64,000 bases of DNA, taken from contig NZ_JABXKP010000008.1 in the NCBI RefSeq assembly GCF_017114985.1, positions 62,001-126,000 on the forward strand, given 5' to 3'. Each line of letters starts with the position of its first letter. Position 1 is the stretch's first letter. This DNA is from Nostoc sp. JL33. Its GTDB lineage: Bacteria > Cyanobacteriota > Cyanobacteriia > Cyanobacteriales > Nostocaceae. Shown in pieces: positions 1 through 64,000 of this stretch. Under the pieces are notes generated by a model. The model was not told the DNA's origin. It made no database searches and saw nothing but the letters and a program-made list of their open reading frames with translations. Position numbers and translations under genes: made by a program.

Positions 1-299
<299 letters not shown>

Positions 300-518
300 T
301 TAATCGCCTTTTCCTATCTTCAGGATTTTACATCACTGAGTTGTACCAATATTTATTTTTGTAAATATAAGTTTAATATTTGGTAATAAATAAGCATTTA
401 AATCAAGGTTTCTAGATAACTTGTTTGCGAAATATTAAGCTCATATTCATCTTGATACTCAATGCTCACAGATAACTTTTAGGTAGGCGATCGCTGTTCT
501 TGTTTGTGAAGATTGTTC

Positions 519-3068
519 TTAATTTTCTAATTCGGCATCGTTAAAACACCACTCCTTGTGCTTTTCAGCTAATGAGAGAGGTAAAGGATACTCACATTCA
601 GCAGAAGTCCACCAATGACGGGATCTGAGATAGTGTGTAATTACATGATGAAGTTGAAATTTATCTGGTGATGGCGTTGCTAGGATATTGTGAGCGCGTG
701 GCTGCGGAGCTTTCCAATCTTTTCTTGGAGATGGATTGTGAGCATTATTTTTGATAATGCATTTGCCTGTTTTTGCATCACGTTTGTTTATTAATTTACC
801 ATCTTTGTTAGTTTCTTTTTCGTATGTTCTCGATATCCAAGCTTGATAACGGCTCATCTCCTTAGCTAATTTATTAGTATCAGACTTTTCAGCAATGCTT
901 AGGATAGTTTGAGTAAACCCAGTTACATCGCAATTTTGTGGAATGAAAATTCCTTTTGTAAAAGAAGCTGCACCTTTTATGAATGTTTCCTGTTTTGTCG
1001 CCAGTCCATATCCCTGTGGAACTTCATTGTTCATATTGTCACGTATACGAATAATGTGAATTTTGTTTGTCGGTGGTTTATCTGGCTCGAACTTGCTGTC
1101 TTGTAACCAAGTCCAATAGCTCCGAGCATTTTGACCGTGAACAAATAGATATATATCGTCAGCAGCAGAGTATGTCTGGCTCAATGTAGTCAGCATATTA
1201 CTGATAACTTGATCCCAATTAAGCTTAGATGTTCTGTGCTTTGCTAATTCGCAAATTGTATCAGGCATGGTTCTAAAATGCAGATCCCTCTGAGGTAATA
1301 ACACTCTGACTTCATTCTTATAAATTGCCACCACAATTGGCTCATTAAAACTTTGGCTTGCTGTTCTCTGGTTCCGCCGACTTACATACAAAGCAGCGTA
1401 GACGGTGTTATCGTCAGGAGTTGATAAAGGATAATTTAGGTCAAATGGCAAAATCGCATCCAAAATTGCAGCAAGAGCACGATTATAAAGATTCTGTTGC
1501 AAATCTTCGTCTGTTCTGGCTTCCCCAGTTTCATTATTATCTGCCTTCTCTGTGGACAAGATGCACTGAGGAATAAAATTATATTTAGGTAAAATAGATT
1601 TTAGATAAGGTTTTGGATCTTGATTACCACGATATCTAGGATGGTCTGGAGATAGAATTTCTACGATCATCGGCATTGGATGTTCGGGTTGATTCTGCTG
1701 CCCAAATTCTCGAATATGACGGTCAATGATAACTGTTCGACCGTTTCTTTCTATCTCTACTAGAGGATCGGCTAAACCTTCGGATGTATAAAACTCTAGA
1801 TTGAGACTGTCCCCAAAGTAATGCTTGGCAACTAATGCAAGAGCATCTCGGACTTCTTCTGTGCGGTAACGTACTTGAATAGTTAAGTTATTTGCTCGCT
1901 CAGTTAGGAAGACTTTTAATTCCTTTTCAATATTAGGAAGTTCATTTTTAGAAGATTTAGGTCTAGAAATGTTTGGCGTGTCCTTAAATCGTTGCTTAAT
2001 AGATTTTTTCAAATCCCCATCAACGGAAATCTTTTTCCAGGGAGCAGAAATTACTACGCTAGGTGGCAAAATATCTTTGATTTGTTCGAGTAATGTTCTC
2101 TCATCCTCAAAAGTAAATCCTGTTCCCCATCCTGCCTTCTGGTAAACTCGCGCCGGAACCAGAATATCTGTTTGGTCTGTTTCAAGAAAATTTAATGGGT
2201 TTGCCAAGACATCCGTTATGTTTGGAATTTCCACTGATAAACGTTCTAAAATTTGGTTGACCTGTCGGTTTTTCCATTGGGGAACATACTCACTTCCTTC
2301 CCGACGGTAATTTGCTTCCAGAACCGTGAAAGCATTTGGCTGTAGTAGGTTGTAGTCTCCTAGCCAAGATCGTAATCTGCGAACATAGCATCTTGTAGTA
2401 CGCTTCTCTAACCGAATATCTGAGTCCTTTCCTTGTTTAACTATCCAACGCTTCATCTGAAAGTGAAGGTTGATTTTTTTAGGATCTATATCACTTTGAG
2501 TTGATATAACAAGCGCCACAGATGCTCGATGACCATGTGCATTTGGAAATGGCGGCCAAGATACAAGTTCAACTGTATTTCCGCTTCTTCCTGGGCCAAA
2601 TAAAAACTTGAATGAATTTTCTCCTAGTTGATACTCGTGCTTACTTAGTTCCCAAGCGATCGCCCAAGAAGGTGCCCAAAATTCGAGATGATTAGGTGCT
2701 ACTTGAGTCCAATGAAACTGATCTACACTGCAATACGGTTTTAACGCTTCATGTTCTGATTCTGGGTAACATACTTCAACCCATCTCTTGAATATAAGAG
2801 CTAGAATCTCTGGGTCAACTTCTTCATAAGCCAGAAAAGTAGCGGGGTTTGGTTCGCCATTAACCGTCAAACTGTTGATGACCCGAATCTGTGGCAGTAA
2901 TAATCGGATCGTATTAAGTAATGAAGTTGTTGGGGCGTTTTCTTCAGGTTCTCCATAATGGGTATTAAATTTTTTTAAATTGGGAAACGGCATCACAAAA
3001 CCAGTGATATCCCTGACCAGTGCCTCTTTAAACTCAAGGTAGATAGGCTGATAGTAATTAATACTCAA
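519..3068 (-). CDS. pPIWI-RE family protein (prokaryotic PIWI with conserved R and E)
   Basis: 849-residue last gene of a three-gene operon; its ATG overlaps the stop of the helicase gene by 4 bp. It resembles the pPIWI-RE family: an N-terminal X-type region (about 1-380), a MID-like region around 390-545 (MVEILSPDHPRYR near 467-480), and a C-terminal RNase H/PIWI-like fold from about 550. Candidate signature residues are R674/R676 in IHIIRIRDN and E823/E825 in TSAECEYPLPLSL near the C-terminus. The first RNase H strand (YAALYVSRR, about 557-565) carries no Asp where slicer Argonautes have one, so cleavage activity may be absent. Family knowledge (Burroughs, Iyer and Aravind 2013, a computational study) suggests guide-dependent recognition of invading nucleic acid. 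Family call fairly sure; activity is inference. Confidence 0.8.
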   Translation of the reverse strand: MSINYYQPIYLEFKEALVRDITGFVMPFPNLKKFNTHYGEPEENAPTTSLLNTIRLLLPQIRVINSLTVNGEPNPATFLAYEEVDPEILALIFKRWVEVCYPESEHEALKPYCSVDQFHWTQVAPNHLEFWAPSWAIAWELSKHEYQLGENSFKFLFGPGRSGNTVELVSWPPFPNAHGHRASVALVISTQSDIDPKKINLHFQMKRWIVKQGKDSDIRLEKRTTRCYVRRLRSWLGDYNLLQPNAFTVLEANYRREGSEYVPQWKNRQVNQILERLSVEIPNITDVLANPLNFLETDQTDILVPARVYQKAGWGTGFTFEDERTLLEQIKDILPPSVVISAPWKKISVDGDLKKSIKQRFKDTPNISRPKSSKNELPNIEKELKVFLTERANNLTIQVRYRTEEVRDALALVAKHYFGDSLNLEFYTSEGLADPLVEIERNGRTVIIDRHIREFGQQNQPEHPMPMIVEILSPDHPRYRGNQDPKPYLKSILPKYNFIPQCILSTEKADNNETGEARTDEDLQQNLYNRALAAILDAILPFDLNYPLSTPDDNTVYAALYVSRRNQRTASQSFNEPIVVAIYKNEVRVLLPQRDLHFRTMPDTICELAKHRTSKLNWDQVISNMLTTLSQTYSAADDIYLFVHGQNARSYWTWLQDSKFEPDKPPTNKIHIIRIRDNMNNEVPQGYGLATKQETFIKGAASFTKGIFIPQNCDVTGFTQTILSIAEKSDTNKLAKEMSRYQAWISRTYEKETNKDGKLINKRDAKTGKCIIKNNAHNPSPRKDWKAPQPRAHNILATPSPDKFQLHHVITHYLRSRHWWTSAECEYPLPLSLAEKHKEWCFNDAELEN

Positions 3069-6000
3069 AGTTTCACTCCATGAATGAAATGGGTTAGTCG
3101 AGTTAGCGGGTAATAAACTGGCCCATACAGGGTTTTGATCAGCCTTCCAGAAGCACCACCTTTATTGATGGCGCTGCCCAAGAGCTTGCGGGCAGCCAAC
3201 AAAATAGAGTTTTGCTCCGAATCCCCAGATGAATTTCCCTTTGCGGTTTCTGGCATAAACGCGGCATCGACAAACCAGATAACTGTTTTGCGACCACCGC
3301 GAGTGCTACGTCCAATTAATTGAGTTAAATTAACCGTTAGCGTCCAGATAAGCGGCGTTTTGAGCGCAATTTTAGCGATTCTATCAGGTAATCGAGAGAA
3401 AATTTGCGGGATTGTCAGAAAAGTGTCTCGTGCATATCGAGCATGTCTCTGAATAACCTCGACGGATAGTTTGTCGATGATATCTATCGTTTCCTTATTA
3501 ACCCCACTGATAACTGTTTGATTATCATCTGGACTAGGGTGCTGTCTAACAGCAATCACCATACCACCAAAGTATGGTTCTCCAGTCAGGGGATGCATCA
3601 TGTTAATAGCACGAGATATAGCACCCATTGGCGCAATTAAAAACTCCTTACCACGACCTGGAAACTCAGTGAGTTTAGACCGGGAAACCTGATCGTCTGA
3701 AACCCAGCGACCATCTTGAACAACATAAGATGCCCTATCAAGATAGGGATTTTTTAGAGAATTGTAAAACGCCTTAGCTTCTGCATAGCTATTTGTCACA
3801 ATTAGCAGATTTTTGCGATCGCTACCGACGTTTGCTGCTAAATAATCTTGAAATTGCTCAAGTAGCGGCTTGCCTTGTTTGCTTTTACGGCAAAGTCCTG
3901 CAATCATCCGGCTAATGTTGTCCTGCCGATCATCTCCTTGACTACCGGAGATAAAGACAGGATTTCCTGCATCATCGACAACGGGGCAATAAAAGAATTC
4001 ACTGTCATGCGCTACCGCTTTAGACTTCTCAGGAGGCGGTTCGATTAACAAAGTTGGCTTTAATTGCACATGAAAAGGATATGATTGTTCAGTATCTCCT
4101 GAGTAACTAGTTGCTGATGTAACTAACAAATTTGCTGGAGTCAGCCCATCTATGCTGAAGATAGAATTCCATTGGCTTAGAAGTGACCTACCCAAGGCAA
4201 TCCCACGAAATATCCTAAGTTGTCTGTTGAGGAATTGAGCGCTAGTTACGGAACCAACAGGAGAATTAGGTAACAAGCTTTCAAAGTCACTGGGAGGGGT
4301 TATTGGTAAGGTAGATTCCAGGTCAACGCTAGCGTAACCTCTAGCCGATACGTGCTTACTTAATGCACCTAATACATGGGCTGCATAAATGGCTAGTTGC
4401 AGTAATTTAGCAAGGTTGTCTATGAAGCGCTCGACATCACATTCTAGTTGTTCAAATTTAATATCCCATCGCGTTGTTTGAATAAACTTTTTGCAGTTAG
4501 GATGGGGTACTGTAGTGAGCAAGTCTCCTGCTAACAATGCTCCAGAAACTAATGCTAAACGTTCTGCAATTACTGTGTCACTAGAGTTAAGACCAATGGT
4601 GTCAGGACTAACAAGATTATTTTGTATTCGCTTAAAGATTTCACGGTAGCGATCGTAGTTACGCTGATACTTAGATAAAGTTTGTTTTCGGACTTTGTTG
4701 GCACTACTTTGAACATGTGCTAATCCTGAAAGTTGTTCAGCCAATTTATCAAAAAATGTCCAAGCTGTAAACAATCTTCCTTCCTGGGTATATGCTTTTA
4801 ACAGTTTTTCAATTTCTTGACGGGAACTTTTACCTTTAATTGTGTTTGTAATATTTCTGATCAAATACATTAAAGCCCCAATTCCTCGGTTGGCTAAATG
4901 TCGTTGATCTTCTGACTGTTCTAAATAAGGATCGCGGTATCTCCCTGGCACAACCACTTCGCCTTCCATCAGACCATGTACATGTTGATAAGATTCAGTT
5001 CTTGTCCATGTATCTTGCAACAACTCGAAAGATGCAAGTGTCTCTGTAGGATAGAAAATTTCATCTAGCTTGGGTTGAGCAAGATCAACTTCATCAATAA
5101 TGAACAAATCTGTTGTTAGTGCCAAATATTCAAGAATGGTAATATTTTCAGTCAAATTGTGTGGGGCAACTTTCTTCTGAATAAACCCTTGTAAAGTTCC
5201 AATTATGAGTTGGGCATTTTCTAATGTAGTAGCTTTAATATGTCTGGGACAGACAGGAGCTATGGGACAACTGTAAACCTTATTCGGATCATTAACATCT
5301 TGTAGCTTGCCGAAGCATGGCGGTCTGCTGCGCTGACCATTTGATGTTTGTGGAATCTGAGGCTGTGCCAAGCTATACAATGGGCAGGATTGTGACAGCC
5401 ATTTAAAACCAGGATGGGTGAAAGGCTGCTGTTTGTTACTGAACATTACAGCCTGATTTAATCGGCTAAGGTGCTTATGTCGTTCCGATTCTCCAATAAT
5501 CGGAACTGCCCTGATCCCAACTTTTTGAGCAAATTCAAGCCAGTTCTGTACTTCACCTACACTATTTGTAGCAATCGCAACTCTTTTATTGCTATCTACT
5601 AAGAGTGCAACTAGGCAATCAATGAGGGTGGATTTGCCGCTTCCAGTCGGGCCTAAAATATGACCTTCTCCATCAATATAAATCTCTCTAGCTTCTTGAT
5701 CCTGTTGAATATCCCAATAGGTTGACTGATTAAGTATTTGCCCTGCGTCGTATCCTAAAATAGGTTTCAATTCAGTTCCTTTATTAATCAAATCAGCTAG
5801 GGGGATTTTGATGGACTGACGATCCTTGGAAAGATTAATGCTGGGAATTTGAGTGGCATACTTTACACCAGTATTGGCAATTTCTTCTGAAATTCTGATT
5901 GTGCGCGTCTGCTGTGGATTAATGTTGAACTCGTAGTCACCAGCCGGGGCTGGTCTGTATTTCGTTTGCCGAAACTTCAATGGCTCTTGAGTCAGCAGCC

Positions 6001-6397
6001 TTTCATATAGTTCATACCGAGCCAATGCCATCTTTTTAGTTGGCGTAATTTTGTTGCTTGGGTAGTCGATGTCAAAACCTAGCCAACCAGAAGCCGAACT
6101 TTTGGCAACGTCATCATAGCTACGGAGAGCAATTTCCCAGCTAATTGAACTACGGAATTCTGCCGCTAAATGGCGTAGATGCTTTAAGATATCCCACTGT
6201 GCATCTGTCGTACCTGGCTCTCGGTAGCCTTGCATCAGTAAATGTGCTTTCCGAATAGCTTGGTCAGGGAAATGAGTCCACAGAGTATGAAGCATTAATT
6301 CTGTACGGGCGAAATCGGAAAATTTCATCTCAATCGGTGGTGATTCACCTCCCATTGCCTTTTTTAGCGCCTCATTCAAAGTACTGCTATCTCTCAC
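3065..6397 (-). CDS. pPIWI-RE-associated DinG/XPD-like superfamily 2 helicase
   Basis: 1110-residue helicase, middle gene of the PIWI-RE operon, overlapping its neighbours by 4 bp on each side. Walker A is GPTGSGKST (249-257), Walker B is IIDEVD (433-438, DEVD where DinG usually has DEAH), and motif VI is QLIGRSTRGGR (about 1026-1036). Four cysteines lie between Walker A and B: C338, C361, C377 and C383 (SCPL, PCFG, SCPIAPVCP). This is the place where XPD/DinG helicases bind a 4Fe-4S cluster, so such a cluster is likely. The first ~240 residues have no recognisable motif and probably form the associated Z-type domain. Expected role: unwinding target DNA so that the PIWI protein and nuclease can act on it. 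Confidence 0.82.
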   Translation of the reverse strand: MRDSSTLNEALKKAMGGESPPIEMKFSDFARTELMLHTLWTHFPDQAIRKAHLLMQGYREPGTTDAQWDILKHLRHLAAEFRSSISWEIALRSYDDVAKSSASGWLGFDIDYPSNKITPTKKMALARYELYERLLTQEPLKFRQTKYRPAPAGDYEFNINPQQTRTIRISEEIANTGVKYATQIPSINLSKDRQSIKIPLADLINKGTELKPILGYDAGQILNQSTYWDIQQDQEAREIYIDGEGHILGPTGSGKSTLIDCLVALLVDSNKRVAIATNSVGEVQNWLEFAQKVGIRAVPIIGESERHKHLSRLNQAVMFSNKQQPFTHPGFKWLSQSCPLYSLAQPQIPQTSNGQRSRPPCFGKLQDVNDPNKVYSCPIAPVCPRHIKATTLENAQLIIGTLQGFIQKKVAPHNLTENITILEYLALTTDLFIIDEVDLAQPKLDEIFYPTETLASFELLQDTWTRTESYQHVHGLMEGEVVVPGRYRDPYLEQSEDQRHLANRGIGALMYLIRNITNTIKGKSSRQEIEKLLKAYTQEGRLFTAWTFFDKLAEQLSGLAHVQSSANKVRKQTLSKYQRNYDRYREIFKRIQNNLVSPDTIGLNSSDTVIAERLALVSGALLAGDLLTTVPHPNCKKFIQTTRWDIKFEQLECDVERFIDNLAKLLQLAIYAAHVLGALSKHVSARGYASVDLESTLPITPPSDFESLLPNSPVGSVTSAQFLNRQLRIFRGIALGRSLLSQWNSIFSIDGLTPANLLVTSATSYSGDTEQSYPFHVQLKPTLLIEPPPEKSKAVAHDSEFFYCPVVDDAGNPVFISGSQGDDRQDNISRMIAGLCRKSKQGKPLLEQFQDYLAANVGSDRKNLLIVTNSYAEAKAFYNSLKNPYLDRASYVVQDGRWVSDDQVSRSKLTEFPGRGKEFLIAPMGAISRAINMMHPLTGEPYFGGMVIAVRQHPSPDDNQTVISGVNKETIDIIDKLSVEVIQRHARYARDTFLTIPQIFSRLPDRIAKIALKTPLIWTLTVNLTQLIGRSTRGGRKTVIWFVDAAFMPETAKGNSSGDSEQNSILLAARKLLGSAINKGGASGRLIKTLYGPVYYPLTRLTHFIHGVKL

Positions 6398-7437
6398 TTC
6401 AAAACTCCCTTGACACGCTTAATTAATTCTGACTCTGAAAAAACAGGCAAATTTCCCTTATACCGACTTTTAAAAGCTGCTTGGTATGCTAAATTTGTCC
6501 ATCGGTAATCTGGGATTACAAAGAATGATTGAGATTGGCCAATATTTGGAATCGTATCTTGATTTAATTCTCTAGCTAACATGGTGGCGCTTCCCCAATC
6601 TTTCGCGTCAATTGCCCAAATATCTCCAGTCGGTAGTGTCACTTTCAAATCAGCCTTGTCTAGTTCTGGCCATAGTTCTACTTGCAATCCCATTTTTTCG
6701 AGAGTTCGAGCTAAACGCAATTCTATGAGGGAAGGTCTAATTAGGCAGATGACGGTATCTTCTATCGGTGCTCTATCTACTCGCCCTTCTAATGGTTCAC
6801 AACAGCCTTCGATATCTCGTGCGGCACAATCCAAATATCCACCGCAAGTCTTGCATAATGGCATTGACTCAGATTGCGGTGGTGCATCCCGATATGCTTG
6901 CATCAATAGGTCTAAAACTGGATCGATATCAGGATTATTAGAGCGAAATAAGGCAATTATTAAATCCGAAGGAAATGGGTTCTCAGCAATAAATCGACGG
7001 AAAAGTGTGTAGGTACTGTGGGGTAAGCTAAGTCGCTCAATTTCTGCCATTAGGCGTGGAATGTAGCTTTGATTCTGCTCTCGTTCCAAATTTAGTGCGT
7101 ATCTGCTAGCCCAAGCTTCGCATTCCTCTGAGGGGCGCGTCATATTTCCAATTAATGGGTCTTCAGGATAATCGACGAACTCGGAAAAATCTGGCTCAAC
7201 TGCCTCTACTGACTCTCTGGCCCCCTCAACCATACACAATATAGCTGGATGTCGCATTTCCTCATCCCGCAGTATCCATTTCAAGCTCAATCCTTGAAAT
7301 GCTTCATATAATGGCTGTGGAAAGGGTTGTGAGTCCTCGACTAGATAAGCTGGCTCACCTCGGTTGATGCGATCGCAAATCTGCACAAGTCCTTTACATA
7401 ACTTGATGAACAGAATTTCATCCTCACTGAATTGCAT
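6394..7437 (-). CDS. pPIWI-RE-associated PD-(D/E)xK endonuclease
   Basis: 347 residues, first gene of the operon; its last codons overlap the helicase start (ATGA). The C-terminal half looks like a restriction-endonuclease fold: D263 in KADLKV, then D277-A-K279 in AIDAKDW, with a preceding helix containing E239/E246. This matches the D...(D/E)xK catalytic pattern. A cysteine cluster (C195, C198, C204, C212, C213) precedes it and may bind zinc. The N-terminal ~180 residues are helical with no motif I recognise. In the family the nuclease is the likely effector cutting DNA marked by the PIWI-RE/helicase pair. The ATG at 7437 is followed by a plausible MQFSEDE start; the 150 bp upstream hold the operon promoter. 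Confidence 0.78.
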   Translation of the reverse strand: MQFSEDEILFIKLCKGLVQICDRINRGEPAYLVEDSQPFPQPLYEAFQGLSLKWILRDEEMRHPAILCMVEGARESVEAVEPDFSEFVDYPEDPLIGNMTRPSEECEAWASRYALNLEREQNQSYIPRLMAEIERLSLPHSTYTLFRRFIAENPFPSDLIIALFRSNNPDIDPVLDLLMQAYRDAPPQSESMPLCKTCGGYLDCAARDIEGCCEPLEGRVDRAPIEDTVICLIRPSLIELRLARTLEKMGLQVELWPELDKADLKVTLPTGDIWAIDAKDWGSATMLARELNQDTIPNIGQSQSFFVIPDYRWTNLAYQAAFKSRYKGNLPVFSESELIKRVKGVLK

Positions 7438-7529
7438 ATCTAGGCTTTTATATAGAGATATTGACCGTTATTTTAATACGTTTGAACTAGTTTTAAGACT
7501 TTAAAAATATTTATAATTACGTTATTCTT

Positions 7530-7566
7530 AATCGAGGCGGACAAAATTTTTGTAGTCACCTCGATT
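7530..7566 (-). terminator. Hairpin downstream of sdhA
   Basis: Perfect 8-bp inverted repeat AATCGAGG/CCTCGATT around a 21-nt loop, just after the sdhA stop on the minus strand. It lacks a strong U-tract, so it may be a weak terminator or only an mRNA-end structure. Confidence 0.35.
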
Positions 7567-7588
7567 TCTCGCATAAATTTACTTTTGG

Positions 7589-9316
7589 CTAATACTTCCG
7601 CTCTTTTGGCTCAAACATAGTAATTGCCACCGGTCGATATTGAATATCAATTCCTGCTGGTGAATAGTAAGCCATTGTGTGTTTCAGAAAGTTGCTATCA
7701 TCTCGCTGGGAATAATCTTCGCGGAAATGAGCGCCACGACTTTCTTGGCGATTCAGGGCTGATGCCAAAATAGTTTGTCCCACTACCATCAAACTTCGCA
7801 ATTCTAAGGCTTCCACAAGTTCGGTATTCCAGCAACTACCTTTGTCATCTAAATAAATTTGAGGATATCGCTGTTGTATTTCTTCTAGTTTGTGCAACCC
7901 TTCACTCATTAATGCCTCAGTGCGGAAAACGCCACAGTACTCAGTCATACAATCCTGGAAGGCTTGACGGACATGGTTAATGCGATACTGCCCTGGTTGT
8001 TCTAGCAAAGCTTGAATTTGTTGCTGGGCTTCCGTTATATACCGTTGCTCATCTACAGAAGGCAACTTACGTTTTTGGACAAATTTTGCGATCGCAGCTC
8101 CAGTTCTCTTGCCATAAACGACACATTCCAGTAGTGAATTACTCCCCAAGCGATTCGCCCCATGTACGGAAACACAAGATGTTTCGCCAGCAGCAAAGAA
8201 AGCATCAACTAAACCATCGCCACTACTACGGACTTGCCCATCAGTATTAACTGGGATACCACCCATACAATAGTGAATTGTCGGACGGACTGGCATCGGT
8301 TGAGTCACAGCGTCAACGCCTACTAGACGGTGTGCTTCTTCCCAGCAGAAGGGAACGCGACTCATAATTTTTTCTTTGCCCATGTGGCGTAAATCCAGAT
8401 ACACAAAGGGACCACCAGCACTACCATCGAGATGAACACCACGACCGGCGCGAATTTCGTAAGCGATCGCTCGTGAGGTAATATCACGAGGAGCTAGTTC
8501 CATGCGACTAGGTGCATAGTTCGCCATAAAGCGATCGCCTTCACTATTTATCAGATACGCCCCTTCTCCCCGTACCGCTTCTGAAATTAGTACCCCTACC
8601 GGATATAAACCAGTGGGATGAAATTGGACAAATTCCATATCTTCAAGGGGCAAACCTGCGATCGCAGTCATTGCCAAACCATCACCAGAAGAAGCGTAAT
8701 CATTAGAGGTGGTATTATAAACGCGACCATAGCCCCCTGTGGCAAACATCACCGCCTTGGCTCGCACCACCTCTATATGTCCATCCAAAAGATTGAACAT
8801 TACCACACCCTTGGCCTCATTTTCTTCTAAAATGAGACGCATCACATACCATTCTTCATAAACTTGCACCCCATAACGCCGCAGGTTGTTAACCAATTCG
8901 TGCAAAATCGCGTGACCGGTCTTATCGGCGGCATAGCAAGTGCGGTTGTGGGAATGTCCCCCAAAAGCTCGTTGAGCAATGCGACCATCGGGTAAACGAG
9001 AGAACAAAACGCCCATGTGTTCCAAGTCAATCACCACATCTGGCGCTTCTTGGGCGAGGATTGCCACAGCATCTTGGTCTGCCAAGTAATCAGAACCCTT
9101 GACAGTATCAAAAGCATGTGCTTCCCAACTATCTTCGGAATCAACATTTTTCAGCGATGCAGCCATACCACCTTGAGCCGCAACCGAGTGGGAACGAATT
9201 GGGTGGGTTTTCGCAACCACAGCAATATTTAAACTGGGGTCAATACGGGCAATTTCCACAGCAGCGCGACATCCTGCTAATCCACCCCCGACAATAATCA
9301 CATCATGTTCCAGCAT
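7589..9316 (-). CDS. sdhA: Succinate dehydrogenase/fumarate reductase flavoprotein subunit
   Basis: 575 residues using the ATG at 9316 ([12 protein letters not shown]); an upstream in-frame start at 9340 only adds eight unlikely residues. The protein carries FAD covalently and oxidises succinate (or reduces fumarate) at the membrane, feeding the cyanobacterial respiratory chain. Visible motifs: the FAD-binding [12 protein letters not shown] near residue 10, the flavinylation site HSVAAQGG near 43-50, and the catalytic region with [13 protein letters not shown]. No iron-sulphur (sdhB) or anchor subunit lies beside it, which is common in cyanobacteria where sdh genes are dispersed. Length is typical of the family. 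It is probably monocistronic. Confidence 0.93.
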
Positions 9317-9413
9317 AATTAGCCCCCGACTGCAAACCACTGCTGTTCTATTGTAGAGATGTGATTGTGATTAATGAGGCGGTGCGTTGCGATCGTTGCT
9401 GTGGACTCTCTAC

Positions 9414-9440
9414 AAAAAAATTCCCTGCCTATAGACAGGG
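9414..9440 (-). terminator. Rho-independent terminator of the 9584-9904 gene
   Basis: On the minus strand CCCTG...CAGGG (5-bp stem, 8-nt loop) is followed by a run of T (plus-strand A-run at 9414-9420). It lies between the small membrane protein gene and sdhA, so sdhA is probably transcribed separately. Confidence 0.5.
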
Positions 9441-9469
9441 ATCTGATTACAAATTTTGAAATTAGGAGT

Positions 9470-9582
9470 TAAAAGTTAAAAATCAAGAGTTATGGGACAG
9501 ATTGAGTGACTCATAACTCTTAACTCCTAACTCATAACTCCTAACTCCTAACTCATAACTCCTAACTCATAACTCCTAACTC
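9470..9582. repeat. Heptanucleotide short tandem repeats (aactcct/aactcat)
   Basis: Alternating aactcct and aactcat heptamers fill the spacer before the small membrane protein gene. The same heptamers recur near 11870-11900 and 29002-29030. This is the STRR type known from Nostoc-like genomes. Confidence 0.8.
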
Positions 9583-9583
9583 T

Positions 9584-9904
9584 TTAGCTAGTTGCTTGTA
9601 CAGGTTGTTGCTGAGACACATTACCTGGCATGGGTTCCATTTTGGTTCCAGGCCCTATAGGCATAACTTCAATATGATTTAATAAGGTAGTGACAAACGC
9701 AAACAACAAGAAAGGTAGCGATAGCAGAACGACGAGACCCGCAGTTGCTAAAGCGTACACGGGTCGCTTGGCACCCATTAGTGCCAAGGCTGAGGCCAAA
9801 CTTAGGGTAATTGTAATTAACCAAACAATTATTTGACCGTAGATATCACCGAAAGTCAGGGTACAGACAAACCGATACTTTTGAATATCATTTTCGTTCA
9901 TCAC
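9584..9904 (-). CDS. Small two-helix membrane protein, unknown function
   Basis: 106 residues (105 if the second of two adjacent ATG codons is used). Two hydrophobic segments (about 25-45 and 50-75) separated by GAKRPVYA suggest a two-span membrane protein with a polar, Pro/Gln-rich C-terminus (PMPGNVSQQQPVQATS). I do not recognise the family. A terminator follows at 9414-9440 and a tandem-repeat block lies immediately downstream. Codon use and length suggest a real gene, but no homology can be claimed. Confidence 0.6.
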   Translation of the reverse strand: MMNENDIQKYRFVCTLTFGDIYGQIIVWLITITLSLASALALMGAKRPVYALATAGLVVLLSLPFLLFAFVTTLLNHIEVMPIGPGTKMEPMPGNVSQQQPVQATS

Positions 9905-10570
9905 ATTTGCCTCAAGTCTCTCCTAATAGGTTCTACGTTAGAACCATGTTTGCCTTCTAGAGAATTTCTAAATATTTTTGCAAGCTTTGTAATATCACTT
10001 TACAATCAAGCTTTTTTGTTACAAAGCACAATTCCTATTACAGTATGGCGTAAATAGACCAACCATATCCTACCGGAAGCCGTTGTTCTGTAGTCGCCGC
10101 GGCTGTGTAGCAAGTTTTCAGAGCAGGGATACCGATAACGCTCCTATGCCCCTAATGCTGACGCTCGGTCGCACAGCGTTTCATAGAGAAACAATACTAG
10201 CTGAGGCAATGTGCAACTTCATATTCTGACCTCTCTCCTTTTTTGAGACGATAGAGTTATAATTCTGTCGTTCCAATTAATATAATCGCCCTCTAGATGC
10301 GATCCTCTTAACTAGCCCCAGCAGTTGACCTCCTCAACAAATAGACTCTTTGCTTAAAGCCAAGAGAATTTTTGTCATCTGTCAAATTTCGGATATTCAC
10401 AATAATATAGTATTTAATTTTTTGCTGGTAAATATTAAGTAGATAAATCCAGCAAACTCAGGATGCAAAAACCGATTTATTGATGTTAAATTTTGAGTAT
10501 TGCCCGAATTTGTTGAATTAACTCAACAAAACTCTTTATTTTTCGTGGCAATATTGTTTTAGGAGTGAAT
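9905..10570. other. Non-coding stretch upstream of the surface protein gene
   Basis: About 660 bp between divergently read genes. It is AT-rich from 10380 on and must contain the promoters of both neighbours. Around 10130-10190 there is repeat-like sequence (gctcctatgcccctaatgct region). I see no convincing gene. Confidence 0.5.
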
Positions 10571-11440
10571 GTGGATACTATTTTTCTTCGTAAAGGTGTT
10601 TTTTGGTTGCCAAGTATAGCTGCTCTTGCAGTCCTGAGTAGCGGCTTATCTGCAAGTGGCCAGACAGTGGACAAGGTGAGCAGTCAGCCATTAACCGAGC
10701 CTTCCGCAACCGTAGCCTCTCCCAACGAGTTTAGTACAGAACTAGACACTGCAAGCCAAAATCTCTCTACACAAACAACTGAAACATTTACAGTTACAAA
10801 TTTAACTAAAGTACAGCAGTTGCCCGACACTCCGATACAGCAAAACGCCAGTGTAACAACCACACCCGTTCCAGGCACAGTGGTAACCTCATCTGCGACG
10901 CTTACCTCTGAGTTTGTACAACCTACTTCTCAAACTACTTCTCAAACTACTTCTCAAACTACTTCTCAACCATCTGCTCCCAGAGTGGCGCAATCGGATA
11001 TTAATTTAGGTACAACTACCCGGGGTGGCAGCAGCTATATTGGCGTCGCTGCTAACATTGGTTTGAGTGGTGATGCGGACTCCTCTTTGGCCGACGGTAA
11101 CTTCGCGGTAGTCAGCAAAATCGGGCTGACAAATGCTATATCGGTACGACCCTCAGCCGTATTTGGTGACAACACCACAATTCTAGTTCCGATCACCTAC
11201 GATTTTTCCTTCAAGTCAGCAGATGCTTTTAGCGAACCGTTAGCGATCGCACCTTACGTCGGAGTGGGTGGAGCTTACAAAACTGGTGATGATTCGCAAT
11301 TTGCCTTTTTAGTATCTGGTGGCATTGATGTGCCTCTAACTCCTCAATTTACTGCAACAGCTGCTGTGAATGCAGGATTTTTCGATAAAACTGATGTGGG
11401 CTTGTTGTTAGGAGTTGGTTACAATTTCACTGGGTTTTAA
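10571..11440 (+). CDS. Secreted/outer-membrane beta-barrel-like protein
   Basis: 289 residues from the GTG at 10571, preferred over the GTG at 10565 because AGGAG (10561-10565) sits 5 nt before it and overlaps the earlier candidate. It has an N-terminal hydrophobic signal segment (GVFWLPSIAALAVLSSGLSA). A low-complexity Ser/Thr/Gln linker follows with four tandem TTSQ units, and then a C-terminal domain of alternating strands rich in Gly and aromatics (GGSSYIGVAANIGLSG ... GVGYNFTGF). Ending in an aromatic residue is typical of outer-membrane barrels. Probably an envelope protein; exact function unknown. Confidence 0.65.
   Translation: MDTIFLRKGVFWLPSIAALAVLSSGLSASGQTVDKVSSQPLTEPSATVASPNEFSTELDTASQNLSTQTTETFTVTNLTKVQQLPDTPIQQNASVTTTPVPGTVVTSSATLTSEFVQPTSQTTSQTTSQTTSQPSAPRVAQSDINLGTTTRGGSSYIGVAANIGLSGDADSSLADGNFAVVSKIGLTNAISVRPSAVFGDNTTILVPITYDFSFKSADAFSEPLAIAPYVGVGGAYKTGDDSQFAFLVSGGIDVPLTPQFTATAAVNAGFFDKTDVGLLLGVGYNFTGF
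10924..10972 (+). repeat. 12-bp tandem repeat inside the surface protein gene
   Basis: Four copies of acttctcaaact coding for TTSQ repeats in the linker of the surface protein. Copy number is likely to vary between strains. Confidence 0.8.
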
Positions 11441-11903
11441 AACTTAGGAGTTAGGAGTTATATCAGGTTCGGTTAAACACTTATAATATCTGTAGGTTGG
11501 GGAGCCACTGCGTTGGGCGGCTCTGCCGACTTGTTCGCGTAGCGTCTCCGACAGGAGAAGCATGTTGCGTTTGAGGAACGTAACTTGCTTCCCGCAGGGT
11601 AACCCAAAATTGATCCATGTTCATGTTGGGTTTCACTGCCGTACCCCTACAATACAAGCAAGCTACAACCCAACCTACATTGATAGATTTTATTATAAGT
11701 AATAACCCCAACTTGATATTAACGCCGTGTGCAACTTTCTCTCAAACCTAACCTCCAGCCCCAACCCTTGTAGGAACGGGAGTAAGAATCAAAGCTTCTT
11801 AGGACTGAAGGAAAGGTTTGCAAAGGGGTTTCACGAATAATTTGCACATCCCGTGAGTTAGTAATGTTTCATTCATAACTCTTAACTCCTAACTCCTAAC
11901 TTT
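11441..11903. other. Intergenic region with dispersed cyanobacterial repeats
   Basis: No gene supported. It contains palindromic repeat pieces (gcgtagcgtctccgacagg near 11537 and cttgcttcccgcagggta near 11584-11601). The second recurs inside the degenerate tRNA-Ser at 18150-18179. An aactcct STRR ends the region at 11870-11900. Confidence 0.6.
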
Positions 11904-13226
11904 CTACTTGGGGGTAACTTTATCAATTACCTTGATTTTGCCATCGTCTCCTACTGTCCAAACATCGTAAACACCGACGACATCGCCGTTAGCATCAACA
12001 TCTACGTTGCCACTGGCTCCTTGGTAGTTAATCTTCTTACCATCTTTAAGTAACTTCAGTCCCTCGCAGACATCGGTAACTTCTGTGCCAGGCCCATCAG
12101 CCACTTCACGGATTTTGCTGGCTATGCCAACACCTGTATTTTCTTTAGCGGCTTGTGCCGCCAATGTCAATAAGGCAGCCGCATCCCAAGCTTGAGGAGC
12201 GTATTCTCCTGGCGCACCACCCTTTTTATCCTTCCACAGCTTGTTGAAAGCTTCTAGTGCTTTACCATTGGAACCGGGTACTGTACCGATCGCTCCAGTT
12301 AAAATATATTTACCATCACTGCCTTTGCCAACTTGTTCTGGGAAAGTAGGTGATTTTACCCCATCTGTAAGCAAAATCTGTACACCCTTAGCCACACCTT
12401 GCTGATAGGCGGCTTTCAGGAACAGACTACCAGTTTCAGCGTACAGTACAGCTAGGACTGCATCTGGCTTCCCAGCAAAAGCAGCAGCCGCTTCTGTATC
12501 AAATGTCTGGGCTTTCGGGTCGTAACGGACAGGTTTATCTTTATTAACAATGGTTCCACCCAATTTTTCAAAAGTTTGCACAAATGCTTTTTCAAAGCCA
12601 ACGCCATAGTCGTTATTAATCACGACTGTAGAAACTCGCTTAAAACCTTTTTTATTAGCAAGTTGGGCTAAGGCTAGTGCTTGGTAGGTATCGGGGGGAG
12701 CAGTACGCGCCCAAAAGCCTTTAAAGTCGCCTTTTTGGGCCTTTTCGGTAAAGACGGGACTGGTACTACCAGGGGAAACCAGCATGACTTTATTCGGCGT
12801 GGCAATGGAGACTGCTGCACTAGAAACGCTACTGGCAAAGGAGCCAACTACACCTGCTACTTTATCTAAAGTTGCTAGTTTGGTCATACCGGCAGCACCA
12901 GCTCTGGGATCGGTTTGGTCGTCTACTTGCACCAAGTTCACTGGTTCGCCATTCACCCCACCGCAAGCGTTTACGGTATCGACGAGTAAAGGGACAGAAC
13001 CTAGCATCTGCTGTCCAACAGAAGCCAAATCACCTGTTGTCGGTAGCAGGGAACCAATTTTTAGTCCTTGAGCAGTGCTTACGGTAGTTGAGTTTGCTGC
13101 TGGGGTAGCGGTACTTCCGGTGTTAGCTGTGCCATTGGGGGTATTAGTATCACCACAAGCCCCAACTAGGAACCCAATTGCTAGGGTAGCTATACTGAAG
13201 GTTAAAGCGGCGCTAATTTTTCTCAT
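11904..13226 (-). CDS. ABC transporter substrate-binding lipoprotein, branched-chain/neutral amino acid type
   Basis: 440 residues with a lipoprotein signal peptide: a hydrophobic stretch ending in the lipobox LVGAC (Cys 24). A low-complexity Thr/Asn/Ala linker precedes a periplasmic-binding fold of the Leu/Ile/Val type (LKIGSLLPTTGDLASVGQQM; NGEPVNLVQVDDQTDP; VINNDYGVGFEKAFVQTF). It captures a small solute, most likely amino acids, for an ABC importer. It resembles NatB of the cyanobacterial N-II neutral amino acid system, but permease and ATPase genes are not adjacent, so the substrate is inferred. Probably monocistronic. Confidence 0.85.
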   Translation of the reverse strand: MRKISAALTFSIATLAIGFLVGACGDTNTPNGTANTGSTATPAANSTTVSTAQGLKIGSLLPTTGDLASVGQQMLGSVPLLVDTVNACGGVNGEPVNLVQVDDQTDPRAGAAGMTKLATLDKVAGVVGSFASSVSSAAVSIATPNKVMLVSPGSTSPVFTEKAQKGDFKGFWARTAPPDTYQALALAQLANKKGFKRVSTVVINNDYGVGFEKAFVQTFEKLGGTIVNKDKPVRYDPKAQTFDTEAAAAFAGKPDAVLAVLYAETGSLFLKAAYQQGVAKGVQILLTDGVKSPTFPEQVGKGSDGKYILTGAIGTVPGSNGKALEAFNKLWKDKKGGAPGEYAPQAWDAAALLTLAAQAAKENTGVGIASKIREVADGPGTEVTDVCEGLKLLKDGKKINYQGASGNVDVDANGDVVGVYDVWTVGDDGKIKVIDKVTPK

Positions 13227-13418
13227 AAGTAATTTTTACTCCTCAGATGCTTAGGAGCCTAAAAGTAAGATTCAAACTAGATTTCTAACTTAGCTGGATC
13301 TTATCAAGACTCCAAAGGATAAATCATATCATCCATCTTTGGGAGTAGAAATATTTACTCCTACATTAGTATTATTTTTCTACACAGAATATACTCTGTG
13401 TAGAAAAAGCTGGAAAAC

Positions 13419-13509
13419 GGAGAGGGAGGGATTCGAACCCTCGGTACGGAGTTACCTGCCGTACAACAGATTAGCAATCTGCCGCTTTCGACCACTCAGC
13501 CACCTCTCC
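13419..13509 (-). tRNA. tRNA-Ser(GCT)
   Basis: 91-nt class II tRNA. Acceptor GGAGAGG pairs with the 3' strand, the anticodon loop TTGCTAA gives GCT, it has a long variable arm, and its T-loop is canonical TTCGAAT. An isolated, normal-looking gene, unlike the array copy at 19332. Confidence 0.92.
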
Positions 13510-13555
13510 ATGACTCACGAATATCAATGTTACCAGACTTGCTCTTAAGAGTCAA

Positions 13556-13637
13556 TAGTCATTTGTCATTGGTCATTAGTCATTGGTCATTTGTTATCTA
13601 TAAAAGACTAAGGACTAAGGACTAGGGACAAATGACT
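13556..13637. repeat. Short tandem repeats (ggtcatt/agtcatt type)
   Basis: Heptamers of the type tcattggtcattagtcattgg, then aaggactaaggacta, between tRNA-Ser and crtB. Same class of repeat as at 54000. Confidence 0.7.
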
Positions 13638-13645
13638 AATTTTTT

Positions 13646-16001
<2,356 letters not shown>

Positions 16002-16727
16002 TTAACCCTAATACCCTTCAATATTTCTTAATGGTTTTGTCGTTCTCATTATACGTTGCAATCCGTTACATTTGGCAGTTATTGTGGGATCGCTTCCCCA
16101 AAAAACTTTTCCCAAAGGAAATTTTACCTACGCGCACCTGCCCAAGCAAATTGCCAATACCATTATTGGCAATAGGTTTGCGGCGAGTATTTCATCTAGA
16201 TTTACTCCAGGTGATTTAGGCAAACAAAAGTATATCCTCTAACTGAAAATAGGTAATCCCAAATGTGGACTTAAAGTAGTTGATTTCTTTGCTAATCCGT
16301 GTATTTGATCTCTTGGAAATGTCTGGGCTATTGGTTAAAAACTGCTAGTTGATTTGGGAGATATTTTCTTTCAGGGAATATATCGATAATGTAAAAATAA
16401 AGACCAGTTATATTTTTTTTAGTATTTTAACTATTAATTATTCAGCAGCTATTGAGAATAATTTTGACCTATTAAAATAGCCGAATGCGATCGCAAAAAT
16501 ACTTTTGCGGGAAAACTAATCTCTGGCAGCGTCAGTAATTATGCTGAAAATTTTGGCTTAATTCTCTTAGGCAGCAGCCCCTATATATTCCCATACTGAG
16601 CATGGGAACGAGAATAAAAACCTACCTTTGAAAGCTCGCCATTCCCCATAAGGATATACGATAAAGGTTTATGTCCTCTAGGTTGAACAACTCAGTTGTT
16701 TAACGCACAACTTATAGGTAAAAGATT
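16002..16727. other. Divergent intergenic region between crtP and the GH3 gene
   Basis: About 725 bp with no supported gene. It contains the hairpin at 16151-16172 and must hold promoters for both neighbours. The part from 16300 to 16500 is strongly AT-rich. Confidence 0.5.
16151..16172. promoter_or_regulatory. Perfect 9-bp palindrome upstream of crtP
   Basis: TTGCCAATA/TATTGGCAA with a 4-nt loop. It could be an operator or a 5'-UTR hairpin of the crtP-crtB transcript; only the symmetry is seen. Confidence 0.35.
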
Positions 16728-17816
16728 ATGGGTGTATCGCAGGAGCTAAGGCGCTTTGGACATCATCTGATTCTAGGTATTTCAGGTACTACATTAAGCG
16801 ATGATGATAAACGCGCACTCACTGAATTGAAACCAATTGGGGTGATCTTTTTTGCGAAGAACTTTCTGGATGGCACTCCATATCAGGTTTGGCTAGAAAG
16901 CTTCAAGGATTTGAACAGCCAGATACGAAAATATACTGAACGTGATTCAATGTTCATTAGCCTCGATCATGAAGGAGGTCGTGTAATTCGTACACCACTG
17001 CCAATTACCCGCTTTCCTCATGCCTTGTTGCTGCGATCGCACGCCCGTGAAGTAGCAAAAGCCACAGCAGTAGAACTAAAATCACTGGGCATAAACTTAT
17101 CCTGGGCACCCGTAGCAGATATTTTTTCCCATCCCAATAACCCGGTGATTGGGCCTCGCGCCTTTGGTAACACTCCCGAAACTGTTACTCAAGGTGCCCG
17201 TGACTACTACTTTGGATTGCAAGAGTCAGGAATTATTGGATGCGCCAAACACTTCCCCGGACATGGAGACACCAGCAACGACTCTCACATTGAGCTACCA
17301 ATACTAAATTTAACTCTAGAAGACCTGCGACTTCGAGAACTTATACCTTTCAGAGCTTTAATCGAAGTACAGATTCCTTTGATTATGACTGTCCATATTT
17401 TATTTCCCAAGATAGATCCTGATGTACCTGCAACGCTTTCCCAGGCTATCCTCAAAACCATACTTAGAGAGGAACTTGGCTTTGAGGGAGTGGTTGTGTC
17501 TGACGACTTAGATATGAAAGCTATCTCAGAAATGTTTATGAAAGCTGGTACTGTGGCGCGGTCACTTCATGCAGGCTGCGACCTGTTTATTATCTCGCGC
17601 AATATTAATTCTTCATCTATAGAAAGAACTTATCAGATTGCTGAAGATTTTGCCGATTCTCTAACTAATGGTAGCTTAGACGAATCAGTAGTGGAGGCAG
17701 CTAGAGAAAGAATTGAGAAACTACTGGCAGTAACACCGCAATATCCCATACATGCTCTGGATAAAGAGATATTATTGCAACATGCTCAACTAGCGATCGC
17801 TAGTTCCTATTCATAA
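16728..17816 (+). CDS. Glycoside hydrolase family 3, beta-N-acetylhexosaminidase (NagZ-like)
   Basis: 362 residues. Motifs of GH3 N-acetylglucosaminidases are present: SLDHEGGRVIR (about 78-88), KHFPGHGDTSNDSH (about 175-188, holding the His/Asp pair special to NagZ) and the nucleophile motif VVSDDLDMKAI (about 252-262). The family removes N-acetylglucosamine from peptidoglycan fragments in cell-wall recycling. There is no signal peptide, so a cytoplasmic role fits. It stands alone between the carotenoid operon and the tRNA array. Confidence 0.88.
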   Translation: MGVSQELRRFGHHLILGISGTTLSDDDKRALTELKPIGVIFFAKNFLDGTPYQVWLESFKDLNSQIRKYTERDSMFISLDHEGGRVIRTPLPITRFPHALLLRSHAREVAKATAVELKSLGINLSWAPVADIFSHPNNPVIGPRAFGNTPETVTQGARDYYFGLQESGIIGCAKHFPGHGDTSNDSHIELPILNLTLEDLRLRELIPFRALIEVQIPLIMTVHILFPKIDPDVPATLSQAILKTILREELGFEGVVVSDDLDMKAISEMFMKAGTVARSLHAGCDLFIISRNINSSSIERTYQIAEDFADSLTNGSLDESVVEAARERIEKLLAVTPQYPIHALDKEILLQHAQLAIASSYS

Positions 17817-17906
17817 CCCAACACGCATTCAAGTTGCATATTAGCTAATAGCTAAAATTGCATTCCGTAATTTTGAATTTTGAATTTTGAATTTTGAATT
17901 GTTTAG

Positions 17907-17977
17907 TGGGTGGTATAGGGGTCGAACCTATTTCTGCGGGTTAAAAGCCCGATGCACAGCCGTTATGCCAACCACCC
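17907..17977 (-). tRNA. tRNA-Lys(TTT), array unit
   Basis: Acceptor GGGTGGT/ACCACCC is perfect; the loop CTTTTAA gives TTT; the anticodon stem is 4 bp (CGGG/CCCG). At 71 nt it is slightly short. Last unit of the array in transcription order. Confidence 0.75.
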
Positions 17978-18054
17978 TTGTTAATTTGAAAAAGAAATGA
18001 GCAAGTGCGATCGTATTACATCGCAAGCTTTGTAACACCAACAACAGATATAAA

Positions 18055-18126
18055 TCCACCAGGGAGGTACTGCCCCTCCTATTTCTGTGTTATCAGCACA
18101 GCGCCTCGCTTTTCGGCTTCAGGTGG
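18055..18126 (-). tRNA. tRNA-Ile(GAT)-like, array unit
   Basis: Anticodon arm CTGTG-CTGATAA-CACAG gives GAT. The T stem GGAGG/CCTCC is perfect but the loop GGCAGTA departs from TTCRAAT. The acceptor has six of seven pairs (T-T mismatch). Possibly a pseudo-tRNA. Confidence 0.6.
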
Positions 18127-18132
18127 AAAAAG

Positions 18133-18234
18133 AGGAAGATGGAGGAATCGTAGCTTGCTTCCCGTAGGGTACCCCTACAGTTGCCCGTACTCCAAGGTTC
18201 AAGCTTGGTTGCCGTCCATTCAGCAGCATCTTCC
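18133..18234 (-). pseudogene. tRNA-Ser(TGA)-like unit disrupted by a repeat
   Basis: Perfect acceptor GGAAGAT/ATCTTCC and anticodon arm CCAAG-CTTGAAC-CTTGG (TGA). It is 102 nt long, and the variable/T-arm region contains the dispersed repeat gcttgcttcccgtagggta (18153-18171). No T arm can be drawn. Confidence 0.6.
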
Positions 18235-18241
18235 ATTCAGG

Positions 18242-18316
18242 GGTATCTGACGGGGCTTGAACCCGCTATGACTGGTTCCACAAACCAGCGCCTCGACCAC
18301 TTTGGCTTCAGATACC
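18242..18316 (-). tRNA. tRNA-His(GTG), array unit
   Basis: Eight acceptor pairs GGTATCTG/CAGATACC include the extra G-1 to C73 pair expected for tRNA-His. The anticodon loop TTGTGGA reads GTG. Confidence 0.85.
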
Positions 18317-18321
18317 ATCAG

Positions 18322-18395
18322 TGGAATCAATGGGACTTGAACCCATAACCTCCTGCTTGCAAGGCAGGCGCTCTATCCATTTGAGCTATGACCCC
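18322..18395 (-). tRNA. tRNA-Ala(TGC), array unit
   Basis: Anticodon arm CCTGC-CTTGCAA-GCAGG. The acceptor GGGGTCA/TGATTCC uses two G-T pairs (G3 and G4 facing T), so the usual G3-U70 wobble of tRNA-Ala is retained. Discriminator A. Confidence 0.85.
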
Positions 18396-18507
18396 ATCAA
18401 ATAAGTAAAAAGAGCAAAGTAAAACTAAAAAGAAAGAGAAATAATTAAATTCATTCTTTTGATTTTTGACTTTTAACTTTTGACTTTTGACTTTTGACTT
18501 GTTTAGG

Positions 18508-18581
18508 CGGGAGTGGTAGGACTCGAACCCACAACTTTCGAGGTAGAAGCTCGAAGCTCTATTCCATTGAGCTACACTCCC
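18508..18581 (-). tRNA. tRNA-Arg(TCT), array unit
   Basis: Anticodon arm TCGAG-CTTCTAC-CTCGA reads TCT (AGA/AGG). Perfect acceptor GGGAGTG/CACTCCC. A 112-bp spacer rich in gacttttt-type repeats separates it from the Ala unit. Confidence 0.85.
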
Positions 18582-18590
18582 AATATTTGG

Positions 18591-18663
18591 TAGTCCTGGC
18601 AGGAATCGAACCCGCAACATTCTTCTTGTAAGAAAGACACTCTACCAATTGAGCTACAGGACT
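18591..18663 (-). tRNA. tRNA-Val(TAC), array unit
   Basis: Acceptor AGTCCTG/CAGGACT is perfect, loop CTTACAA gives TAC, canonical T-loop TTCGATT. 73 nt. Confidence 0.85.
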
Positions 18664-18668
18664 ACGCA

Positions 18669-18739
18669 AGCGAGTGGAGGGACTTGACCCACGCACTGAG
18701 TATGGCGTACTCAGATGCTACCGATTACATCACACCCGC
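18669..18739 (-). tRNA. tRNA-Gly(GCC), atypical, array unit
   Basis: Anticodon arm TGAGT-ACGCCAT-ACTCA has C at position 33 instead of the nearly universal T. The T-loop is also atypical. Acceptor GCGGGTG/CACTCGC pairs. Function doubtful. Confidence 0.65.
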
Positions 18740-18747
18740 AAGTTCAG

Positions 18748-18818
18748 AGCGGACGGCGAGATTTGAACTCGCACGAAGACGTTGGAAGCGTCTCATGCTG
18801 CCGTTACATCACACCCGC
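18748..18818 (-). tRNA. tRNA-Gly(TCC), array unit
   Basis: Anticodon arm AGACG-CTTCCAA-CGTCT gives TCC. Acceptor GCGGGTG/CGTCCGC contains two G-T pairs. The 5' half is nearly the same as the adjacent Gly(GCC) unit, suggesting local duplication. Confidence 0.82.
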
Positions 18819-18826
18819 ATTAGTCA

Positions 18827-18899
18827 AGCTGGTAACAGGAATTGAACCTGTAACCTACTGATTACAAATCAGTTGCTCTGCCAATTGAGCTACACCAGC
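18827..18899 (-). tRNA. tRNA-Thr(TGT), array unit
   Basis: Anticodon arm ACTGA-TTTGTAA-TCAGT gives TGT. Acceptor GCTGGTG/TACCAGC; T-loop TTCAATT. 73 nt. Confidence 0.82.
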
Positions 18900-18910
18900 A
18901 CTAATTTTGG

Positions 18911-18994
18911 TGACGGGGGCAGGAATTGAACCTGCCGATGTTCAGGTTATTTCGCCTTCAAAGGGCGCTATGTTGCCAATTACACCACAGGGCT
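18911..18994 (-). tRNA. tRNA-Gln(TTG)-like degenerate unit
   Basis: Loop CTTTGAA gives TTG with a 4-bp stem CGCC/GGCG, and the T arm GCAGG-TTCAATT-CCTGC is sound. The 5' strand (AGCCCTG) does not pair with the 3' strand (CCCCGTC), and about 11 extra nt sit in the variable region. CCA is encoded. Probably non-functional or chimeric. Confidence 0.45.
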
Positions 18995-18996
18995 TT

Positions 18997-19071
18997 ATTG
19001 CCAGGGCAGGGTTTGAACCTGCAACCTCATCGTTCAGAGCGATGCGACTTACCAATTCGTCCACCCGGCAA
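18997..19071 (-). tRNA. tRNA-Gln(CTG), array unit
   Basis: Anticodon arm CATCG-CTCTGAA-CGATG gives CTG. Acceptor TTGCCGG/CTGGCAA starts with a T-A pair as is usual for tRNA-Gln. Confidence 0.8.
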
Positions 19072-19078
19072 TGAATGG

Positions 19079-19150
19079 CTGCCTCAGTAGGACTCGAACC
19101 TACAACCGCGCGGTTAACAGCCGCTTGCTCTACCATTGAGCTATGAGGCA
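19079..19150 (-). tRNA. tRNA-Asn(GTT), array unit
   Basis: Loop CTGTTAA gives GTT; perfect acceptor TGCCTCA/TGAGGCA; canonical T-loop TTCGAGT; discriminator G. Confidence 0.86.
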
Positions 19151-19156
19151 ACGAAG

Positions 19157-19231
19157 CCCCCCAGGTCGGAATCGAACCGACGACCTCCTGTTCTTCAGAC
19201 AGGCGCTAACTACCAACTGAGCTACCGGGGG
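19157..19231 (-). tRNA. tRNA-Phe(GAA), array unit
   Basis: Anticodon arm CCTGT-CTGAAGA-ACAGG gives GAA. Acceptor CCCCCGG/CTGGGGG; canonical T-loop. The 3' neighbour base is G rather than A. Confidence 0.85.
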
Positions 19232-19252
19232 ATAAAATAAGAGATCATGCAA

Positions 19253-19327
19253 CGAGAGCGGAGGGATTTGAACCCTCAAATCTTCAGTTTCGTAGACTGA
19301 GATGTTATCCAGTTACACCACACTCTC
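19253..19327 (-). tRNA. tRNA-Arg(ACG), array unit
   Basis: Anticodon arm TCAGT-CTACGAA-ACTGA gives ACG, which needs A-to-I editing for full decoding. Acceptor GAGAGTG/CGCTCTC. Confidence 0.83.
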
Positions 19328-19331
19328 AAGG

Positions 19332-19421
19332 CGGAGAAGACAGGATTTGAACCTGCGACGGATATTAACTACCCGTTTCCTCTTAGCAGGAGGACGCTTT
19401 GGGCCACTCAGCCACCTCTCC
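19332..19421 (-). tRNA. tRNA-Ser(GCT), array unit
   Basis: 90-nt class II tRNA; arm TCCTC-CTGCTAA-GAGGA gives GCT; acceptor GGAGAGG/CTTCTCC. The first 18 nt equal the isolated tRNA-Ser at 13419 but the anticodon arm and the rest differ. Confidence 0.85.
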
Positions 19422-19425
19422 ATAA

Positions 19426-19508
19426 TGGGTCGAGCAGGATTTGAACCTGCGTGCAAAAAAGAACAGTTTTACAGACTGTCGCCTTCAGCCAGACTCGGCC
19501 ACCGACCC
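19426..19508 (-). tRNA. tRNA-Tyr(GTA), array unit
   Basis: 83-nt class II tRNA with arm ACAGT-CTGTAAA-ACTGT (GTA) and a long variable arm; acceptor GGGTCGG/TCGACCC. Confidence 0.85.
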
Positions 19509-19515
19509 ATAATCA

Positions 19516-19587
19516 TTCCCTCGACGAGAATTGAACTCGCATCTGTGCTTTGAAAGAACACTGACTTAACCATTCGTCCACGAGGGC
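19516..19587 (-). tRNA. tRNA-Glu(TTC), array unit
   Basis: Loop CTTTCAA gives TTC. The acceptor lacks the first pair (G1 opposite A72). The sequence is very unlike the isolated tRNA-Glu(TTC) at 26663, so it is not a recent copy of it. Confidence 0.75.
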
Positions 19588-19644
19588 ATAATTTACAGAA
19601 TTTTAAATTTTTTGATCTAAAATCCAAAATCCAAAATTGTCTGA

Positions 19645-19716
19645 CGCAGGGACTAGGATTTGAACCTAGAACATCGGATTTGGAGTCACGAGGTGTTACC
19701 GTTACACCATCCCTGC
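19645..19716 (-). tRNA. tRNA-Trp(CCA)-like degenerate unit
   Basis: Perfect acceptor GCAGGGA/TCCCTGC and a normal T arm. Loop CTCCAAA would give CCA, but the flanking stem (CGTGA/TCCGA) forms only two pairs. The identity is therefore uncertain and the unit may be inactive. Confidence 0.5.
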
Positions 19717-19722
19717 ATTTGG

Positions 19723-19795
19723 TGGCAGTGGCGGGATTTGCACCCGCATATACCAGGGTATGAACCTGGGGCTTTGCTAATTAAGCTACGCTGCG
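19723..19795 (-). tRNA. tRNA-Met(CAT)-like, array unit
   Basis: Arm CCAGG-TTCATAC-CCTGG gives CAT. The 5' acceptor strand CGCAGCG mismatches at the first pair (C-C) and at one inner pair. CCA is encoded. It could instead be a lysidine-type Ile tRNA. A HIP1 site overlaps its 5' end. Confidence 0.65.
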
Positions 19796-19805
19796 ATCGC
19801 ACCAA

Positions 19806-19878
19806 AGGCTGAGGTGAGATTTGAACTCACGATATCGGTTTTGCAGACCGACGCCTTCGACCACTTGGCTACTCAGCC
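19806..19878 (-). tRNA. tRNA-Cys(GCA), array unit
   Basis: Arm TCGGT-CTGCAAA-ACCGA gives GCA. Perfect acceptor GGCTGAG/CTCAGCC. 73 nt. Confidence 0.86.
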
Positions 19879-19884
19879 ATTTGG

Positions 19885-19958
19885 GAGTCCCGACGAGATT
19901 CGCACTCGTAATCTTCAGCTTGAGAGGCTGACGGCTTAAACTATTCGCCTACAGGACT
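19885..19958 (-). tRNA. tRNA-Glu(CTC), array unit
   Basis: Arm TCAGC-CTCTCAA-GCTGA gives CTC. Acceptor AGTCCTG/CGGGACT; T-loop TGCGAAT. A second Glu isoacceptor with C34. Confidence 0.75.
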
Positions 19959-19962
19959 ACAA

Positions 19963-20036
19963 CCAGGGTGACGGGACTCGAACCCGCAACATTTCCGCAG
20001 ACAACGGAACGCTCTAGCCAATTGAGCTACACCCCG
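19963..20036 (-). tRNA. tRNA-Asp(GTC), array unit
   Basis: Arm TTCCG-TTGTCTG-CGGAA gives GTC. Acceptor CGGGGTG/CACCCTG with discriminator G, as expected for Asp. First unit of the array in transcription order. Confidence 0.86.
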
Positions 20037-20545
20037 ATTTTTGGGAATATGTGCCTAAACTTTTAGGTTTTTAGGCACAGATTTTGTTGGTGAACTTGCC
20101 CATTTCTTATTTAGTTTTCAAGGTTCAGAAAAATTACTTTTAACTGTTAGAAACTGTTAGGAAAACAACCGAAACTCTAGGTAGCAAGCCTGTTGTATAT
20201 TACGGATGTATTCAGTGGTTTTGATGAGTGCAAACTTAGAACTTTTTTCGTTTCTTGCTTCTACTGCCGATGATTTGCAAGTAGGAGCAGCTTTGTTTAC
20301 TAAGGACTCTGGTTGATTCCAACACCTGTCCTTTAGTTGTATGTAGAACATAACTTTGACTCTTGGGAAGCTTGTCTTTTGCTTCACTACATATATACTA
20401 CAAAATACTACAAGAGGTGTCAAGGGGTTTCAGAAAGTTTTTTTGAAATTGTCTATAAAAGCTGCTGCACTTAGATTTCAACGTGCTAAACCCTCTCAAA
20501 AGTCAAACTACAGCTTATGATTGGGTGAATATTTAAAAGCCTGAC
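20037..20545. other. Intergenic region between the tRNA array and the deacetylase gene
   Basis: About 509 bp holding the hairpin at 20051-20078 and presumably the leftward promoter of the array and the rightward promoter of the deacetylase. An open frame on the minus strand (20157-20423) shows no family features and was not accepted. Confidence 0.5.
20051..20078. promoter_or_regulatory. 9-bp hairpin just upstream of the tRNA array
   Basis: GTGCCTAAA/TTTAGGCAC with a 10-nt loop, 15 bp before the first tRNA (Asp). It could be a processing signal or a terminator shielding the array. Confidence 0.4.
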
Positions 20546-21397
20546 GTGACAGACAACTACTTCAAGCGACAACAGATAATTAGTGTTGTTGCGATCGCCT
20601 CTACGATTACAGCTTGTAGTATTGCCCCAGGCACCTCCCCACAATTGGGGTTGAACCAGCCTTTAAGCAAAATCCATGCTGCACAAGTTCAAGATCCTCT
20701 GGGAAAGGGACAAACTAATGTCCAACTACCGCCATCAGCTAAAGTAGAAAACCCTACATTTACAGTCCCAGCTAAATATCAGGGAAAAACAGTTTATCAG
20801 GTGCATCCCAGGAACAACGAGAAGGTTATTGCTCTAGGCATTGATGATGGGCCTTGGCCAAAGACAACCCTAGAAATGCTGGACATCCTGAAGCAAAATG
20901 ATGTTAAGGTGACATTCTTTTGGGTAGGACAAGCCTTACAAGCAAATCCCGACCTAGCCAAGCAAGAGGTAGCCGAGGGACACGCCATTGGCAACCATAC
21001 TTGGCATCATTGGTATCGGCGAATGGATGAAGCCACAGCCAAGAGTGAAATTGATCGCACAGCTGACCTGATATACAAAACTACAGGAGTCAAAACTGCT
21101 CTGTTTCGTCCTCCTGGAGGCTTTTTAAATAACGGACTAGCCGCTTACGCCAAAAGCCAGAAGGACGCTGTAATTATGTGGTCACTAACTTCAGCCGATA
21201 CTGACCCTCACGCCAAACCGCAGGCATTTGTAAATAATGTCCTCAAAGGCGCGAAACCTGGTTCTATTGTTTTAATGCATGATGGTGGCGGCGATCGCCA
21301 AAGAACTGTACAAGCTTTGCCACAAATCATCAGTGGACTCAAACAGCAAGGCTACCGATTTGTGACAATTCCCGAATTGTTAAAAATGGCGCAATAA
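20546..21397 (+). CDS. Polysaccharide deacetylase (NodB-type) lipoprotein
   Basis: 283 residues from a GTG start. A short hydrophobic leader ends in the lipobox-like TITAC (Cys 24), so the enzyme is probably membrane-anchored outside the cell. The NodB domain (about 85-280) shows motif 1 GIDDGPWPKTT (catalytic/metal Asp), motif 2 NHTWHH (zinc His pair), motif 3 RPPGG and motif 5 HDGGGDR. The family removes acetyl groups from N-acetylglucosamine in peptidoglycan, chitin-like or exopolysaccharide chains; which one is not visible. Monocistronic, next to the tRNA array. Confidence 0.88.
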   Translation: MTDNYFKRQQIISVVAIASTITACSIAPGTSPQLGLNQPLSKIHAAQVQDPLGKGQTNVQLPPSAKVENPTFTVPAKYQGKTVYQVHPRNNEKVIALGIDDGPWPKTTLEMLDILKQNDVKVTFFWVGQALQANPDLAKQEVAEGHAIGNHTWHHWYRRMDEATAKSEIDRTADLIYKTTGVKTALFRPPGGFLNNGLAAYAKSQKDAVIMWSLTSADTDPHAKPQAFVNNVLKGAKPGSIVLMHDGGGDRQRTVQALPQIISGLKQQGYRFVTIPELLKMAQ

Positions 21398-21584
21398 ACG
21401 GTGAGAAATTTTACTCCCCGAATTTTAGATTTGAAATTTTGGATTTTGGATTGAATAATCCAAAATCCAGAAAGGTCTGTTCTGGCAGTTTCTCCAGGAG
21501 TTGCTCCCGAACTTCAACGTGAGAACAAATCTAAAATCCAAAATCCAAAATCCAAAATTGAGCCACCCTACTATTTGTTTTTGT

Positions 21585-21977
21585 TTATTCGCTCATGACA
21601 GAAGCACTGCTCTCTTGAGCTTCCTGCCAAAGTTTGTGCAAAAAGAACTCAGCGCGATCGCTGATAGTGGTGACAAACACACCTACAGCATCCTTATAAC
21701 TATCAGATAGCCAAGAACCCCGCAGGGTGACTTCCATATATTCAGCATCGCAGGCACAGAGGGCAATGATTCCTCTGTCATCTCTTTTTACCTCAGCCCT
21801 GAGTACTTCTACTCCTGGCAAATCAATAGGAAGCAAAAAGGAAGCGGTACTGGATTCAATGCATAAACCTTGCCCAACTCGCAGGGCTAAAATCACTCGC
21901 TGTGCTACCCATTCTTCTAGCGACAGAGTGACACATTCCAAATCAAAGCTACTTTCAGTGTAAGTTAATTTCAGCAT
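21585..21977 (-). CDS. Conserved-looking hypothetical protein
   Basis: 130 residues, acidic, without signal peptide or membrane segment. Alternating strands (LKLTYTESSFDLECVTLSL, ASFLLPIDLPGVEVLRAEV) and a C-terminal helix (ISDRAEFFLHKLWQEAQES) suggest a compact alpha/beta domain. It lies 16 bp downstream of the HNH nuclease gene on the same strand and may be co-transcribed with it. I do not recognise the family with certainty, so no function is given. Confidence 0.6.
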   Translation of the reverse strand: MLKLTYTESSFDLECVTLSLEEWVAQRVILALRVGQGLCIESSTASFLLPIDLPGVEVLRAEVKRDDRGIIALCACDAEYMEVTLRGSWLSDSYKDAVGVFVTTISDRAEFFLHKLWQEAQESSASVMSE

Positions 21978-21993
21978 TCCTTATGCTCTCCTG

Positions 21994-22533
21994 TTATTCC
22001 AGGCTTCCTTGCATATCTATCCAAAACTGTTCAGCAAAAGAAATCGCGGGGTGCATTGGCGGTTTTGGTTTGGTACGCAGTTGCATACCAGCCTCAAACA
22101 GGGTGCGATCGCCTTTACGGGAGTTACATCTTTCACAAGCTGCGACTACGTTATCCCAAGTGTGAGAGCCGCCTTTTGATCGCGGCATCACATGATCTAG
22201 CGTTAGACGTTTGCCGCTACCGCAATACTGGCAACTGTGATGATCTCGTCGCAAAACTTCCCGCCGATTCACTGGCGGAACTTTCCACATCCGCTCATTG
22301 GAAGTGATTGTCAAGCGAATGTGTTTTGGCACATCAATTACCAAACTGGGTGAGTGAACTCGCCATCCGCCTTCTGTGGTAAAACCTAACGGTTGGGCTT
22401 TGTTGGTTACTAACAGCACAATCGCCCGCTTGATATTGATCCGACACAGTGGCAAGTAATTTTGCGAAAACACCACCACAGATTGCTCTAACACTTGCAT
22501 TGCGATCGCGCCGCGCATGGAAGATATCGTCAC
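21994..22533 (-). CDS. HNH endonuclease family protein
   Basis: 179 residues. The HNH domain occupies about 90-160: CQYCGSGKRLTLDHVMPRS and then CERCNSRKGDRT, giving two CxxC zinc pairs and the metal-binding LDHV and N residues. The N-terminal part (VVVFSQNYLPLCRINIKRA) is typical of the widespread cyanobacterial HNH family of unknown target. GTG at 22533 is chosen because AAGGAG lies 7 nt upstream; ATG at 22500 is an internal alternative. Nuclease activity is likely, biological role unknown. Confidence 0.82.
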   Translation of the reverse strand: MTISSMRGAIAMQVLEQSVVVFSQNYLPLCRINIKRAIVLLVTNKAQPLGFTTEGGWRVHSPSLVIDVPKHIRLTITSNERMWKVPPVNRREVLRRDHHSCQYCGSGKRLTLDHVMPRSKGGSHTWDNVVAACERCNSRKGDRTLFEAGMQLRTKPKPPMHPAISFAEQFWIDMQGSLE

Positions 22534-22546
22534 AGCTTAACTCCTT

Positions 22547-22585
22547 ATAAAAAAACCCCCGCTTCCTTTGGGTGAAGCGGGGGTT
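22547..22585 (-). terminator. Strong rho-independent terminator
   Basis: 12-bp stem AACCCCCGCTTC/GAAGCGGGGGTT with an 8-nt loop and, on the minus strand, a T-run (plus A-run 22549-22555). It lies just before the HNH gene, so it ends a transcript entering from above 22585. Confidence 0.8.
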
Positions 22586-22611
22586 AGAATTGACCGGAAA
22601 ATTTTCTGGTC

Positions 22612-22860
22612 TCATATCGGTACAGTATTTCTTCGCCTGTACGCCCCGCTTTCTTCGTCTAGTTGTGGTTTTGCAATCAGCGCACTAATGCTGAGATGTC
22701 TAAAATCATAATTACCCTCTGTGATTTGCCCATGATTTCGGCTACCATCGCCCATAAATAAATACTCCACTCCCATAGCAGCTGATTCCCAACCGGCTCG
22801 GCAATTGGTAGCGCCCAAAGAAGTAGAGATGGGGTAAATGGATTTCACAGAAAATTTCAC
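22612..22860 (-). CDS. Possible small protein upstream of the HNH gene
   Basis: 82-codon frame beginning with GTG and ending 27 bp before a strong terminator. The terminator shows that something is transcribed here, but the sequence (CRAGWESAAMGVEYLFMGDG) has no features I recognise. It may instead be a non-coding transcript divergent from the ribbon-helix-helix gene. Confidence 0.25.
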   Translation of the reverse strand: MKFSVKSIYPISTSLGATNCRAGWESAAMGVEYLFMGDGSRNHGQITEGNYDFRHLSISALIAKPQLDEESGAYRRRNTVPI

Positions 22861-22931
22861 CTATTGAACATTCCTTTAAACATACTACACTTGTATTACT
22901 ATCCTGTCTATACCTTTAAGGAGAAATAGTG

Positions 22932-23267
22932 ATGCATACGATCGCTCGCACCCCAACCACCGATATGGAAGTTACCAGCATCCGCCTAGAGCGGGAACTC
23001 AAAGATAAACTCAAAGAAATAGCTGGGAATCAGGGATATCAAGCTCTGATCCGAGATATCCTTTGGAATTATGTCCAGCAAAAATCAGGTGAGTGGAAGC
23101 CTCGATTTTCGCGATCCGACATTCGAGCTAGCATCGCTGCCACAGCTTGGCAAGAAGAACGCTGTGTACTCACAGGTCAACTAATTCAACCCCAACAACC
23201 GATGTTGCTAGGACTGACGAGGAATGGCGATATGGTTCCTCTGAGTGTCGAGAGTTTGGCTGGATAG
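22932..23267 (+). CDS. Ribbon-helix-helix-like small protein
   Basis: 111 residues from ATG 22932, placed 8 nt after AAGGAG (22918-22923); a GTG one codon earlier is also possible. Residues about 13-50 (MEVTSIRLERELKDKLKEIA) look like a strand followed by two helices, as in MetJ/Arc/CopG DNA-binding proteins. The C-terminal half is unassigned and ends PLSVESLAG. It could be a small transcription regulator. It is divergent from the 22612-22860 transcript, so it may control that promoter. Confidence 0.65.
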   Translation: MHTIARTPTTDMEVTSIRLERELKDKLKEIAGNQGYQALIRDILWNYVQQKSGEWKPRFSRSDIRASIAATAWQEERCVLTGQLIQPQQPMLLGLTRNGDMVPLSVESLAG

Positions 23268-23939
23268 TATATTCAGGCAATGCAGCCCAGTTATTAATCA
23301 AGACTGCTGAGTTAAAAGGCCGCCACCTCAGTTACTCCTCTGTGGAAATCAAAAAGACCACAGTGGCTCCACAAAGGGCGAGGCTAAAACCCAAGTACAT
23401 CAGGACTGAGTACTTTTACTTTACTCATCACTCAGTAAGGTAAAAATAATTGGGCTGCATTCAAAATTTAGTTTCATTGATATCTTACTGAGAGTTACGG
23501 AGATCAAATAGTAGCCTGTTAAACCTACTGTATTTGAAAAAAAATGTAACAAAAATTTATAAATTAAATTAGATAATTTTAAGTAGTTTTACGTGAAATT
23601 AAGAGAATTTTTGCTGGGATTCCAGAGGAATTACGGTTTATGTATACTTAATAGATCGGATAAAGTTAATAAATTATTCCAACATACAGTAGTCAAAAAT
23701 AAGCTGAATGAAGCATTTATCGGATATCTGAAGTATTCTATTACTTACGCAATACTGTAGCAATTTGTTTTATGTGGTGATTTGACTATCTGAGATAGAA
23801 AAGGGCTATAACAGGTGAGAGAAAGTATTTATAGAAGATTTGTCAATTATCAAGGTGTAGCAACACAACTAACGGTGAAGAATATGCGAAGAGGTTGGGT
23901 GCAAAAACAATGGTGTTATTATCCAAGGGCGTACTAAGA
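23268..23939. other. AT-rich intergenic region before the sensor kinase
   Basis: About 670 bp, AT-rich from 23500 to 23880. A short frame at 23147-23443 overlaps the RHH gene and was rejected. No RNA gene or repeat recognised; it presumably holds the kinase promoter. Confidence 0.45.
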
Positions 23940-25958
23940 ATGAAAAAGCGTTTATCGTCGCCGCCACATTACCTTGATCACACAGATCGACTACAACCTT
24001 ACCAAGGGGAGCTGATGCAACATCAGGAAGAATCTGCCCGCCAGTTGGTACAAAAGATTAACCAAATCATTGCCAATAGCTCGGCGACGGCATTGGTGCT
24101 GCAAGAGATTGCCCAATTGCTAGGAGTTGTCTTTCAAGTAGATTGTTGCTGCTTGGTTTCAGTAACGGGTGAGGCATCCGACGAAGCCACTAGTAGTAAT
24201 TGGTGTGCAGATAAGTATCTAGGGTTGCCGTACCCAGAAGAGATGTTTTCAATGGAACAGTTGCTTATGCACTCGCCAGTGCTGCAATGTGCTGCCCAGC
24301 CATTGAATATTGAAGACATTTCCCTGATTCACAACAGTCTGGTAATTGGTTGTCAATATTTGCCACTACCGATAAAAGCAGTTTTGGCAATTCCCACCCG
24401 ATTTGGTGGCAATAATAATGGGGTGATTAGTCTGATTAAATTCCAACCTTATGATTGGAGTGAATCAGAAAAACAATTGCTCAAAGAAGTCGAGTCAGTC
24501 TGCGCGATCGCTTTTTCGGGAGTGGCACAAGCTCAACTAATTGCTCATCAACAGCAGTACCAGCAAAAGAGTAATCAGCATCAAAGCTTAATCAAGCAAT
24601 TAACTATACTGAGTCGTAGCAACTTGGAGCTTAATCAAATGCTCCAGTTAGTTATCGCCTCGACTGCGGAATCTCTCCAGGCAGATCGGGGTTTGCTTAT
24701 ATTACTAAAATATACAGATCCACTATTTAGGACTCAAGCTAAAAAACAAATTCCGAAAGCGAAAGCTACCGTGATTGGTGAATGGGCTAGGGAAACACAA
24801 AGTAAAGGCACTAGTAAACCAAAAACCTTAAATGAGTCTTTCTTGCTTTCAGACTGTGGTTTATGCCAGCGTGCCTTCATGGATTCTGGAAAAGCAGTAA
24901 TCTTTGATGACTATACAGACCAAAACGATACTTCGCCAGCTGCTGGATTATTTGCAGTAGAAGAATTGCCTGCGGTACTATTAATACCATTAGAGACTCA
25001 AGGTAAAATCTTAGGATTCTTGATACTACAGCAATCTGTGATTCGTAGTTGGCAACAAGCAGAATTAAATCTTGTAGAAATGGTTTGTGCTCAAGTGAGT
25101 AACGCCATAATTCAGTCACAGACATTGCGCCAAGTGCAAACTTTGGTAGATGAGCGGACGGCCAAACTCCAGAGTAGTCTGGAACTCCAGGCGAAATTGC
25201 ATGAAAGAACACGGCAGTATGTTGAGCAGCTACGGAAACTTAACGAACTCAAAGATGAATTTTTGAGTAACATGAGCGATCGCTTGCGTTATCCCCTGAC
25301 AAACATGCTGATGTCAATTCGTAACTTACGTTTGCCAGGAATAGCACCGGAGCGTCAAGTTAGATATATGGATATCCTAGAGGAGGAATGTACAAAGGAA
25401 ATCAACTTGATTAATGACTTGTTGACACTCCAGAAACTAGAGTCGCCTCACGAAGCTCCACAATTAGAACCTATAGATTTAAATACTAGAATCCAGGATA
25501 TAGCAGCATCTTTTGAGAAAAAACTCGCCGAGAAGGGATTAAAGATTTCTGTAGATTTACCAGAGGATTCGCTAAAACTGCAAACTGAACTGGAGAGTTT
25601 TGACCGCATTCTCCAAGAGTTGTTAACTAATGCCTGTAAATACTCACAGCATAATACCATTGTCCACTTGGAAGCTGCTCACCGAGTTGATCAACAAATT
25701 GATCAAGTTATCATAAAGGTGACGAATACAGGACATGCCATCTCCGAAGAAGAAGCCACCTACATCTTTGACAAGTTCCGTCGCGGAAAAGGGCGCTGGA
25801 CTCCAGGAACTGGCTTGGGACTTGCTTTAGTCAAGTCTTTAGTGCAGCATCTGAATGGAGCGATCGCTGTTGAAAGTGTCCAAATCTCGGATTCTGAACA
25901 GAGCGAAATTTGCTTCACCCTGACTCTGCCCCAATTTTCTGACGAAAGCAAACCATAA
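23940..25958 (+). CDS. GAF-domain sensor kinase with altered phosphoacceptor site
   Basis: 672 residues from ATG 23940 (earlier in-frame starts at 23895 and 23910 are possible). Two GAF-like sensory domains (about 35-185 and 205-385), a coiled linker, a HisKA-like dimerisation helix and a HATPase domain (N-box ELLTNACKYS, G2 GTGLGLALVKSL). At the H-box the usual FLSxxSHELRTPL reads FLSNMSDRLRYPL: the phosphoacceptor His is Asp (D447). The change falls inside a HIP1 octamer at 25276-25283. The protein is soluble and may sense a small ligand. It lies 8 bp before the START-like gene, probably in one operon. Confidence 0.82.
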   Translation: MKKRLSSPPHYLDHTDRLQPYQGELMQHQEESARQLVQKINQIIANSSATALVLQEIAQLLGVVFQVDCCCLVSVTGEASDEATSSNWCADKYLGLPYPEEMFSMEQLLMHSPVLQCAAQPLNIEDISLIHNSLVIGCQYLPLPIKAVLAIPTRFGGNNNGVISLIKFQPYDWSESEKQLLKEVESVCAIAFSGVAQAQLIAHQQQYQQKSNQHQSLIKQLTILSRSNLELNQMLQLVIASTAESLQADRGLLILLKYTDPLFRTQAKKQIPKAKATVIGEWARETQSKGTSKPKTLNESFLLSDCGLCQRAFMDSGKAVIFDDYTDQNDTSPAAGLFAVEELPAVLLIPLETQGKILGFLILQQSVIRSWQQAELNLVEMVCAQVSNAIIQSQTLRQVQTLVDERTAKLQSSLELQAKLHERTRQYVEQLRKLNELKDEFLSNMSDRLRYPLTNMLMSIRNLRLPGIAPERQVRYMDILEEECTKEINLINDLLTLQKLESPHEAPQLEPIDLNTRIQDIAASFEKKLAEKGLKISVDLPEDSLKLQTELESFDRILQELLTNACKYSQHNTIVHLEAAHRVDQQIDQVIIKVTNTGHAISEEEATYIFDKFRRGKGRWTPGTGLGLALVKSLVQHLNGAIAVESVQISDSEQSEICFTLTLPQFSDESKP

Positions 25959-25966
25959 TTCTGAAA

Positions 25967-26575
25967 GTGACTAAAAAACAGAACACAACAGAGAACCTTG
26001 ATTTCCAATCTCCCACTGATGACACCAACCTAGAAGGGGATTTATCTACTCATCCACTTGCTTTGTTGGTTAAGGTAGAAATTGAAATTGAGAAAATAGG
26101 ACAGCGACATCGGCAAATTAGTGCTAAAGTCCAAATTCCCCACTCAGTGGAACAGATATGGAAGGTTCTGACAGATTATGAAGCCTTACCTGACTTTCTC
26201 CCCAACCTCGCCAAGAGTCGTCTAATCGAGCATCCCAATGGTGGAATTAGACTTGAGCAAGTAGGCTCCCAGCGCTTACTGAATTTTAACTTTAGTGCGC
26301 GGGTAGTTCTGGATTTGGAAGAATACTTCCCTAAAGAAATTAATTTCAAAATGGTAGAGGGAGATTTTAAAGGCTTTTCTGGTAGCTGGTGTTTAGAGCC
26401 TTATTCCCTCGGTGAGTATCTAGGAACAAATCTTTGCTACACAATTCAAGTTTGGCCTAAACTCAGTATGCCAGTGGGAATCATTGAAAATCGCCTCAGC
26501 AAAGATTTGCGGTTAAACCTTCTGGCTATTCACCAACGTGTAGAAGAGTTAGCCAGGAAAGAACCTAATATCTAG
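25967..26575 (+). CDS. SRPBCC/START-like (COQ10-type polyketide cyclase family) protein
   Basis: 202 residues from a GTG start 8 bp after the sensor kinase. The core (about 45-190) shows the fold signature: VQIPHSVEQIWKVLTDYEA, LPDFLPNLAKSRLIE, a central WCLEPYS strand, and a long C-terminal helix (LSKDLRLNLLAIHQRVEEL). Such proteins bind hydrophobic ligands. The first ~40 residues are polar and probably disordered. Coupling to the kinase suggests a shared signal, but no ligand can be deduced. Confidence 0.75.
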   Translation: MTKKQNTTENLDFQSPTDDTNLEGDLSTHPLALLVKVEIEIEKIGQRHRQISAKVQIPHSVEQIWKVLTDYEALPDFLPNLAKSRLIEHPNGGIRLEQVGSQRLLNFNFSARVVLDLEEYFPKEINFKMVEGDFKGFSGSWCLEPYSLGEYLGTNLCYTIQVWPKLSMPVGIIENRLSKDLRLNLLAIHQRVEELARKEPNI

Positions 26576-26581
26576 TTGGAT

Positions 26582-26614
26582 TATCATTCAGGAAGAATCC
26601 TGAATGATAGTTTT
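26582..26614 (+). terminator. Rho-independent terminator of the kinase/START operon
   Basis: Perfect 12-bp stem TATCATTCAGGA/TCCTGAATGATA, 4-nt loop AGAA, followed by GTTTTGG, directly after the stop at 26575. Confidence 0.8.
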
Positions 26615-26662
26615 GGTTACTAGATTTAGAGCAAAAAAGCTTTTGCTTTTATTGTTTTTAAG

Positions 26663-26735
26663 TACCCCCAGGGGAATTCGAATCCCCGTTACCTCCGTGA
26701 AAGGGAGGTGTCCTAGGCCTCTAGACGATGGGGGC
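26663..26735 (-). tRNA. tRNA-Glu(TTC)
   Basis: 73 nt, acceptor GCCCCCA/TGGGGGT, arm CCTCC-CTTTCAC-GGAGG (TTC), canonical T-loop TTCGAAT. This is the ordinary chromosomal type, also needed for tetrapyrrole synthesis in cyanobacteria. Confidence 0.94.
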
Positions 26736-27061
26736 ATCGGACTCAGACCTTTTATAAGGTAACGAATTTCCTGGCTTTTGTCAACAGCTTTTGCCAAAAA
26801 AAGTTTATGGCAGCTAAACTGGGTGGAGGAAAAAGCTTGAAGAGGATACAAAGACATGGAGACACAAAAAGAATTCCGTAGACGCTTCTGGGAGAAGCCG
26901 CAGGGTGCGTCAGCGTCCGAATTTGGGAACTTCCAGAGACGCTCAGAGAGAAAAAACGCTGAATTCAGCAAGGGACAAAAGGTATGATCTTGTACCCTGT
27001 AGAGTTAATATCTACGGTTTTTTACAAAAGATTTTGAAATAAATCGCTCAAAATCTACAAC
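26736..27061. other. Intergenic region between tRNA-Glu and the antiporter gene
   Basis: Contains a dispersed repeat fragment (ttccgtagacgcttctggg, about 26874-26892) and the antiporter promoter region. No gene supported. Confidence 0.45.
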
Positions 27062-28948
27062 ATGGAAGCATCTTTTGAAATCACCCTACAGATGGCGATC
27101 GCTGTCTTTGCAGGCATTAGCGCCCAAGTGCTGGCTGCATACCTTCGTTTACCCAGCATCGTCTTGTTATTGCTGTTGGGCATCCTCTTTGGTTCTGATG
27201 GTCTAGGGCTGTTGCATCCCCATTTGCTAGGCAGTGGGCTGGAAGTTATTGTCGCCCTCGCAACGGCAATAATTTTGTTTGAAGGCGGACTTAACTTGGA
27301 TCTGCGAGAGTTAGGCAGAGTTTCAGTCAGTCTGCAATTGCTTGTTACTCTAGGAACGCTGATCACATTGCTTGGTGGGAGTATGGCAGCCCACTGGCTG
27401 GGTGAATTTCCCTGGAACATAGCTTTTCTCTATGCTTCCATAATCGTGGTGACAGGCCCTACCGTTGTTGGCCCTTTGCTCAAACAAATCAATGTAGATC
27501 GGCAAGTGGCAACACTTTTGGAAGGAGAAGGGGTTTTAATTGACCCTGTAGGGGCGATCCTCGCCTTCGTTGTCCTCGATACGATTTTAAACGGCGATGC
27601 TGGCCCGATCAATGCGATCGTCGGTTTACTTATGCGGCTGGGTGTTGGCGCGGCAGTTGGTGGTGCTGGCGGTTATCTGATGAGCTTGATTTTCAAACGC
27701 GCCAATTTTCTGTCATTCGAGCTAAAAAACTTAGTGGTGTTGGCGATACTTTGGGGTCTGTTTACCTTATCGCAAATCATCCGCAGTGAATCGGGAGTAA
27801 TGACAACAGTAGTTGCAGGAGCAGTCTTTGCTAACTCCTCAGTCCCAGAAGAACGTCTGTTACGGAGCTTTAAAGGTCAACTGACAATTCTCAGCGTTTC
27901 GGTGCTATTCATCTTATTAGCTGCTGACCTATCCATTGCCAGTGTGTTTGCTTTGGGTTGGGGTAGTTTATTCACTGTTTTGGTATTAATGTTTGTCGTT
28001 CGCCCGATTAATATCCTGTTGTGTACGTGGAATAGTGACCTAAACTGGCGACAGAAACTGTTTTTAAGCTGGGTTGCTCCTAGAGGAATTGTTGCCGCTT
28101 CCGTAGCTTCTTTTTTTGCGATTTCGCTGACACAACGCGGCATTAACGGCGGTGATTCCATCAAAGCTCTAGTATTCCTGACAATTATCATGACTGTTGT
28201 CTGCCAAGGGCTAACAGCTGGCTGGATTGCTAAATGGCTGCAAATCACCTCCAAAGACGTAACTGGGGCAGTGATTGTGGGTTGTAATCCCTTGAGTCTT
28301 TTGATTGCCCGGTTCTTTCAAGAACGCGGAGAAAACGTGGTCATGATTGATACTGACCCGGAATGTCTTGTACAAGCTGAGGCGCAAAATCTGCGGGTGA
28401 TTGCCAGCAGTGCGCTGGATGCTGCTGTTTTGGAAGAGGCAGGACTTGCCTCTATGGGTACTTTTTTGGCTATGACAAGTAATGGCGAAGTGAATTTTGT
28501 TTTGGCTCAACGAGCAGCTGAGGAATTTAAGCCGCCGCGTGTCTTAGCTGTTTTCCCCCGTGATCCGCAAGCGAATACCTCGGCTAATAATAAAGTTAAT
28601 CAAGCTTTTATCCCAGACTTAGCGATTAAAACTTGGAATGAATATCTCAATGATGGGCGAGTCAAGTTGGGAACAACCACGCTGAATGAGTCGGAATTTT
28701 CCACTCAATATGATCACATCCAAGAAAAAATTCGGACTGGGGTGTTGATACCACTATTGGTAGAACGAGAAGAACGTTTACAGGTAATGCCAGCTAACCA
28801 AGATTGGGAAATTGGCGATCGCATCATTTACCTGTTGCATGACCCCAGACCTAGCCTTTTAAAACGCTTATCTGGTGCTACCCAATCCACTCCCCTCTCT
28901 CTAGAAAAGTTGCCGGAGGTTGAAGACCTATCCCTGGCCCAATTTTAG
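27062..28948 (+). CDS. Cation:proton antiporter (CPA family) with TrkA-N domain
   Basis: 628 residues. The N-terminal ~390 residues form 11-12 hydrophobic spans typical of Na+/H+ antiporters, with charged residues inside membrane segments (FEGGLNLDLREL, EGEGVLIDPVGAIL). From about 396 a Rossmann NAD-binding TrkA-N domain follows (GAVIVGCNPLSLLIARFF, then VVMIDTDPE). A final polar region may be TrkA-C-like. Expected role: plasma-membrane Na+ or K+ efflux in exchange for protons, with nucleotide gating. Cation specificity cannot be read from the sequence. Confidence 0.88.
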   Translation: MEASFEITLQMAIAVFAGISAQVLAAYLRLPSIVLLLLLGILFGSDGLGLLHPHLLGSGLEVIVALATAIILFEGGLNLDLRELGRVSVSLQLLVTLGTLITLLGGSMAAHWLGEFPWNIAFLYASIIVVTGPTVVGPLLKQINVDRQVATLLEGEGVLIDPVGAILAFVVLDTILNGDAGPINAIVGLLMRLGVGAAVGGAGGYLMSLIFKRANFLSFELKNLVVLAILWGLFTLSQIIRSESGVMTTVVAGAVFANSSVPEERLLRSFKGQLTILSVSVLFILLAADLSIASVFALGWGSLFTVLVLMFVVRPINILLCTWNSDLNWRQKLFLSWVAPRGIVAASVASFFAISLTQRGINGGDSIKALVFLTIIMTVVCQGLTAGWIAKWLQITSKDVTGAVIVGCNPLSLLIARFFQERGENVVMIDTDPECLVQAEAQNLRVIASSALDAAVLEEAGLASMGTFLAMTSNGEVNFVLAQRAAEEFKPPRVLAVFPRDPQANTSANNKVNQAFIPDLAIKTWNEYLNDGRVKLGTTTLNESEFSTQYDHIQEKIRTGVLIPLLVEREERLQVMPANQDWEIGDRIIYLLHDPRPSLLKRLSGATQSTPLSLEKLPEVEDLSLAQF

Positions 28949-29008
28949 ATTTTGAATTTTGGATTTTAGATTGAAGGAAAAATCTAAAATCCTTGCATTG
29001 AATGACTC
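28949..29008. repeat. Repeat-filled spacer between convergent genes
   Basis: AT-rich inverted copies of ggattttagatt/aatctaaaatcc followed by the beginning of an aactcct STRR. It probably acts as a transcription end for both genes. Confidence 0.5.
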
Positions 29009-29620
29009 CTAACTCCTAACTCCTAACTCATCCTGATACATTTGCCATTCCTGCCACACTAAAGCCGATAAATTTACTATGGCAAGAATTAGCGTCGCCA
29101 CCGAAATCAGATAACTATGTATTGTGTAAAGGTGTTCGACAGTAACTGTGTTTATCGCTCCACCCCCAGTCAGGATGTCGCGCAGTTGTCCACCAATAAA
29201 AGGAATAGCTTCGATGGTTCCTAGTTCAATGTTAAAACGCCAGTATCCTTCCTGAGTCCAATCTAGGATCATCGCTGTCCAATCCAGCCCGATCGCACTT
29301 AGGGTCAACAAAATCCCACTAATCCAAGCAGCCAGCCAACTCTTGCGAAATTGCCGACCTAAAAACATCACCACAATTTGAATTAGAGCGATCGCAATTA
29401 CCCCATTGCCAGCAATATCATGCGCTCTCCGAAACAACCACCCGTATGGCAGTTGTGTATTAATCATTTTCAATGAGTTATAAGCTCCGCCTGCTGTCGG
29501 TTCATAGTAAAAAGACAGCATTACTCCAGTAGATACATAAATTAAACACAGAGTCAAAATCACGACTGATAATATCGTCGCTACTCGCCGCAAAATCTGA
29601 TCGAACTGGGTGCTTTGCAT
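29009..29620 (-). CDS. Cytochrome b6-like protein retaining one haem-ligand pair
   Basis: 203 residues, four hydrophobic helices, clearly related to petB (STGVMLSFYYEPTAGGAY; RRAHDIAG; EHLYTIHSYL). Aligned by eye with cytochrome b6, H67 and H168 correspond to H86 and H187, the ligands of haem bp. The positions of the haem bn ligands H100 and H202 are Q81 and N183. The protein may therefore bind one b-haem only. The Cys that carries haem cn also does not align exactly (LTLC instead of LTCF). No subunit IV or other complex gene is next to it. It could be a separate electron carrier or quinone-binding membrane protein. Confidence 0.8.
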   Translation of the reverse strand: MQSTQFDQILRRVATILSVVILTLCLIYVSTGVMLSFYYEPTAGGAYNSLKMINTQLPYGWLFRRAHDIAGNGVIAIALIQIVVMFLGRQFRKSWLAAWISGILLTLSAIGLDWTAMILDWTQEGYWRFNIELGTIEAIPFIGGQLRDILTGGGAINTVTVEHLYTIHSYLISVATLILAIVNLSALVWQEWQMYQDELGVRS

Positions 29621-29750
29621 GGCTCACCCCTCCTGTTCTTAATTAAGTATTTATTCCTATTCCAATTTTAGCTAATAATTAATAAATGTTGCATTTTTCA
29701 AAGAAAAATAAAGTTTTTTTAATCTGATATTTTGTACCATTTTCGATGAG

Positions 29751-29859
29751 ACTAGTACCGCAAGCCGGAAGTCACGCATTCACGCATTCAAACAGGTATA
29801 CAGTGTAAGAGTTTCGTTGATTTGGAATCAGTGGTTTATTTACGCCGTGTTGTACTAGT
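29751..29859. repeat. Dispersed repeat, copy 1 (ACTAGTAC ends)
   Basis: 109-bp element bounded by ACTAGTAC and GTACTAGT. Its right part (ttgatttggaatc, then gtggtttatttacg) is almost identical to 34129-34156 in copy 2. Looks like a non-autonomous mobile or palindromic repeat. Confidence 0.6.
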
Positions 29860-29871
29860 GCAAGATATCAG

Positions 29872-30567
29872 TCAAATCAAATATTGCACCCAAGCTTTTA
29901 AGGGTTCTGGTGAACCATACCAAATTCCAGGACTTCTGGGAGAATGCCTCACACCTTCAATCACCAGATTTTCTGCCCCTTCTAGGTGAGCAGCTTCGAT
30001 GGGTGTGATTCCATCTCCCCAGGTGTTACCCTTACCACAGGTTAATTGATAACTACTGTAAGCTAACCAACTACCACGCCGCCTTTCCCCAAAGATAGTT
30101 TTGCCAGCTACACAAACGTAACGAACGTTTTTGTAAAAAGCTCCTGGGTAGTTATTCGTGACAAAATCTAGATTGGAGCGTGTCCAGCGTTCTTGACTAA
30201 TATGGGGTGTACCCAAGGTGATGAGAGTAGCAACCAAGGGATGCCCTTCCCAGAGAAATGGTTTGACACCGCCGCGTGCTAAATAGGGCTTTTCTCCCAT
30301 GTAGATGCGGGATATCCAGCCTCCGGCTGAGTGAGCAATCAAGTTAACTTGAGTAGCATTATGTTGCTGCAATGTATGCTTGATCGTGCGATCGAGTTGT
30401 TGCAAAATCAGTGTTACTGGTGTTCCTCCCAGAGTGGGTAGCCAGTCACGCCGTCGCAGTGGTACTGTAACGGTGGGAAAATCTAACTCTTGTAGGGATT
30501 GTTCTAGTTGACGGTAAGCGATCGCGCTTTCTAAATATCCAGGCAAAATAACTGTCGGTAACGGCAT
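29872..30567 (-). CDS. Alpha/beta hydrolase, lipase-like
   Basis: 231 residues from ATG 30567 (MPLPTVILPGYL); a TTG at 30585 would extend it by six residues. The oxyanion strand is VILPGYLESA, the nucleophile elbow NLIAHSAGGW (Ser of the triad), and the acid and base are probably WGDGI (Asp) and GVRHSP (His). The pattern resembles PGAP1/lipase-class hydrolases that act on acyl esters. There is no signal peptide. Substrate unknown. It stands alone next to the repeat at 29751. Confidence 0.8.
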   Translation of the reverse strand: MPLPTVILPGYLESAIAYRQLEQSLQELDFPTVTVPLRRRDWLPTLGGTPVTLILQQLDRTIKHTLQQHNATQVNLIAHSAGGWISRIYMGEKPYLARGGVKPFLWEGHPLVATLITLGTPHISQERWTRSNLDFVTNNYPGAFYKNVRYVCVAGKTIFGERRRGSWLAYSSYQLTCGKGNTWGDGITPIEAAHLEGAENLVIEGVRHSPRSPGIWYGSPEPLKAWVQYLI

Positions 30568-31164
30568 TTTAAATTTGGGATGCAATGATTGAGGGTTTGA
30601 ACTTTTTTCACAAAGAAATAGTCATGATTCAAAAGCTAGAATTGCGATTGTCTGACTGACTCCTTTTATAAAAACCCAAATAGCTTTGGTGGGGTTTAAG
30701 GCTAGAACGTCAATCAAACGGTACAATTTGCAACAGTTTTAGAGGCCGCTGATGTGGTAGTATTTTCACATATGGCCTAGTTTTGGACAAGGAAGTGCGC
30801 CATCTGCCACAGAAGCCTAGTTGACTGAAAAAGACTAGAAAAAACAAGGCAACTTCAGCAGATATTTTGATGTAGTCAAACTTGTGCGTTCACTTAAAGT
30901 TTATAAATATCCCAGATATTAATTTTAATGGTGTACGTCATAACAATAAAAAATCAAAAGTAGTAATTTTTAGCAAGCTGAAATTTGAAGATATGATACA
31001 GCGTCATTGAAAAATTAAAAACTTGAATAAATGGCAATTTTGGCGTTTTGATTGCCAGCAGAGGAAATTATTATTTCCTTAGAGGGATGCATCTATTGCA
31101 ATATCTTGCAATAAAGAGAAAATCGCTAGTCAACTGCAACTGAGCCGAGTGAACGATAACAGTT
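30568..31164. other. Divergent intergenic region
   Basis: About 600 bp, AT-rich after 30890, with no supported gene. It must contain promoters for the hydrolase and the TonB-like gene. No clear operator seen. Confidence 0.45.
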
Positions 31165-32670
31165 ATGTCTTACGTCTCCCTGCTGAAAAATATACCAGAA
31201 ATCTTAAGCCAGCCAATTGGGATAGCAGCGATAGCCTCTCTTGGCATCCACGGTGCGATCGCGATGATTGTGCCATTGATGCCTATGGATTCTAGCAAAC
31301 CCAAACAAACAGCATCATCCAAAACAGTCGGACTTTTGGAATTGAGCCAAGCCGACCAAAACCGTTTGCCTCAAAGCACACCCCAAGTTGGTTTACAACA
31401 ATTTCCTCCAGTAGCGCCACTTTCTCCTCCGAACTTTAGCGCCCAAACTGGGTTGCCCCCATTGGCACCAGCGCCATCCAGTCAGCTAGTACTGCCTCCG
31501 CTACCCCCATCATCGAATAGCTATCGGGTTTCTTCCTTGCCTACAAGGCAGTCTTTGCGGATGATTCCTAGTGAAAATTTGCGATTTGACACCTCGAAAT
31601 TTGACAGTTCTAAATTCAATAGCAGCCCCAAATTCTCTCCATCAGTTCCTCGTGTGAATGAAAGTGTTAGCAAATACGAGCCACCTAAGCCACTGGCTCT
31701 AAATAGGTTGCCACAATTGCAGTCGGAGAATAGGTTGCCACAATTGCAGTCGGAGAATAGGTTGTCACAATTGCAGGCGCAGAATAGGTTGCCACAATTG
31801 CAGTCGCAGAAAATACCTGATGATATTCTGCAAAATACCCAATCAAACTTATCTAACACTACCCCGATTGCAACAGCACAGGGAAATAGGACTCTACAGA
31901 TGACGCAACCGGGTAATGATGCGCCTATAATTTCTCAAAACCGGCTGATAAATTCTCTAAAACAAGCTCCAAGTTCTGGGGATAGCTTAAGCCTAACTAG
32001 GGGAAGCACGCTGAAGACACCCGGTTTATCTGGAAAAGGAACTGAACTGGCGATGTCTAACGACAAGCCGCAGAGCGTCTACGCACAGCTAGACTCCTAC
32101 GCAAACCTGAGAAAGGAAGTCCAGCAACAATACCCTAACGCTGAACAAAAACCAGTCATCCGCCAAACATTACCCACGGATAAGCCGAATCTTGAAGGTG
32201 CTGTTTTGGGTGTATTAGTGGTAGATCGTGATGGTAAGGTCTTAGATATTAAGTTTCAAAACAAGTTAGTTTCTCCTGAATTACTTGTTAAAGCAAGGGA
32301 ATACTTCAATAAGCAATCCCCCAAGGGAGATAAACAGATTAGTTCCTATCCATTTAACCTACGTTTCCAAAACAACATTAGCAACACCACTGGGACTACT
32401 CAAGAGCAAAAGCCCTCGTTATTATCTACACCAAGAATCAATAGCAATCAGCTTACGCCCTCACCAGCAACTAGTTTTAAACCATTACCTGATCTGCAAA
32501 TCAGAAATAAGCAGTTCACGCCTTCATCGACAGCTACTACTTCCGAAGTCTTATTGCTGCCGAAAGTCAATAATAGTCAGCCTACGCCCTCTGCTGAATC
32601 GGGGCAAAAATTAGTAGAACAGTTGCGCCAAGTGAAGGAAAACAGACAAAAGTCTAATTCCGAAAACTAA
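31165..32670 (+). CDS. TonB-like proline/glutamine-rich envelope protein
   Basis: 501 residues. One N-terminal hydrophobic segment (GIAAIASLGIHGAIAMIVPL, about 18-37) would anchor it in the plasma membrane. A long Pro/Gln/Asn-rich region follows, with four tandem 9-residue units (NRLPQLQSE type). Residues about 345-410 resemble a TonB C-terminal domain (EGAVLGVLVVDRDGKVLDI ... YPFNLRF). The tail is again low complexity. This layout suggests an energy transducer spanning the periplasm, but no ExbB/ExbD genes are adjacent and the domain match is by eye. Confidence 0.6.
   Translation: MSYVSLLKNIPEILSQPIGIAAIASLGIHGAIAMIVPLMPMDSSKPKQTASSKTVGLLELSQADQNRLPQSTPQVGLQQFPPVAPLSPPNFSAQTGLPPLAPAPSSQLVLPPLPPSSNSYRVSSLPTRQSLRMIPSENLRFDTSKFDSSKFNSSPKFSPSVPRVNESVSKYEPPKPLALNRLPQLQSENRLPQLQSENRLSQLQAQNRLPQLQSQKIPDDILQNTQSNLSNTTPIATAQGNRTLQMTQPGNDAPIISQNRLINSLKQAPSSGDSLSLTRGSTLKTPGLSGKGTELAMSNDKPQSVYAQLDSYANLRKEVQQQYPNAEQKPVIRQTLPTDKPNLEGAVLGVLVVDRDGKVLDIKFQNKLVSPELLVKAREYFNKQSPKGDKQISSYPFNLRFQNNISNTTGTTQEQKPSLLSTPRINSNQLTPSPATSFKPLPDLQIRNKQFTPSSTATTSEVLLLPKVNNSQPTPSAESGQKLVEQLRQVKENRQKSNSEN
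31702..31809 (+). repeat. Four tandem 27-bp repeats inside the TonB-like gene
   Basis: Units beginning aataggttgccacaattgca, nearly identical, each coding for nine residues (NRLPQLQSE/Q). In phase with the gene, so length changes keep the frame. Confidence 0.85.
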
Positions 32671-32712
32671 TCACCCACTGGTGATTTGGGATTAAGAAAC
32701 AAACTAAAAGCG

Positions 32713-32751
32713 ATGAATGATAAAAATTGTGAATTTATCATTCATTTTTAA
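32713..32751 (+). terminator. Rho-independent terminator after the TonB-like gene
   Basis: 12-bp stem ATGAATGATAAA/TTTATCATTCAT with a short AT-rich loop, then TTTTTA. It is symmetrical enough to work also for a leftward transcript. Confidence 0.6.
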
Positions 32752-32902
32752 AATATCATTTTTACAGATGACGAACTGGCGATCGCTAGTTCGTCATACG
32801 TATAGCAAACTTCTATGTTTGCTAGAAAGTTATACCTAGTAAATACACTTAGGTTTTTCCAACACAGAAATTCTCCAATGTTGTGTAGACGGTATAGCTA
32901 CT

Positions 32903-33247
32903 TTACCAGCCTTGTTCTGCATTCTGAAAAACGTAAGCAGCTACCTCCAGAATCTCCTCAGAACTTAACTTGCTTTTAAAGGCAGGCATAGCATTTTTAC
33001 CATTTTGCACTTGGTGGATAATTGCCTCAATTGATTCGCGATCATAATTTTCGAGGTACTTTGACAATGCTTCCTTTTTCAAAGTTTTCTGGATAACCAG
33101 GATGTTACCGCCACCTATATGGCAAGAAGCGCAGTTAGCCTCGAAAATTTTAGCACCGTTGGATGTTTCGGCAGCTAGTGCTGGACTAATGAATGTCAAT
33201 TTGAATAGGGCGATCGCTAACAGTACGATTAATAAAAGTATTCTCAA
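32903..33247 (-). CDS. petJ: Cytochrome c6 precursor
   Basis: 114 residues from a TTG start at 33247, chosen because AGGA lies 8 nt upstream and the signal peptide then begins [15 protein letters not shown]; a TTG at 33277 would add an unlikely charged leader. Signal cleavage follows PALA, giving a mature protein starting [14 protein letters not shown]. The haem site CASCH and the sixth ligand Met in AMPAF are present. It carries electrons from cytochrome b6f to photosystem I or oxidase in the thylakoid lumen when copper is scarce. It lies downstream of petE on the same strand, its copper-containing substitute. Confidence 0.9.
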
Positions 33248-33492
33248 GAAAATTTCCTCGCAACAAGCCTCCAGCAAGAGTATAAACGCGATTAATCCCT
33301 GATTAAGTCAAATTTGATCCAAATTGGCGGTAACGAGTTCACCCCTCCATCGCTACAGGTTACTTAGCGTGTTAGGCGAGGATAGGACTCATTACCGCCA
33401 TTTATCCATTGTGTTTGTCACTCTAGGAGTGTGGCGTGTTGATATGAGCTTAATTTCACTGAGAAATCATCTTGTGCCAAACAACGGTGTTT

Positions 33493-33912
33493 CTAGCCTT
33501 CGACAGTGATTGTACCAATCATGCCAGCACCACGATGAGGTTCACAGTAGAAGGTGTAGTCACCAGCAGGTGCGTCTGCGGCGAAGGTGGTTGTTTCCTT
33601 TTGACCAGGACTCATAAGCAACTTCTTATGAGACAGAGATTTTGCTAAATCAGCGCTCTTAGTGGGGTTTTTAGCAGCATCAAAGACAACATTGTGGGGA
33701 GGAACTTTATTGTTCACCCATTCAATTGTGTCACCTGGTTTAATTGTCAACTTTTTCGGTTCAAATGCTAGCAGTCCTTTATCACTACCCAATTTCACCT
33801 TGTAGGTTTCAGCCGAAGCGCTGGGAGTAAAAACAGTAAAGCTGCTAACAACTAAAAGGATTGTCAACACAGCTAAACTAAGGCGTCGCCAGCTTGCCGA
33901 AATCAATTTCAT
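33493..33912 (-). CDS. petE: Plastocyanin precursor
   Basis: 139 residues with a signal peptide cleaved after PSASA (mature [12 protein letters not shown]). The type-1 copper ligands are visible: His in KVPPHNVVF, then Cys, His and Met in [10 protein letters not shown]. It is the copper carrier of electrons from cytochrome f to photosystem I in the lumen. The nearby petJ codes for its iron replacement, and in cyanobacteria the two are oppositely controlled by copper. No obvious operator was assigned. Start ATG at 33912 gives the standard MKLISAS leader. Confidence 0.96.
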
Positions 33913-34056
33913 GGCTCTCTCCTAACAAACAATTTTATTTTCCTTTCTCATTTTAAATAAAATCAACACCAAATATGACAATCTGTCATAGATACATTTT
34001 TTTTTTAATAATGGGGAGCAATTTATTGCAAAAAGGTGTGCAATCAAGTAAAAAAT

Positions 34057-34169
34057 ACTAGTACCGCAAGGCGGAATTCAAAATTATTGCATTCAAAATT
34101 CCAAATTAATGCACCGTAAGCGTTTCATTGATTTGGAATCGGTGGTTTATTTACGACCTGCTGTAGTAG
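34057..34169. repeat. Dispersed repeat, copy 2 (ACTAGTAC end)
   Basis: Same family as 29751-29859: left end actagtaccgcaag, shared right part ttgatttggaatcggtgg and gtttatttacg. Its middle differs and contains gcattcaaaattcc. It lies between petE and psbV. Confidence 0.6.
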
Positions 34170-34204
34170 ATTGCCATAAATTGAGTAGGTAAGTAGGCGC
34201 AAAT

Positions 34205-34320
34205 AATTAGAAGATGGGGAATGGGGTATGGGGAATCGGGAATCGGGAATCGGGAATGGATTTTTACCTATGCCCTATTCCCTATGCCCTATTCCCTATG
34301 CCCTATTCCCAATGACCAGT
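34205..34320. repeat. Heptanucleotide repeats (gggaatc and ccctatt types)
   Basis: Runs of ggggaatgggg/gggaatc followed by the complementary type ccctattccctatg. The two blocks can pair, which may form a hairpin downstream of psbV on the minus strand. Confidence 0.75.
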
Positions 34321-34334
34321 ACTAACTCAAGGAT

Positions 34335-34826
34335 TTAGTAATAGATTTTTCCGCCTCCCCACTTAGTGCCAACGATTTTGGGTTGTAAGAGAATATGACC
34401 AGCGATCGCCTCCAAATCATCATCCGTCAGATTTCGCACTGCTGTGAAAATATCTGCGCTTTTGATACTGGGGTGAATTTCGGAAATCTCTTCTTCCCCG
34501 TCGTAAGTAGTGGGATTTTTCAGGTAATCCACTAAGCCTTCAACGTTGTTACGGTTGGGTGTTGCCAGTGCCAGATCCTCTGGAGTGAGTCCCACGTTCT
34601 GGTTTGTCTTGGTAACTCCACCAGCATGACATTGGGCGCAAGCGTAATTAAATAAGCGTTTGCCTTCTTTGACTTGTTTAAGGCTGAGTACGACGGTATC
34701 ACCTTGAGTATTTAATGGCACTGTTCGGGTAGCTTCGTCCAGTTCCACTGCTGTCGCGCTACCGACAATCAACTGAAACGAGAGTAAAACAGTAGCCACA
34801 ACAACGCCAATTAGTCTTCTAAACAT
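34335..34826 (-). CDS. psbV: Cytochrome c550 of photosystem II, precursor
   Basis: 163 residues from ATG 34826, preceded by AAGGGGAA; an upstream in-frame ATG at 34922 would add a non-signal leader. Signal peptide MFRRLIGVVVATVLLSFQ ends near TAVE, giving the mature start LDEATRTVPLN. The haem motif is CAQCH and the second His ligand is in EIHPSIKSAD. It is an extrinsic lumenal subunit stabilising the oxygen-evolving cluster of photosystem II. A small helix-turn-helix-like gene lies upstream on the same strand. Confidence 0.95.
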   Translation of the reverse strand: MFRRLIGVVVATVLLSFQLIVGSATAVELDEATRTVPLNTQGDTVVLSLKQVKEGKRLFNYACAQCHAGGVTKTNQNVGLTPEDLALATPNRNNVEGLVDYLKNPTTYDGEEEISEIHPSIKSADIFTAVRNLTDDDLEAIAGHILLQPKIVGTKWGGGKIYY

Positions 34827-34960
34827 GTTTCCCCTTAAAAATTTATGACGCTCAACACAGCTAAGAAAGCGATTCTCAATCTCCAAGCTGCTAATTGCTA
34901 ATGACTCATTGTTTTTTGTCATTAGCTATCAGTGATTAGCCAAAGCTCCGAGATCACCGT

Positions 34961-35176
34961 TCAGATGACCTCGTAATCACCCTCCAAGTCGCTAGTACTT
35001 TTTGGGCGTGTTTCAGACGATATTTGGGAAATAATTGCCTTTGCATCTTCTAACGCCAAACGGGTCTTTTGGTGTTTGTAGGCGATTCCCAGTTGGTTGC
35101 ACAGAGAAAACACTTTTTCTACAGGAATGCTGTAGTCGGCTGCTATCTCTGCGATCGATAGGTCTGCAAAACCCAT
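34961..35176 (-). CDS. Small helix-turn-helix-like protein
   Basis: 71 residues. The sequence FADLSIAEIAADYSIPVEKV followed by FSLCNQLGIAY looks like a compact three-helix domain of the type found at the N-terminus of translation initiation factor IF-2 or small DNA-binding proteins. It precedes psbV by 135 bp on the same strand. It could be co-transcribed with psbV. Function unknown; it looks conserved and real. Confidence 0.65.
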   Translation of the reverse strand: MGFADLSIAEIAADYSIPVEKVFSLCNQLGIAYKHQKTRLALEDAKAIISQISSETRPKSTSDLEGDYEVI

Positions 35177-35258
35177 AATGCTTATTAACTGATAGATAGA
35201 GATTGAGTCGCTGTAATACCAATATCACGTTAGGAGTGCAATTTGTTGCCCAAATTAG

Positions 35259-35362
35259 GAGGGGAGTGGGGAGTGGGGAGTGGGGAGTGGGGGGATGAGG
35301 GAGATAAGGGAGATAAGAAGAATAATCAATGCCCAATGCCCAATGCCCAATGCCCAATGCTT
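35259..35362. repeat. Short tandem repeats (gggagtg, gggagataa and caatgcc types)
   Basis: Consecutive blocks of gggagtg, gggagataa and caatgcc heptamers between the ABC permease gene and the small HTH gene. The gggagataag type reappears inside rsgA (43260-43280). Confidence 0.8.
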
Positions 35363-35363
35363 A

Positions 35364-36200
35364 TTAACCCTTTCCTCCGGTAAAGGTGACGCTTTGAATA
35401 AAGTAACGATTAAAAAAGGCGTAAATGCCTAAAGCTGGCAGGGTAAAGACCATAGAAGCCGCCATAATGTAGTTCCAATAGCTGATGTATTGACCTTTGA
35501 AGGTGTTCAGCCCCAAAGGGAGAGTAAACATTTCTGGGTCAAAGAGGATAACTATAGGCAATAAAAAATTATTCCAACTCCCCATAAATATAAAAACCGC
35601 CTGCGCTGCTAGTGCTGGTTTCGCCAAAGGTAAGACAATATGCCGGAATATCCCAAAGGGATTTAAGCCATCGAGTTGAGCTGCTTCCTCTAGTTCTTTA
35701 GGAAAATTAACAAAAAACTGCCGCATCATGAAGATGAAAGTGGCATTGACCATGCTAGGAACAATCATGCCTTGGTAAGAATTCAGCCAGCCGATCGCTT
35801 TTAAAATCAAAAATGTCGGAATTAGGGTGATTTGCGTCGGTACTGCCAGCACAGCCAAGATTAGGAAGAACCAAAAGCGTTTGCCCAGAAAACGCAGTCT
35901 CGCCAAAGCATAACCAGCCATTGAATTTAACAACAAGTTTAAAAGCGTAACGCTGACGGCAATCACCACACTGTTGAACAACCAGCGCCAAAATAGCGGT
36001 TCTTGGAGAAAGATTTGCCTGTAGTTATCGAGAGTAAAATTCTTGGGGAGAAAATTGGGTTGAGCGCTGACAATCTCTGTTAGCGGCTTAAATGATGCTG
36101 AAAGTGCCCAGAGAAAGGGAATTAGGGTGACGATCGCATACAGTGTCAGCAAGACGTATAACAAGACTTTGAGCCAGGATAAGCCAGAGATGTTAGTCAA
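35364..36200 (-). CDS. ABC sugar transporter permease, MalG type
   Basis: 278 residues, six hydrophobic segments. The cytoplasmic EAA loop is EEAAQLDGLNPFGIFRHIV (about 176-194), typical of carbohydrate importers of the CUT1 family. SASFKPLTEIVS near residue 30 is also usual. Its start overlaps the end of the MalF-type gene by 4 bp, so both permeases are made together. No binding protein or ATPase gene is adjacent in the window. Substrate probably an oligosaccharide, disaccharide or glucosylglycerol-like compound; unresolved. Confidence 0.87.
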   Translation of the reverse strand: MTNISGLSWLKVLLYVLLTLYAIVTLIPFLWALSASFKPLTEIVSAQPNFLPKNFTLDNYRQIFLQEPLFWRWLFNSVVIAVSVTLLNLLLNSMAGYALARLRFLGKRFWFFLILAVLAVPTQITLIPTFLILKAIGWLNSYQGMIVPSMVNATFIFMMRQFFVNFPKELEEAAQLDGLNPFGIFRHIVLPLAKPALAAQAVFIFMGSWNNFLLPIVILFDPEMFTLPLGLNTFKGQYISYWNYIMAASMVFTLPALGIYAFFNRYFIQSVTFTGGKG

Positions 36201-37105
36201 ATCCGTTCGCCTCCAAAAAGTCGTTGCTGAATCAAAGTGATGGCAATGATCACTGCTGCTAACAAAAATGCGATCGCAGCTGCATATCCCATTTGTAAAT
36301 TCCGAAACACAGCTTGGTAAATTAGCAGCACCAAAGTTAAGGTAGCGTTGTTTGGCCCGCCAGTACCGCCAGAGAAGATGTAAGACTGGTCAAAAAGTTG
36401 AAAAGTCCCAATCACCCCCACTGCTACCACAAAGAAGGTTACAGGCTTCAGCAAGGGAACAGTAATGTGGATAAATTGCTGCCACCCATTTGCGCCATCG
36501 AGTTGTGCCGCCTCATAAAGTGTTTGGGGTATATCTTGCAACGCCGCCAAATAAATCACCATGAAAAACGGCGCGGTTGACCAAATGTTCATGATCATAA
36601 TGCCTTTGAGCGCAACTGCTGGATCACCCAACCAGTTATAAGTAGGTAGCCCCACAAAAGCGAGAAAATCGTTTAGTAACCCATCGGTGTTATAAATCCA
36701 CATGAAGATCAGCGTCAGCACTGCTGAAGAAGTGACTGTGGGCAAAAAATAAAGGATGCGCCACCAGTTTTTACCGCCAATCCCAGAATTCAGAGTTACC
36801 GCCAGAATTAAAGCTAGGACAGTTTGAGTTGGCACAACAATGGCTACATATTCTGCTGTGTTTCTCAAAGCAATCCAAACCCGTTCATCTTCAGCTAATC
36901 GCGTGAAGTTCCGAAAACCGATGAACTCGTACTCAATACCGCCAAGGAGTTGAACTTTTTGCAAGGAAAGAAAAATGGCGTAGAGAATGGGTAAGACTAC
37001 AAAAGTTCCCAAAACCAGAATGGTGGGCATCATGAACATATACCCAGCCAAGTCTTCTGTAATGTTCCACCTGGGGTTACTCCGCCGCCTGTTGATTTCA
37101 AACAC
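36197..37105 (-). CDS. ABC sugar transporter permease, MalF type
   Basis: 302 residues, six hydrophobic segments after a short basic N-terminus (MFEINRRRSNPRW). The EAA motif is YEAAQLDGANGWQQFIHIT (about 208-226). It pairs with the downstream MalG-type permease (4-bp overlap) to form the membrane channel of a CUT1 sugar importer. The start is followed upstream by a 21-bp repeat block and a MITE, so the binding protein gene, if it was once adjacent, has been separated. The ATPase may be a shared one encoded elsewhere. Confidence 0.87.
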   Translation of the reverse strand: MFEINRRRSNPRWNITEDLAGYMFMMPTILVLGTFVVLPILYAIFLSLQKVQLLGGIEYEFIGFRNFTRLAEDERVWIALRNTAEYVAIVVPTQTVLALILAVTLNSGIGGKNWWRILYFLPTVTSSAVLTLIFMWIYNTDGLLNDFLAFVGLPTYNWLGDPAVALKGIMIMNIWSTAPFFMVIYLAALQDIPQTLYEAAQLDGANGWQQFIHITVPLLKPVTFFVVAVGVIGTFQLFDQSYIFSGGTGGPNNATLTLVLLIYQAVFRNLQMGYAAAIAFLLAAVIIAITLIQQRLFGGERI

Positions 37106-37174
37106 TACTAAACCTCCGCTTAATCTCGCACTAACCCGGCTGTAGCGATGAGTAGTGCATGATTATTTATCGTA

Positions 37175-37490
37175 CTTCGTGTTCTGAACTCGGAACTTCC
37201 TGCTAAAAACTCGGAACTTCGTGTTCAGAACTCGGAACTTGAGCTTCAGAACTCGGAACTTCGTGCTAAAAACTTGGAACTTCGTGCTAAAAACTTGAAA
37301 CTTCGTGTTCAGAACTCGGAACTTGAGCTTCAGAACTCGGAACTTCGTGCTAAAAACTTGGAACTTCGTGCTAAAAACTTGAAACTTCGTGTTCAGAACT
37401 CGGAACTTGAGCTTCAGAACTCGGAACTTCGTGCTAAAAACTCGGAACTTGAGCTTCAGAACTCAGAACTTTGTCTTTAGAACTTAAAAC
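37175..37490 (+). repeat. 21-bp tandem repeat block
   Basis: About 14 units of 21 bp, each built from aactcggaact plus ttgagcttca, tcgtgctaaa or tcgtgttcag. All units share one open frame that would read as leucine-rich heptads (NSELELQ, NSELRAK, NLKLRVQ). There is no ATG or RBS, and a TGA closes the frame upstream at 37060. Treated as non-coding repeat. Confidence 0.8.
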
Positions 37491-37504
37491 TTCATGCTCA
37501 AAAC

Positions 37505-37715
37505 TAGGACTTACGCACTGTACAAATGCATCGTGATGTGAATTAACGATCTTGAGGAAGTTTTCAGGCTTTTCTTAATTATCCTGCGATGCCTACGGCG
37601 GTAAACTACGTAAATAGATCATGCTGTAGGGGCACAGCATTGCTGTGCCCTTACGAAAGATATGGTTTTTAACCTTGATTCATATTTGGTATTTCTTGTC
37701 AATGCGTAAGTCCTA
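37505..37715. mobile_element. MITE with AGGACTTACGCA inverted ends and TA target
   Basis: About 209 bp between TA dinucleotides. Left end ggacttacgcactg and right end (reverse) ggacttacgcattg are inverted copies. It has no transposase. The internal palindrome gcacagcattgctgtgc lies near 37634-37650. Ends and TA target fit an IS630/Tc1-mariner-type non-autonomous element. Confidence 0.7.
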
Positions 37716-37780
37716 AAATATTCTTAACCCAAGTGTATTGAGAATTAATGTACAGTCTCACCTTTATCGAAACAATGCTG

Positions 37781-38010
37781 TTAGCGGTAGCGGGCTGTTT
37801 CGACACGATTCAAAAATTCGCCCAAGATTTGTAAGAATCGTTCTGTCTCTTCCAAATGAGGCATATGTAAACTGTTTTCAAATAGTACCCACTCAGAGCC
37901 GGAAATACCCCGGTGAATTGTTTCAACACAAGTGGGCGTAACTGTTCGGGTTCCCACCTTAGTTGCGTCTGGGCTAACGTGTTCACCATTTGTCACAATA
38001 AGAAGACGGT
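37781..38010 (-). pseudogene. C-terminal remnant of an alpha/beta hydrolase (proline iminopeptidase-like)
   Basis: The minus-strand frame reads [19 protein letters not shown], then ETIHRGISGSEWVLFENSLH and MPHLEETERFLQILGEFL. This is the typical final third of a proline-iminopeptidase-like hydrolase, with its Asp/Glu and catalytic His (SLHMPH). The part upstream of about 38010 does not continue the fold and overlaps grpE on the other strand, so the N-terminal two thirds with the nucleophile Ser are gone. Confidence 0.65.
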
Positions 38011-38127
38011 GACATGACTTCCAGGAGCTTGTCGGCAAAAAATCAGCCTCAGTGGCAAGTCGTGGATGACGACGGTTGCAAGCTGTGGAGATACACTGCC
38101 ATAAATAGCATCTGGAATGAGTGGACA

Positions 38128-38865
38128 ATGATGAATGAAAATAAACAGATAAACAATACAAGCCAGCAATTGGGTGAACCAACAGAGGTAAAGCAAGCAA
38201 TGAAGAGTGACTCCCCAGCCCAAATTAATTTCAATGAATCTGGTAGCGAGGTTACAGAGCAAGTGGCAGCCCAAACAAATGTATCGGGAGATACGGCTAC
38301 TTTCAATTCCGAAAATAGCGTCGCTGCAACCGAGAAAACCGCAGCTTTGGCAGAACTGACTCAACAAATCGAATCCCTAAAAACGCAACTAGAAGAGCGT
38401 AGTACTCAATATATGCGGATTGCCGCTGATTTTGAGAATTACCGGAAACGCACTAGCAAAGAAAAAGAAGAGCTAGAGGCGCAGATGAAGCGGAACACGA
38501 TTTTGGAATTGCTGCCAGTGGTCGATAATTTTGAGCGGGCGCGAGCGCACCTCAAACCGCAATCTGATGGCGAAATGACAATGCACAAAAGTTACCAAGG
38601 CGTTTACAAACAACTAGTAGATAGCCTGAAGCGCTTGGGTGTATCACCAATGCGTCCTGAAGGTGAAGAATTTGATCCTAACCTGCACGAAGCAGTAATG
38701 CGGGAACCTACGGATGAACATCCTGAAGGAAGAGTGTTAGAAGAGTTAGTGCGCGGATATTACTTGGGCGATCGCGTGCTGCGCCATGCAATGGTCAAAG
38801 TAGCTGCTCCCAAGGAAGATAGCCCTACTGCACCAGAAGATCAGTCGAGTCAAGCCTTCAGTTAA
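38128..38865 (+). CDS. grpE: Nucleotide exchange factor GrpE
   Basis: 245 residues from ATG 38128 (the next codon is also ATG); earlier in-frame starts run through the hydrolase remnant and look unnatural. After an acidic, low-complexity N-terminus comes a long coiled coil (about 85-150; [19 protein letters not shown]) and the beta-wing head ([20 protein letters not shown], then [17 protein letters not shown]). GrpE releases ADP from DnaK. It stands 236 bp before dnaK, followed by dnaJ, the normal chaperone cluster. Confidence 0.94.
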
Positions 38866-39101
38866 GCTGTAGTCGCTCGCCTCGCTGACCCAAAGTGCCT
38901 GGGTTCTAGCAAGGACGAGCATCGCGTACCTAAAACTTGGACAAGGCTTTGGGTAACAACAACACTCTCTGTGTTTCAACTTCTGACGTTGCTACCAGCA
39001 ACAGGGGTTCCACAGAGGTTATCCCCTAGCCTTGGTTCATAGCAAAAAAGTTAGCCCGCGATACATTACAGTAGAAAGACTCAGTAAAAATACTGCTAAA
39101 T

Positions 39102-41060
39102 ATGGGAAAAGTTATTGGGATCGACTTAGGCACTACTAACAGTTGCGTCGCAGTTTTGGAAGGCGGTCAACCACTTGTGATCGCCAGTTCCGAAGGTGGA
39201 CGAACTACTCCAAGTATTGTGGGATTTGGGAAGAGTGGCGATCGCTTGGTTGGTCAATTGGCAAAGCGCCAAGCCGTAACCAATGCCGAAAACACAATTT
39301 ACAGTATTAAACGATTCATCGGGCGGCGTTGGGAAGACACTGAAACAGAACGCGATCGTGTTCCCTACAACTGTGTCAAAGGACGAGATGATACTGTTGA
39401 TGTCCAAATTCGCTCAAAGAATTACACGCCACAAGAACTATCCGCGATGATCCTGCAAAAGCTCAAGCAGGATGCGGAAAACTTCTTGGGTGAGGAAGTC
39501 ACTCAGGCAGTGATCACCGTACCAGCATATTTCACAGATGCCCAAAGACAAGCAACTAAAGATGCTGGCACGATTGCTGGACTAGAAGTCCTGCGAATCA
39601 TCAACGAACCAACAGCTGCGGCTTTAGCTTTCGGATTGGAAAAGCAAGACCAAGAGCAGCTAATTTTAGTATTTGACTTGGGAGGCGGTACCTTCGACGT
39701 ATCGATCCTGCAACTTGGGGATGGCGTTTTTGAAGTTAAGGCGACTTGTGGTAACAACCATTTGGGTGGAGACGACTTTGATAATGCGATCGTGCTTTGG
39801 ATGATGGAACGCTTCCAGCAAGAGGAAAAAATCAGCCTTTCCCAAGATAAGATGGCACTGCAACGCCTGCGGGAAGCAGCAGAAAAGGCAAAAATCGAAC
39901 TCTCTAGCATGGTGAATACCTCCATCAACTTGCCGTTTATCACGGCTGATGACACCGGCCCAAAGCATCTAGAGATGGAACTCAGCCGCTCTAAATTTGA
40001 AGAACTCGCAGGGAAACTAATTGAAGCGACCATCGAACCAATGATTCAAGCGCTCAAAGATGCGGATCTCAAACCACCAGCCATAGATCGGATTATTTTG
40101 GTAGGTGGTTCTACCCGTATTCCCGCAGTTCAAAACGCGCTAATTAAGTTTTTTAATGGCAAAGCCCCCGATCGCTCCATCAACCCTGACGAAGCCGTAG
40201 CATTGGGAGCAGCTATCCAAGCAGGTGTGTTGGGTGGCGAAGTCGATAATCTCTTACTATTGGATGTCACCCCTTTGTCCTTGGGAATTGAAACCTTGGG
40301 TGAAGTGTTCACCAAAATCATTGAACGCAACACCACAATTCCTACCAGTAGGTCACAAGTTTTTTCCACAGCAGTTGATGGGCAAACCTCAGTGGAAATT
40401 CACATCCTCCAAGGTGAACGGGCAATGTCACGAGATAACAAGAGTCTCGGCAAGTTTCTGCTAGCAGGAATTCCCCCATCTCCCCGTGGTGTACCGCAAA
40501 TTGAAGTATCCTTTGAAATCGATGTCAACGGCATCCTGAAGGTTTCTGCCCAAGACAAAGGTACAGGTAGAGAACAGAGTATCCGAATTACCAATACAGG
40601 TGGCTTGAGTACCAACGAAGTCGAACGGATGCGCCAAGAGGCCGAACTGTTTGCCGAAGAAGATAGGAAACGTAAAGAATTGGTTGATATCAAAAATCAA
40701 GCAGATAATCTGTTGTTTAGTTACGAATCCACCATCAAGGAGAATGGCAGCTTTATCGGCGAGCAGATGAAAACCTTGGCCAGTGAAAAAGTTTCACAAC
40801 TCCAAGCTGCCATGATTGACTCCAGTATTTCCACAGTGGAATTTAAGCAGCGCTTAGACGACTTCCAACAAACCCTGCTTGCAATTGGTGCTGATGTCTA
40901 CAATCGAGCTAACAGCCAAAGTGATGAGATTGAGGAGGCTTCAGCTAATCTCTTGACCCCAGAAATGGACTCACCAATGAATGGCACACTAATACCACAA
41001 TTCAACTTTGATTTTGACGAAGAAAGTACTGCACAGGCTGATTATGAGGCGATAGATTAG
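39102..41060 (+). CDS. dnaK: Chaperone DnaK (Hsp70)
   Basis: 652 residues. N-terminal ATPase signatures: [14 protein letters not shown] (5-18), [14 protein letters not shown] and [13 protein letters not shown]. The linker ([15 protein letters not shown]) and substrate-binding domain follow, with a helical lid. The C-terminal tail ends in QADYEAID rather than the EEVD-like end of the main Hsp70s, which suggests one of the several cyanobacterial DnaK paralogues. It folds proteins in the cytoplasm with DnaJ and GrpE, both encoded next to it. Confidence 0.95.
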
Positions 41061-41779
41061 GGATTGGGCAATTCAATGCAAGGATTTTGGATTTTAGATT
41101 TTGGATTAAATTTCAATTCTTTAATCCAAAATCTAAAATCTAAAATTCTTACTCCCCATTACCCCTTATCCCTTATCCCCAGAGGGGGCCCCACCTTCCC
41201 TTATCCCCATAGGGGGGCCCCACCTTCCCCACTTTTCACTCCCCATCTAATATAAATATATTGATTAGAAATTTTGCGAAGTTTCACAAGACCCCGGCGG
41301 TTTGCTAGATTGTAGAAGCAAATTACTTTGGGCTAGGCAGTGTGCCAGTTCAAATGCACTTCCATTGCATATGGGTGGTTTTCCACACCTAATGGTGCGG
41401 CTAGCCCCTCTGGTTGATGGGCGGGGTTTTCCTCTGCTACGTAGCACAATTGTAAAAGAGACAGCCGACTCGGCAGTGAGAAGTCTGAGCAGAGGCTTAC
41501 AACCAGCTCCTAACTTCTATAGCTTTTGTCGTCTTGCACGAGGAAAGCAGCTGTTGCTCAAGATTGGTTGGTGATTTTTGTAAAAGGTAAAGGGTAAAAT
41601 CAGTTATTAACAAAAATTAATTTTATCTTCTGCCTGACCTCCGGCAAGCCGCCCTCTGAAGGACACTGCGTTGCTCTTCCAGAGCTTTAGGCATAACGCC
41701 TTCCCGTAGGGTAGCAAGTGACCGTGAGTAGCGTTCTACTGCCTTCTGCTTTCTTCCTTCTAACTTTTACCTTTGCTAT
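41061..41779. other. Long dnaK-dnaJ spacer with repeats and a structured stretch
   Basis: 719 bp. 41075-41150: inverted ttggattttagatt-type repeats. 41165-41230: two direct copies of a gggggccccaccttccc unit. 41330-41495: nested inverted repeats (separate entry). 41630-41725: palindromic dispersed repeats including cttcccgtagggtagcaag. Open frames here have no family features. Confidence 0.55.
41330..41495 (+). ncRNA. Candidate structured RNA between dnaK and dnaJ
   Basis: GGGCTAG (41330-41336) pairs perfectly with CTAGCCC (41401-41407), with nested GTGTG/CACAC and ATGCA/TGCAT inside. A second helix CCTCTGCT (41431-41438)/AGCAGAGG (41488-41495) encloses GCCG-ACT-CGGC. I do not match it to a known RNA. 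It could be an untranslated leader, a small RNA or simply old repeats. Confidence 0.3.
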
Positions 41780-42910
41780 ATGGCCCGCGACTATTATGAA
41801 ATCCTGGGTGTCTCTCGTGACACCGACAAAGAAGAAATCAAACAAGCCTATCGCCGTTTAGCCCGGAAGTATCACCCAGATGTGAACAAAGAACCGGGGG
41901 CGGAGGATCGCTTTAAAGAAATTAACCGCGCTTATGAGGTACTCTCGGAACCAGAAACTCGCGCTCGTTACGATCGCTTTGGGCCAGAGGGTGTGTCAGG
42001 TGCTGCTGGCGCGGGCTTCCAAGATGTCGGCGATATGGGCGGTTTTGCCGATATCTTTGAAAGCATTTTTAGTGGCTTTGCTGGCGGTATGGGAAGTCCC
42101 ACGCAGCAAAGACGGCGCAGTGGGCCTGCCAGAGGCGATGACCTGCGGTTAGACCTGAAGTTAGACTTTCGGGAAGCGGTATTTGGCGGTGAAAAAGAAA
42201 TTCGCATTTCCCATCTAGAAAATTGTGAAGTCTGTAGCGGTTCTGGTGCTAAACCTGGAACCCGCCCTCGGACTTGTTCGACTTGTACCGGATCGGGTCA
42301 AGTACGCCGTGTCACTAGAACACCCTTTGGCAGTTTCACTCAAGTCTCGACTTGTCCCACCTGTAATGGAACAGGGATGGTAATTGAAGATAAGTGTGAC
42401 GCGTGTGATGGTAAGGGCGCAAATCAAGTCACCAAGAAACTCAAAATTACCATTCCGGCTGGAGTGGATAATGGCACTCGCTTACGGATTTCTAGTGAAG
42501 GAGATGCTGGTCAACGTAGTGGCCCTCCTGGGGATTTGTACGTTTACTTGTTTGTGAATGAGGACGAGGAATTCCAACGGGATGGTATTAATATTCTCTC
42601 GGAAATCAAAGTTAGCTACCTGCAAGCGATTTTAGGTTGTCGGTTAGAGGTAGATACGGTAGATGGGCCGGTGGAACTGATTATTCCAGCTGGAACCCAG
42701 CCCAATACGGTGATGAAGTTGGAAAATCGCGGCGTACCCCGTTTGGGTAATCCCGTCAGTCGTGGGGATCATATGCTGAACGTATTAATTGATATTCCTA
42801 ACAAAGTCACCCCAGAGGAGAGGGAACTGTTGGAGAAGCTGGCTAAAATTAAGGGAGATCGCACTGGTAAAGGTGGTCTAGAAGGATTCTTGGGAAATCT
42901 ATTTAAGTGA
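41780..42910 (+). CDS. dnaJ: Chaperone DnaJ (type I)
   Basis: 376 residues. J domain at 1-68 with the essential HPD (KYHPDVN), a Gly/Phe-rich linker (70-112), and four zinc repeats: [24 protein letters not shown] and CDACDGKG (about 150-220). The C-terminal substrate domain follows ([15 protein letters not shown]). It delivers clients to DnaK and stimulates its ATPase. Its stop overlaps the TusA-like start by 4 bp, linking chaperone and the two downstream genes in one operon. Confidence 0.95.
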
Positions 42911-43167
42911 TGAAGCCCTCTTCTGTTTTAACTCCTGATGCTCAACTGGATTTACGCGGCACCCCTTGCCCAATTAATTTCGTGCGGACAAAACTACGTC
43001 TGGAGAAAATGCCATTGGGAGGTTTGCTAGAAGTTTGGCTAGACCCAGGTGAGCCAATTGAGCAAGTTCCTGATAGTCTGACAATGGCAGGTTATCAGGT
43101 GGAACAAATTACAGACTGCACTAGTTATTTTTCTCTGTTAGTGCGCCGTCCAGTTGCTGACCAATGA
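42907..43167 (+). CDS. TusA/SirA-like sulfur carrier family protein
   Basis: 86 residues. The family motif [19 protein letters not shown] near residues 14-32 contains the CPxP-type active Cys (CPI here instead of CPxP exactly), followed by [18 protein letters not shown]. Such proteins pass persulfide sulfur or act in metal/redox delivery. Overlaps of 4 bp with dnaJ before and rsgA after show tight translational coupling. This order suggests a housekeeping role in protein or ribosome assembly, but the cargo is unknown. Confidence 0.85.
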
Positions 43168-44273
43168 CAGGGGAAAATTTTGCCGCAACTGGACAGTTAT
43201 TGGGTACGGTAGTTGCTGTACAGGCTAATTTTTACCGAGTACAGCTGGATCAAGAGGATGGGGAGATAAGGGAGATGGGGGAGCAAAATCCTCCTCATCT
43301 TCCTTATCCCCCCCTCCTGCTTTGTACCCGGAGAACACGCCTGAAAAAAATCGGGCAACAGGTGATGGTAGGCGATCGCGTTGTGGTAGAAGAGCCAGAT
43401 TGGGCTGGGGGACGCGGAGCGATCTCTGAAGTTTTACCCCGCCAAAGTGAATTAGATCGTCCAGCGATCGCTAATGTCAACCAAATCCTCTTAGTATTTG
43501 CTGTTGCCGATCCGCCTTTAGAACCTTATCAACTGAGTCGGTTTCTAATTAAAGCTGAGTCTACTGGCTTGGATGTACTTTTATGCTTGAATAAAAGTGA
43601 TTTAATTTCACCGCAAGAACAGCAACAAGTTAGCGATCGCCTACTTGGTTGGGGCTATGAACCGATATTTATCAGCGTCAAAGATGGTATAAATACCGAC
43701 CAAGCAGCCAGATATTTGAGCAATAAAATTACCGTAATCGCTGGGCCTTCCGGCGTTGGCAAATCCAGCTTGATCAATTCGCTGATTGATTCTGCCAAGC
43801 TGCGAGTGGGAGAAGTTTCTGGCAAACTGGCTCGTGGTCGTCATACCACTCGCCATATAGAATTATTTGAGTTACCTAGCGGTGGTTTGCTTGCAGACAC
43901 CCCCGGTTTTAATCAGCCTGACATGGATTGTAACCCAGAAGAATTAATCCATTATTTCCCAGAAGCAAGAAAGCGGCTAGCAGTTGCTAGCTGTCGGTTT
44001 AGTGATTGTCTGCATCGAGACGAGCCTGAGTGTGTGGTGCGGGGAGACTGGGAACGATATGAACATTATTTAGAATTTTTGGACGCTGCGATCGCTCATC
44101 AAACCCAGCTGCACCAACAAGCTGATCCTGAATCTACCATGAAGTTAAAAAGCAAAAGCAAAGGCAAAGGGCAGAGTCAATACGAACCCAAGTTAGAAAG
44201 TAAAAAATATCGCCGGATTTCCCGAAAGACTCAGTTACAGGACTTGCAGGAATTATATCGGGATGAAGAATAA
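43164..44273 (+). CDS. rsgA: Ribosome small subunit-dependent GTPase RsgA
   Basis: 369 residues. Circularly permuted GTPase: LNKSDL (G4) precedes the P-loop AGPSGVGKSSLIN (G1) and DTPG (G3). A C-terminal zinc site follows (CRFSDCLHRDEPEC) and an N-terminal OB fold precedes. It matures the 30S subunit and releases late assembly factors. Odd feature: about 20 residues (DGEIREMGEQNPPHLPYPPL) are inserted in the OB fold, encoded by a short tandem-repeat sequence at 43254-43316 otherwise found between genes. The C-terminal tail is rich in Lys and may bind rRNA. Third gene of the dnaJ operon. Confidence 0.93.
   Translation: MTGENFAATGQLLGTVVAVQANFYRVQLDQEDGEIREMGEQNPPHLPYPPLLLCTRRTRLKKIGQQVMVGDRVVVEEPDWAGGRGAISEVLPRQSELDRPAIANVNQILLVFAVADPPLEPYQLSRFLIKAESTGLDVLLCLNKSDLISPQEQQQVSDRLLGWGYEPIFISVKDGINTDQAARYLSNKITVIAGPSGVGKSSLINSLIDSAKLRVGEVSGKLARGRHTTRHIELFELPSGGLLADTPGFNQPDMDCNPEELIHYFPEARKRLAVASCRFSDCLHRDEPECVVRGDWERYEHYLEFLDAAIAHQTQLHQQADPESTMKLKSKSKGKGQSQYEPKLESKKYRRISRKTQLQDLQELYRDEE
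43254..43316 (+). repeat. Short repeat inserted in frame in rsgA
   Basis: gggagataagggagatgggg followed by its rough complement cttatcccccc. The same gggagataag heptamer-type repeat fills the spacer at 35295-35315. It adds about 20 codons without a frameshift. Confidence 0.65.
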
Positions 44274-44301
44274 GGGATTTCCAACAAATAAATTATCTAA
44301 T

Positions 44302-44364
44302 CTTGTGGGGTGGACATCTTGTCCGCCTTTGACTATGGGCGGGCTTTTCGGCCCACCCCACAAG
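44302..44364 (+). terminator. Long hairpin after rsgA
   Basis: 12-bp inverted repeat CTTGTGGGGTGG/CCACCCCACAAG enclosing a second pair (GTCCGCC region with GGCGGGC). It could end the dnaJ-tusA-rsgA transcript, though no U-run follows; it is also a known type of dispersed repeat. Confidence 0.45.
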
Positions 44365-44409
44365 AAGTAGGTCACGATAGCATGGATACAAATAGAAAAA
44401 CTATCTTCT

Positions 44410-45216
44410 ATGTCTCAGCCCCTTGCTACCACCCCTAGTTTACAAGCTGTCACTGAGAGTATAATTTTCCCACCAGGTGATATCTATAGTGACGAACCCC
44501 CGTTGGAATCTGACTTACACCGCGAACAAATTGATTTACTTATCCGCTTGATTAAGTGGTGGTGGCGCGATCGTCAGGATTTTTATGCTACCGGCAACCT
44601 GACTATTTATTTCAGTACGGCAGTCGCCTCAACGGGGGGAACCCCCGCACAGCGCTGCCTCCCTAACCAGAAAAAATCAGAAGAATTTCGAGGCCCTGAT
44701 TTCTTTGTGGTTTTAGATACAGAAAAAAAAGACCGCAAAAGCTGGGTTGTGTGGCAAGAAGACGGCAAATATCCCAATGTGATTATTGAGATGTTATCTG
44801 ATTCCACTGCCTCGGTTGATAAAGGTTTGAAAAAGCAAATTTACCAGAATACATTTCGCACTCCAGATTATTTCTGGTTTGACCCAAATAACCTAGAATT
44901 ACAGGGATTTCACATAGTTGATGGGCAATACCAAGAACTTGTACCCACTGAGTCAGGTTGGTTGTGGAGTCAGCAGCTAGATTTGTATTTAGGAGTTGAA
45001 TCTGGTAAATTACGTTTTTTTACCCCAGATGGGCATCTGGTAATCTTGCCAGAAGAAGAAGCAAACCAACAGTTGCAACAAGCAAATCAACAGTTACAGC
45101 AAACAAATCAACAGTTACAGCAAGCAAATCAACAACTCGAACAAGAACGTCAACGGGCTGCAATATTGGCAGAACGCTTGCGAGCCGCAGGTATTGATCC
45201 TGAGCAAATATTCTGA
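44410..45216 (+). CDS. Uma2 family (DUF820-type) PD-(D/E)xK nuclease-like protein
   Basis: 268 residues. The Uma2 core shows RGPDFFVVLD (about 97-106), PNVIIEMLSDST and a following Lys-rich helix (DKGLKKQIYQ), together forming the D...E-x-K-like site. About 16 residues (TAVASTGGTPAQRCLP) interrupt the strand before the core and come from a palindromic repeat at 44617-44665. The C-terminus has four 21-bp repeats giving QQLQQAN heptads, a predicted coiled coil. Members are very abundant in cyanobacteria; their biological role is not established. Confidence 0.85.
   Translation: MSQPLATTPSLQAVTESIIFPPGDIYSDEPPLESDLHREQIDLLIRLIKWWWRDRQDFYATGNLTIYFSTAVASTGGTPAQRCLPNQKKSEEFRGPDFFVVLDTEKKDRKSWVVWQEDGKYPNVIIEMLSDSTASVDKGLKKQIYQNTFRTPDYFWFDPNNLELQGFHIVDGQYQELVPTESGWLWSQQLDLYLGVESGKLRFFTPDGHLVILPEEEANQQLQQANQQLQQTNQQLQQANQQLEQERQRAAILAERLRAAGIDPEQIF
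44617..44665 (+). repeat. Palindromic repeat inserted in frame in a Uma2 gene
   Basis: ggcagtcgc ... gcgctgcc outer arms and gggggg/cccccg inner arms. Typical dispersed cyanobacterial palindrome; here it codes for extra residues within the Uma2 domain. Confidence 0.6.
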
Positions 45217-45260
45217 AAAATAGAATTTTATCTCTAAACTAGGCATGAAAAAATAGTGCT

Positions 45261-45830
45261 ATGAACCAAACAATATCCGATAAAGTCCGTTGGACAACCT
45301 CAGACTTAGAACTACTCCAAACTGACGAATGGAAGCGCTATGAAATTATTGATGGAGAACTATTTGTGACTAGAGCGCCTCACTGGAAACATCAGCGAAC
45401 TGCTGGTAATATTCATTTAGAATTAGAAATTTGGTCTCGTTCCAGTAAATTAGGTGAACCTATTACAACTCCCGGCATAATTTTTACAGATGCCGATAAT
45501 GTCATACCCGATGTAGTTTGGATTAGTCATGAGCGTTTAGCACAATTGCTAGATGATGAAGGGCATTTGAGAGGAGCGCCAGAACTGATTGTAGAAGTGC
45601 TTTCTCCTGGGACAACCAACGAACGTCGAGACCGAGAAGCCAAGCTTAAACTATACTCATCCACAGGAGTGCAAGAATATTGGATTGCAAATTGGCAATT
45701 ACAGCAGCTAGAAATTTATCGCAGAGAAGCTGCCCAATTAAAACTGATTGCAACCTTGCTGGCTGATGACGAAATCACATCACCACTGTTACCAGGTTTT
45801 GGCGTTCGAGTTCAGCATTTTTTTGGATAA
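45261..45830 (+). CDS. Uma2 family (DUF820-type) nuclease-like protein
   Basis: 189 residues, complete minimal Uma2 domain: YEIIDGELFVTRAPHWKHQR, then VIPDVVWIS (catalytic Asp), LIVEVLSPGT (Glu) and RDREAKLKLYSSTGVQEYW (Lys). It follows the first Uma2 gene by 44 bp on the same strand but is a different subtype without coiled coil. The pair is likely tandem neighbours rather than recent duplicates. Role unknown; nuclease fold inferred from motifs. Confidence 0.87.
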   Translation: MNQTISDKVRWTTSDLELLQTDEWKRYEIIDGELFVTRAPHWKHQRTAGNIHLELEIWSRSSKLGEPITTPGIIFTDADNVIPDVVWISHERLAQLLDDEGHLRGAPELIVEVLSPGTTNERRDREAKLKLYSSTGVQEYWIANWQLQQLEIYRREAAQLKLIATLLADDEITSPLLPGFGVRVQHFFG

Positions 45831-45833
45831 TTC

Positions 45834-45866
45834 TGGCGTAGGCGTAGCCCGCCGTAGGCATCGCTG
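45834..45866. repeat. Dispersed palindromic repeat (ggcgtagcccgccgtaggc)
   Basis: Short palindrome just after the second Uma2 gene. Related sequences occur at 37588-37600 and, disrupting the cupin gene, at 49591-49620. The remaining spacer to 46113 holds the GH57 promoter. Confidence 0.55.
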
Positions 45867-46113
45867 ATCAAAAAATAGTAGGGGTAATCATAGACGTCAC
45901 GAAATGAACTTGATCAACATAGAGATAAAAGGGTCAAATCTACAAATTGATTTGGTTAGAGATGAACAGTTAACATGAAGCAGCAGCTTAAGCGTTCCTT
46001 TCATGTGAAAAGTTGACACTCGTATCTTCACGATCCCCATAAAGTCTTAAAATATTGTTAATTTCTGCCCAACCTCTCGACCTTCAACTTACAAGTATCA
46101 CCCCAAAATCACT

Positions 46114-47703
46114 ATGGCTATCGGCTACGTCGCGCTTGTACTCCACGCACATCTGCCCTTCGTTCGTCACCCGGAAAGTGACTACGTGCTGGAGGAAGAA
46201 TGGCTCTATGAAGCCATCACAGAAACCTACATCCCCCTATTGAAAGTATTTGAAGGCTTAAAGCGAGACGGTATCGACTTTAAAATCACGATGAGTATGA
46301 CACCACCTCTAGTGTCGATGCTTCGTGACCCTCTGCTGCAAGAACGCTATGACGCACACTTAGCTCAACTAGAACAACTTATACAACTAGAAGCAGAACA
46401 TAATGTCAATAACGGACATCTTCGTTATTTAGCCGAACATTACGCTACTGAGTTTAAGGAAGCGCGTCAGCTATGGGAACGCTACAAAGGTGATTTGGTG
46501 ACAGCTTTTAAGCAGTTCCAAGACAGTAACAACCTGGAAATCATCACTTGCGGCGCTACCCACGGCTATTTGCCGTTGATGAAAATGTATCCAGAAGCAG
46601 TGTGGGCGCAAATTCAGGTAGCTTGCGAACATTACGAGCAGAATTTTGGACAAGCACCCAGAGGCATTTGGTTGCCTGAATGCGCCTACTATGAAGGTCT
46701 AGACCGGATGCTAGCTGATGCTGGGTTACGCTACTTCCTCACTGATGGGCATGGCATCCTTTACGCCCGTCCGCGTCCGCGCTTTGGCACTTATGCCCCA
46801 ATTTATACAGAAACTGGTGTTGCTGTCTTTGGTCGAGATCATGAATCTTCCCAACAGGTATGGTCTTCTGAGGTGGGCTATCCTGGGGCGGCGGAATATC
46901 GGGAATTTTACAAAGATTTGGGCTGGGAAGCAGAATATGAGTACATCAAACCCTACATCATGCCCAATGGCCAGCGAAAAAATACGGGCATTAAGTATCA
47001 CAAAATTACTGGACGCGGCTTAGGACTGTCAGATAAGGCACTCTACGATCCTTATTGGGCTAAGGAAAAGGCAGCAGAACACGCTGCTAACTTTATGTAT
47101 AACCGAGAGCAGCAATCTGAGCATCTCCATGCTTTAATGGGGCGATCGCCAATTATCGTTTCGCCTTACGACGCAGAGTTATTTGGACATTGGTGGTATG
47201 AAGGCCCTTGGTTCATCGATTACCTATTCCGCAAGTCGTGGTATGACCAAGGAACCTATGCAATGACCCATTTAGCAGACTATTTGCGAGAGCAGCCAAA
47301 TCAGCAAGTCTGTCGTCCTTCGCAGTCGAGTTGGGGTTTCAAGGGTTTCCACGAATATTGGTTGAATGAAACGAATGCGTGGATTTACCCCCATTTGCAC
47401 AAAGCCGCAGAACGCATGATTGAAATCTCGCACCTGGAACCAGAGGATGAATTGGGGTGGAGAGCATTGAACCAAGCGGCGCGGGAATTGTTATTAGCAC
47501 AATCTTCTGACTGGGCATTTATTATGCGGACGGGAACAATGGTACCCTATGCAGTTAGACGGACGCGATCGCACCTGATGCGGTTCAATAAGCTCTACGA
47601 AGACGTTAAAATCGGCAAAATTGACAGTGGTTGGCTAGAAAAAGTCGAGTTAATGGACAATATCTTCCCGGAAATCAACTATCGCGTCTACCGTCCGTTA
47701 TAG
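46114..47703 (+). CDS. Glycoside hydrolase family 57, 1,4-alpha-glucan branching enzyme type
   Basis: 529 residues. The GH57 barrel begins GYVALVLHAHLPFVRHPE. The nucleophile Glu lies in GIWLPECAYY (about 188-197) and the acid/base Asp in SPYDAELFGHWWYEGPWF (about 350-367). A C-terminal helical domain (EDELGWRALNQAARELLLAQ) is typical of the branching enzyme subfamily. It introduces alpha-1,6 branches into glycogen in the cytoplasm; some relatives are amylases. Monocistronic; a hairpin follows at 47719-47735. Confidence 0.9.
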   Translation: MAIGYVALVLHAHLPFVRHPESDYVLEEEWLYEAITETYIPLLKVFEGLKRDGIDFKITMSMTPPLVSMLRDPLLQERYDAHLAQLEQLIQLEAEHNVNNGHLRYLAEHYATEFKEARQLWERYKGDLVTAFKQFQDSNNLEIITCGATHGYLPLMKMYPEAVWAQIQVACEHYEQNFGQAPRGIWLPECAYYEGLDRMLADAGLRYFLTDGHGILYARPRPRFGTYAPIYTETGVAVFGRDHESSQQVWSSEVGYPGAAEYREFYKDLGWEAEYEYIKPYIMPNGQRKNTGIKYHKITGRGLGLSDKALYDPYWAKEKAAEHAANFMYNREQQSEHLHALMGRSPIIVSPYDAELFGHWWYEGPWFIDYLFRKSWYDQGTYAMTHLADYLREQPNQQVCRPSQSSWGFKGFHEYWLNETNAWIYPHLHKAAERMIEISHLEPEDELGWRALNQAARELLLAQSSDWAFIMRTGTMVPYAVRRTRSHLMRFNKLYEDVKIGKIDSGWLEKVELMDNIFPEINYRVYRPL

Positions 47704-47718
47704 TTTCACAAAAAGTAG

Positions 47719-47735
47719 GGTGGGCAATGCCCACC
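47719..47735. terminator. Hairpin after the GH57 gene
   Basis: Perfect GGTGGGC-AAT-GCCCACC between convergent genes; no clear U-run, so possibly a bidirectional transcript end. Confidence 0.45.
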
Positions 47736-47786
47736 TTATAGGGGTTAAATGAGTACCCCATAACCCCACAATTTTAAAATATACTC

Positions 47787-48173
47787 TTAACGACTACAAC
47801 TAATGGATTGAATACCATTAGTTGAAACTGAAACATTTACTTTATATTCTGCTGGGCATATTTCAATTGAGTTACCTTTTATAAGTTTGATTTCCTGTGA
47901 AAGCTGGCAACTTGTAAACTGTGCTTTATCATCAAAAGATATACCTTTTTCGGCTTGGCACTCAAAATTAGATGACCCGGAACTGGGGCTGGAAACCTGT
48001 ACGTTCATATCTTGGCCAAGAATGCAACTTGCCAACGAACCATTTTCATAATTACTAATTGTCCCAGCTTCACATACAACTGACGCTTGAGCAGGCAGAG
48101 AAACAGCAAAATTGATTGAAAATAAACCTAAAGAAGAAGTTAAAACTGCCAAAACTTTATACGAGAATTTCAT
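47787..48173 (-). CDS. Secreted protein with three paired-cysteine units
   Basis: 128 residues with a signal peptide (MKFSYKVLAVLTSSLGLFSI ... PAQA). The mature part contains three similar units, each starting at Cys and ending at Cys about 15-18 residues later: CEAGTISNYENGSLASC, CQAEKGISFDDKAQFTSC and CPAEYKVNVSV...SISC. Each probably forms one disulfide and an antiparallel hairpin. I do not know a named family. It is likely a periplasmic or secreted small protein. Confidence 0.6.
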   Translation of the reverse strand: MKFSYKVLAVLTSSLGLFSINFAVSLPAQASVVCEAGTISNYENGSLASCILGQDMNVQVSSPSSGSSNFECQAEKGISFDDKAQFTSCQLSQEIKLIKGNSIEICPAEYKVNVSVSTNGIQSISCSR

Positions 48174-48256
48174 AAAAAATACTGATTAGTAGAATAAAAG
48201 TTGTTACTTCATTTATACTTTATTGCTCTTAAACACTGATACAGCAAAGATACTGA

Positions 48257-48424
48257 TCTTGCTTTAAAATTTCTCTGAACAGTTTAGCTATCTGCTTATT
48301 TCGATTTGACGGCAAAACCGGAGAAGTTTAGATTCTATCTGCGGAAGAACTGCAAATTATTGTTTATCCCGAATGGCGAATGGAAGTTTGTCCATGAACC
48401 AGAATTATCAGCAAATGAGTTTTA
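48257..48424 (+). pseudogene. Decayed DUF6888-like gene
   Basis: Reading CFKISLNSLAICLFRFDG, then KTGEV-stop-ILSAEELQIIVYP, and in another frame NGEWKFVHEPELSANE, reproduces the sequence expected for this small cyanobacterial family. One TAG replaces a codon at 48329-48331, and a one-base shift occurs near 48371. The N-terminal part is also lost. The normal partner gene (DUF6887-like) directly downstream is intact. Confidence 0.55.
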
Positions 48425-48591
48425 CAGAGTTGAGAGCTTACGTTGTGGAAAACCACGAAGACATCGAAGCTCTACGTTTTTTGATGAGCAAACGTGACCC
48501 TAATTCTAAAGGCTATTCAATGCCTTTAACAGAAGCTGATATGCAAGCTCAGATGCAAATCATCAGGCGCAAGATTAACAAAGAGCTTTGA
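48394..48591 (+). CDS. Small DUF6887-like protein
   Basis: 65 residues from ATG 48394 (MNQNYQQMSFTELRAYVVEN), with GGAAG 6 nt upstream; an ATG at 48373 is in frame but less likely. The helix-rich sequence with ALRFLMSKRD and a C-terminal EADMQAQMQIIRRKI fits a small family common in Nostocales, usually encoded just after a DUF6888 gene with overlap. Here the partner is broken, so the pair probably no longer works as such. Function of the family unknown. Confidence 0.65.
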   Translation: MNQNYQQMSFTELRAYVVENHEDIEALRFLMSKRDPNSKGYSMPLTEADMQAQMQIIRRKINKEL

Positions 48592-48672
48592 GATTATTGT
48601 CTAACTTCAGTAATCATAATTAGGGTGGGTAAATCATACTCACCCGATTATTTTATTAACACTGTCGGTTAG

Positions 48673-49359
48673 CTAAAGGTTATCTGGATCAATATTTAAT
48701 TCTCGAAGTTTAGCAGCTAATCTTTGCGCTTTCTCTTCTGCGGCTTGTCGTGCAGCTGCTTCCTCTTCATGGGTTAAGAGTATTTGACTCGTAGCTGGAT
48801 TGTAAAAACGGAGTTTTCCCGCTTCCAGGCGTAACTCTAACCCCAAAACTTGACTGAGTAGGGATACAGTACCATTTGGCAGGGTATTGGCTGCTACTGG
48901 GAAATAATTCCCATCGACCAAGTGTAAACCCTGGAGTTGGGGATTGAGATAATCGCCTGTGGGGTCATATTGAAAATATTCACGCACTCCCAGAAAGGCG
49001 TAAATTCCTTTCTTTGCACCTTGGTCTTTGCTGCGGGTGGTTTTTGAGGTAATCTCTAAAACAAAATCTGGGGTTTGATTATTTTCTTCCCAGGTTTTGT
49101 AAGAGCGTCTGTCACGGTTTTCTACGCCAAAGACTACAAATACATCTGGTGCGACAACCGATTCTGGATAACCTTTTTCGTAGTAAATAAATAGATTACC
49201 AGCGACGTATACATCTGGGTGATTTTGAAAATAAATTTCCAGCACAGTGGTAGCGTATACGAGACACTTGCGCTGTAAATCACCTTCAGCCATTGGCTTA
49301 CCGTCCTCATGTGGGTACTCAATCGGGGTAACGGGGATATACTCTATTGAGACTGTCAC
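48673..49359 (-). CDS. Uma2 family (DUF820-type) nuclease-like protein
   Basis: 228 residues. Motifs: VVAPDVFVVFGVE (Asp), PDFVLEITSKTTR (Glu) and DQGAKKGIYAFLGVREYF (Lys), the D...E-x-K arrangement of Uma2 proteins, plus a C-terminal coil (EEEAAARQAAEEKAQRLAAK) ending LRELNIDPDNL. The ending resembles that of the Uma2 at 44410 (LRAAGIDPEQIF), placing both in one subtype. A small hairpin (GGGTG/CACCC, 48623-48645) separates it from the convergent small gene. Confidence 0.86.
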   Translation of the reverse strand: MTVSIEYIPVTPIEYPHEDGKPMAEGDLQRKCLVYATTVLEIYFQNHPDVYVAGNLFIYYEKGYPESVVAPDVFVVFGVENRDRRSYKTWEENNQTPDFVLEITSKTTRSKDQGAKKGIYAFLGVREYFQYDPTGDYLNPQLQGLHLVDGNYFPVAANTLPNGTVSLLSQVLGLELRLEAGKLRFYNPATSQILLTHEEEAAARQAAEEKAQRLAAKLRELNIDPDNL

Positions 49360-49375
49360 GGGCTAATACCTCAAC

Positions 49376-49675
49376 TCAACTAGGGCTAGATTTAATACTA
49401 TCGCTCAAAATCCTGTCGCCATAACTGGGAGGTTGTGAAATCACTAGAAATTCTAAATTAGATTCTCCTTCATTGAGCATCTGATGAGGAACATTAGGTG
49501 GAACTTCTACACCTTCGTGTTGGGAAAGCACTTGGCGGGAACCATCGATTTCTAAGGTTGCCTTTCCAGACAAGATAAAGAAAAACTGGTGCCGCAGCTA
49601 CGCCCGTCGTAGACATCGCTGGTGATAATGTCTGACTTCTGAGGTTCCTGGCGGCATTAGTTCTTGAATTCGAGG
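49376..49675 (-). pseudogene. Cupin-domain protein disrupted by a repeat
   Basis: Minus frame: RIQELMPPGTSEVRHYHQ, then an inserted repeat, then HQFFFILSGKATLEIDGS, VPPNVPHQMLNEGESNLEFL to the stop. These are the two cupin motifs (HYHQ and VPPNVPHQM). The repeat at 49591-49620 keeps the frame but brings TAG (plus-strand cta at 49598-49600). The upstream end is also replaced from about 49675 by GC-rich sequence, so the gene lost its native start. Confidence 0.7.
49591..49620. repeat. Dispersed palindromic repeat inside the cupin gene
   Basis: ctacgcccgtcgtagacatc type sequence, close to the repeat at 45834 and at 37588. It is in frame with the cupin but contributes a stop codon. Confidence 0.6.
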
Positions 49676-49719
49676 TTCAGCGGCCCGCGCGGCAGGTTCG
49701 CTGCAACCGCTGGTTAGTC
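49674..49719 (-). repeat. attC-like recombination-site remnant
   Basis: On the minus strand GACTAAC (one mismatch to the R'' consensus RYYYAAC) is followed by GGTTGCAGCG and CGCTGAACC. These form a 9-bp stem with a single extrahelical G, the hallmark of integron attC sites. It lies 55 bp after the stop of the GC-rich gene, where a cassette attC would be. No GTTRRRY box is seen on the far side. Confidence 0.4.
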
Positions 49720-49774
49720 GGAGTTCCTGTCGTTCGGCACCCATAAAACGCTACCAGTGCCATCCACCGAGGTT

Positions 49775-50842
49775 CTACGGAATCAACCGATCTGCGCGTA
49801 GTTGCTCGAACAGGTCAAAAAACGACTCGTCCGTTTTCTGGTATATGGAGAAGCCGAGTTTGCGGCTCTTCGACATGTCGGTCATGACCTCAATCGGACG
49901 CCCAAGATCAAGATCGGTGTGCCATGCAGACGACAGACGGCTCAGATCCGGCTCGGCGAGGTCATGCTGCTTTGCGATCTCGCGCCAGAGAGCATCTTCA
50001 TTCGCCATTTCGGCTTCGAGCGGGTGGGTTGTGCCGTCGAACCCGATGGGATCGATGCCGAACCAGTCAGCCAGCCGCCCCCACAACCATATCCAGCGGA
50101 AGATGTCGCCATTGACGACGTTAAACGCCTCGTTGTGGGCCGCTTCGGTCTTCGCCGCCCATACTAGATGCTTCGCCAGCACCCGCGCGTCGGTCATGTC
50201 GGAGATGCCCTTCCACTGCGCTTCAGAACCTGGCCAACGGAACGGGCGCCCGGTTTCCTTGCAGATCGCGGCATACACGGCCAGCGTCGTGCCGAGGTTC
50301 ATCAAATTGCCGACCGCCTTTCCAATCACAGTGTGAGGGCGATGAATGCTCCAGGTGAAACCGTCACGGGCGGCGGCGGCATAGACCTCATCTTCCTGAG
50401 CATAATAGAAATTTTCGATGTCGAGCCGGGGATGCTCCTCGCGCAATGGAGTTTCTGGCAGCGATCCGCCCCTGGCGTATGCATCGAATGGCCCGAGATA
50501 GTGCTTGAGGCCGGTGACGAGGGCGACGTGCTGCACTGAGTCCTTCGGTGACAGAACATCCAGTATATTGCGAACCATCGTGCCGTTGACCCTGACGTTC
50601 TCGGCCTCGGTCGCATTACGCATCCACGTCGTGATGAAGATGTGCGTCGGGGCAATGTCTGACAGCGCAGTTTTCAGGCTAGCTAGATCGAGCAGATCGG
50701 CAGCAACAGGACGTAACCCTTCCACCCCTTTTTTAAGATTTCGGGCCAACCCATAGGTCGTCCATCCATTGGCGATCAGTTCTCTGGCAAGATTGCTGCC
50801 GATGATGCCGCTCGCGCCCACAACTAAGGCTGTTCCATCCAT
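49775..50842 (-). CDS. NAD(P)-dependent SDR, epimerase/PRISE-like, GC-rich
   Basis: 355 residues. Rossmann motif GASGIIGSNLARELIANGW at about 9-27, VTGLKHYLGPF near 130 and FYYAQED (with the catalytic Tyr) near 165. These resemble the iridoid-synthase/progesterone 5-beta-reductase-like (PRISE) group of atypical SDRs that reduce enones. Codon usage is strongly GC-rich, with many G/C third positions and GC-ending codons, unlike every neighbour. The gene is flanked by a MITE upstream (50869) and an attC-like stem downstream. Horizontal acquisition from a GC-rich bacterium is the simplest reading. Confidence 0.82.
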   Translation of the reverse strand: MDGTALVVGASGIIGSNLARELIANGWTTYGLARNLKKGVEGLRPVAADLLDLASLKTALSDIAPTHIFITTWMRNATEAENVRVNGTMVRNILDVLSPKDSVQHVALVTGLKHYLGPFDAYARGGSLPETPLREEHPRLDIENFYYAQEDEVYAAAARDGFTWSIHRPHTVIGKAVGNLMNLGTTLAVYAAICKETGRPFRWPGSEAQWKGISDMTDARVLAKHLVWAAKTEAAHNEAFNVVNGDIFRWIWLWGRLADWFGIDPIGFDGTTHPLEAEMANEDALWREIAKQHDLAEPDLSRLSSAWHTDLDLGRPIEVMTDMSKSRKLGFSIYQKTDESFFDLFEQLRADRLIP

Positions 50843-50868
50843 GTCGTGTCTCCAGTACGGAAATTTTC

Positions 50869-51037
50869 TATAGCAATCCTATTGAAGTTGTAAAAATTAT
50901 CGAACCGCCTTCGTGCTTCGCGTCTCGAAGAGAAGCCGCCTTCTCTTCGAGACACTAGGTAAACAGCGCAGCCTCTCGTAGAGAAGAGCGCCAAGAGAAG
51001 AAGGAAAGAAGTTCACGAATCCTTTAGGACTGCTATA
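50869..51037. mobile_element. MITE-like element with TATAGCA(A/G)TCCTA ends
   Basis: 169 bp bounded by tatagcaatccta and taggactgctata. It contains a perfect 14-bp palindrome GTCTCGAAGAGAAG/CTTCTCTTCGAGAC (50922-50953). No coding capacity. It lies just upstream of the GC-rich SDR gene. Confidence 0.6.
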
Positions 51038-51436
51038 TGTTACATGCAGATTTGGATATTGTACAAAATTTTTCCATATAACTACTCTTTAGAGGGTGAT
51101 TATAGGGAAAAATTCCATATAATCTTTGGTGTTATGCAGAATTTTATTTTTATGTACAACATCCTTAGAGAGAATATTAAACGGAAAAATTCTGGATAAA
51201 ATTGCTTGGGAAAGTCGCCCAAAAAAGCTGCTGGCTGGAATATATGCAGAATGTTAATTGACATACATCAGGATGTTTAAAACACTAGTAGATTACTTAT
51301 TAATAGATTTTATTTAAACACTTATTCTTCCATAAAATATTTTTGAAAAAGGTCTATTTTGTTTGTGTTTTTAAAGCATTTACGCTCAAATACTAGCAGT
51401 TAAGCCCCAATTTTCTAGGTTTTGTGTAACTAACAT

Positions 51437-51462
51437 TAAAAAAGACAGGCAACAAGCCTGTC
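51437..51462 (-). terminator. Duplicated terminator hairpin (copy of the petA terminator)
   Basis: GACAGGC/GCCTGTC stem with loop and minus-strand T-run, matching 52923-52948. Confidence 0.65.
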
Positions 51463-51488
51463 CTACAAGTAATGATTTAGCAAAGAAT

Positions 51489-51574
51489 TTAGAAATTCAT
51501 CTCAGCAGCTTGGACTTTCTCAACCTGCTTCTTCTTCAGCACCAGCATAACTTGAGCTAACATCACAAGAGCAA
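51489..51574 (-). pseudogene. petA 3'-end fragment
   Basis: 86 bp nearly identical to the last codons of petA ([19 protein letters not shown], then AAEMNF-stop). The copy stops abruptly at about 51574 and joins unrelated sequence reading MSNVYEANEDEGIIMSLF on the minus strand. Confidence 0.8.
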
Positions 51575-51802
51575 TAGAAAGTCAAGAAAAAGGCTCATGA
51601 TAATGCCTTCATCTTCATTAGCTTCATAAACATTAGACATCTCCATAAATTAAATATGCGTTACCCAGAACCCTTGTAGAGACGTAGCACTGCTACGTCT
51701 CTACATTCTTTTTCGGAGATGTCTATTAGGGACTTCCATAAGTTAATATAAATATTTTTGACTAAGTACATATCCTGCCAAAGGTAATTTGGATATAAAT
51801 AT

Positions 51803-52753
51803 CTAAGTTTCATGCATAGTTTCTTCGTCTTCAACCTCTTCTTCCGCACAACTATCATCGCGTATAGTCCCATCAGGCATAGTGGTATTACAAAAAATAG
51901 CCATTCTCGTCTGGGCGTCAATTAGGCTAGCTTGCTCAACGTCTGCGTCGGTCAAATCCGCATAATCTAAATCTGCACCTTCGAGATTGGCTTGAAAGAG
52001 GGACGCACCACTGAGGTCAGCACCATTCAAATTAGCTTGGCTTAAGTTTGCTGTACTCAAATCGGCATCGCTTAAATCAGTATTTCTTAGATCCAACCCT
52101 TGCAGTTGAGCGCCAGCAGCAATCTGTATAGCTCCTTGAGCTACTAATATTGGGTAAATCTCATCGCTAGACAAAGTTCTTGGAGACTGTACTGGATCTG
52201 GTGGAAAAATACAATTGTCGAATATTGTCTCTGAGTCATAGATACACCCATTCAATGTCACATAGCTCAGATCAGCTTGACTTAGGTCGGCTCCTCTGAG
52301 CGTAGCTCTCTCCAAAGACCCCGATGTGAGATTAATCCCCTTCATGTTTGCCCCTCGGAGGTTTGCATGACTAAACAAAGCAGAGAAAGCTGTTGCACCT
52401 TCAAGATTGGCTTCTCTCAAATCAGCATCGTTCAAACTGGCTTCCAGTAATCCTGCACCCCTCAAATCGGCATTACATAAATTTGCTCCTGACAGAATTG
52501 TTTCACCCAAATCAACTTTAACTAAACTAGCACCCTCAAGATTAATCCCTTCTAAATCAGCGAGATCCAATCGCGCACCATCTAGAACAGCACCTTCTAA
52601 ATTGGCATTCCGTAGATTGATGGTGTATAGCATAGCATCCCTGAGAATAATTCCTGGTAAATCAGAATTTTCTAGATCGTTTCCTTCGATGCTAATTCCT
52701 GTGAAGTCTCTTTCACCAGCAGCATAACGTTGAATTAGTTCCCTAGCGTCCAT
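51803..52753 (-). CDS. Pentapeptide-repeat protein
   Basis: 316 residues. Two blocks of A(D/N)LxX pentapeptides (about 25-165 and 215-275) should each fold as a right-handed quadrilateral beta-helix. They are separated by a non-repeat stretch with two Cys (GCIYDSETIFDNCIFPPDP), and there is an acidic C-terminus (CAEEEVEDEETMHET). No signal peptide. Such proteins are common in cyanobacteria; roles are mostly unknown, some mimic DNA. The gene lies between petA and a copy of the petA 3' end, so it was probably placed here by a duplication or insertion. Confidence 0.85.
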   Translation of the reverse strand: MDARELIQRYAAGERDFTGISIEGNDLENSDLPGIILRDAMLYTINLRNANLEGAVLDGARLDLADLEGINLEGASLVKVDLGETILSGANLCNADLRGAGLLEASLNDADLREANLEGATAFSALFSHANLRGANMKGINLTSGSLERATLRGADLSQADLSYVTLNGCIYDSETIFDNCIFPPDPVQSPRTLSSDEIYPILVAQGAIQIAAGAQLQGLDLRNTDLSDADLSTANLSQANLNGADLSGASLFQANLEGADLDYADLTDADVEQASLIDAQTRMAIFCNTTMPDGTIRDDSCAEEEVEDEETMHET

Positions 52754-52922
52754 AGTTAGTTGGCAAATTACATTGACTTATCAACAGATTTTTTTATAAA
52801 CACTTATTATCCTATAAATTATTTTTGACAAAGGTCTATTTTGTTTGTGATTTTAAAGCATTTACGCTCAAAGTTTACTAGCAGTTAAGTCCCAAAATTC
52901 TAGGGTTCGTGTAAATAACATA

Positions 52923-52948
52923 TAAAAAAGACAGGCAAGATGCCTGTC
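52923..52948 (-). terminator. Rho-independent terminator of petC-petA
   Basis: Perfect 8-bp stem GACAGGCA/TGCCTGTC, 3-nt loop, followed on the minus strand by TTTTTTAT, 27 bp after the petA stop. Confidence 0.85.
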
Positions 52949-52974
52949 CTACAAATAATGATTTAGCAAAGAAT

Positions 52975-53976
52975 TTAGAAATTCATCTCAGCAGCTTGGA
53001 CTTTCTCAACCTGCTTCTTCTTCAGCACCAGCATAACTTGAGCTAACATTACAAGAGCGATGAACGCAATCAACCATTGAACTCTAGAAGCGTCTTGCAA
53101 TACGATTTCTGCATCATGTTGACCGAATCCACCGACATTCGGGTTGCTGGTCAAAGCTTCACCAGTCTTAACCGCTTGCCCTTCGGAAACAATCAGTTCT
53201 GGCCCTAAAGGAATCGTATCAACGACAACATCACCAGATTCAGGTTGGATGTTGACTAGATATTTAACGTTACCGTCTCCATCTTCTTCTTTGGCAATCT
53301 TGCTAATTGTGCCAGTAGCAGAAGCGTTGTAAACAGCGTTGTTGCTTTTTTCGCCAGTGGGATAAACTTGTCCGCGTCCCCGGTTAGCACCTAAGTGAAC
53401 TGAATATTTACCGAAGTGGATGTTTTTGTCAGTTGCGGGGTTGGGAGAAAGAACAGGGAAGACGATTTCCTGATACTGTTCACCTGGTAAAGGGCCGACG
53501 ATGACGACGTTTTCTTTGTCTTCGCTGTAGGGTTGGAAAGGAGTGTCGCCAACTTCTTTTTTAAGTTCCTCGGAAAGACGATCTTCGGGAGCAATCTTAA
53601 AGCCTTCGGGTAGCATCAGCACAGCGCCGACGTTCAAGCCAACCTTAGAACCATCAGCACCAACTTGCTGGGCGCTCAGATCGTAAGGAATTTTCACCAC
53701 AGCTTTGAATACAGTGTCAGGTAGCACCGATTGGGGAACTTCCACTTCTGTAGGCTTGGCTGCTAGGTGACAGTTGGCACAAACAATCCGCCCGGTTGGT
53801 TCGCGGGGGGATTCGGGATAGGTTTGCTGTGCCCAAAAGGGATAGGCGGCAGCTGATTGGGGAAGGGCTAGATCGCTGGTGAAGTAAAATGTCACAGTAG
53901 CGATCGCTATGAGCAATGTTTTTATGATCGCTCTAGCACTGCGAGTTAACCTCGCTCTTAAGAAAACATTTCTCAT
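52975..53976 (-). CDS. petA: Cytochrome f precursor
   Basis: 333 residues from ATG 53976 ([12 protein letters not shown]); a TTG at 53991 would add five residues. The signal peptide ends AAA before the mature [18 protein letters not shown], whose N-terminal Tyr is the axial haem ligand. The haem site is CANCH, the basic patch and Rieske contact regions are present, and one C-terminal membrane anchor follows ([18 protein letters not shown]). Subunit of cytochrome b6f in the thylakoid membrane, passing electrons to plastocyanin or cytochrome c6, both encoded in this window. Second gene of petC-petA. Confidence 0.97.
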
Positions 53977-53999
53977 CTCTAATAAGGGCAACGATTGAA

Positions 54000-54065
54000 T
54001 TAGTCATTAGTCATTGGTCATTGGGCATTGGGCATTGGGCATTGGGCATTGGGCATTGGTTTCTG
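54000..54065. repeat. Short tandem repeats between petC and petA (gggcatt, ggtcatt)
   Basis: Heptamers ttgggca repeated five times after catt-type units, within the petC-petA transcript. Such insertion between operon genes may alter spacing but not coding. Confidence 0.75.
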
Positions 54066-54140
54066 CCAACTTCCTCACTCCCTCACTCCCAACTCTCTCA
54101 CTCCCTCATCCCTTACTCAGCACTCATAACTCAGCACTGA

Positions 54141-54680
54141 TTAAGACCACCAAGGTGCATCACCTGTGCGGAAGTCGGTTTCAGTCCAAGGGGTCAAAAC
54201 GATTTTGTCGTCGTTTACTTTGGTATGGGCTAAAGGCAAAGACAGGGGTGCTGGGCCCCGAACAACTTTACCAGTTTCGTCATACTGGGAACCATGACAA
54301 GGACATTTAAACTTGTTCTCTGCAACGTTCCAGGGGACAACACAACCTAAGTGGGTGCAGATGGCGTTAATCCCATAATCTTTGATCGCCTCTTTGCTGT
54401 CTACCACAATATAGGTAGGATCTCCCTTTAGCCCTTGGACTAGGTTGCGATCGCCTGTATTCCGGTTTTCTAGAAATTTACTGACGCTAACATCGTTACC
54501 TAACTCGTCTTTTGCCGTTGCACCACCACCAGCAGCACCACTAACAGGTGGAATAAAGTACTTGACAACGGGATACAATGCACCCAGAGCTACTCCAGTG
54601 ACAGTCCCAAAAGTGAGCAAATTCATGAACTGACGACGCCCCATATCGGGCACGTCTGCTGATTCAGAAAATTGAGCCAT
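54141..54680 (-). CDS. petC: Rieske iron-sulfur protein of cytochrome b6f
   Basis: 179 residues. N-terminal twin-arginine-like [16 protein letters not shown] leads one membrane span; the flexible Gly hinge GAAGGGAT follows. The [2Fe-2S] ligands are in CTHLGC and CPCHGS (two Cys, two His) with the disulfide pair. It moves electrons from plastoquinol to cytochrome f. TatC, whose pathway inserts such Rieske proteins, is encoded at 57677-58471. It is first gene of the petC-petA operon. Confidence 0.97.
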
Positions 54681-54909
54681 AATCTACGCGCTCTTTGTGT
54701 ATTTTGTTAAGCATTTTGACAAAAGTACTAGTACTTGAGCAACTCTTGTCTAAGTCGAAATGCTAGCGCTCACAACGATGCCATACTTCTCTGTTCCAAG
54801 ATATATCAAGCATCTTTTCTGTTAGCATTACATTTCTTTATATCCTTATCATACTGGAGTCACGGAACTTAACATCATAACTAAATGTAAAATCTGATTG
54901 AGAAAAGCT

Positions 54910-55218
54910 ATGACAGGACAGGAATTACGTCAGATGTTGCTTGATAAGTGGGGATACTCTTACGATGTCCAGTTCCGGCGGGCACAGGGAAAGATATTTT
55001 TGCAAGTCATGTGGAAATATCTGGAGCAAGCTTCTTTTCCCTTGAATGAGGCGGAGTACCAAGAGCATCTTGATAGCATTGCTAATTATCTTCATGCCTT
55101 GGGTGGGTCAACACAAGTACAGACATTTATTGCCCAAACACGCGATCGCCCTCGGCTCGGTAAAGCTGTCAGCATTCCTCTAGATTTAGGCGATCGCGCT
55201 TCGGAATGGATATTATGA
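54910..55218 (+). CDS. DUF3067 family protein
   Basis: 102 residues from ATG 54910 (MTGQELRQMLLDKWGYSYD); a TTG at 54898 is in frame. The sequence is typical of a small conserved family of oxygenic phototrophs, soluble, alpha-helical with FRRAQGKIFLQVMWKYLEQ and ending IPLDLGDRASEWIL. It is divergent from petC, so the 230 bp between them hold both promoters. Function unknown. Confidence 0.8.
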   Translation: MTGQELRQMLLDKWGYSYDVQFRRAQGKIFLQVMWKYLEQASFPLNEAEYQEHLDSIANYLHALGGSTQVQTFIAQTRDRPRLGKAVSIPLDLGDRASEWIL

Positions 55219-56170
55219 CCCGCTATTGCATTAATTTTAATAAATTTCTGAGTAATTACAGTATTTTTTATCCAAAAATACCATAACGTGCTATAAAATT
55301 CTTTTGCCCACCGCTACATCCCTTATCTGGCTGAATTAATAGAACTTCTCTATCGTCTAGAACTACTCCCAAAACTAAAACTTCCGAGATCAAATAGGCA
55401 ATTTGACGGGGTGGAAAGTTGTAACTTTTCACTCTCCCCTCTTTGACGAGTAGCTGTGAAGGAATGAAGTTTGAGTCGCACATTAGTGGGATAGGTTCTA
55501 GTTATTAATTCAGGCGATCGCCCCGGCAGAAGTGAAGCACAGGTTCGCAAACGTCACCCAAAAGCTTACCCCTTGATGACAAATCGCCGCTACACAACGT
55601 CCTACAAAGCCTCTTAACAATTCAAAATTCAAAATTCAAAATTCAAAATTAAAGACATTTTCAGGCCGGGATTTAAACCCCGACTGAAACTGATTCTACG
55701 TGTAGACGTAGGGGTCTTAAACCCTTTAATTTACGATAACTAGCTACATGTACAATTCTCCTGCTAATGGCAATCGCTCTTGAAGAAAACTTTGTGATTT
55801 ACTGACATAGGTTTTACTTTTTCTGCCACCGTTTCTAGTTTCGCCTAAAGGCATCTGATTATTATGAATTATCCCTATTGTTTTTTGAAGTCACAAGATT
55901 ACAGCGCTACCGAGCCAACACTCCTACGGTCAAGCCCGACAACATACGCCGTTTACGCGAGTTATAAATAATTCTGAGGATGAGTTTTTATATGAGGTTT
56001 ATCTGAAAAAAATATTAGTTATATAGATTTTCTATAGATAAAATTTAACCTATTATGGTTTAGATAAAAGCAAAAAGCCAGAAAAAAAAGTGCCACAGTG
56101 AAACTATACTGCTAAACCCCAACGACACTCAAAATTGCAAGTTATTTAATCCACGTTCCTTAGTGAAACA
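55219..56170. other. Long intergenic region
   Basis: About 950 bp without a convincing gene. 55618-55650: attcaaa heptamer repeats. 55665-55730: a palindromic stretch around ggtttaaaccccgactgaaa and ctacgtgtagacgtag. Minus-strand frames at 55268-55550 overlap each other and show no family features. Confidence 0.5.
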
Positions 56171-57244
56171 ATGCTCAATAAAAGTTTTTCAATATTCAAA
56201 ATTGCTTTTGCTATAATTCCCGTCTCTATAATGCTGGGGAGTTGCGGAAATAATAATGATCTGAAGATGGCTGAAAATTTTGGACTTCAGGCGGCTAAGT
56301 TGGAGACTGCCAACGATAAAGTATCCGCCGATATTTATGATTCTTGCGCCCGTAGAGCCTCTTGGTTTGCAGATAGGAAAAACATGCAGGAGCAATTAAA
56401 GGTTTGCGATCAGCTGTATCGACCAAACTCTGAACGGGCTAATACAGCGGGTAGTGTTCTTGTGGGTTACGTCAGGTCTGTAGGTGAGCTTGCAGCCCAA
56501 GATACAGCTGCGTTTAATGAAAAATATACAGCGATCGCTAATGCACTGAAGAACTTAGAGGTTAAAACGAATACTGGCACGGCTAAGATTGACGATAATA
56601 CGATCAATGCCGGGTTACAGATCGCTAATTTTCTGACTAACTTGAGCCTGCGTGACTTCCAAAGAAGCAACTTGAAAGCTGCGGTTATTTGTACTGACGA
56701 ATATATTCAACCCTATGCTAATGGTTTGGCAAGCTTCTTTGATGAAAACTATGTGAATGATCTTCTTGATCGTGAAATTGAGAAAATATCCGAACATTAC
56801 GCTTTTTATGGTGGACGATTAAATAATGTAGTAAATAGCTCTTATAAAAATTCTGGAGAGCCTGAAGCTTTCGCATCTTTGCAAGACCAACAGATGGAAC
56901 TTGAGCAGAAAGAACGCACAGAAATCGACAAGGTTATTAGTAAGAAGAAAGATGGAGCAGCTTATGTGACAACTATCCGAAAAACTGCCGAGTTTCATGC
57001 TAAACTTAAGCTCATTTTTAATAATAATAAAGAACAACTATCGCCACAACAAAAATCCGAATGCGGAAAATACTTTGCTAAAGAAACGGAAAGTATAAAC
57101 GCTCAAACTTCAGCTTTTCTAAACCAGAAAATCAACCCATCTGAGTTAGCGCAAGTAAGGAAAGTTACGAAAGAATATATCAGCCAAGTAAGTCCGTTGC
57201 TTGCTAAGTTTGATGAAAAACCCAAAAAAAGTACAAACAAATAG
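56171..57244 (+). CDS. Helical lipoprotein, unknown function
   Basis: 357 residues. The signal peptide ends in a clear lipobox, IMLGSCG (Cys 25). The mature protein is almost entirely predicted alpha-helical, with conserved-looking Cys pairs (ESYDSCARR-type near 55, CDQLY near 77). Long charged helices in its second half (QMELEQKERTEIDKVISKK) may form coiled coil. It precedes a small helical gene by 16 bp on the same strand. The codon use is slightly more AT-rich than the neighbours. I recognise no family. Confidence 0.7.
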   Translation: MLNKSFSIFKIAFAIIPVSIMLGSCGNNNDLKMAENFGLQAAKLETANDKVSADIYDSCARRASWFADRKNMQEQLKVCDQLYRPNSERANTAGSVLVGYVRSVGELAAQDTAAFNEKYTAIANALKNLEVKTNTGTAKIDDNTINAGLQIANFLTNLSLRDFQRSNLKAAVICTDEYIQPYANGLASFFDENYVNDLLDREIEKISEHYAFYGGRLNNVVNSSYKNSGEPEAFASLQDQQMELEQKERTEIDKVISKKKDGAAYVTTIRKTAEFHAKLKLIFNNNKEQLSPQQKSECGKYFAKETESINAQTSAFLNQKINPSELAQVRKVTKEYISQVSPLLAKFDEKPKKSTNK

Positions 57245-57260
57245 ATAGAGAAATAATATT

Positions 57261-57668
57261 ATGACTGGTAAAGCAGTTTCCGACAAGAAGCTTAACATTG
57301 ATGATCTCAAAAAGTGCAGAGAGAAGCTATCAGAGTCAATCAATATAAGCAGTAGCCAAGCTTTAGATGCTCACAACCATAATAAAATATCTAGTTCTGA
57401 CTTTCAAGAGGCTCAAAAAAAGTGGGAGAAACTAGAAATTCAAGAAAGCGAATTAAGTGGAAAAATTATGGCCTTACAATTGGATTACTTGCTAGAGACA
57501 AATGTAAATAGTCCCATGTCAAGAATTGTTGGAGCTACCGATAAACTCAACGCGGCAGCCACAGACATTCGAAATTTTCAGCATTTTTTAGATTCAATTG
57601 CTGATGTAATTAATATTTTTGATAGTCTGATCAAAGCTATTCCCAATGGACTGATTGCGAATATTTGA
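57261..57668 (+). CDS. Small coiled-coil protein, partner of the lipoprotein gene
   Basis: 135 residues, no signal peptide. The N-terminal half is a charged helical hairpin (QEAQKKWEKLEIQESELSGK). The C-terminal part has an amphipathic region (ATDKLNAAATDIRNFQHFL) and ends with hydrophobic IFDSLIKAIPNGLIANI. That ending could insert in a membrane or bind a partner. Second gene of a two-gene operon; the stop lies 8 bp from the convergent tatC stop. No family recognised. Confidence 0.65.
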   Translation: MTGKAVSDKKLNIDDLKKCREKLSESINISSSQALDAHNHNKISSSDFQEAQKKWEKLEIQESELSGKIMALQLDYLLETNVNSPMSRIVGATDKLNAAATDIRNFQHFLDSIADVINIFDSLIKAIPNGLIANI

Positions 57669-57676
57669 GAATATTA

Positions 57677-58471
57677 TTATTTACCTGTGAGCTTAACCAG
57701 TCCAACACCACCAAAATAAAGGGCTAAAACTGCTCCCGCTAAGAGACTTTGAGTTAGGGGGTCAGTAGAAGGTGTGAGAACGGCTCCTAAAACCACTGCT
57801 CCCATAATCACGTAACGCCAACCAGAAACCATCCGTTCAGAGGAGACAATATTCAAATTACCGAGCAACAGTTGGATGATCGGAATTTGAAATGCTAAAC
57901 CAGTGCTGAATAATAGTAGCAGCACAAATTCAAAATATTTATCAATTGACCAAAGTTGTTCGACTACATCTGCTCCATAGCTGATGAAAAATTTCAAAGC
58001 TGCGGGAATAAGCAGTAAATAAGCAAATACTAACCCAGCAGCAAATAGCACACTCGAACCCAAAACCACAGGCGCAAGTAAACGGCGTTCGCGGCGAGTC
58101 AGCCCTGGAACCACAAACTGAATAATCTGGTAAAGAATGAAAGGGCTAGTAAGTATGAAACCAGTGTAGGCTGCAACTTTCACGGAGACAAAGAAATATT
58201 CTCCGGGTGCAAGTTGGAGAAATTTTACTCCTTGTGCTGGAACCTCAAGTAACTGGACAATCGGCTTAACGGCAAAGAAACAGCCAATAATCCCCACTGC
58301 TACAGCAATCAGCGAATAGAAAATCCGTTGTCGCAACTCTTCTAGGTGGTCGAAAAGGGACATTTCGATTTCATCTGGTAACTCATCAAGAGGATCGGTG
58401 TCTGAGTTACCATATTCTTCTGGGTCAATGTTCGGAACGTTTAGAGTATCTACGTCTTGTGAAGGCGTCAT
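57677..58471 (-). CDS. tatC: Sec-independent protein translocase TatC
   Basis: 264 residues with six hydrophobic helices. The family signature is [18 protein letters not shown] (about 37-54), followed by [17 protein letters not shown]. A long acidic N-terminal extension (about 36 residues) precedes it, as in other cyanobacterial TatC. It recognises twin-arginine signals and moves folded proteins across plasma and thylakoid membranes; the Rieske protein encoded nearby is a known type of client. Monocistronic. Confidence 0.95.
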
Positions 58472-58984
58472 GAGTCAGGTAGTAGGCTACATTTATAATT
58501 GAGTGCTGAGTTAATGAGTAATAGACCTCTTGCAAAAGTCCCTAACACCCCACCCCCAGCCCCTCCCCGCAGACGGGGAGGGGAGAATTTGACGTAAGTC
58601 AAAGGCGGGGTGGGGTTCTTATTTTTGATTTATGCAAGAGGTCTAATGAGTAATGAGTAATAAGTGAGCAGTCTTTTAACTCAGGACTCTTTATTATTTT
58701 ATTCGGGGAATGCAGTTACCAAGATATGTTTTTGGGTGCTGTGGGTTTTTTGTCCTGTTTTTTGGGATTGCATCTGCATAAGTTAGTAGGAAGTCATCTT
58801 GTAAGCAATGCCTAACCTAAAACAAGGGTGGAACCGATAATTTAGAAATCACGTCTCTGCGGCTAGTAGCGCTGAGTAAATTGACACTACATCAGCATAT
58901 AATACTCAGTTTTAAAAATCCGGTTCATGAATGTGGCATCTATCTATACATAACGCAATCGGAAATTTTTAGCTGAGGTTGAGT
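58472..58984. other. Intergenic region with a MITE
   Basis: Contains the MITE at 58522-58645 flanked by atgagtaat-type short repeats. The rest (58690-58980) has no gene; it should hold the promoter for whatever is transcribed at 58985. Confidence 0.5.
58522..58645. mobile_element. MITE with GACCTCTTGCA inverted ends and TA target
   Basis: 124 bp: TA-GACCTCTTGCA ... TGCAAGAGGTC-TA. Internally it contains the cccctccccgcagacgggg palindrome. No transposase. It has the same TA-flanked layout as 37505-37715 but unrelated ends. Confidence 0.7.
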
Positions 58985-59215
58985 ATGAATCGGACAATTT
59001 GCATTGCCCTGATGGCATTGCCTGTTTATTTATACAATGTTGAGCTAGGCAATACTTTTAGTAGTGACGTGCCGTGTGTTAAAAACCAGTTTCCCATAAT
59101 AGCTGCTCTAATTGCTTACAACACAAATACTCAGTCAGGCATATTGCCGTGGCAAATATCAGCTAGAGATGACCAAACCGAAGATTGCCTTCGCGCTGGT
59201 ACTTGCAAAGATTGA
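58985..59215 (+). CDS. Possible small secreted peptide
   Basis: 76 codons from ATG 58985 with GAGG about 6 nt upstream. A hydrophobic start (MNRTICIALMALPVYLY) could be a signal peptide, followed by three Cys. No family recognised and the length is near the noise level, so this may be spurious. Confidence 0.3.
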   Translation: MNRTICIALMALPVYLYNVELGNTFSSDVPCVKNQFPIIAALIAYNTNTQSGILPWQISARDDQTEDCLRAGTCKD

Positions 59216-59263
59216 TACTAATTCGTAATTACGGCAGTCCCATCATAAAAAAAAAGAAAATTA

Positions 59264-60121
59264 ATGGTTACAGAAAATCAACGCACAGTAGTGGTTACTG
59301 GAGCTTCAACAGGAATTGGTCAGGCGTGTGCTTTGCTTTTAGACCAGTTGGGCTTCTCTGTTTTTGCTGGCGTGCGTCAAGATGTTGATGCTCAAGCACT
59401 TAAACAAAAAGGGTCACAAAGGCTGATTCCGATTTTTTTAGATGTTACTGATGCTGAATCGATCGCAGCTGCTGTTGATAAGGTAACAAATGCAGTCGGT
59501 GATGCTGGGATTTTAGGTTTAGTGAATAATGCCGGAATTGCTGTTCCTGGGCCGTTGGAATTGTTAGCGATCGCAGAATTTCAACACCAGATGCAGGTTA
59601 ATGTTACTGGACAATTAGCAGTCACACAAGCATTTCTTGGTCTATTACGCCAGAGTCGGGGCCGAATTGTCAATATGGGTTCGATTTCTGGTAGAAGTCC
59701 TGCCCCGTTCATGGGAGCTTACAATGCGTCAAAGTTTGCGCTCGTTGGACTCACTGATGTCATGCGGATGGAGTTGCGATCTTGGGGAATCTCGGTTTCT
59801 ATTATCGAACCTGGTGCGATCGCTACTCCAATCTGGGAAAAGTCCCTAAGTCAATCTGAAATAGCACAGCACGATTTACCAGAATCGGCACAAAGTCTTT
59901 ACGGACAGGCGATGAATATTGTACGTAAAAAAATGCAAATTCTCGCATCTAAGGGAATTTCTGCGGATATTGTTGCTCAGGCTGTTGTCCATGCGCTGAC
60001 TGCAAAACAACCTAAGACACGTTATCTTGTTGGACAAGATGCCAAACTTGGAGCCGTGCTAAAGCATATTTTACCCGATAAGCTGCATGACCGGGTAATT
60101 TTATACTCAATGGGATTGTAG
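59264..60121 (+). CDS. SDR family oxidoreductase
   Basis: 285 residues. Classical short-chain dehydrogenase: cofactor motif TGASTGIGQACALLL (about 12-26), NNAGIAVPG (about 88-96), catalytic Ser in MGSISGRSP and Tyr-Lys in YNASKFAL. The C-terminal region after IIEPGAIATP is longer than in the shortest members and may bind a lipophilic substrate. NAD(P)-dependent; substrate unknown. It stands alone before a repeat-rich spacer. Confidence 0.88.
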   Translation: MVTENQRTVVVTGASTGIGQACALLLDQLGFSVFAGVRQDVDAQALKQKGSQRLIPIFLDVTDAESIAAAVDKVTNAVGDAGILGLVNNAGIAVPGPLELLAIAEFQHQMQVNVTGQLAVTQAFLGLLRQSRGRIVNMGSISGRSPAPFMGAYNASKFALVGLTDVMRMELRSWGISVSIIEPGAIATPIWEKSLSQSEIAQHDLPESAQSLYGQAMNIVRKKMQILASKGISADIVAQAVVHALTAKQPKTRYLVGQDAKLGAVLKHILPDKLHDRVILYSMGL

Positions 60122-60202
60122 ATTACTTCACGCTGCGTGCAATTTTCTTTCAAACCTAACCCCCAACCCCTTCCCTACTAGCGTTGGGGAGCAAGAATCA
60201 AA

Positions 60203-60351
60203 GTGTACACACAAGTCGAATTACCCCCCTTAATCCCCCCGATGCATTGGTGGGAAACAAGAAGCAAATCCAGTTCCCTCCCCAATACATCGGGGAGGGT
60301 TAGGGTGGGGTAAAGCCTTGGTTAATCAGCTATTTTAGACTTGTGGTACAC
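60203..60351. mobile_element. MITE-like element with GTGTAC...ACAAGTC ends
   Basis: Left gtgtacacacaagtc and right gacttgtggtacac are inverted copies with one indel. It has a G/C-rich middle with accccccttaatccccccg and a partial inverted copy. 149 bp, non-coding. Confidence 0.6.
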
Positions 60352-60385
60352 CGTAGCCCTTTGATAAACAAAATCATCTTTTTAA

Positions 60386-60534
60386 GGGACTTCCAAATAA
60401 AAAAATATCCCAAAACTGAGGCTAAAATCCTCTCTATTTCTCTTCTCTCTGTGTTCTCTGCGTCTGGAGTGGTAGCCTGCGGCAAGCCGCTCCGCGTCTA
60501 CGTTTCTTTGGATAATTTATTTCTTGGAAATCCC
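60386..60534. mobile_element. MITE inserted in the 20-bp repeat array (TAA flanks)
   Basis: 149 bp with ends gggacttccaa and ttggaaatccc, flanked on both sides by TAA. The sequence to the left (taaacaaaatcatctttt) is a unit of the array found on the right, so removing the element plus one TAA rejoins the array. Confidence 0.65.
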
Positions 60535-60774
60535 TAAGAAAAAAATCATCTTTTTAAGAAAAAAATCGTCTTTCTAAGAAAAAACTCGTCTTTTTAAGAA
60601 AAAAATCATCTTTTTAAGAAAAAACTCGTCTTTTTAACAAAAAAATCATCTTTTTAAGAAAAAACTCGTCTTTTTAAGAAAAAACTCGTCTTTTTAAGGA
60701 GCAAAGAATGGCGTTAAGGCGTAACCCATCGCGTTAAGGAGTAAATCATGGCTTTAAGGAACAAATTATCACTT
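60535..60774 (+). repeat. 20-bp tandem repeat array, at least 12 units
   Basis: Units start taag every 20 bp. Eight are well kept (taagaaaaaaatcatctttt or taagaaaaaactcgtctttt). Four further units at 60695-60774 are degenerate but keep taagg and the 20-bp period. Confidence 0.85.
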
Positions 60775-61058
60775 TAAGGAATCAGAACTTAATAATTGAC
60801 AGAAAACACTAAACAAATATGTGTGATGGAAAAACCGAATCTGTCGTAGGGGTAAAGTGCATTGCTCATGCGTGTCAACTTAAGGTGAAAGTTAGTCTAG
60901 AAGCAGCATTTAGAGATTGTCTCGTTCCCAGTCTCCGACTGGGAATGCCCGTCGTTGAGGCTCCGCCTCAAGACTTGCGGCAGAGCCGCTTTTGATCTGC
61001 ATTTCTAGCCAGAGGCTCTTAACGAGGTTTTAATGACACGTCCTAGATCCCAAAGACC

Positions 61059-61113
61059 CGATAAATCGCCGTCTTTACAATAATCAGTCCTTTGTCTTGA
61101 CGGCGATTTATCG
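61059..61113. repeat. Short palindromic element with CGATAAATCGCCGTC ends
   Basis: Perfect 15-bp inverted repeat CGATAAATCGCCGTC/GACGGCGATTTATCG with a 25-nt loop; the flanks agac and gtct are also complementary. A minimal MITE or a transcript terminator. Confidence 0.6.
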
Positions 61114-61470
61114 CGTCTCTTGCCTTAACCGAACCGTATTGGAACCGCTATATATTTAAGAGCGTTACAAAATTGTACTTAACAGTACCTTTTTTTGTGT
61201 GGAATATTTTTAATATTGATAAGAGTACCTTATTTAAAATGCGGTATTTCTCCTACTTTTACTTATAGTAGTATTTCTACTTATTTAAAATCAAATATCA
61301 GCATTGCTTTGTGCTATATGAAACCTAGATATGACAATTCAGCCGGGATGCTGCTAATTTAGTTAGTATTTTGAGGGAGATGTACTTAAATGAAGGGAGA
61401 AATTCCCTAAAACGAATATATTTATTTAGCAGATTTTTTCATCCTTATTCCTAAGTGAACTCGATTAGTT

Positions 61471-62802
61471 ATGCTCCTAGATTTAGAAAGATTTTATCAG
61501 GCTTGCAATCCCAGCAGACCTCTAATTATAGGAAATGCCAGCGATCGCAGATACTATATCGATTTTGCTGCGGTGCGGGGTGGCAAAATTATCGAAGCTT
61601 TGCAACGCACGATCGCTAGAATATCCCCGGATGCTCCAACCTGTCAACTATTTACAGGACATCTCGGCTGTGGAAAATCAACGGAGTTGTTGCGCCTGAA
61701 AGCTGAGTTAGAAGTGCAGCAATTCCATGTAGTTTACTTTGAGTCTACCCATGTCTTAGAAATGGCAGATGTGGATGTGACTGATATTTTGTTAGCGATC
61801 GCTGGACAGGTAAGCGAAAGCTTAGAAGCGATGAAAATCAGGTTTAAACCTCGCTACTTTACTAAGTTGTTTGGTGAACTCGTGGATTTTCTGCAAACGC
61901 CAATTGAACTTGGGGTGGAAGCAGAGTTGTCTGTGGGAATTGCCAAAATTACAGCTAAGGCTAAAGAAAGTCCGCAATTGCGGCGGCGGTTAAGAGATTA
62001 CTTGGAACCGCGAACAGCAAATATTTTACAGTCAATTAATCAAGAATTGCTAGAACCTGCCACTAAGCAACTGAAAGCTAGGGGTAAAAAAGGATTGGTG
62101 GTAATTGTTGATAACTTAGATAGAGTCGCAATTCGACCTTTACCATCGGGGCGATCGCTGCCAGAATATTTATTTATTCAGCGTGGTGAACAGTTACGCA
62201 AACTAAATTGTCATGTCGTCTACACTATTCCCTTAGCGCTGACTTTCTCCAACGATAGCGCCGAACTTCAGCATCGTTTGGGGGGAGGAGTCGCGCCAAA
62301 AGTGTTACCGATGATACCTGTACGTTTGCGCTCTGGGGAGATTTTCCCTCAAGGGTTAACAATGTTACGGCAAATGGTGCTAGCTAGAGCTTTTCCCGAC
62401 AATTTACCTAGCGATCGGTTAGGCTTAATTACAGAAGTGTTTGATAGTTTGGAAACCTTAGATCGATTGTGCCTGATTAGTGGTGGTCATGTACGCGACT
62501 TGCTAGGGTTGCTATTTGACTGTCTGCGAGAACAAGATCCACCCTTTGATCGGGAGTGTGTCGATCTGGTAATCCGAAGACAACGGGATTACCGAACTAA
62601 CGCTATCGATCCTCATGAGTGGGAATTAATCTTTCAGGTAGTGCAACAGCAGAGAGTTAGAGGTGATATAGAATACTACACCCTATTGCGAAGTTTATTT
62701 GTATTTGAATACCGCGATCATCAAGGAGCTTGGTTTGCCGTCAACCCAGTTTTAGCAGAGACAGAAAAATTTAAGTCATGGTTGAACGACACCCACAAGT
62801 AG
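61471..62802 (+). CDS. P-loop ATPase (AAA/STAND-like), first gene of a pair
   Basis: 443 residues. Walker A is GHLGCGKSTELLRL (about 63-76), Walker B LVVIVDNLDRV (about 211-221) and a sensor-like ISGGHVRDLLGLLF follows near 340. The arrangement resembles STAND/KAP-type regulatory ATPases found upstream of effector or TPR genes in cyanobacteria. No membrane segment. The next gene starts 25 bp before its stop, showing strict coupling. Likely a nucleotide-dependent switch; the signal is unknown. Confidence 0.75.
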   Translation: MLLDLERFYQACNPSRPLIIGNASDRRYYIDFAAVRGGKIIEALQRTIARISPDAPTCQLFTGHLGCGKSTELLRLKAELEVQQFHVVYFESTHVLEMADVDVTDILLAIAGQVSESLEAMKIRFKPRYFTKLFGELVDFLQTPIELGVEAELSVGIAKITAKAKESPQLRRRLRDYLEPRTANILQSINQELLEPATKQLKARGKKGLVVIVDNLDRVAIRPLPSGRSLPEYLFIQRGEQLRKLNCHVVYTIPLALTFSNDSAELQHRLGGGVAPKVLPMIPVRLRSGEIFPQGLTMLRQMVLARAFPDNLPSDRLGLITEVFDSLETLDRLCLISGGHVRDLLGLLFDCLREQDPPFDRECVDLVIRRQRDYRTNAIDPHEWELIFQVVQQQRVRGDIEYYTLLRSLFVFEYRDHQGAWFAVNPVLAETEKFKSWLNDTHK

Positions 62803-64000
62803 ATGTACAAGCAGCTAATGAGCGTGCTTTGCGAAGTTTGGGGAGAGCAATTGCCCTTTCTAATGGTCAATTCTCCCTGGTTTTGGTGTGCTGCAATTAT
62901 CGAGTTTTGCAAGAGCGAATCTTGCAACGACTCGAAGAACTCTCTTCAGGAGTACATCGAATTCAAAAGGTAGTTCTGCCGCAGAATGCTAGAAGTCTTT
63001 ACACAAGTATTCATTTACAACTCCTAACCGAAAAGAATCCGCCATCGGCGTTGATGATTTTGGGTTTAGAGTCAGTAGATGGACTTGATGATCTATTGAG
63101 GTCTATCAATCATATTCGTGATGAATTTCGCAAACGCCACGCATTCCCGATGATTGTCTGGATGAATGAGGAAGTGTTGCAAAAGGTAGTGCGTTTAGCA
63201 CCAGATTTTGCAAGTTGGGCGGCGACACCGATTCGGTTTGAAATGACAACTGACTCACTGCTGCAATTTTTGCAACAGGAAACTGACTCTTTATTTGCCA
63301 CGGTGTTACCAAGCGATGCTGCACAACAGCAACCTCCTGAAGTTGCAAAGCATTATTCCACTGTGGAGCAAGTCTGGAAACATAGCTATGAACTCCACTT
63401 TGCGATTAGAGAGTTACACAATCGTGGTATTACCTTAGAGCCAGAATTAGACGCTAGTTTAGAATTTGTTTTTGGTCTAGATGATTATATTAGCGATCGC
63501 ATTCATCCAGCTTTAAACCATTTTCAGCAAAGCTTACAAGTTTGGCAAAAGTTGGCAGAAGGGAGAGAAATCAATTCAAAATTCAAAATTCAAAATGACG
63601 CTCTCAACGAGACGCTGCGCGAACGCGGACTCGCTAACGCTGCGCTAACAAAATTGAATAAAAAGACTGGGGAGGGTGAGGAAGTATTTTCTTTGCCTAT
63701 GGCTCCTAATCGCCCATCTCCTCTACTTTTGCGAGAGGGAATTTTACTGTTTTATATTGGGCTGTGTTATTGCCGTTTTGCAGAGCAAAATCAAACCGAA
63801 AACCGCCGCCATTGGTACACAGCTAAATCTTATTTTCAGCAATCCTTAAATGTTTTAGAAGTGGCTGGGCGTTTAGATATAGTTGCTGGATTCATTAATC
63901 AACTCGCTGAAGTTTTGCAATATCTGCAAGAGTGGGAAGAGTTGCAGACGGTTGCTCAAAAGTCTCTGGAGTTACATCAAACTTATGGTACTCAAATTGA
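62778..64000 (+). CDS. TPR-like partner protein, incomplete at window end
   Basis: ATG at 62778 (MVERHPQVDVQAANERALRS) inside the end of the ATPase gene; the frame stays open to 64000, at least 407 residues. The N-terminal part (about 1-190) contains a second nucleotide-binding-like domain without a clear Walker A (ALMILGLESVDGLDDLL). From about 300 helical repeats resembling TPRs begin (LLFYIGLCYCRFAEQ; WYTAKSYFQQSLNVLEVAG; LQTVAQKSLELHQTYG). About 26 codons near 63574-63650 come from inserted repeats. Function unknown; likely the effector or sensor arm of the ATPase. Confidence 0.7.
   Translation, partial: MVERHPQVDVQAANERALRSLGRAIALSNGQFSLVLVCCNYRVLQERILQRLEELSSGVHRIQKVVLPQNARSLYTSIHLQLLTEKNPPSALMILGLESVDGLDDLLRSINHIRDEFRKRHAFPMIVWMNEEVLQKVVRLAPDFASWAATPIRFEMTTDSLLQFLQQETDSLFATVLPSDAAQQQPPEVAKHYSTVEQVWKHSYELHFAIRELHNRGITLEPELDASLEFVFGLDDYISDRIHPALNHFQQSLQVWQKLAEGREINSKFKIQNDALNETLRERGLANAALTKLNKKTGEGEEVFSLPMAPNRPSPLLLREGILLFYIGLCYCRFAEQNQTENRRHWYTAKSYFQQSLNVLEVAGRLDIVAGFINQLAEVLQYLQEWEELQTVAQKSLELHQTYGTQI
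63574..63650 (+). repeat. Repeats inserted in frame in the TPR-like gene
   Basis: Three attcaaa heptamers, then gacgctgcgcgaacgcggac and tcgctaacgctgcgc, both common between genes. They code for KFKIQND and ETLRERGLANAAL without breaking the frame. Confidence 0.65.

Follow-up and report, generated by a model that had tools for sequence, protein, structure and literature searches.

A divergent branch of the pPIWI-RE islands, with an apparently non-cutting PIWI protein, between sdhA and por of Nostoc sp. JL33

Gene content and organization of the locus

The window, a stretch of 64,000 nucleotides from Nostoc sp. JL33, carries intact REase, DinG helicase and PIWI genes on the minus strand between positions 519 and 7437, as given by the ORF listing (Table 1). 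Adjacent genes overlap by exactly 4 bp each (REase/DinG 6394–6397, DinG/PIWI 3065–3068), and the trio is flanked on one side by sdhA (NF004613, 1210.8 bits) and on the other by por, the gene of the light-dependent protochlorophyllide reductase (TIGR01289 LPOR match, 541.2 bits), of which the first 94 codons alone lie inside the window. The ORF coordinates and the profile matches of the neighbours confirm the arrangement described in the original prediction, a one-strand trio with 4-bp overlaps between por and sdhA. Pfam and PADLOC assign all three proteins to the pPIWI-RE island families; the claim of a complete three-gene pPIWI-RE system was therefore correct, as was its tie to Burroughs et al. 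2013 (PMC3702460). Among the Pfam pPIWI_RE profiles by which that claim was to be judged, X, RNaseH, Z and REase score above their cut-offs, and MID and Y fall below theirs. Linkage of the three genes elsewhere also held up: they recur in the same order, REase – DinG – PIWI, in other bacteria, and this order is common to the 24 intact trios that were compiled, among them that of the window. Since that set was selected for completeness, with broken and contig-cut loci left out, gene order in it is no independent count; a Hymenobacter locus with two ORFs between DinG and PIWI lies outside it.

Table 1. Coordinates of the genes, motifs and other features of the locus
Feature	Position	Strand	Basis and remarks
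Probable inserted block	342..7522	.	Window homology to trio-less G186 (L069) ends at 7523 and picks up again at 341
PIWI gene: X domain, MID, RNase H-fold PIWI domain	519..3068	-	849 aa, TTG start; Pfam
A792 at family Glu column (E of RE)	693..695	-	Alignment
R674-x-R676, family Arg (R of RE)	1041..1049	-	Alignment
H644 at strand 4, taken as second catalytic Asp	1137..1139	-	Alignment; correspondence inferred
Y561 at RNase H strand 1, taken as first catalytic Asp	1386..1388	-	Alignment; correspondence inferred
DinG-type helicase gene, N-terminal Z domain	3065..6397	-	1110 aa, GTG start; Pfam PF18155, PADLOC
Motif VI arginines R1030, R1033	3299..3310	-	Invariant in 16/16 aligned helicases
Walker B Asp435-Glu436	5090..5095	-	Invariant in 16/16
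Four-cysteine (Fe-S type) insert C338, C361, C377, C383	5249..5386	-	Invariant in 16/16
Walker A, G249 to K255	5633..5653	-	G249, G254, K255 invariant in 16/16
REase gene	6394..7437	-	347 aa, ATG start; Pfam PF18154
REase active-site stretch, D260/D263 to D277-x-K279	6601..6660	-	Alignment; codons from reading frame
Hairpin just 3' of sdhA stop	7530..7566	-	Outside block; fold z-scores

The nuclease and the helicase

The REase comprises a Y-like helical part, a zinc ribbon with C195 and C198, and a C-terminal PD-(D/E)xK nuclease, and is without a long N-terminal extension. It matches pPIWI_RE_REase (1.3e-27, above the curated cut-off) and the PADLOC profile PprRE (2.7e-19); the match to pPIWI_RE_Y (PF18156) has an E value of 0.0012 and, at 19.7 bits, lies below the cut-off of 26.7. 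Residues E239, P257, D260, D263, D277 and K279 are invariant in 20/20 aligned REases, and by this alignment the nuclease motif is intact; no other protein of the trio has one. A profile search against solved structures returned nothing convincing (best E 0.18). For the partner signature of APAZ-nuclease systems (DUF4365, SMEK, HNH) no Pfam or PADLOC match to the three proteins was listed at E<=0.1.

The DinG protein has the Cys-rich insert and the Z domain that characterize this helicase clade, with matches to pPIWI_RE_Z (1.3e-33, above the curated cut-off) and to PprDinG (5.1e-99, 330.7 bits). Judged from the aligned residues its helicase motifs are intact, at an identity of 20–27% to 13 aligned DinGs from outside the clade described below. 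Among solved structures its profile recovered, down to an E value of about 0.01, RecA, reverse gyrase and further P-loop proteins.

A divergent clade and its PIWI protein

The tree places five loci, those of the window, G033, G159, Nostoc CHAB 5715 and Nostoc TH1S01, in one clade, which is supported and sits on a long stem. This kind of island has been known since 2013; the divergent branch is new. The PIWI protein of the window matches pPIWI_RE_X (PF13111; 5.6e-24) and RNaseH_pPIWI_RE (PF13032; 9.5e-21), both above the curated cut-offs, MID_pPIWI_RE (PF18157; 2.4e-5) just below it (25.1 against 26.6 bits), and over its full length PprPIWI of PADLOC (4.5e-90). Against PDB chains it gave no match above noise by single sequence (best E 0.37) and none by profile.

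The two catalytic RNase H aspartates, the mark of an active PIWI-RE, appear to be absent from the aligned columns, where Y561 and H644 are found instead. Tyr and His occupy these columns in 5/5 clade rows, and the strand-4 column has Asp in 15/25 rows from outside the clade. Both family arginines are kept in all five clade rows (and in 24/25 of the other rows at 674 and 23/25 at 676). The Glu column holds Ala in four clade rows and Ser in one, and Glu in 23/25 others, the two exceptions having Asp (Microvirga) and Phe (Calothrix PCC 7716). One MAFFT run sets this column opposite H793; the profile alignment, read by eye, and a larger MAFFT run with the bridging row L084 set it opposite A792. 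Since neither residue is acidic, the loss of Glu holds whichever column is chosen. The founding 2013 paper, in the part cited here, calls this Glu absolutely conserved (PMC3702460), a feature that the clade consequently does not have. These alignments point to the loss, in the clade PIWI, of the cutting residues and of one of the two residues that name the family.

Selection, distribution and further loci in the genome

The window, G033 and G159 each have all three ORFs intact. In CHAB 5715 a junction deletion breaks the locus, and in TH1S01 the REase gene is frameshifted and DinG is fused to PIWI; by our count 6 of 21 trio loci are broken. Against G033 and G159 the dN/dS of the trio is 0.07–0.15, PIWI included, with purifying selection acting on each of the three genes. 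The trio is rare and patchily distributed: of 386 cyanobacterial genomes, 15 (its own among them) have a DinG match.

The JL33 genome holds a second complete trio (G000:C46, L077) and a relic third locus. The second trio resembles that of the window in its three genes, their order and their completeness, but belongs by tree to another subfamily, has the Glu and an Asp at strand 4, and encodes a REase of 500 aa with an extra N-terminal part (347 aa in the window). Its DinG scores 1061.6 bits with PprDinG, against 330.7 for the window protein.

Insertion between sdhA and por

Set against trio-less relatives the block of Table 1 looks like an insertion, and the suggestion that it was inserted between por and sdhA, when checked on these relatives, gave an outcome consistent with insertion. 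G186 carries about 465 bp of other sequence at this position and so is not a clean empty site. Four of the five clade loci lie between sdhA and por, the fifth after sdhA; among 48 other genomes of the genus the trio was found after sdhA in none, within stretches of 0.6–9.1 kb. What other genomes of the genus carry in the sdhA-por gap includes a TIR protein and a pair made up of AAA and OLD-TOPRIM/DUF4276; some of this other cargo is defence-like. Synonymous divergence of the trio is 0.33–0.53 to G033 and 0.81–0.86 to G159, below that of sdhA (0.74 and 1.23, respectively), for which reason vertical descent was rejected as the sole cause of the fixed position. The TH1S01 values (DinG 0.87, PIWI 0.78) are close to that of sdhA (0.88), so the recombination signal does not extend to every pair. 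The hairpin outside the block is probably the sdhA terminator; its fold z-scores at four loci are -1.8 (window), -3.4, -3.0 and -5.8, and 11 of 200 shuffles fold equally well as the window hairpin, which is thus mildly better than shuffles.

Plasmid, phage and noncoding RNA searches

A tblastn search with the window PIWI gave no match at E<=1e-3 in 72,556 plasmid and 50,697 phage records, and an origin of the branch from either was rejected on this result. DinG matched no phage record; 25 plasmid records matched DinG and eight matched the REase, all at <60% identity. Positions 1–9500 of the window had no near match among plasmids, and two scans of viral contigs, sensitive to close relatives only, found none. 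A DNA methyltransferase gene lies near a related trio in 4 of the 12 plasmid regions viewed. Rfam matched tRNAs alone in the whole window, all beyond 13 kb, with no other ncRNA; repeats in 1–9500 are weak, and promoter-like and terminator-like counts at the locus are not above those of shuffles. These scans gave no candidate for a guide source or other ncRNA encoded here, and the idea was dropped.

Comparison with known systems

With the pPIWI-RE islands (PMC3702460; PADLOC PprRE/PprDinG/PprPIWI) the locus shares its gene order, a DinG helicase with Z domain and Cys-rich insert, a PD-(D/E)xK REase with zinc-ribbon cysteines, and an X-MID-RNaseH PIWI. Unlike the known islands, the clade has Ala or Ser for the family Glu and changes at both columns of the RNase H Asp pair. 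The N-terminal extension of the relatives' REases, for which the annotation is MerR or Fis regulator, is absent from the window REase; the direct neighbours of the trio are sdhA and por, not methylases; and the trio is chromosomal, its PIWI being without a plasmid match. The original prediction cited the 2013 proposal rightly, but its "R-loop-like guides" are slightly off: in the part cited here PMC3702460 proposes that DNA-RNA hybrids (R-loops) arising from invaders are sensed, and its abstract speaks of RNA guides. The original prediction does not mention the missing Glu or the apparently dead catalytic site of the PIWI, nor could it take in the other loci of the genome.

One assayed PIWI-RE protein was found in the open-licence literature, PsPIWI-RE of Pseudomonas stutzeri (PMC10991935); PMC7641849 was set aside as a PIWI-RE source, the wording in the part consulted being "Piwi-related". 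The PsPIWI-RE gene lies in a cluster with dinG and a gene for a nuclease, and it overlaps dinG by 4 nt, as in the window. PsPIWI-RE cleaves, and mutation of D525 or D610 abolishes cleavage; at the columns taken as matching, the window has Y561 and H644. Its E718 (E718A stays active) corresponds to A792. Deletion lowered ciprofloxacin survival about 15-fold and gave filaments, which its authors read as a role in replication. The short pAgo TmuRE-Ago (PMC10810196) is alike in the proposed reading, an Argonaute-like sensor with a separate nuclease; it belongs to another family and has a DUF4365-APAZ partner and, in the abstract, no helicase, where the window has a pPIWI_RE REase. TmuRE-Ago is described there as degrading DNA unspecifically upon RNA-guided target recognition.

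Proposed mechanism and alternatives

We propose, at about even odds of being right, that the locus is an intact island of pPIWI-RE type, belongs to a divergent branch and works as an anti-invader system. The apparently nuclease-dead PIWI would bind a short guide or DNA-RNA hybrid through MID/PIWI, for recognition only; the DinG-type helicase would open, or travel along, the DNA or R-loop; and the REase would cut the DNA. The earlier idea that the nuclease cuts and the PIWI binds would fit the residues, the REase site being intact and both columns of the PIWI Asp pair changed. Counted in support are the families, the intact REase and helicase, the Tyr/His pair, dN/dS, the gap cargo, the rarity and the nearby methyltransferases; counted against are the PsPIWI-RE replication phenotype, the PIWI without plasmid or phage match, and the missing Glu.

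That phenotype would sit well with genome maintenance, in which the trio resolves R-loops or aids the end of replication, DinG unwinding hybrids and the REase processing intermediates; DinG helicases act on R-loops, as stated in the cited part of PMC3702460, and the clade keeps one chromosomal neighbourhood. We regard this as unlikely, since the trio, within the 0.6–9.1 kb covered, is missing after sdhA from all 48 other genomes and therefore dispensable, its distribution is patchy, 6/21 loci are broken and some cargo of the same gap is defence-like. Those broken loci would suit a costly nuclease, as in abortive immunity, where target binding by the PIWI would turn the REase to unspecific DNA destruction in the manner of nuclease-associated short Argonautes; the division of labour is similar and TmuRE-Ago offers a precedent. 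No APAZ or DUF4365 match is listed for the REase, however, and the presence of a helicase points to processive action on the target, so that this alternative too seems improbable. A decaying remnant that has lost its function could also explain why Glu and the catalytic residues of the PIWI are gone, and two of the five clade loci (CHAB 5715, TH1S01) are indeed broken; the intact ORFs in the window, G033 and G159, the dN/dS of 0.07–0.15 and the sharing of the changed residues by all five clade rows make this very unlikely.

The clade may, though this is less likely than not, form a class of its own among PIWI immune islands, "R-only", with a purely sensing, non-cutting PIWI, a guide platform rebuilt without the Arg-Glu pair, and spread between genera by homologous recombination at the sdhA-por gap and not by plasmids. 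By remaining under purifying selection while apparently lacking the catalytic-pair residues and the Glu, this naturally occurring clade would separate recognition from cutting. It casts the REase as the predicted effector, and offers a natural variant on which the part played by the Arg-Glu pair can be tested. The strain itself, in which two complete trios from separate branches stand beside a relic, offers a natural test of redundancy.

Gene content and family assignment

The three ORFs of the island, encoding a nuclease (REase), a DinG-type helicase and a PIWI protein, are arranged head to tail with adjacent pairs twice overlapping by 4 bp; the window itself is G000:C88:62001-126000 of a 7.1 Mb genome. 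The trio is flanked on its own strand by sdhA upstream and por (light-dependent protochlorophyllide reductase) downstream, both confirmed by NCBIfam, and a cytochrome c-550 gene is likewise present in the window. Together these genes mark the host clearly as a cyanobacterium, and both relatives known by name belong to Nostoc. The pPIWI-RE X, RNaseH, Z and REase families exceed the curated Pfam cut-offs in the trio proteins, the MID and Y matches fall under them, PADLOC assigns PprPIWI, PprDinG and PprRE, and NCBIfam lists no family for the window PIWI or REase. Judged by profiles and gene order, the trio belongs with the three-gene pPIWI-RE islands, as the original prediction held.

Coordinates of the genes and other features described
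Feature	Sequence	Position	Strand	Remarks
REase	window	6394-7437	minus	347 aa ORF
DinG helicase	window	3065-6397	minus	1110 aa ORF
PIWI	window	519-3068	minus	849 aa ORF
Region upstream of REase	window	7438-7520	minus	half of a direct repeat, possibly operator or promoter part
tRNA array	window	17906-20037	minus	19 genes within 2.1 kb
Second trio, PIWI	L077 (G000:C46)	2283-5417	minus
Second trio, DinG	L077 (G000:C46)	5420-8833	minus
Second trio, REase	L077 (G000:C46)	9045-10547	minus
Third locus, PIWI	L179 (G000:C100)	8157-11126	minus
Third locus, DinG remnant	L179 (G000:C100)	11151-12227	minus	last 358 aa
Partial PIWI RNaseH match	G033:C1 (in L180)	4396679-4396969		second in G033
DinG-PIWI ORF	L028 (JAGKSW010000072.1)	7394-12550		1718 aa
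PIWI-RE gene, Bradyrhizobium/Microvirga plasmids	L099; L103	8652-14631; 8675-14643		runs into ~9-10 kb annotated ORF
AAA_21 and DUF4276/OLD-TOPRIM pair	L066	1850-3735		sdhA-por gap
TIR fused to pterin-4a-carbinolamine dehydratase	L067	2015-2908		sdhA-por gap

The family takes its name from an Arg and a Glu that Burroughs et al. 2013 (PMC3702460) describe as absolutely conserved. The PIWI alignment comprised 30 rows, five from a clade (the window, genomes G033 and G159, Nostoc CHAB 5715 and Nostoc TH1S01) and 25 others, which are not independent, five (L079, L092-L095) being near copies, and of which the Calothrix PCC 7716 row is poorly aligned; the alignment excluded Azospirillum ramasamyi, whose ORF stops short of the catalytic region, and three fragments: L080, L082 and the N-terminal part of L087. 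The Arg (R674) is present in 5/5 clade rows and 24/25 others. The Glu column (window A792) holds Ala in four clade rows and Ser in one, and Glu in 23 of the 25 others; a profile alignment built without the clade likewise places a non-acidic residue there in the window PIWI. As aligned, the trio fails the strict 2013 residue definition at Glu despite its fit in profiles and gene order, and it is therefore regarded as a variant form of the pPIWI-RE island, neither a canonical member nor a new category. In a DinG tree of 28 rows the five loci form a clade (support 100/100) whose stem measures 1.71 changes per site; the nearest non-clade row lies at a distance of 3.5, and long branches make the clade's exact neighbour uncertain.

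Catalytic residues

At the RNase H-fold positions taken to match the catalytic Asp pair, all five clade PIWIs carry Tyr on strand 1 (Y561) and His on strand 4 (H644). The strand-1 Asp is found in 1/25 other rows, so its loss is general in these trios; the strand-4 residue is Asp in 15 of the 25, Glu in four and His in two, and the clade PIWIs have by this alignment additionally lost the second Asp. For the assayed Pseudomonas stutzeri protein, PsPIWI-RE, a section of PMC10991935 reports cleavage abolished by D525A and by D610A and left intact by R639A and E718A. D525 and D610 probably correspond to the strand-1 and strand-4 columns, judged by order and rough spacing, the PsPIWI-RE sequence standing outside the alignment.

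E239, P257, D260, D263, D277, K279, C195 and C198 are invariant across 20 aligned REases, as are G249, G254, K255, C338, C361, C377, C383, D435, E436, R1030 and R1033 across 16 helicases. Since these active-site and motif residues are invariant, REase and helicase look functional.

Distribution and locus integrity

The window PIWI has matches (E<=1e-3) in 11/192 genomes of the family, four of full length with 77-100% identity (own included) and seven weak or partial. Among 386 cyanobacterial genomes the REase family was found in 14, the PIWI RNaseH family in 12 and a DinG match in 15. By ORF count, 15 of 21 trio loci uncut by a contig end are intact and six broken (L027, L028, L082, L084, L087, L094), with the contig-cut L080, L081 and L096 set aside; three of the broken loci (L027, L028, L084) miss sequence around the DinG-PIWI junction. 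In L028, from the Nostoc sp. TH1S01 MAG, a C-terminally shortened DinG is fused in frame with PIWI and the REase is frameshifted, which may be an assembly error. The very long ORFs of L099 and L103 are possibly fusions.

The Nostoc genome carries a second complete trio (L077) of another branch, with the Glu present and a spore-photoproduct-lyase-like gene nearby. L179 is a relic: its full-length PIWI is 88% identical to that of G090, the DinG is truncated, and no REase was found at the locus. A PLDc-ResIII gene adjoins it.

The window's tRNA array (ARAGORN; one anticodon call irregular) resembles the long trn operon of Anabaena PCC 7120, located on a megaplasmid according to an excerpt of PMC10272220.

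The sdhA-por site

In four of the five clade loci (window, G033, G159, CHAB 5715) the trio occupies the sdhA-por gap; in TH1S01 (same contig as G072) it follows sdhA, with no por found in the 10 kb beyond. Fifty-two other genomes of the genus were searched with sdhA and 48 examined (G180, G537, G556 and G557 were omitted for contig ends); none of the 48 shows a trio in the stretch covered after sdhA, which ranged from 0.6 to 9.1 kb in length. In 26, por follows on the same strand 0.24-2.8 kb away, in two it is on the opposite strand, and in 20 none is within reach.

The content of the 26 gaps differs between genomes. Their cargo was sorted by similarity, one member per larger group being run on Pfam and PADLOC: a 132-156-aa protein (10 gaps; matching PADLOC PD-Lambda-2_B at 1e-18 and nothing in Pfam), a family whose likely L059 homologue matched nothing in either (7), a TIR and pterin-dehydratase protein (3), a weakly YbjN-like protein under cut-off (3), an AAA and OLD-TOPRIM/DUF4276 pair (1) and several singletons; other gaps lack an ORF of 100 aa. 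Part of this cargo is non-defence genes.

Against seven trio-less loci, window homology breaks off on the sdhA side in three, at 7523-7524, and on the por side picks up again in all seven, at 293-341; G186, the closest, has ~465 bp of other sequence where the trio would be. Because of these breaks the block of ~7.2 kb reads as an insertion; loss with replacement in the relatives would give the same picture. Upstream of REase a direct repeat, TTCAAAC-TGG-TTCAAAC, is seen in G033; its first half is TTCAGAC in G159 and TH1S01, and the window keeps the second half only.

Divergence and selection

Compared with G033, the trio has a dS of 0.33-0.53, sdhA one of 0.74 and por one of 0.94; with G159 dS is 0.81-0.86, 1.23 and saturated, respectively. 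Against CHAB 5715 it climbs from 0.04 (REase) to 0.26 (por), and against TH1S01 it is similar for DinG, PIWI and sdhA. Since trio and flanking genes differ in some pairs, exchange of the trio by recombination through the flanks is suggested for those. The dN/dS ratio is 0.07-0.15 against G033 and G159, 0.11-0.16 against TH1S01 (DinG and PIWI) and 0.16-0.23 against the close but broken CHAB 5715 copy.

Proposed function

The comparisons establish the motifs, residue losses, selection and a block at a variable site, and two main rivals to immunity have to be weighed. Genome maintenance draws support from the P. stutzeri phenotype. The trio might also act abortively, by unspecific DNA degradation, as is described for nuclease-associated short Argonautes in part of PMC10810196. 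An immune system is the most likely role of the trio: PIWI would recognise a guide-matched target or hybrid, the DinG helicase would open it and the REase would cut, in defence of the cell.
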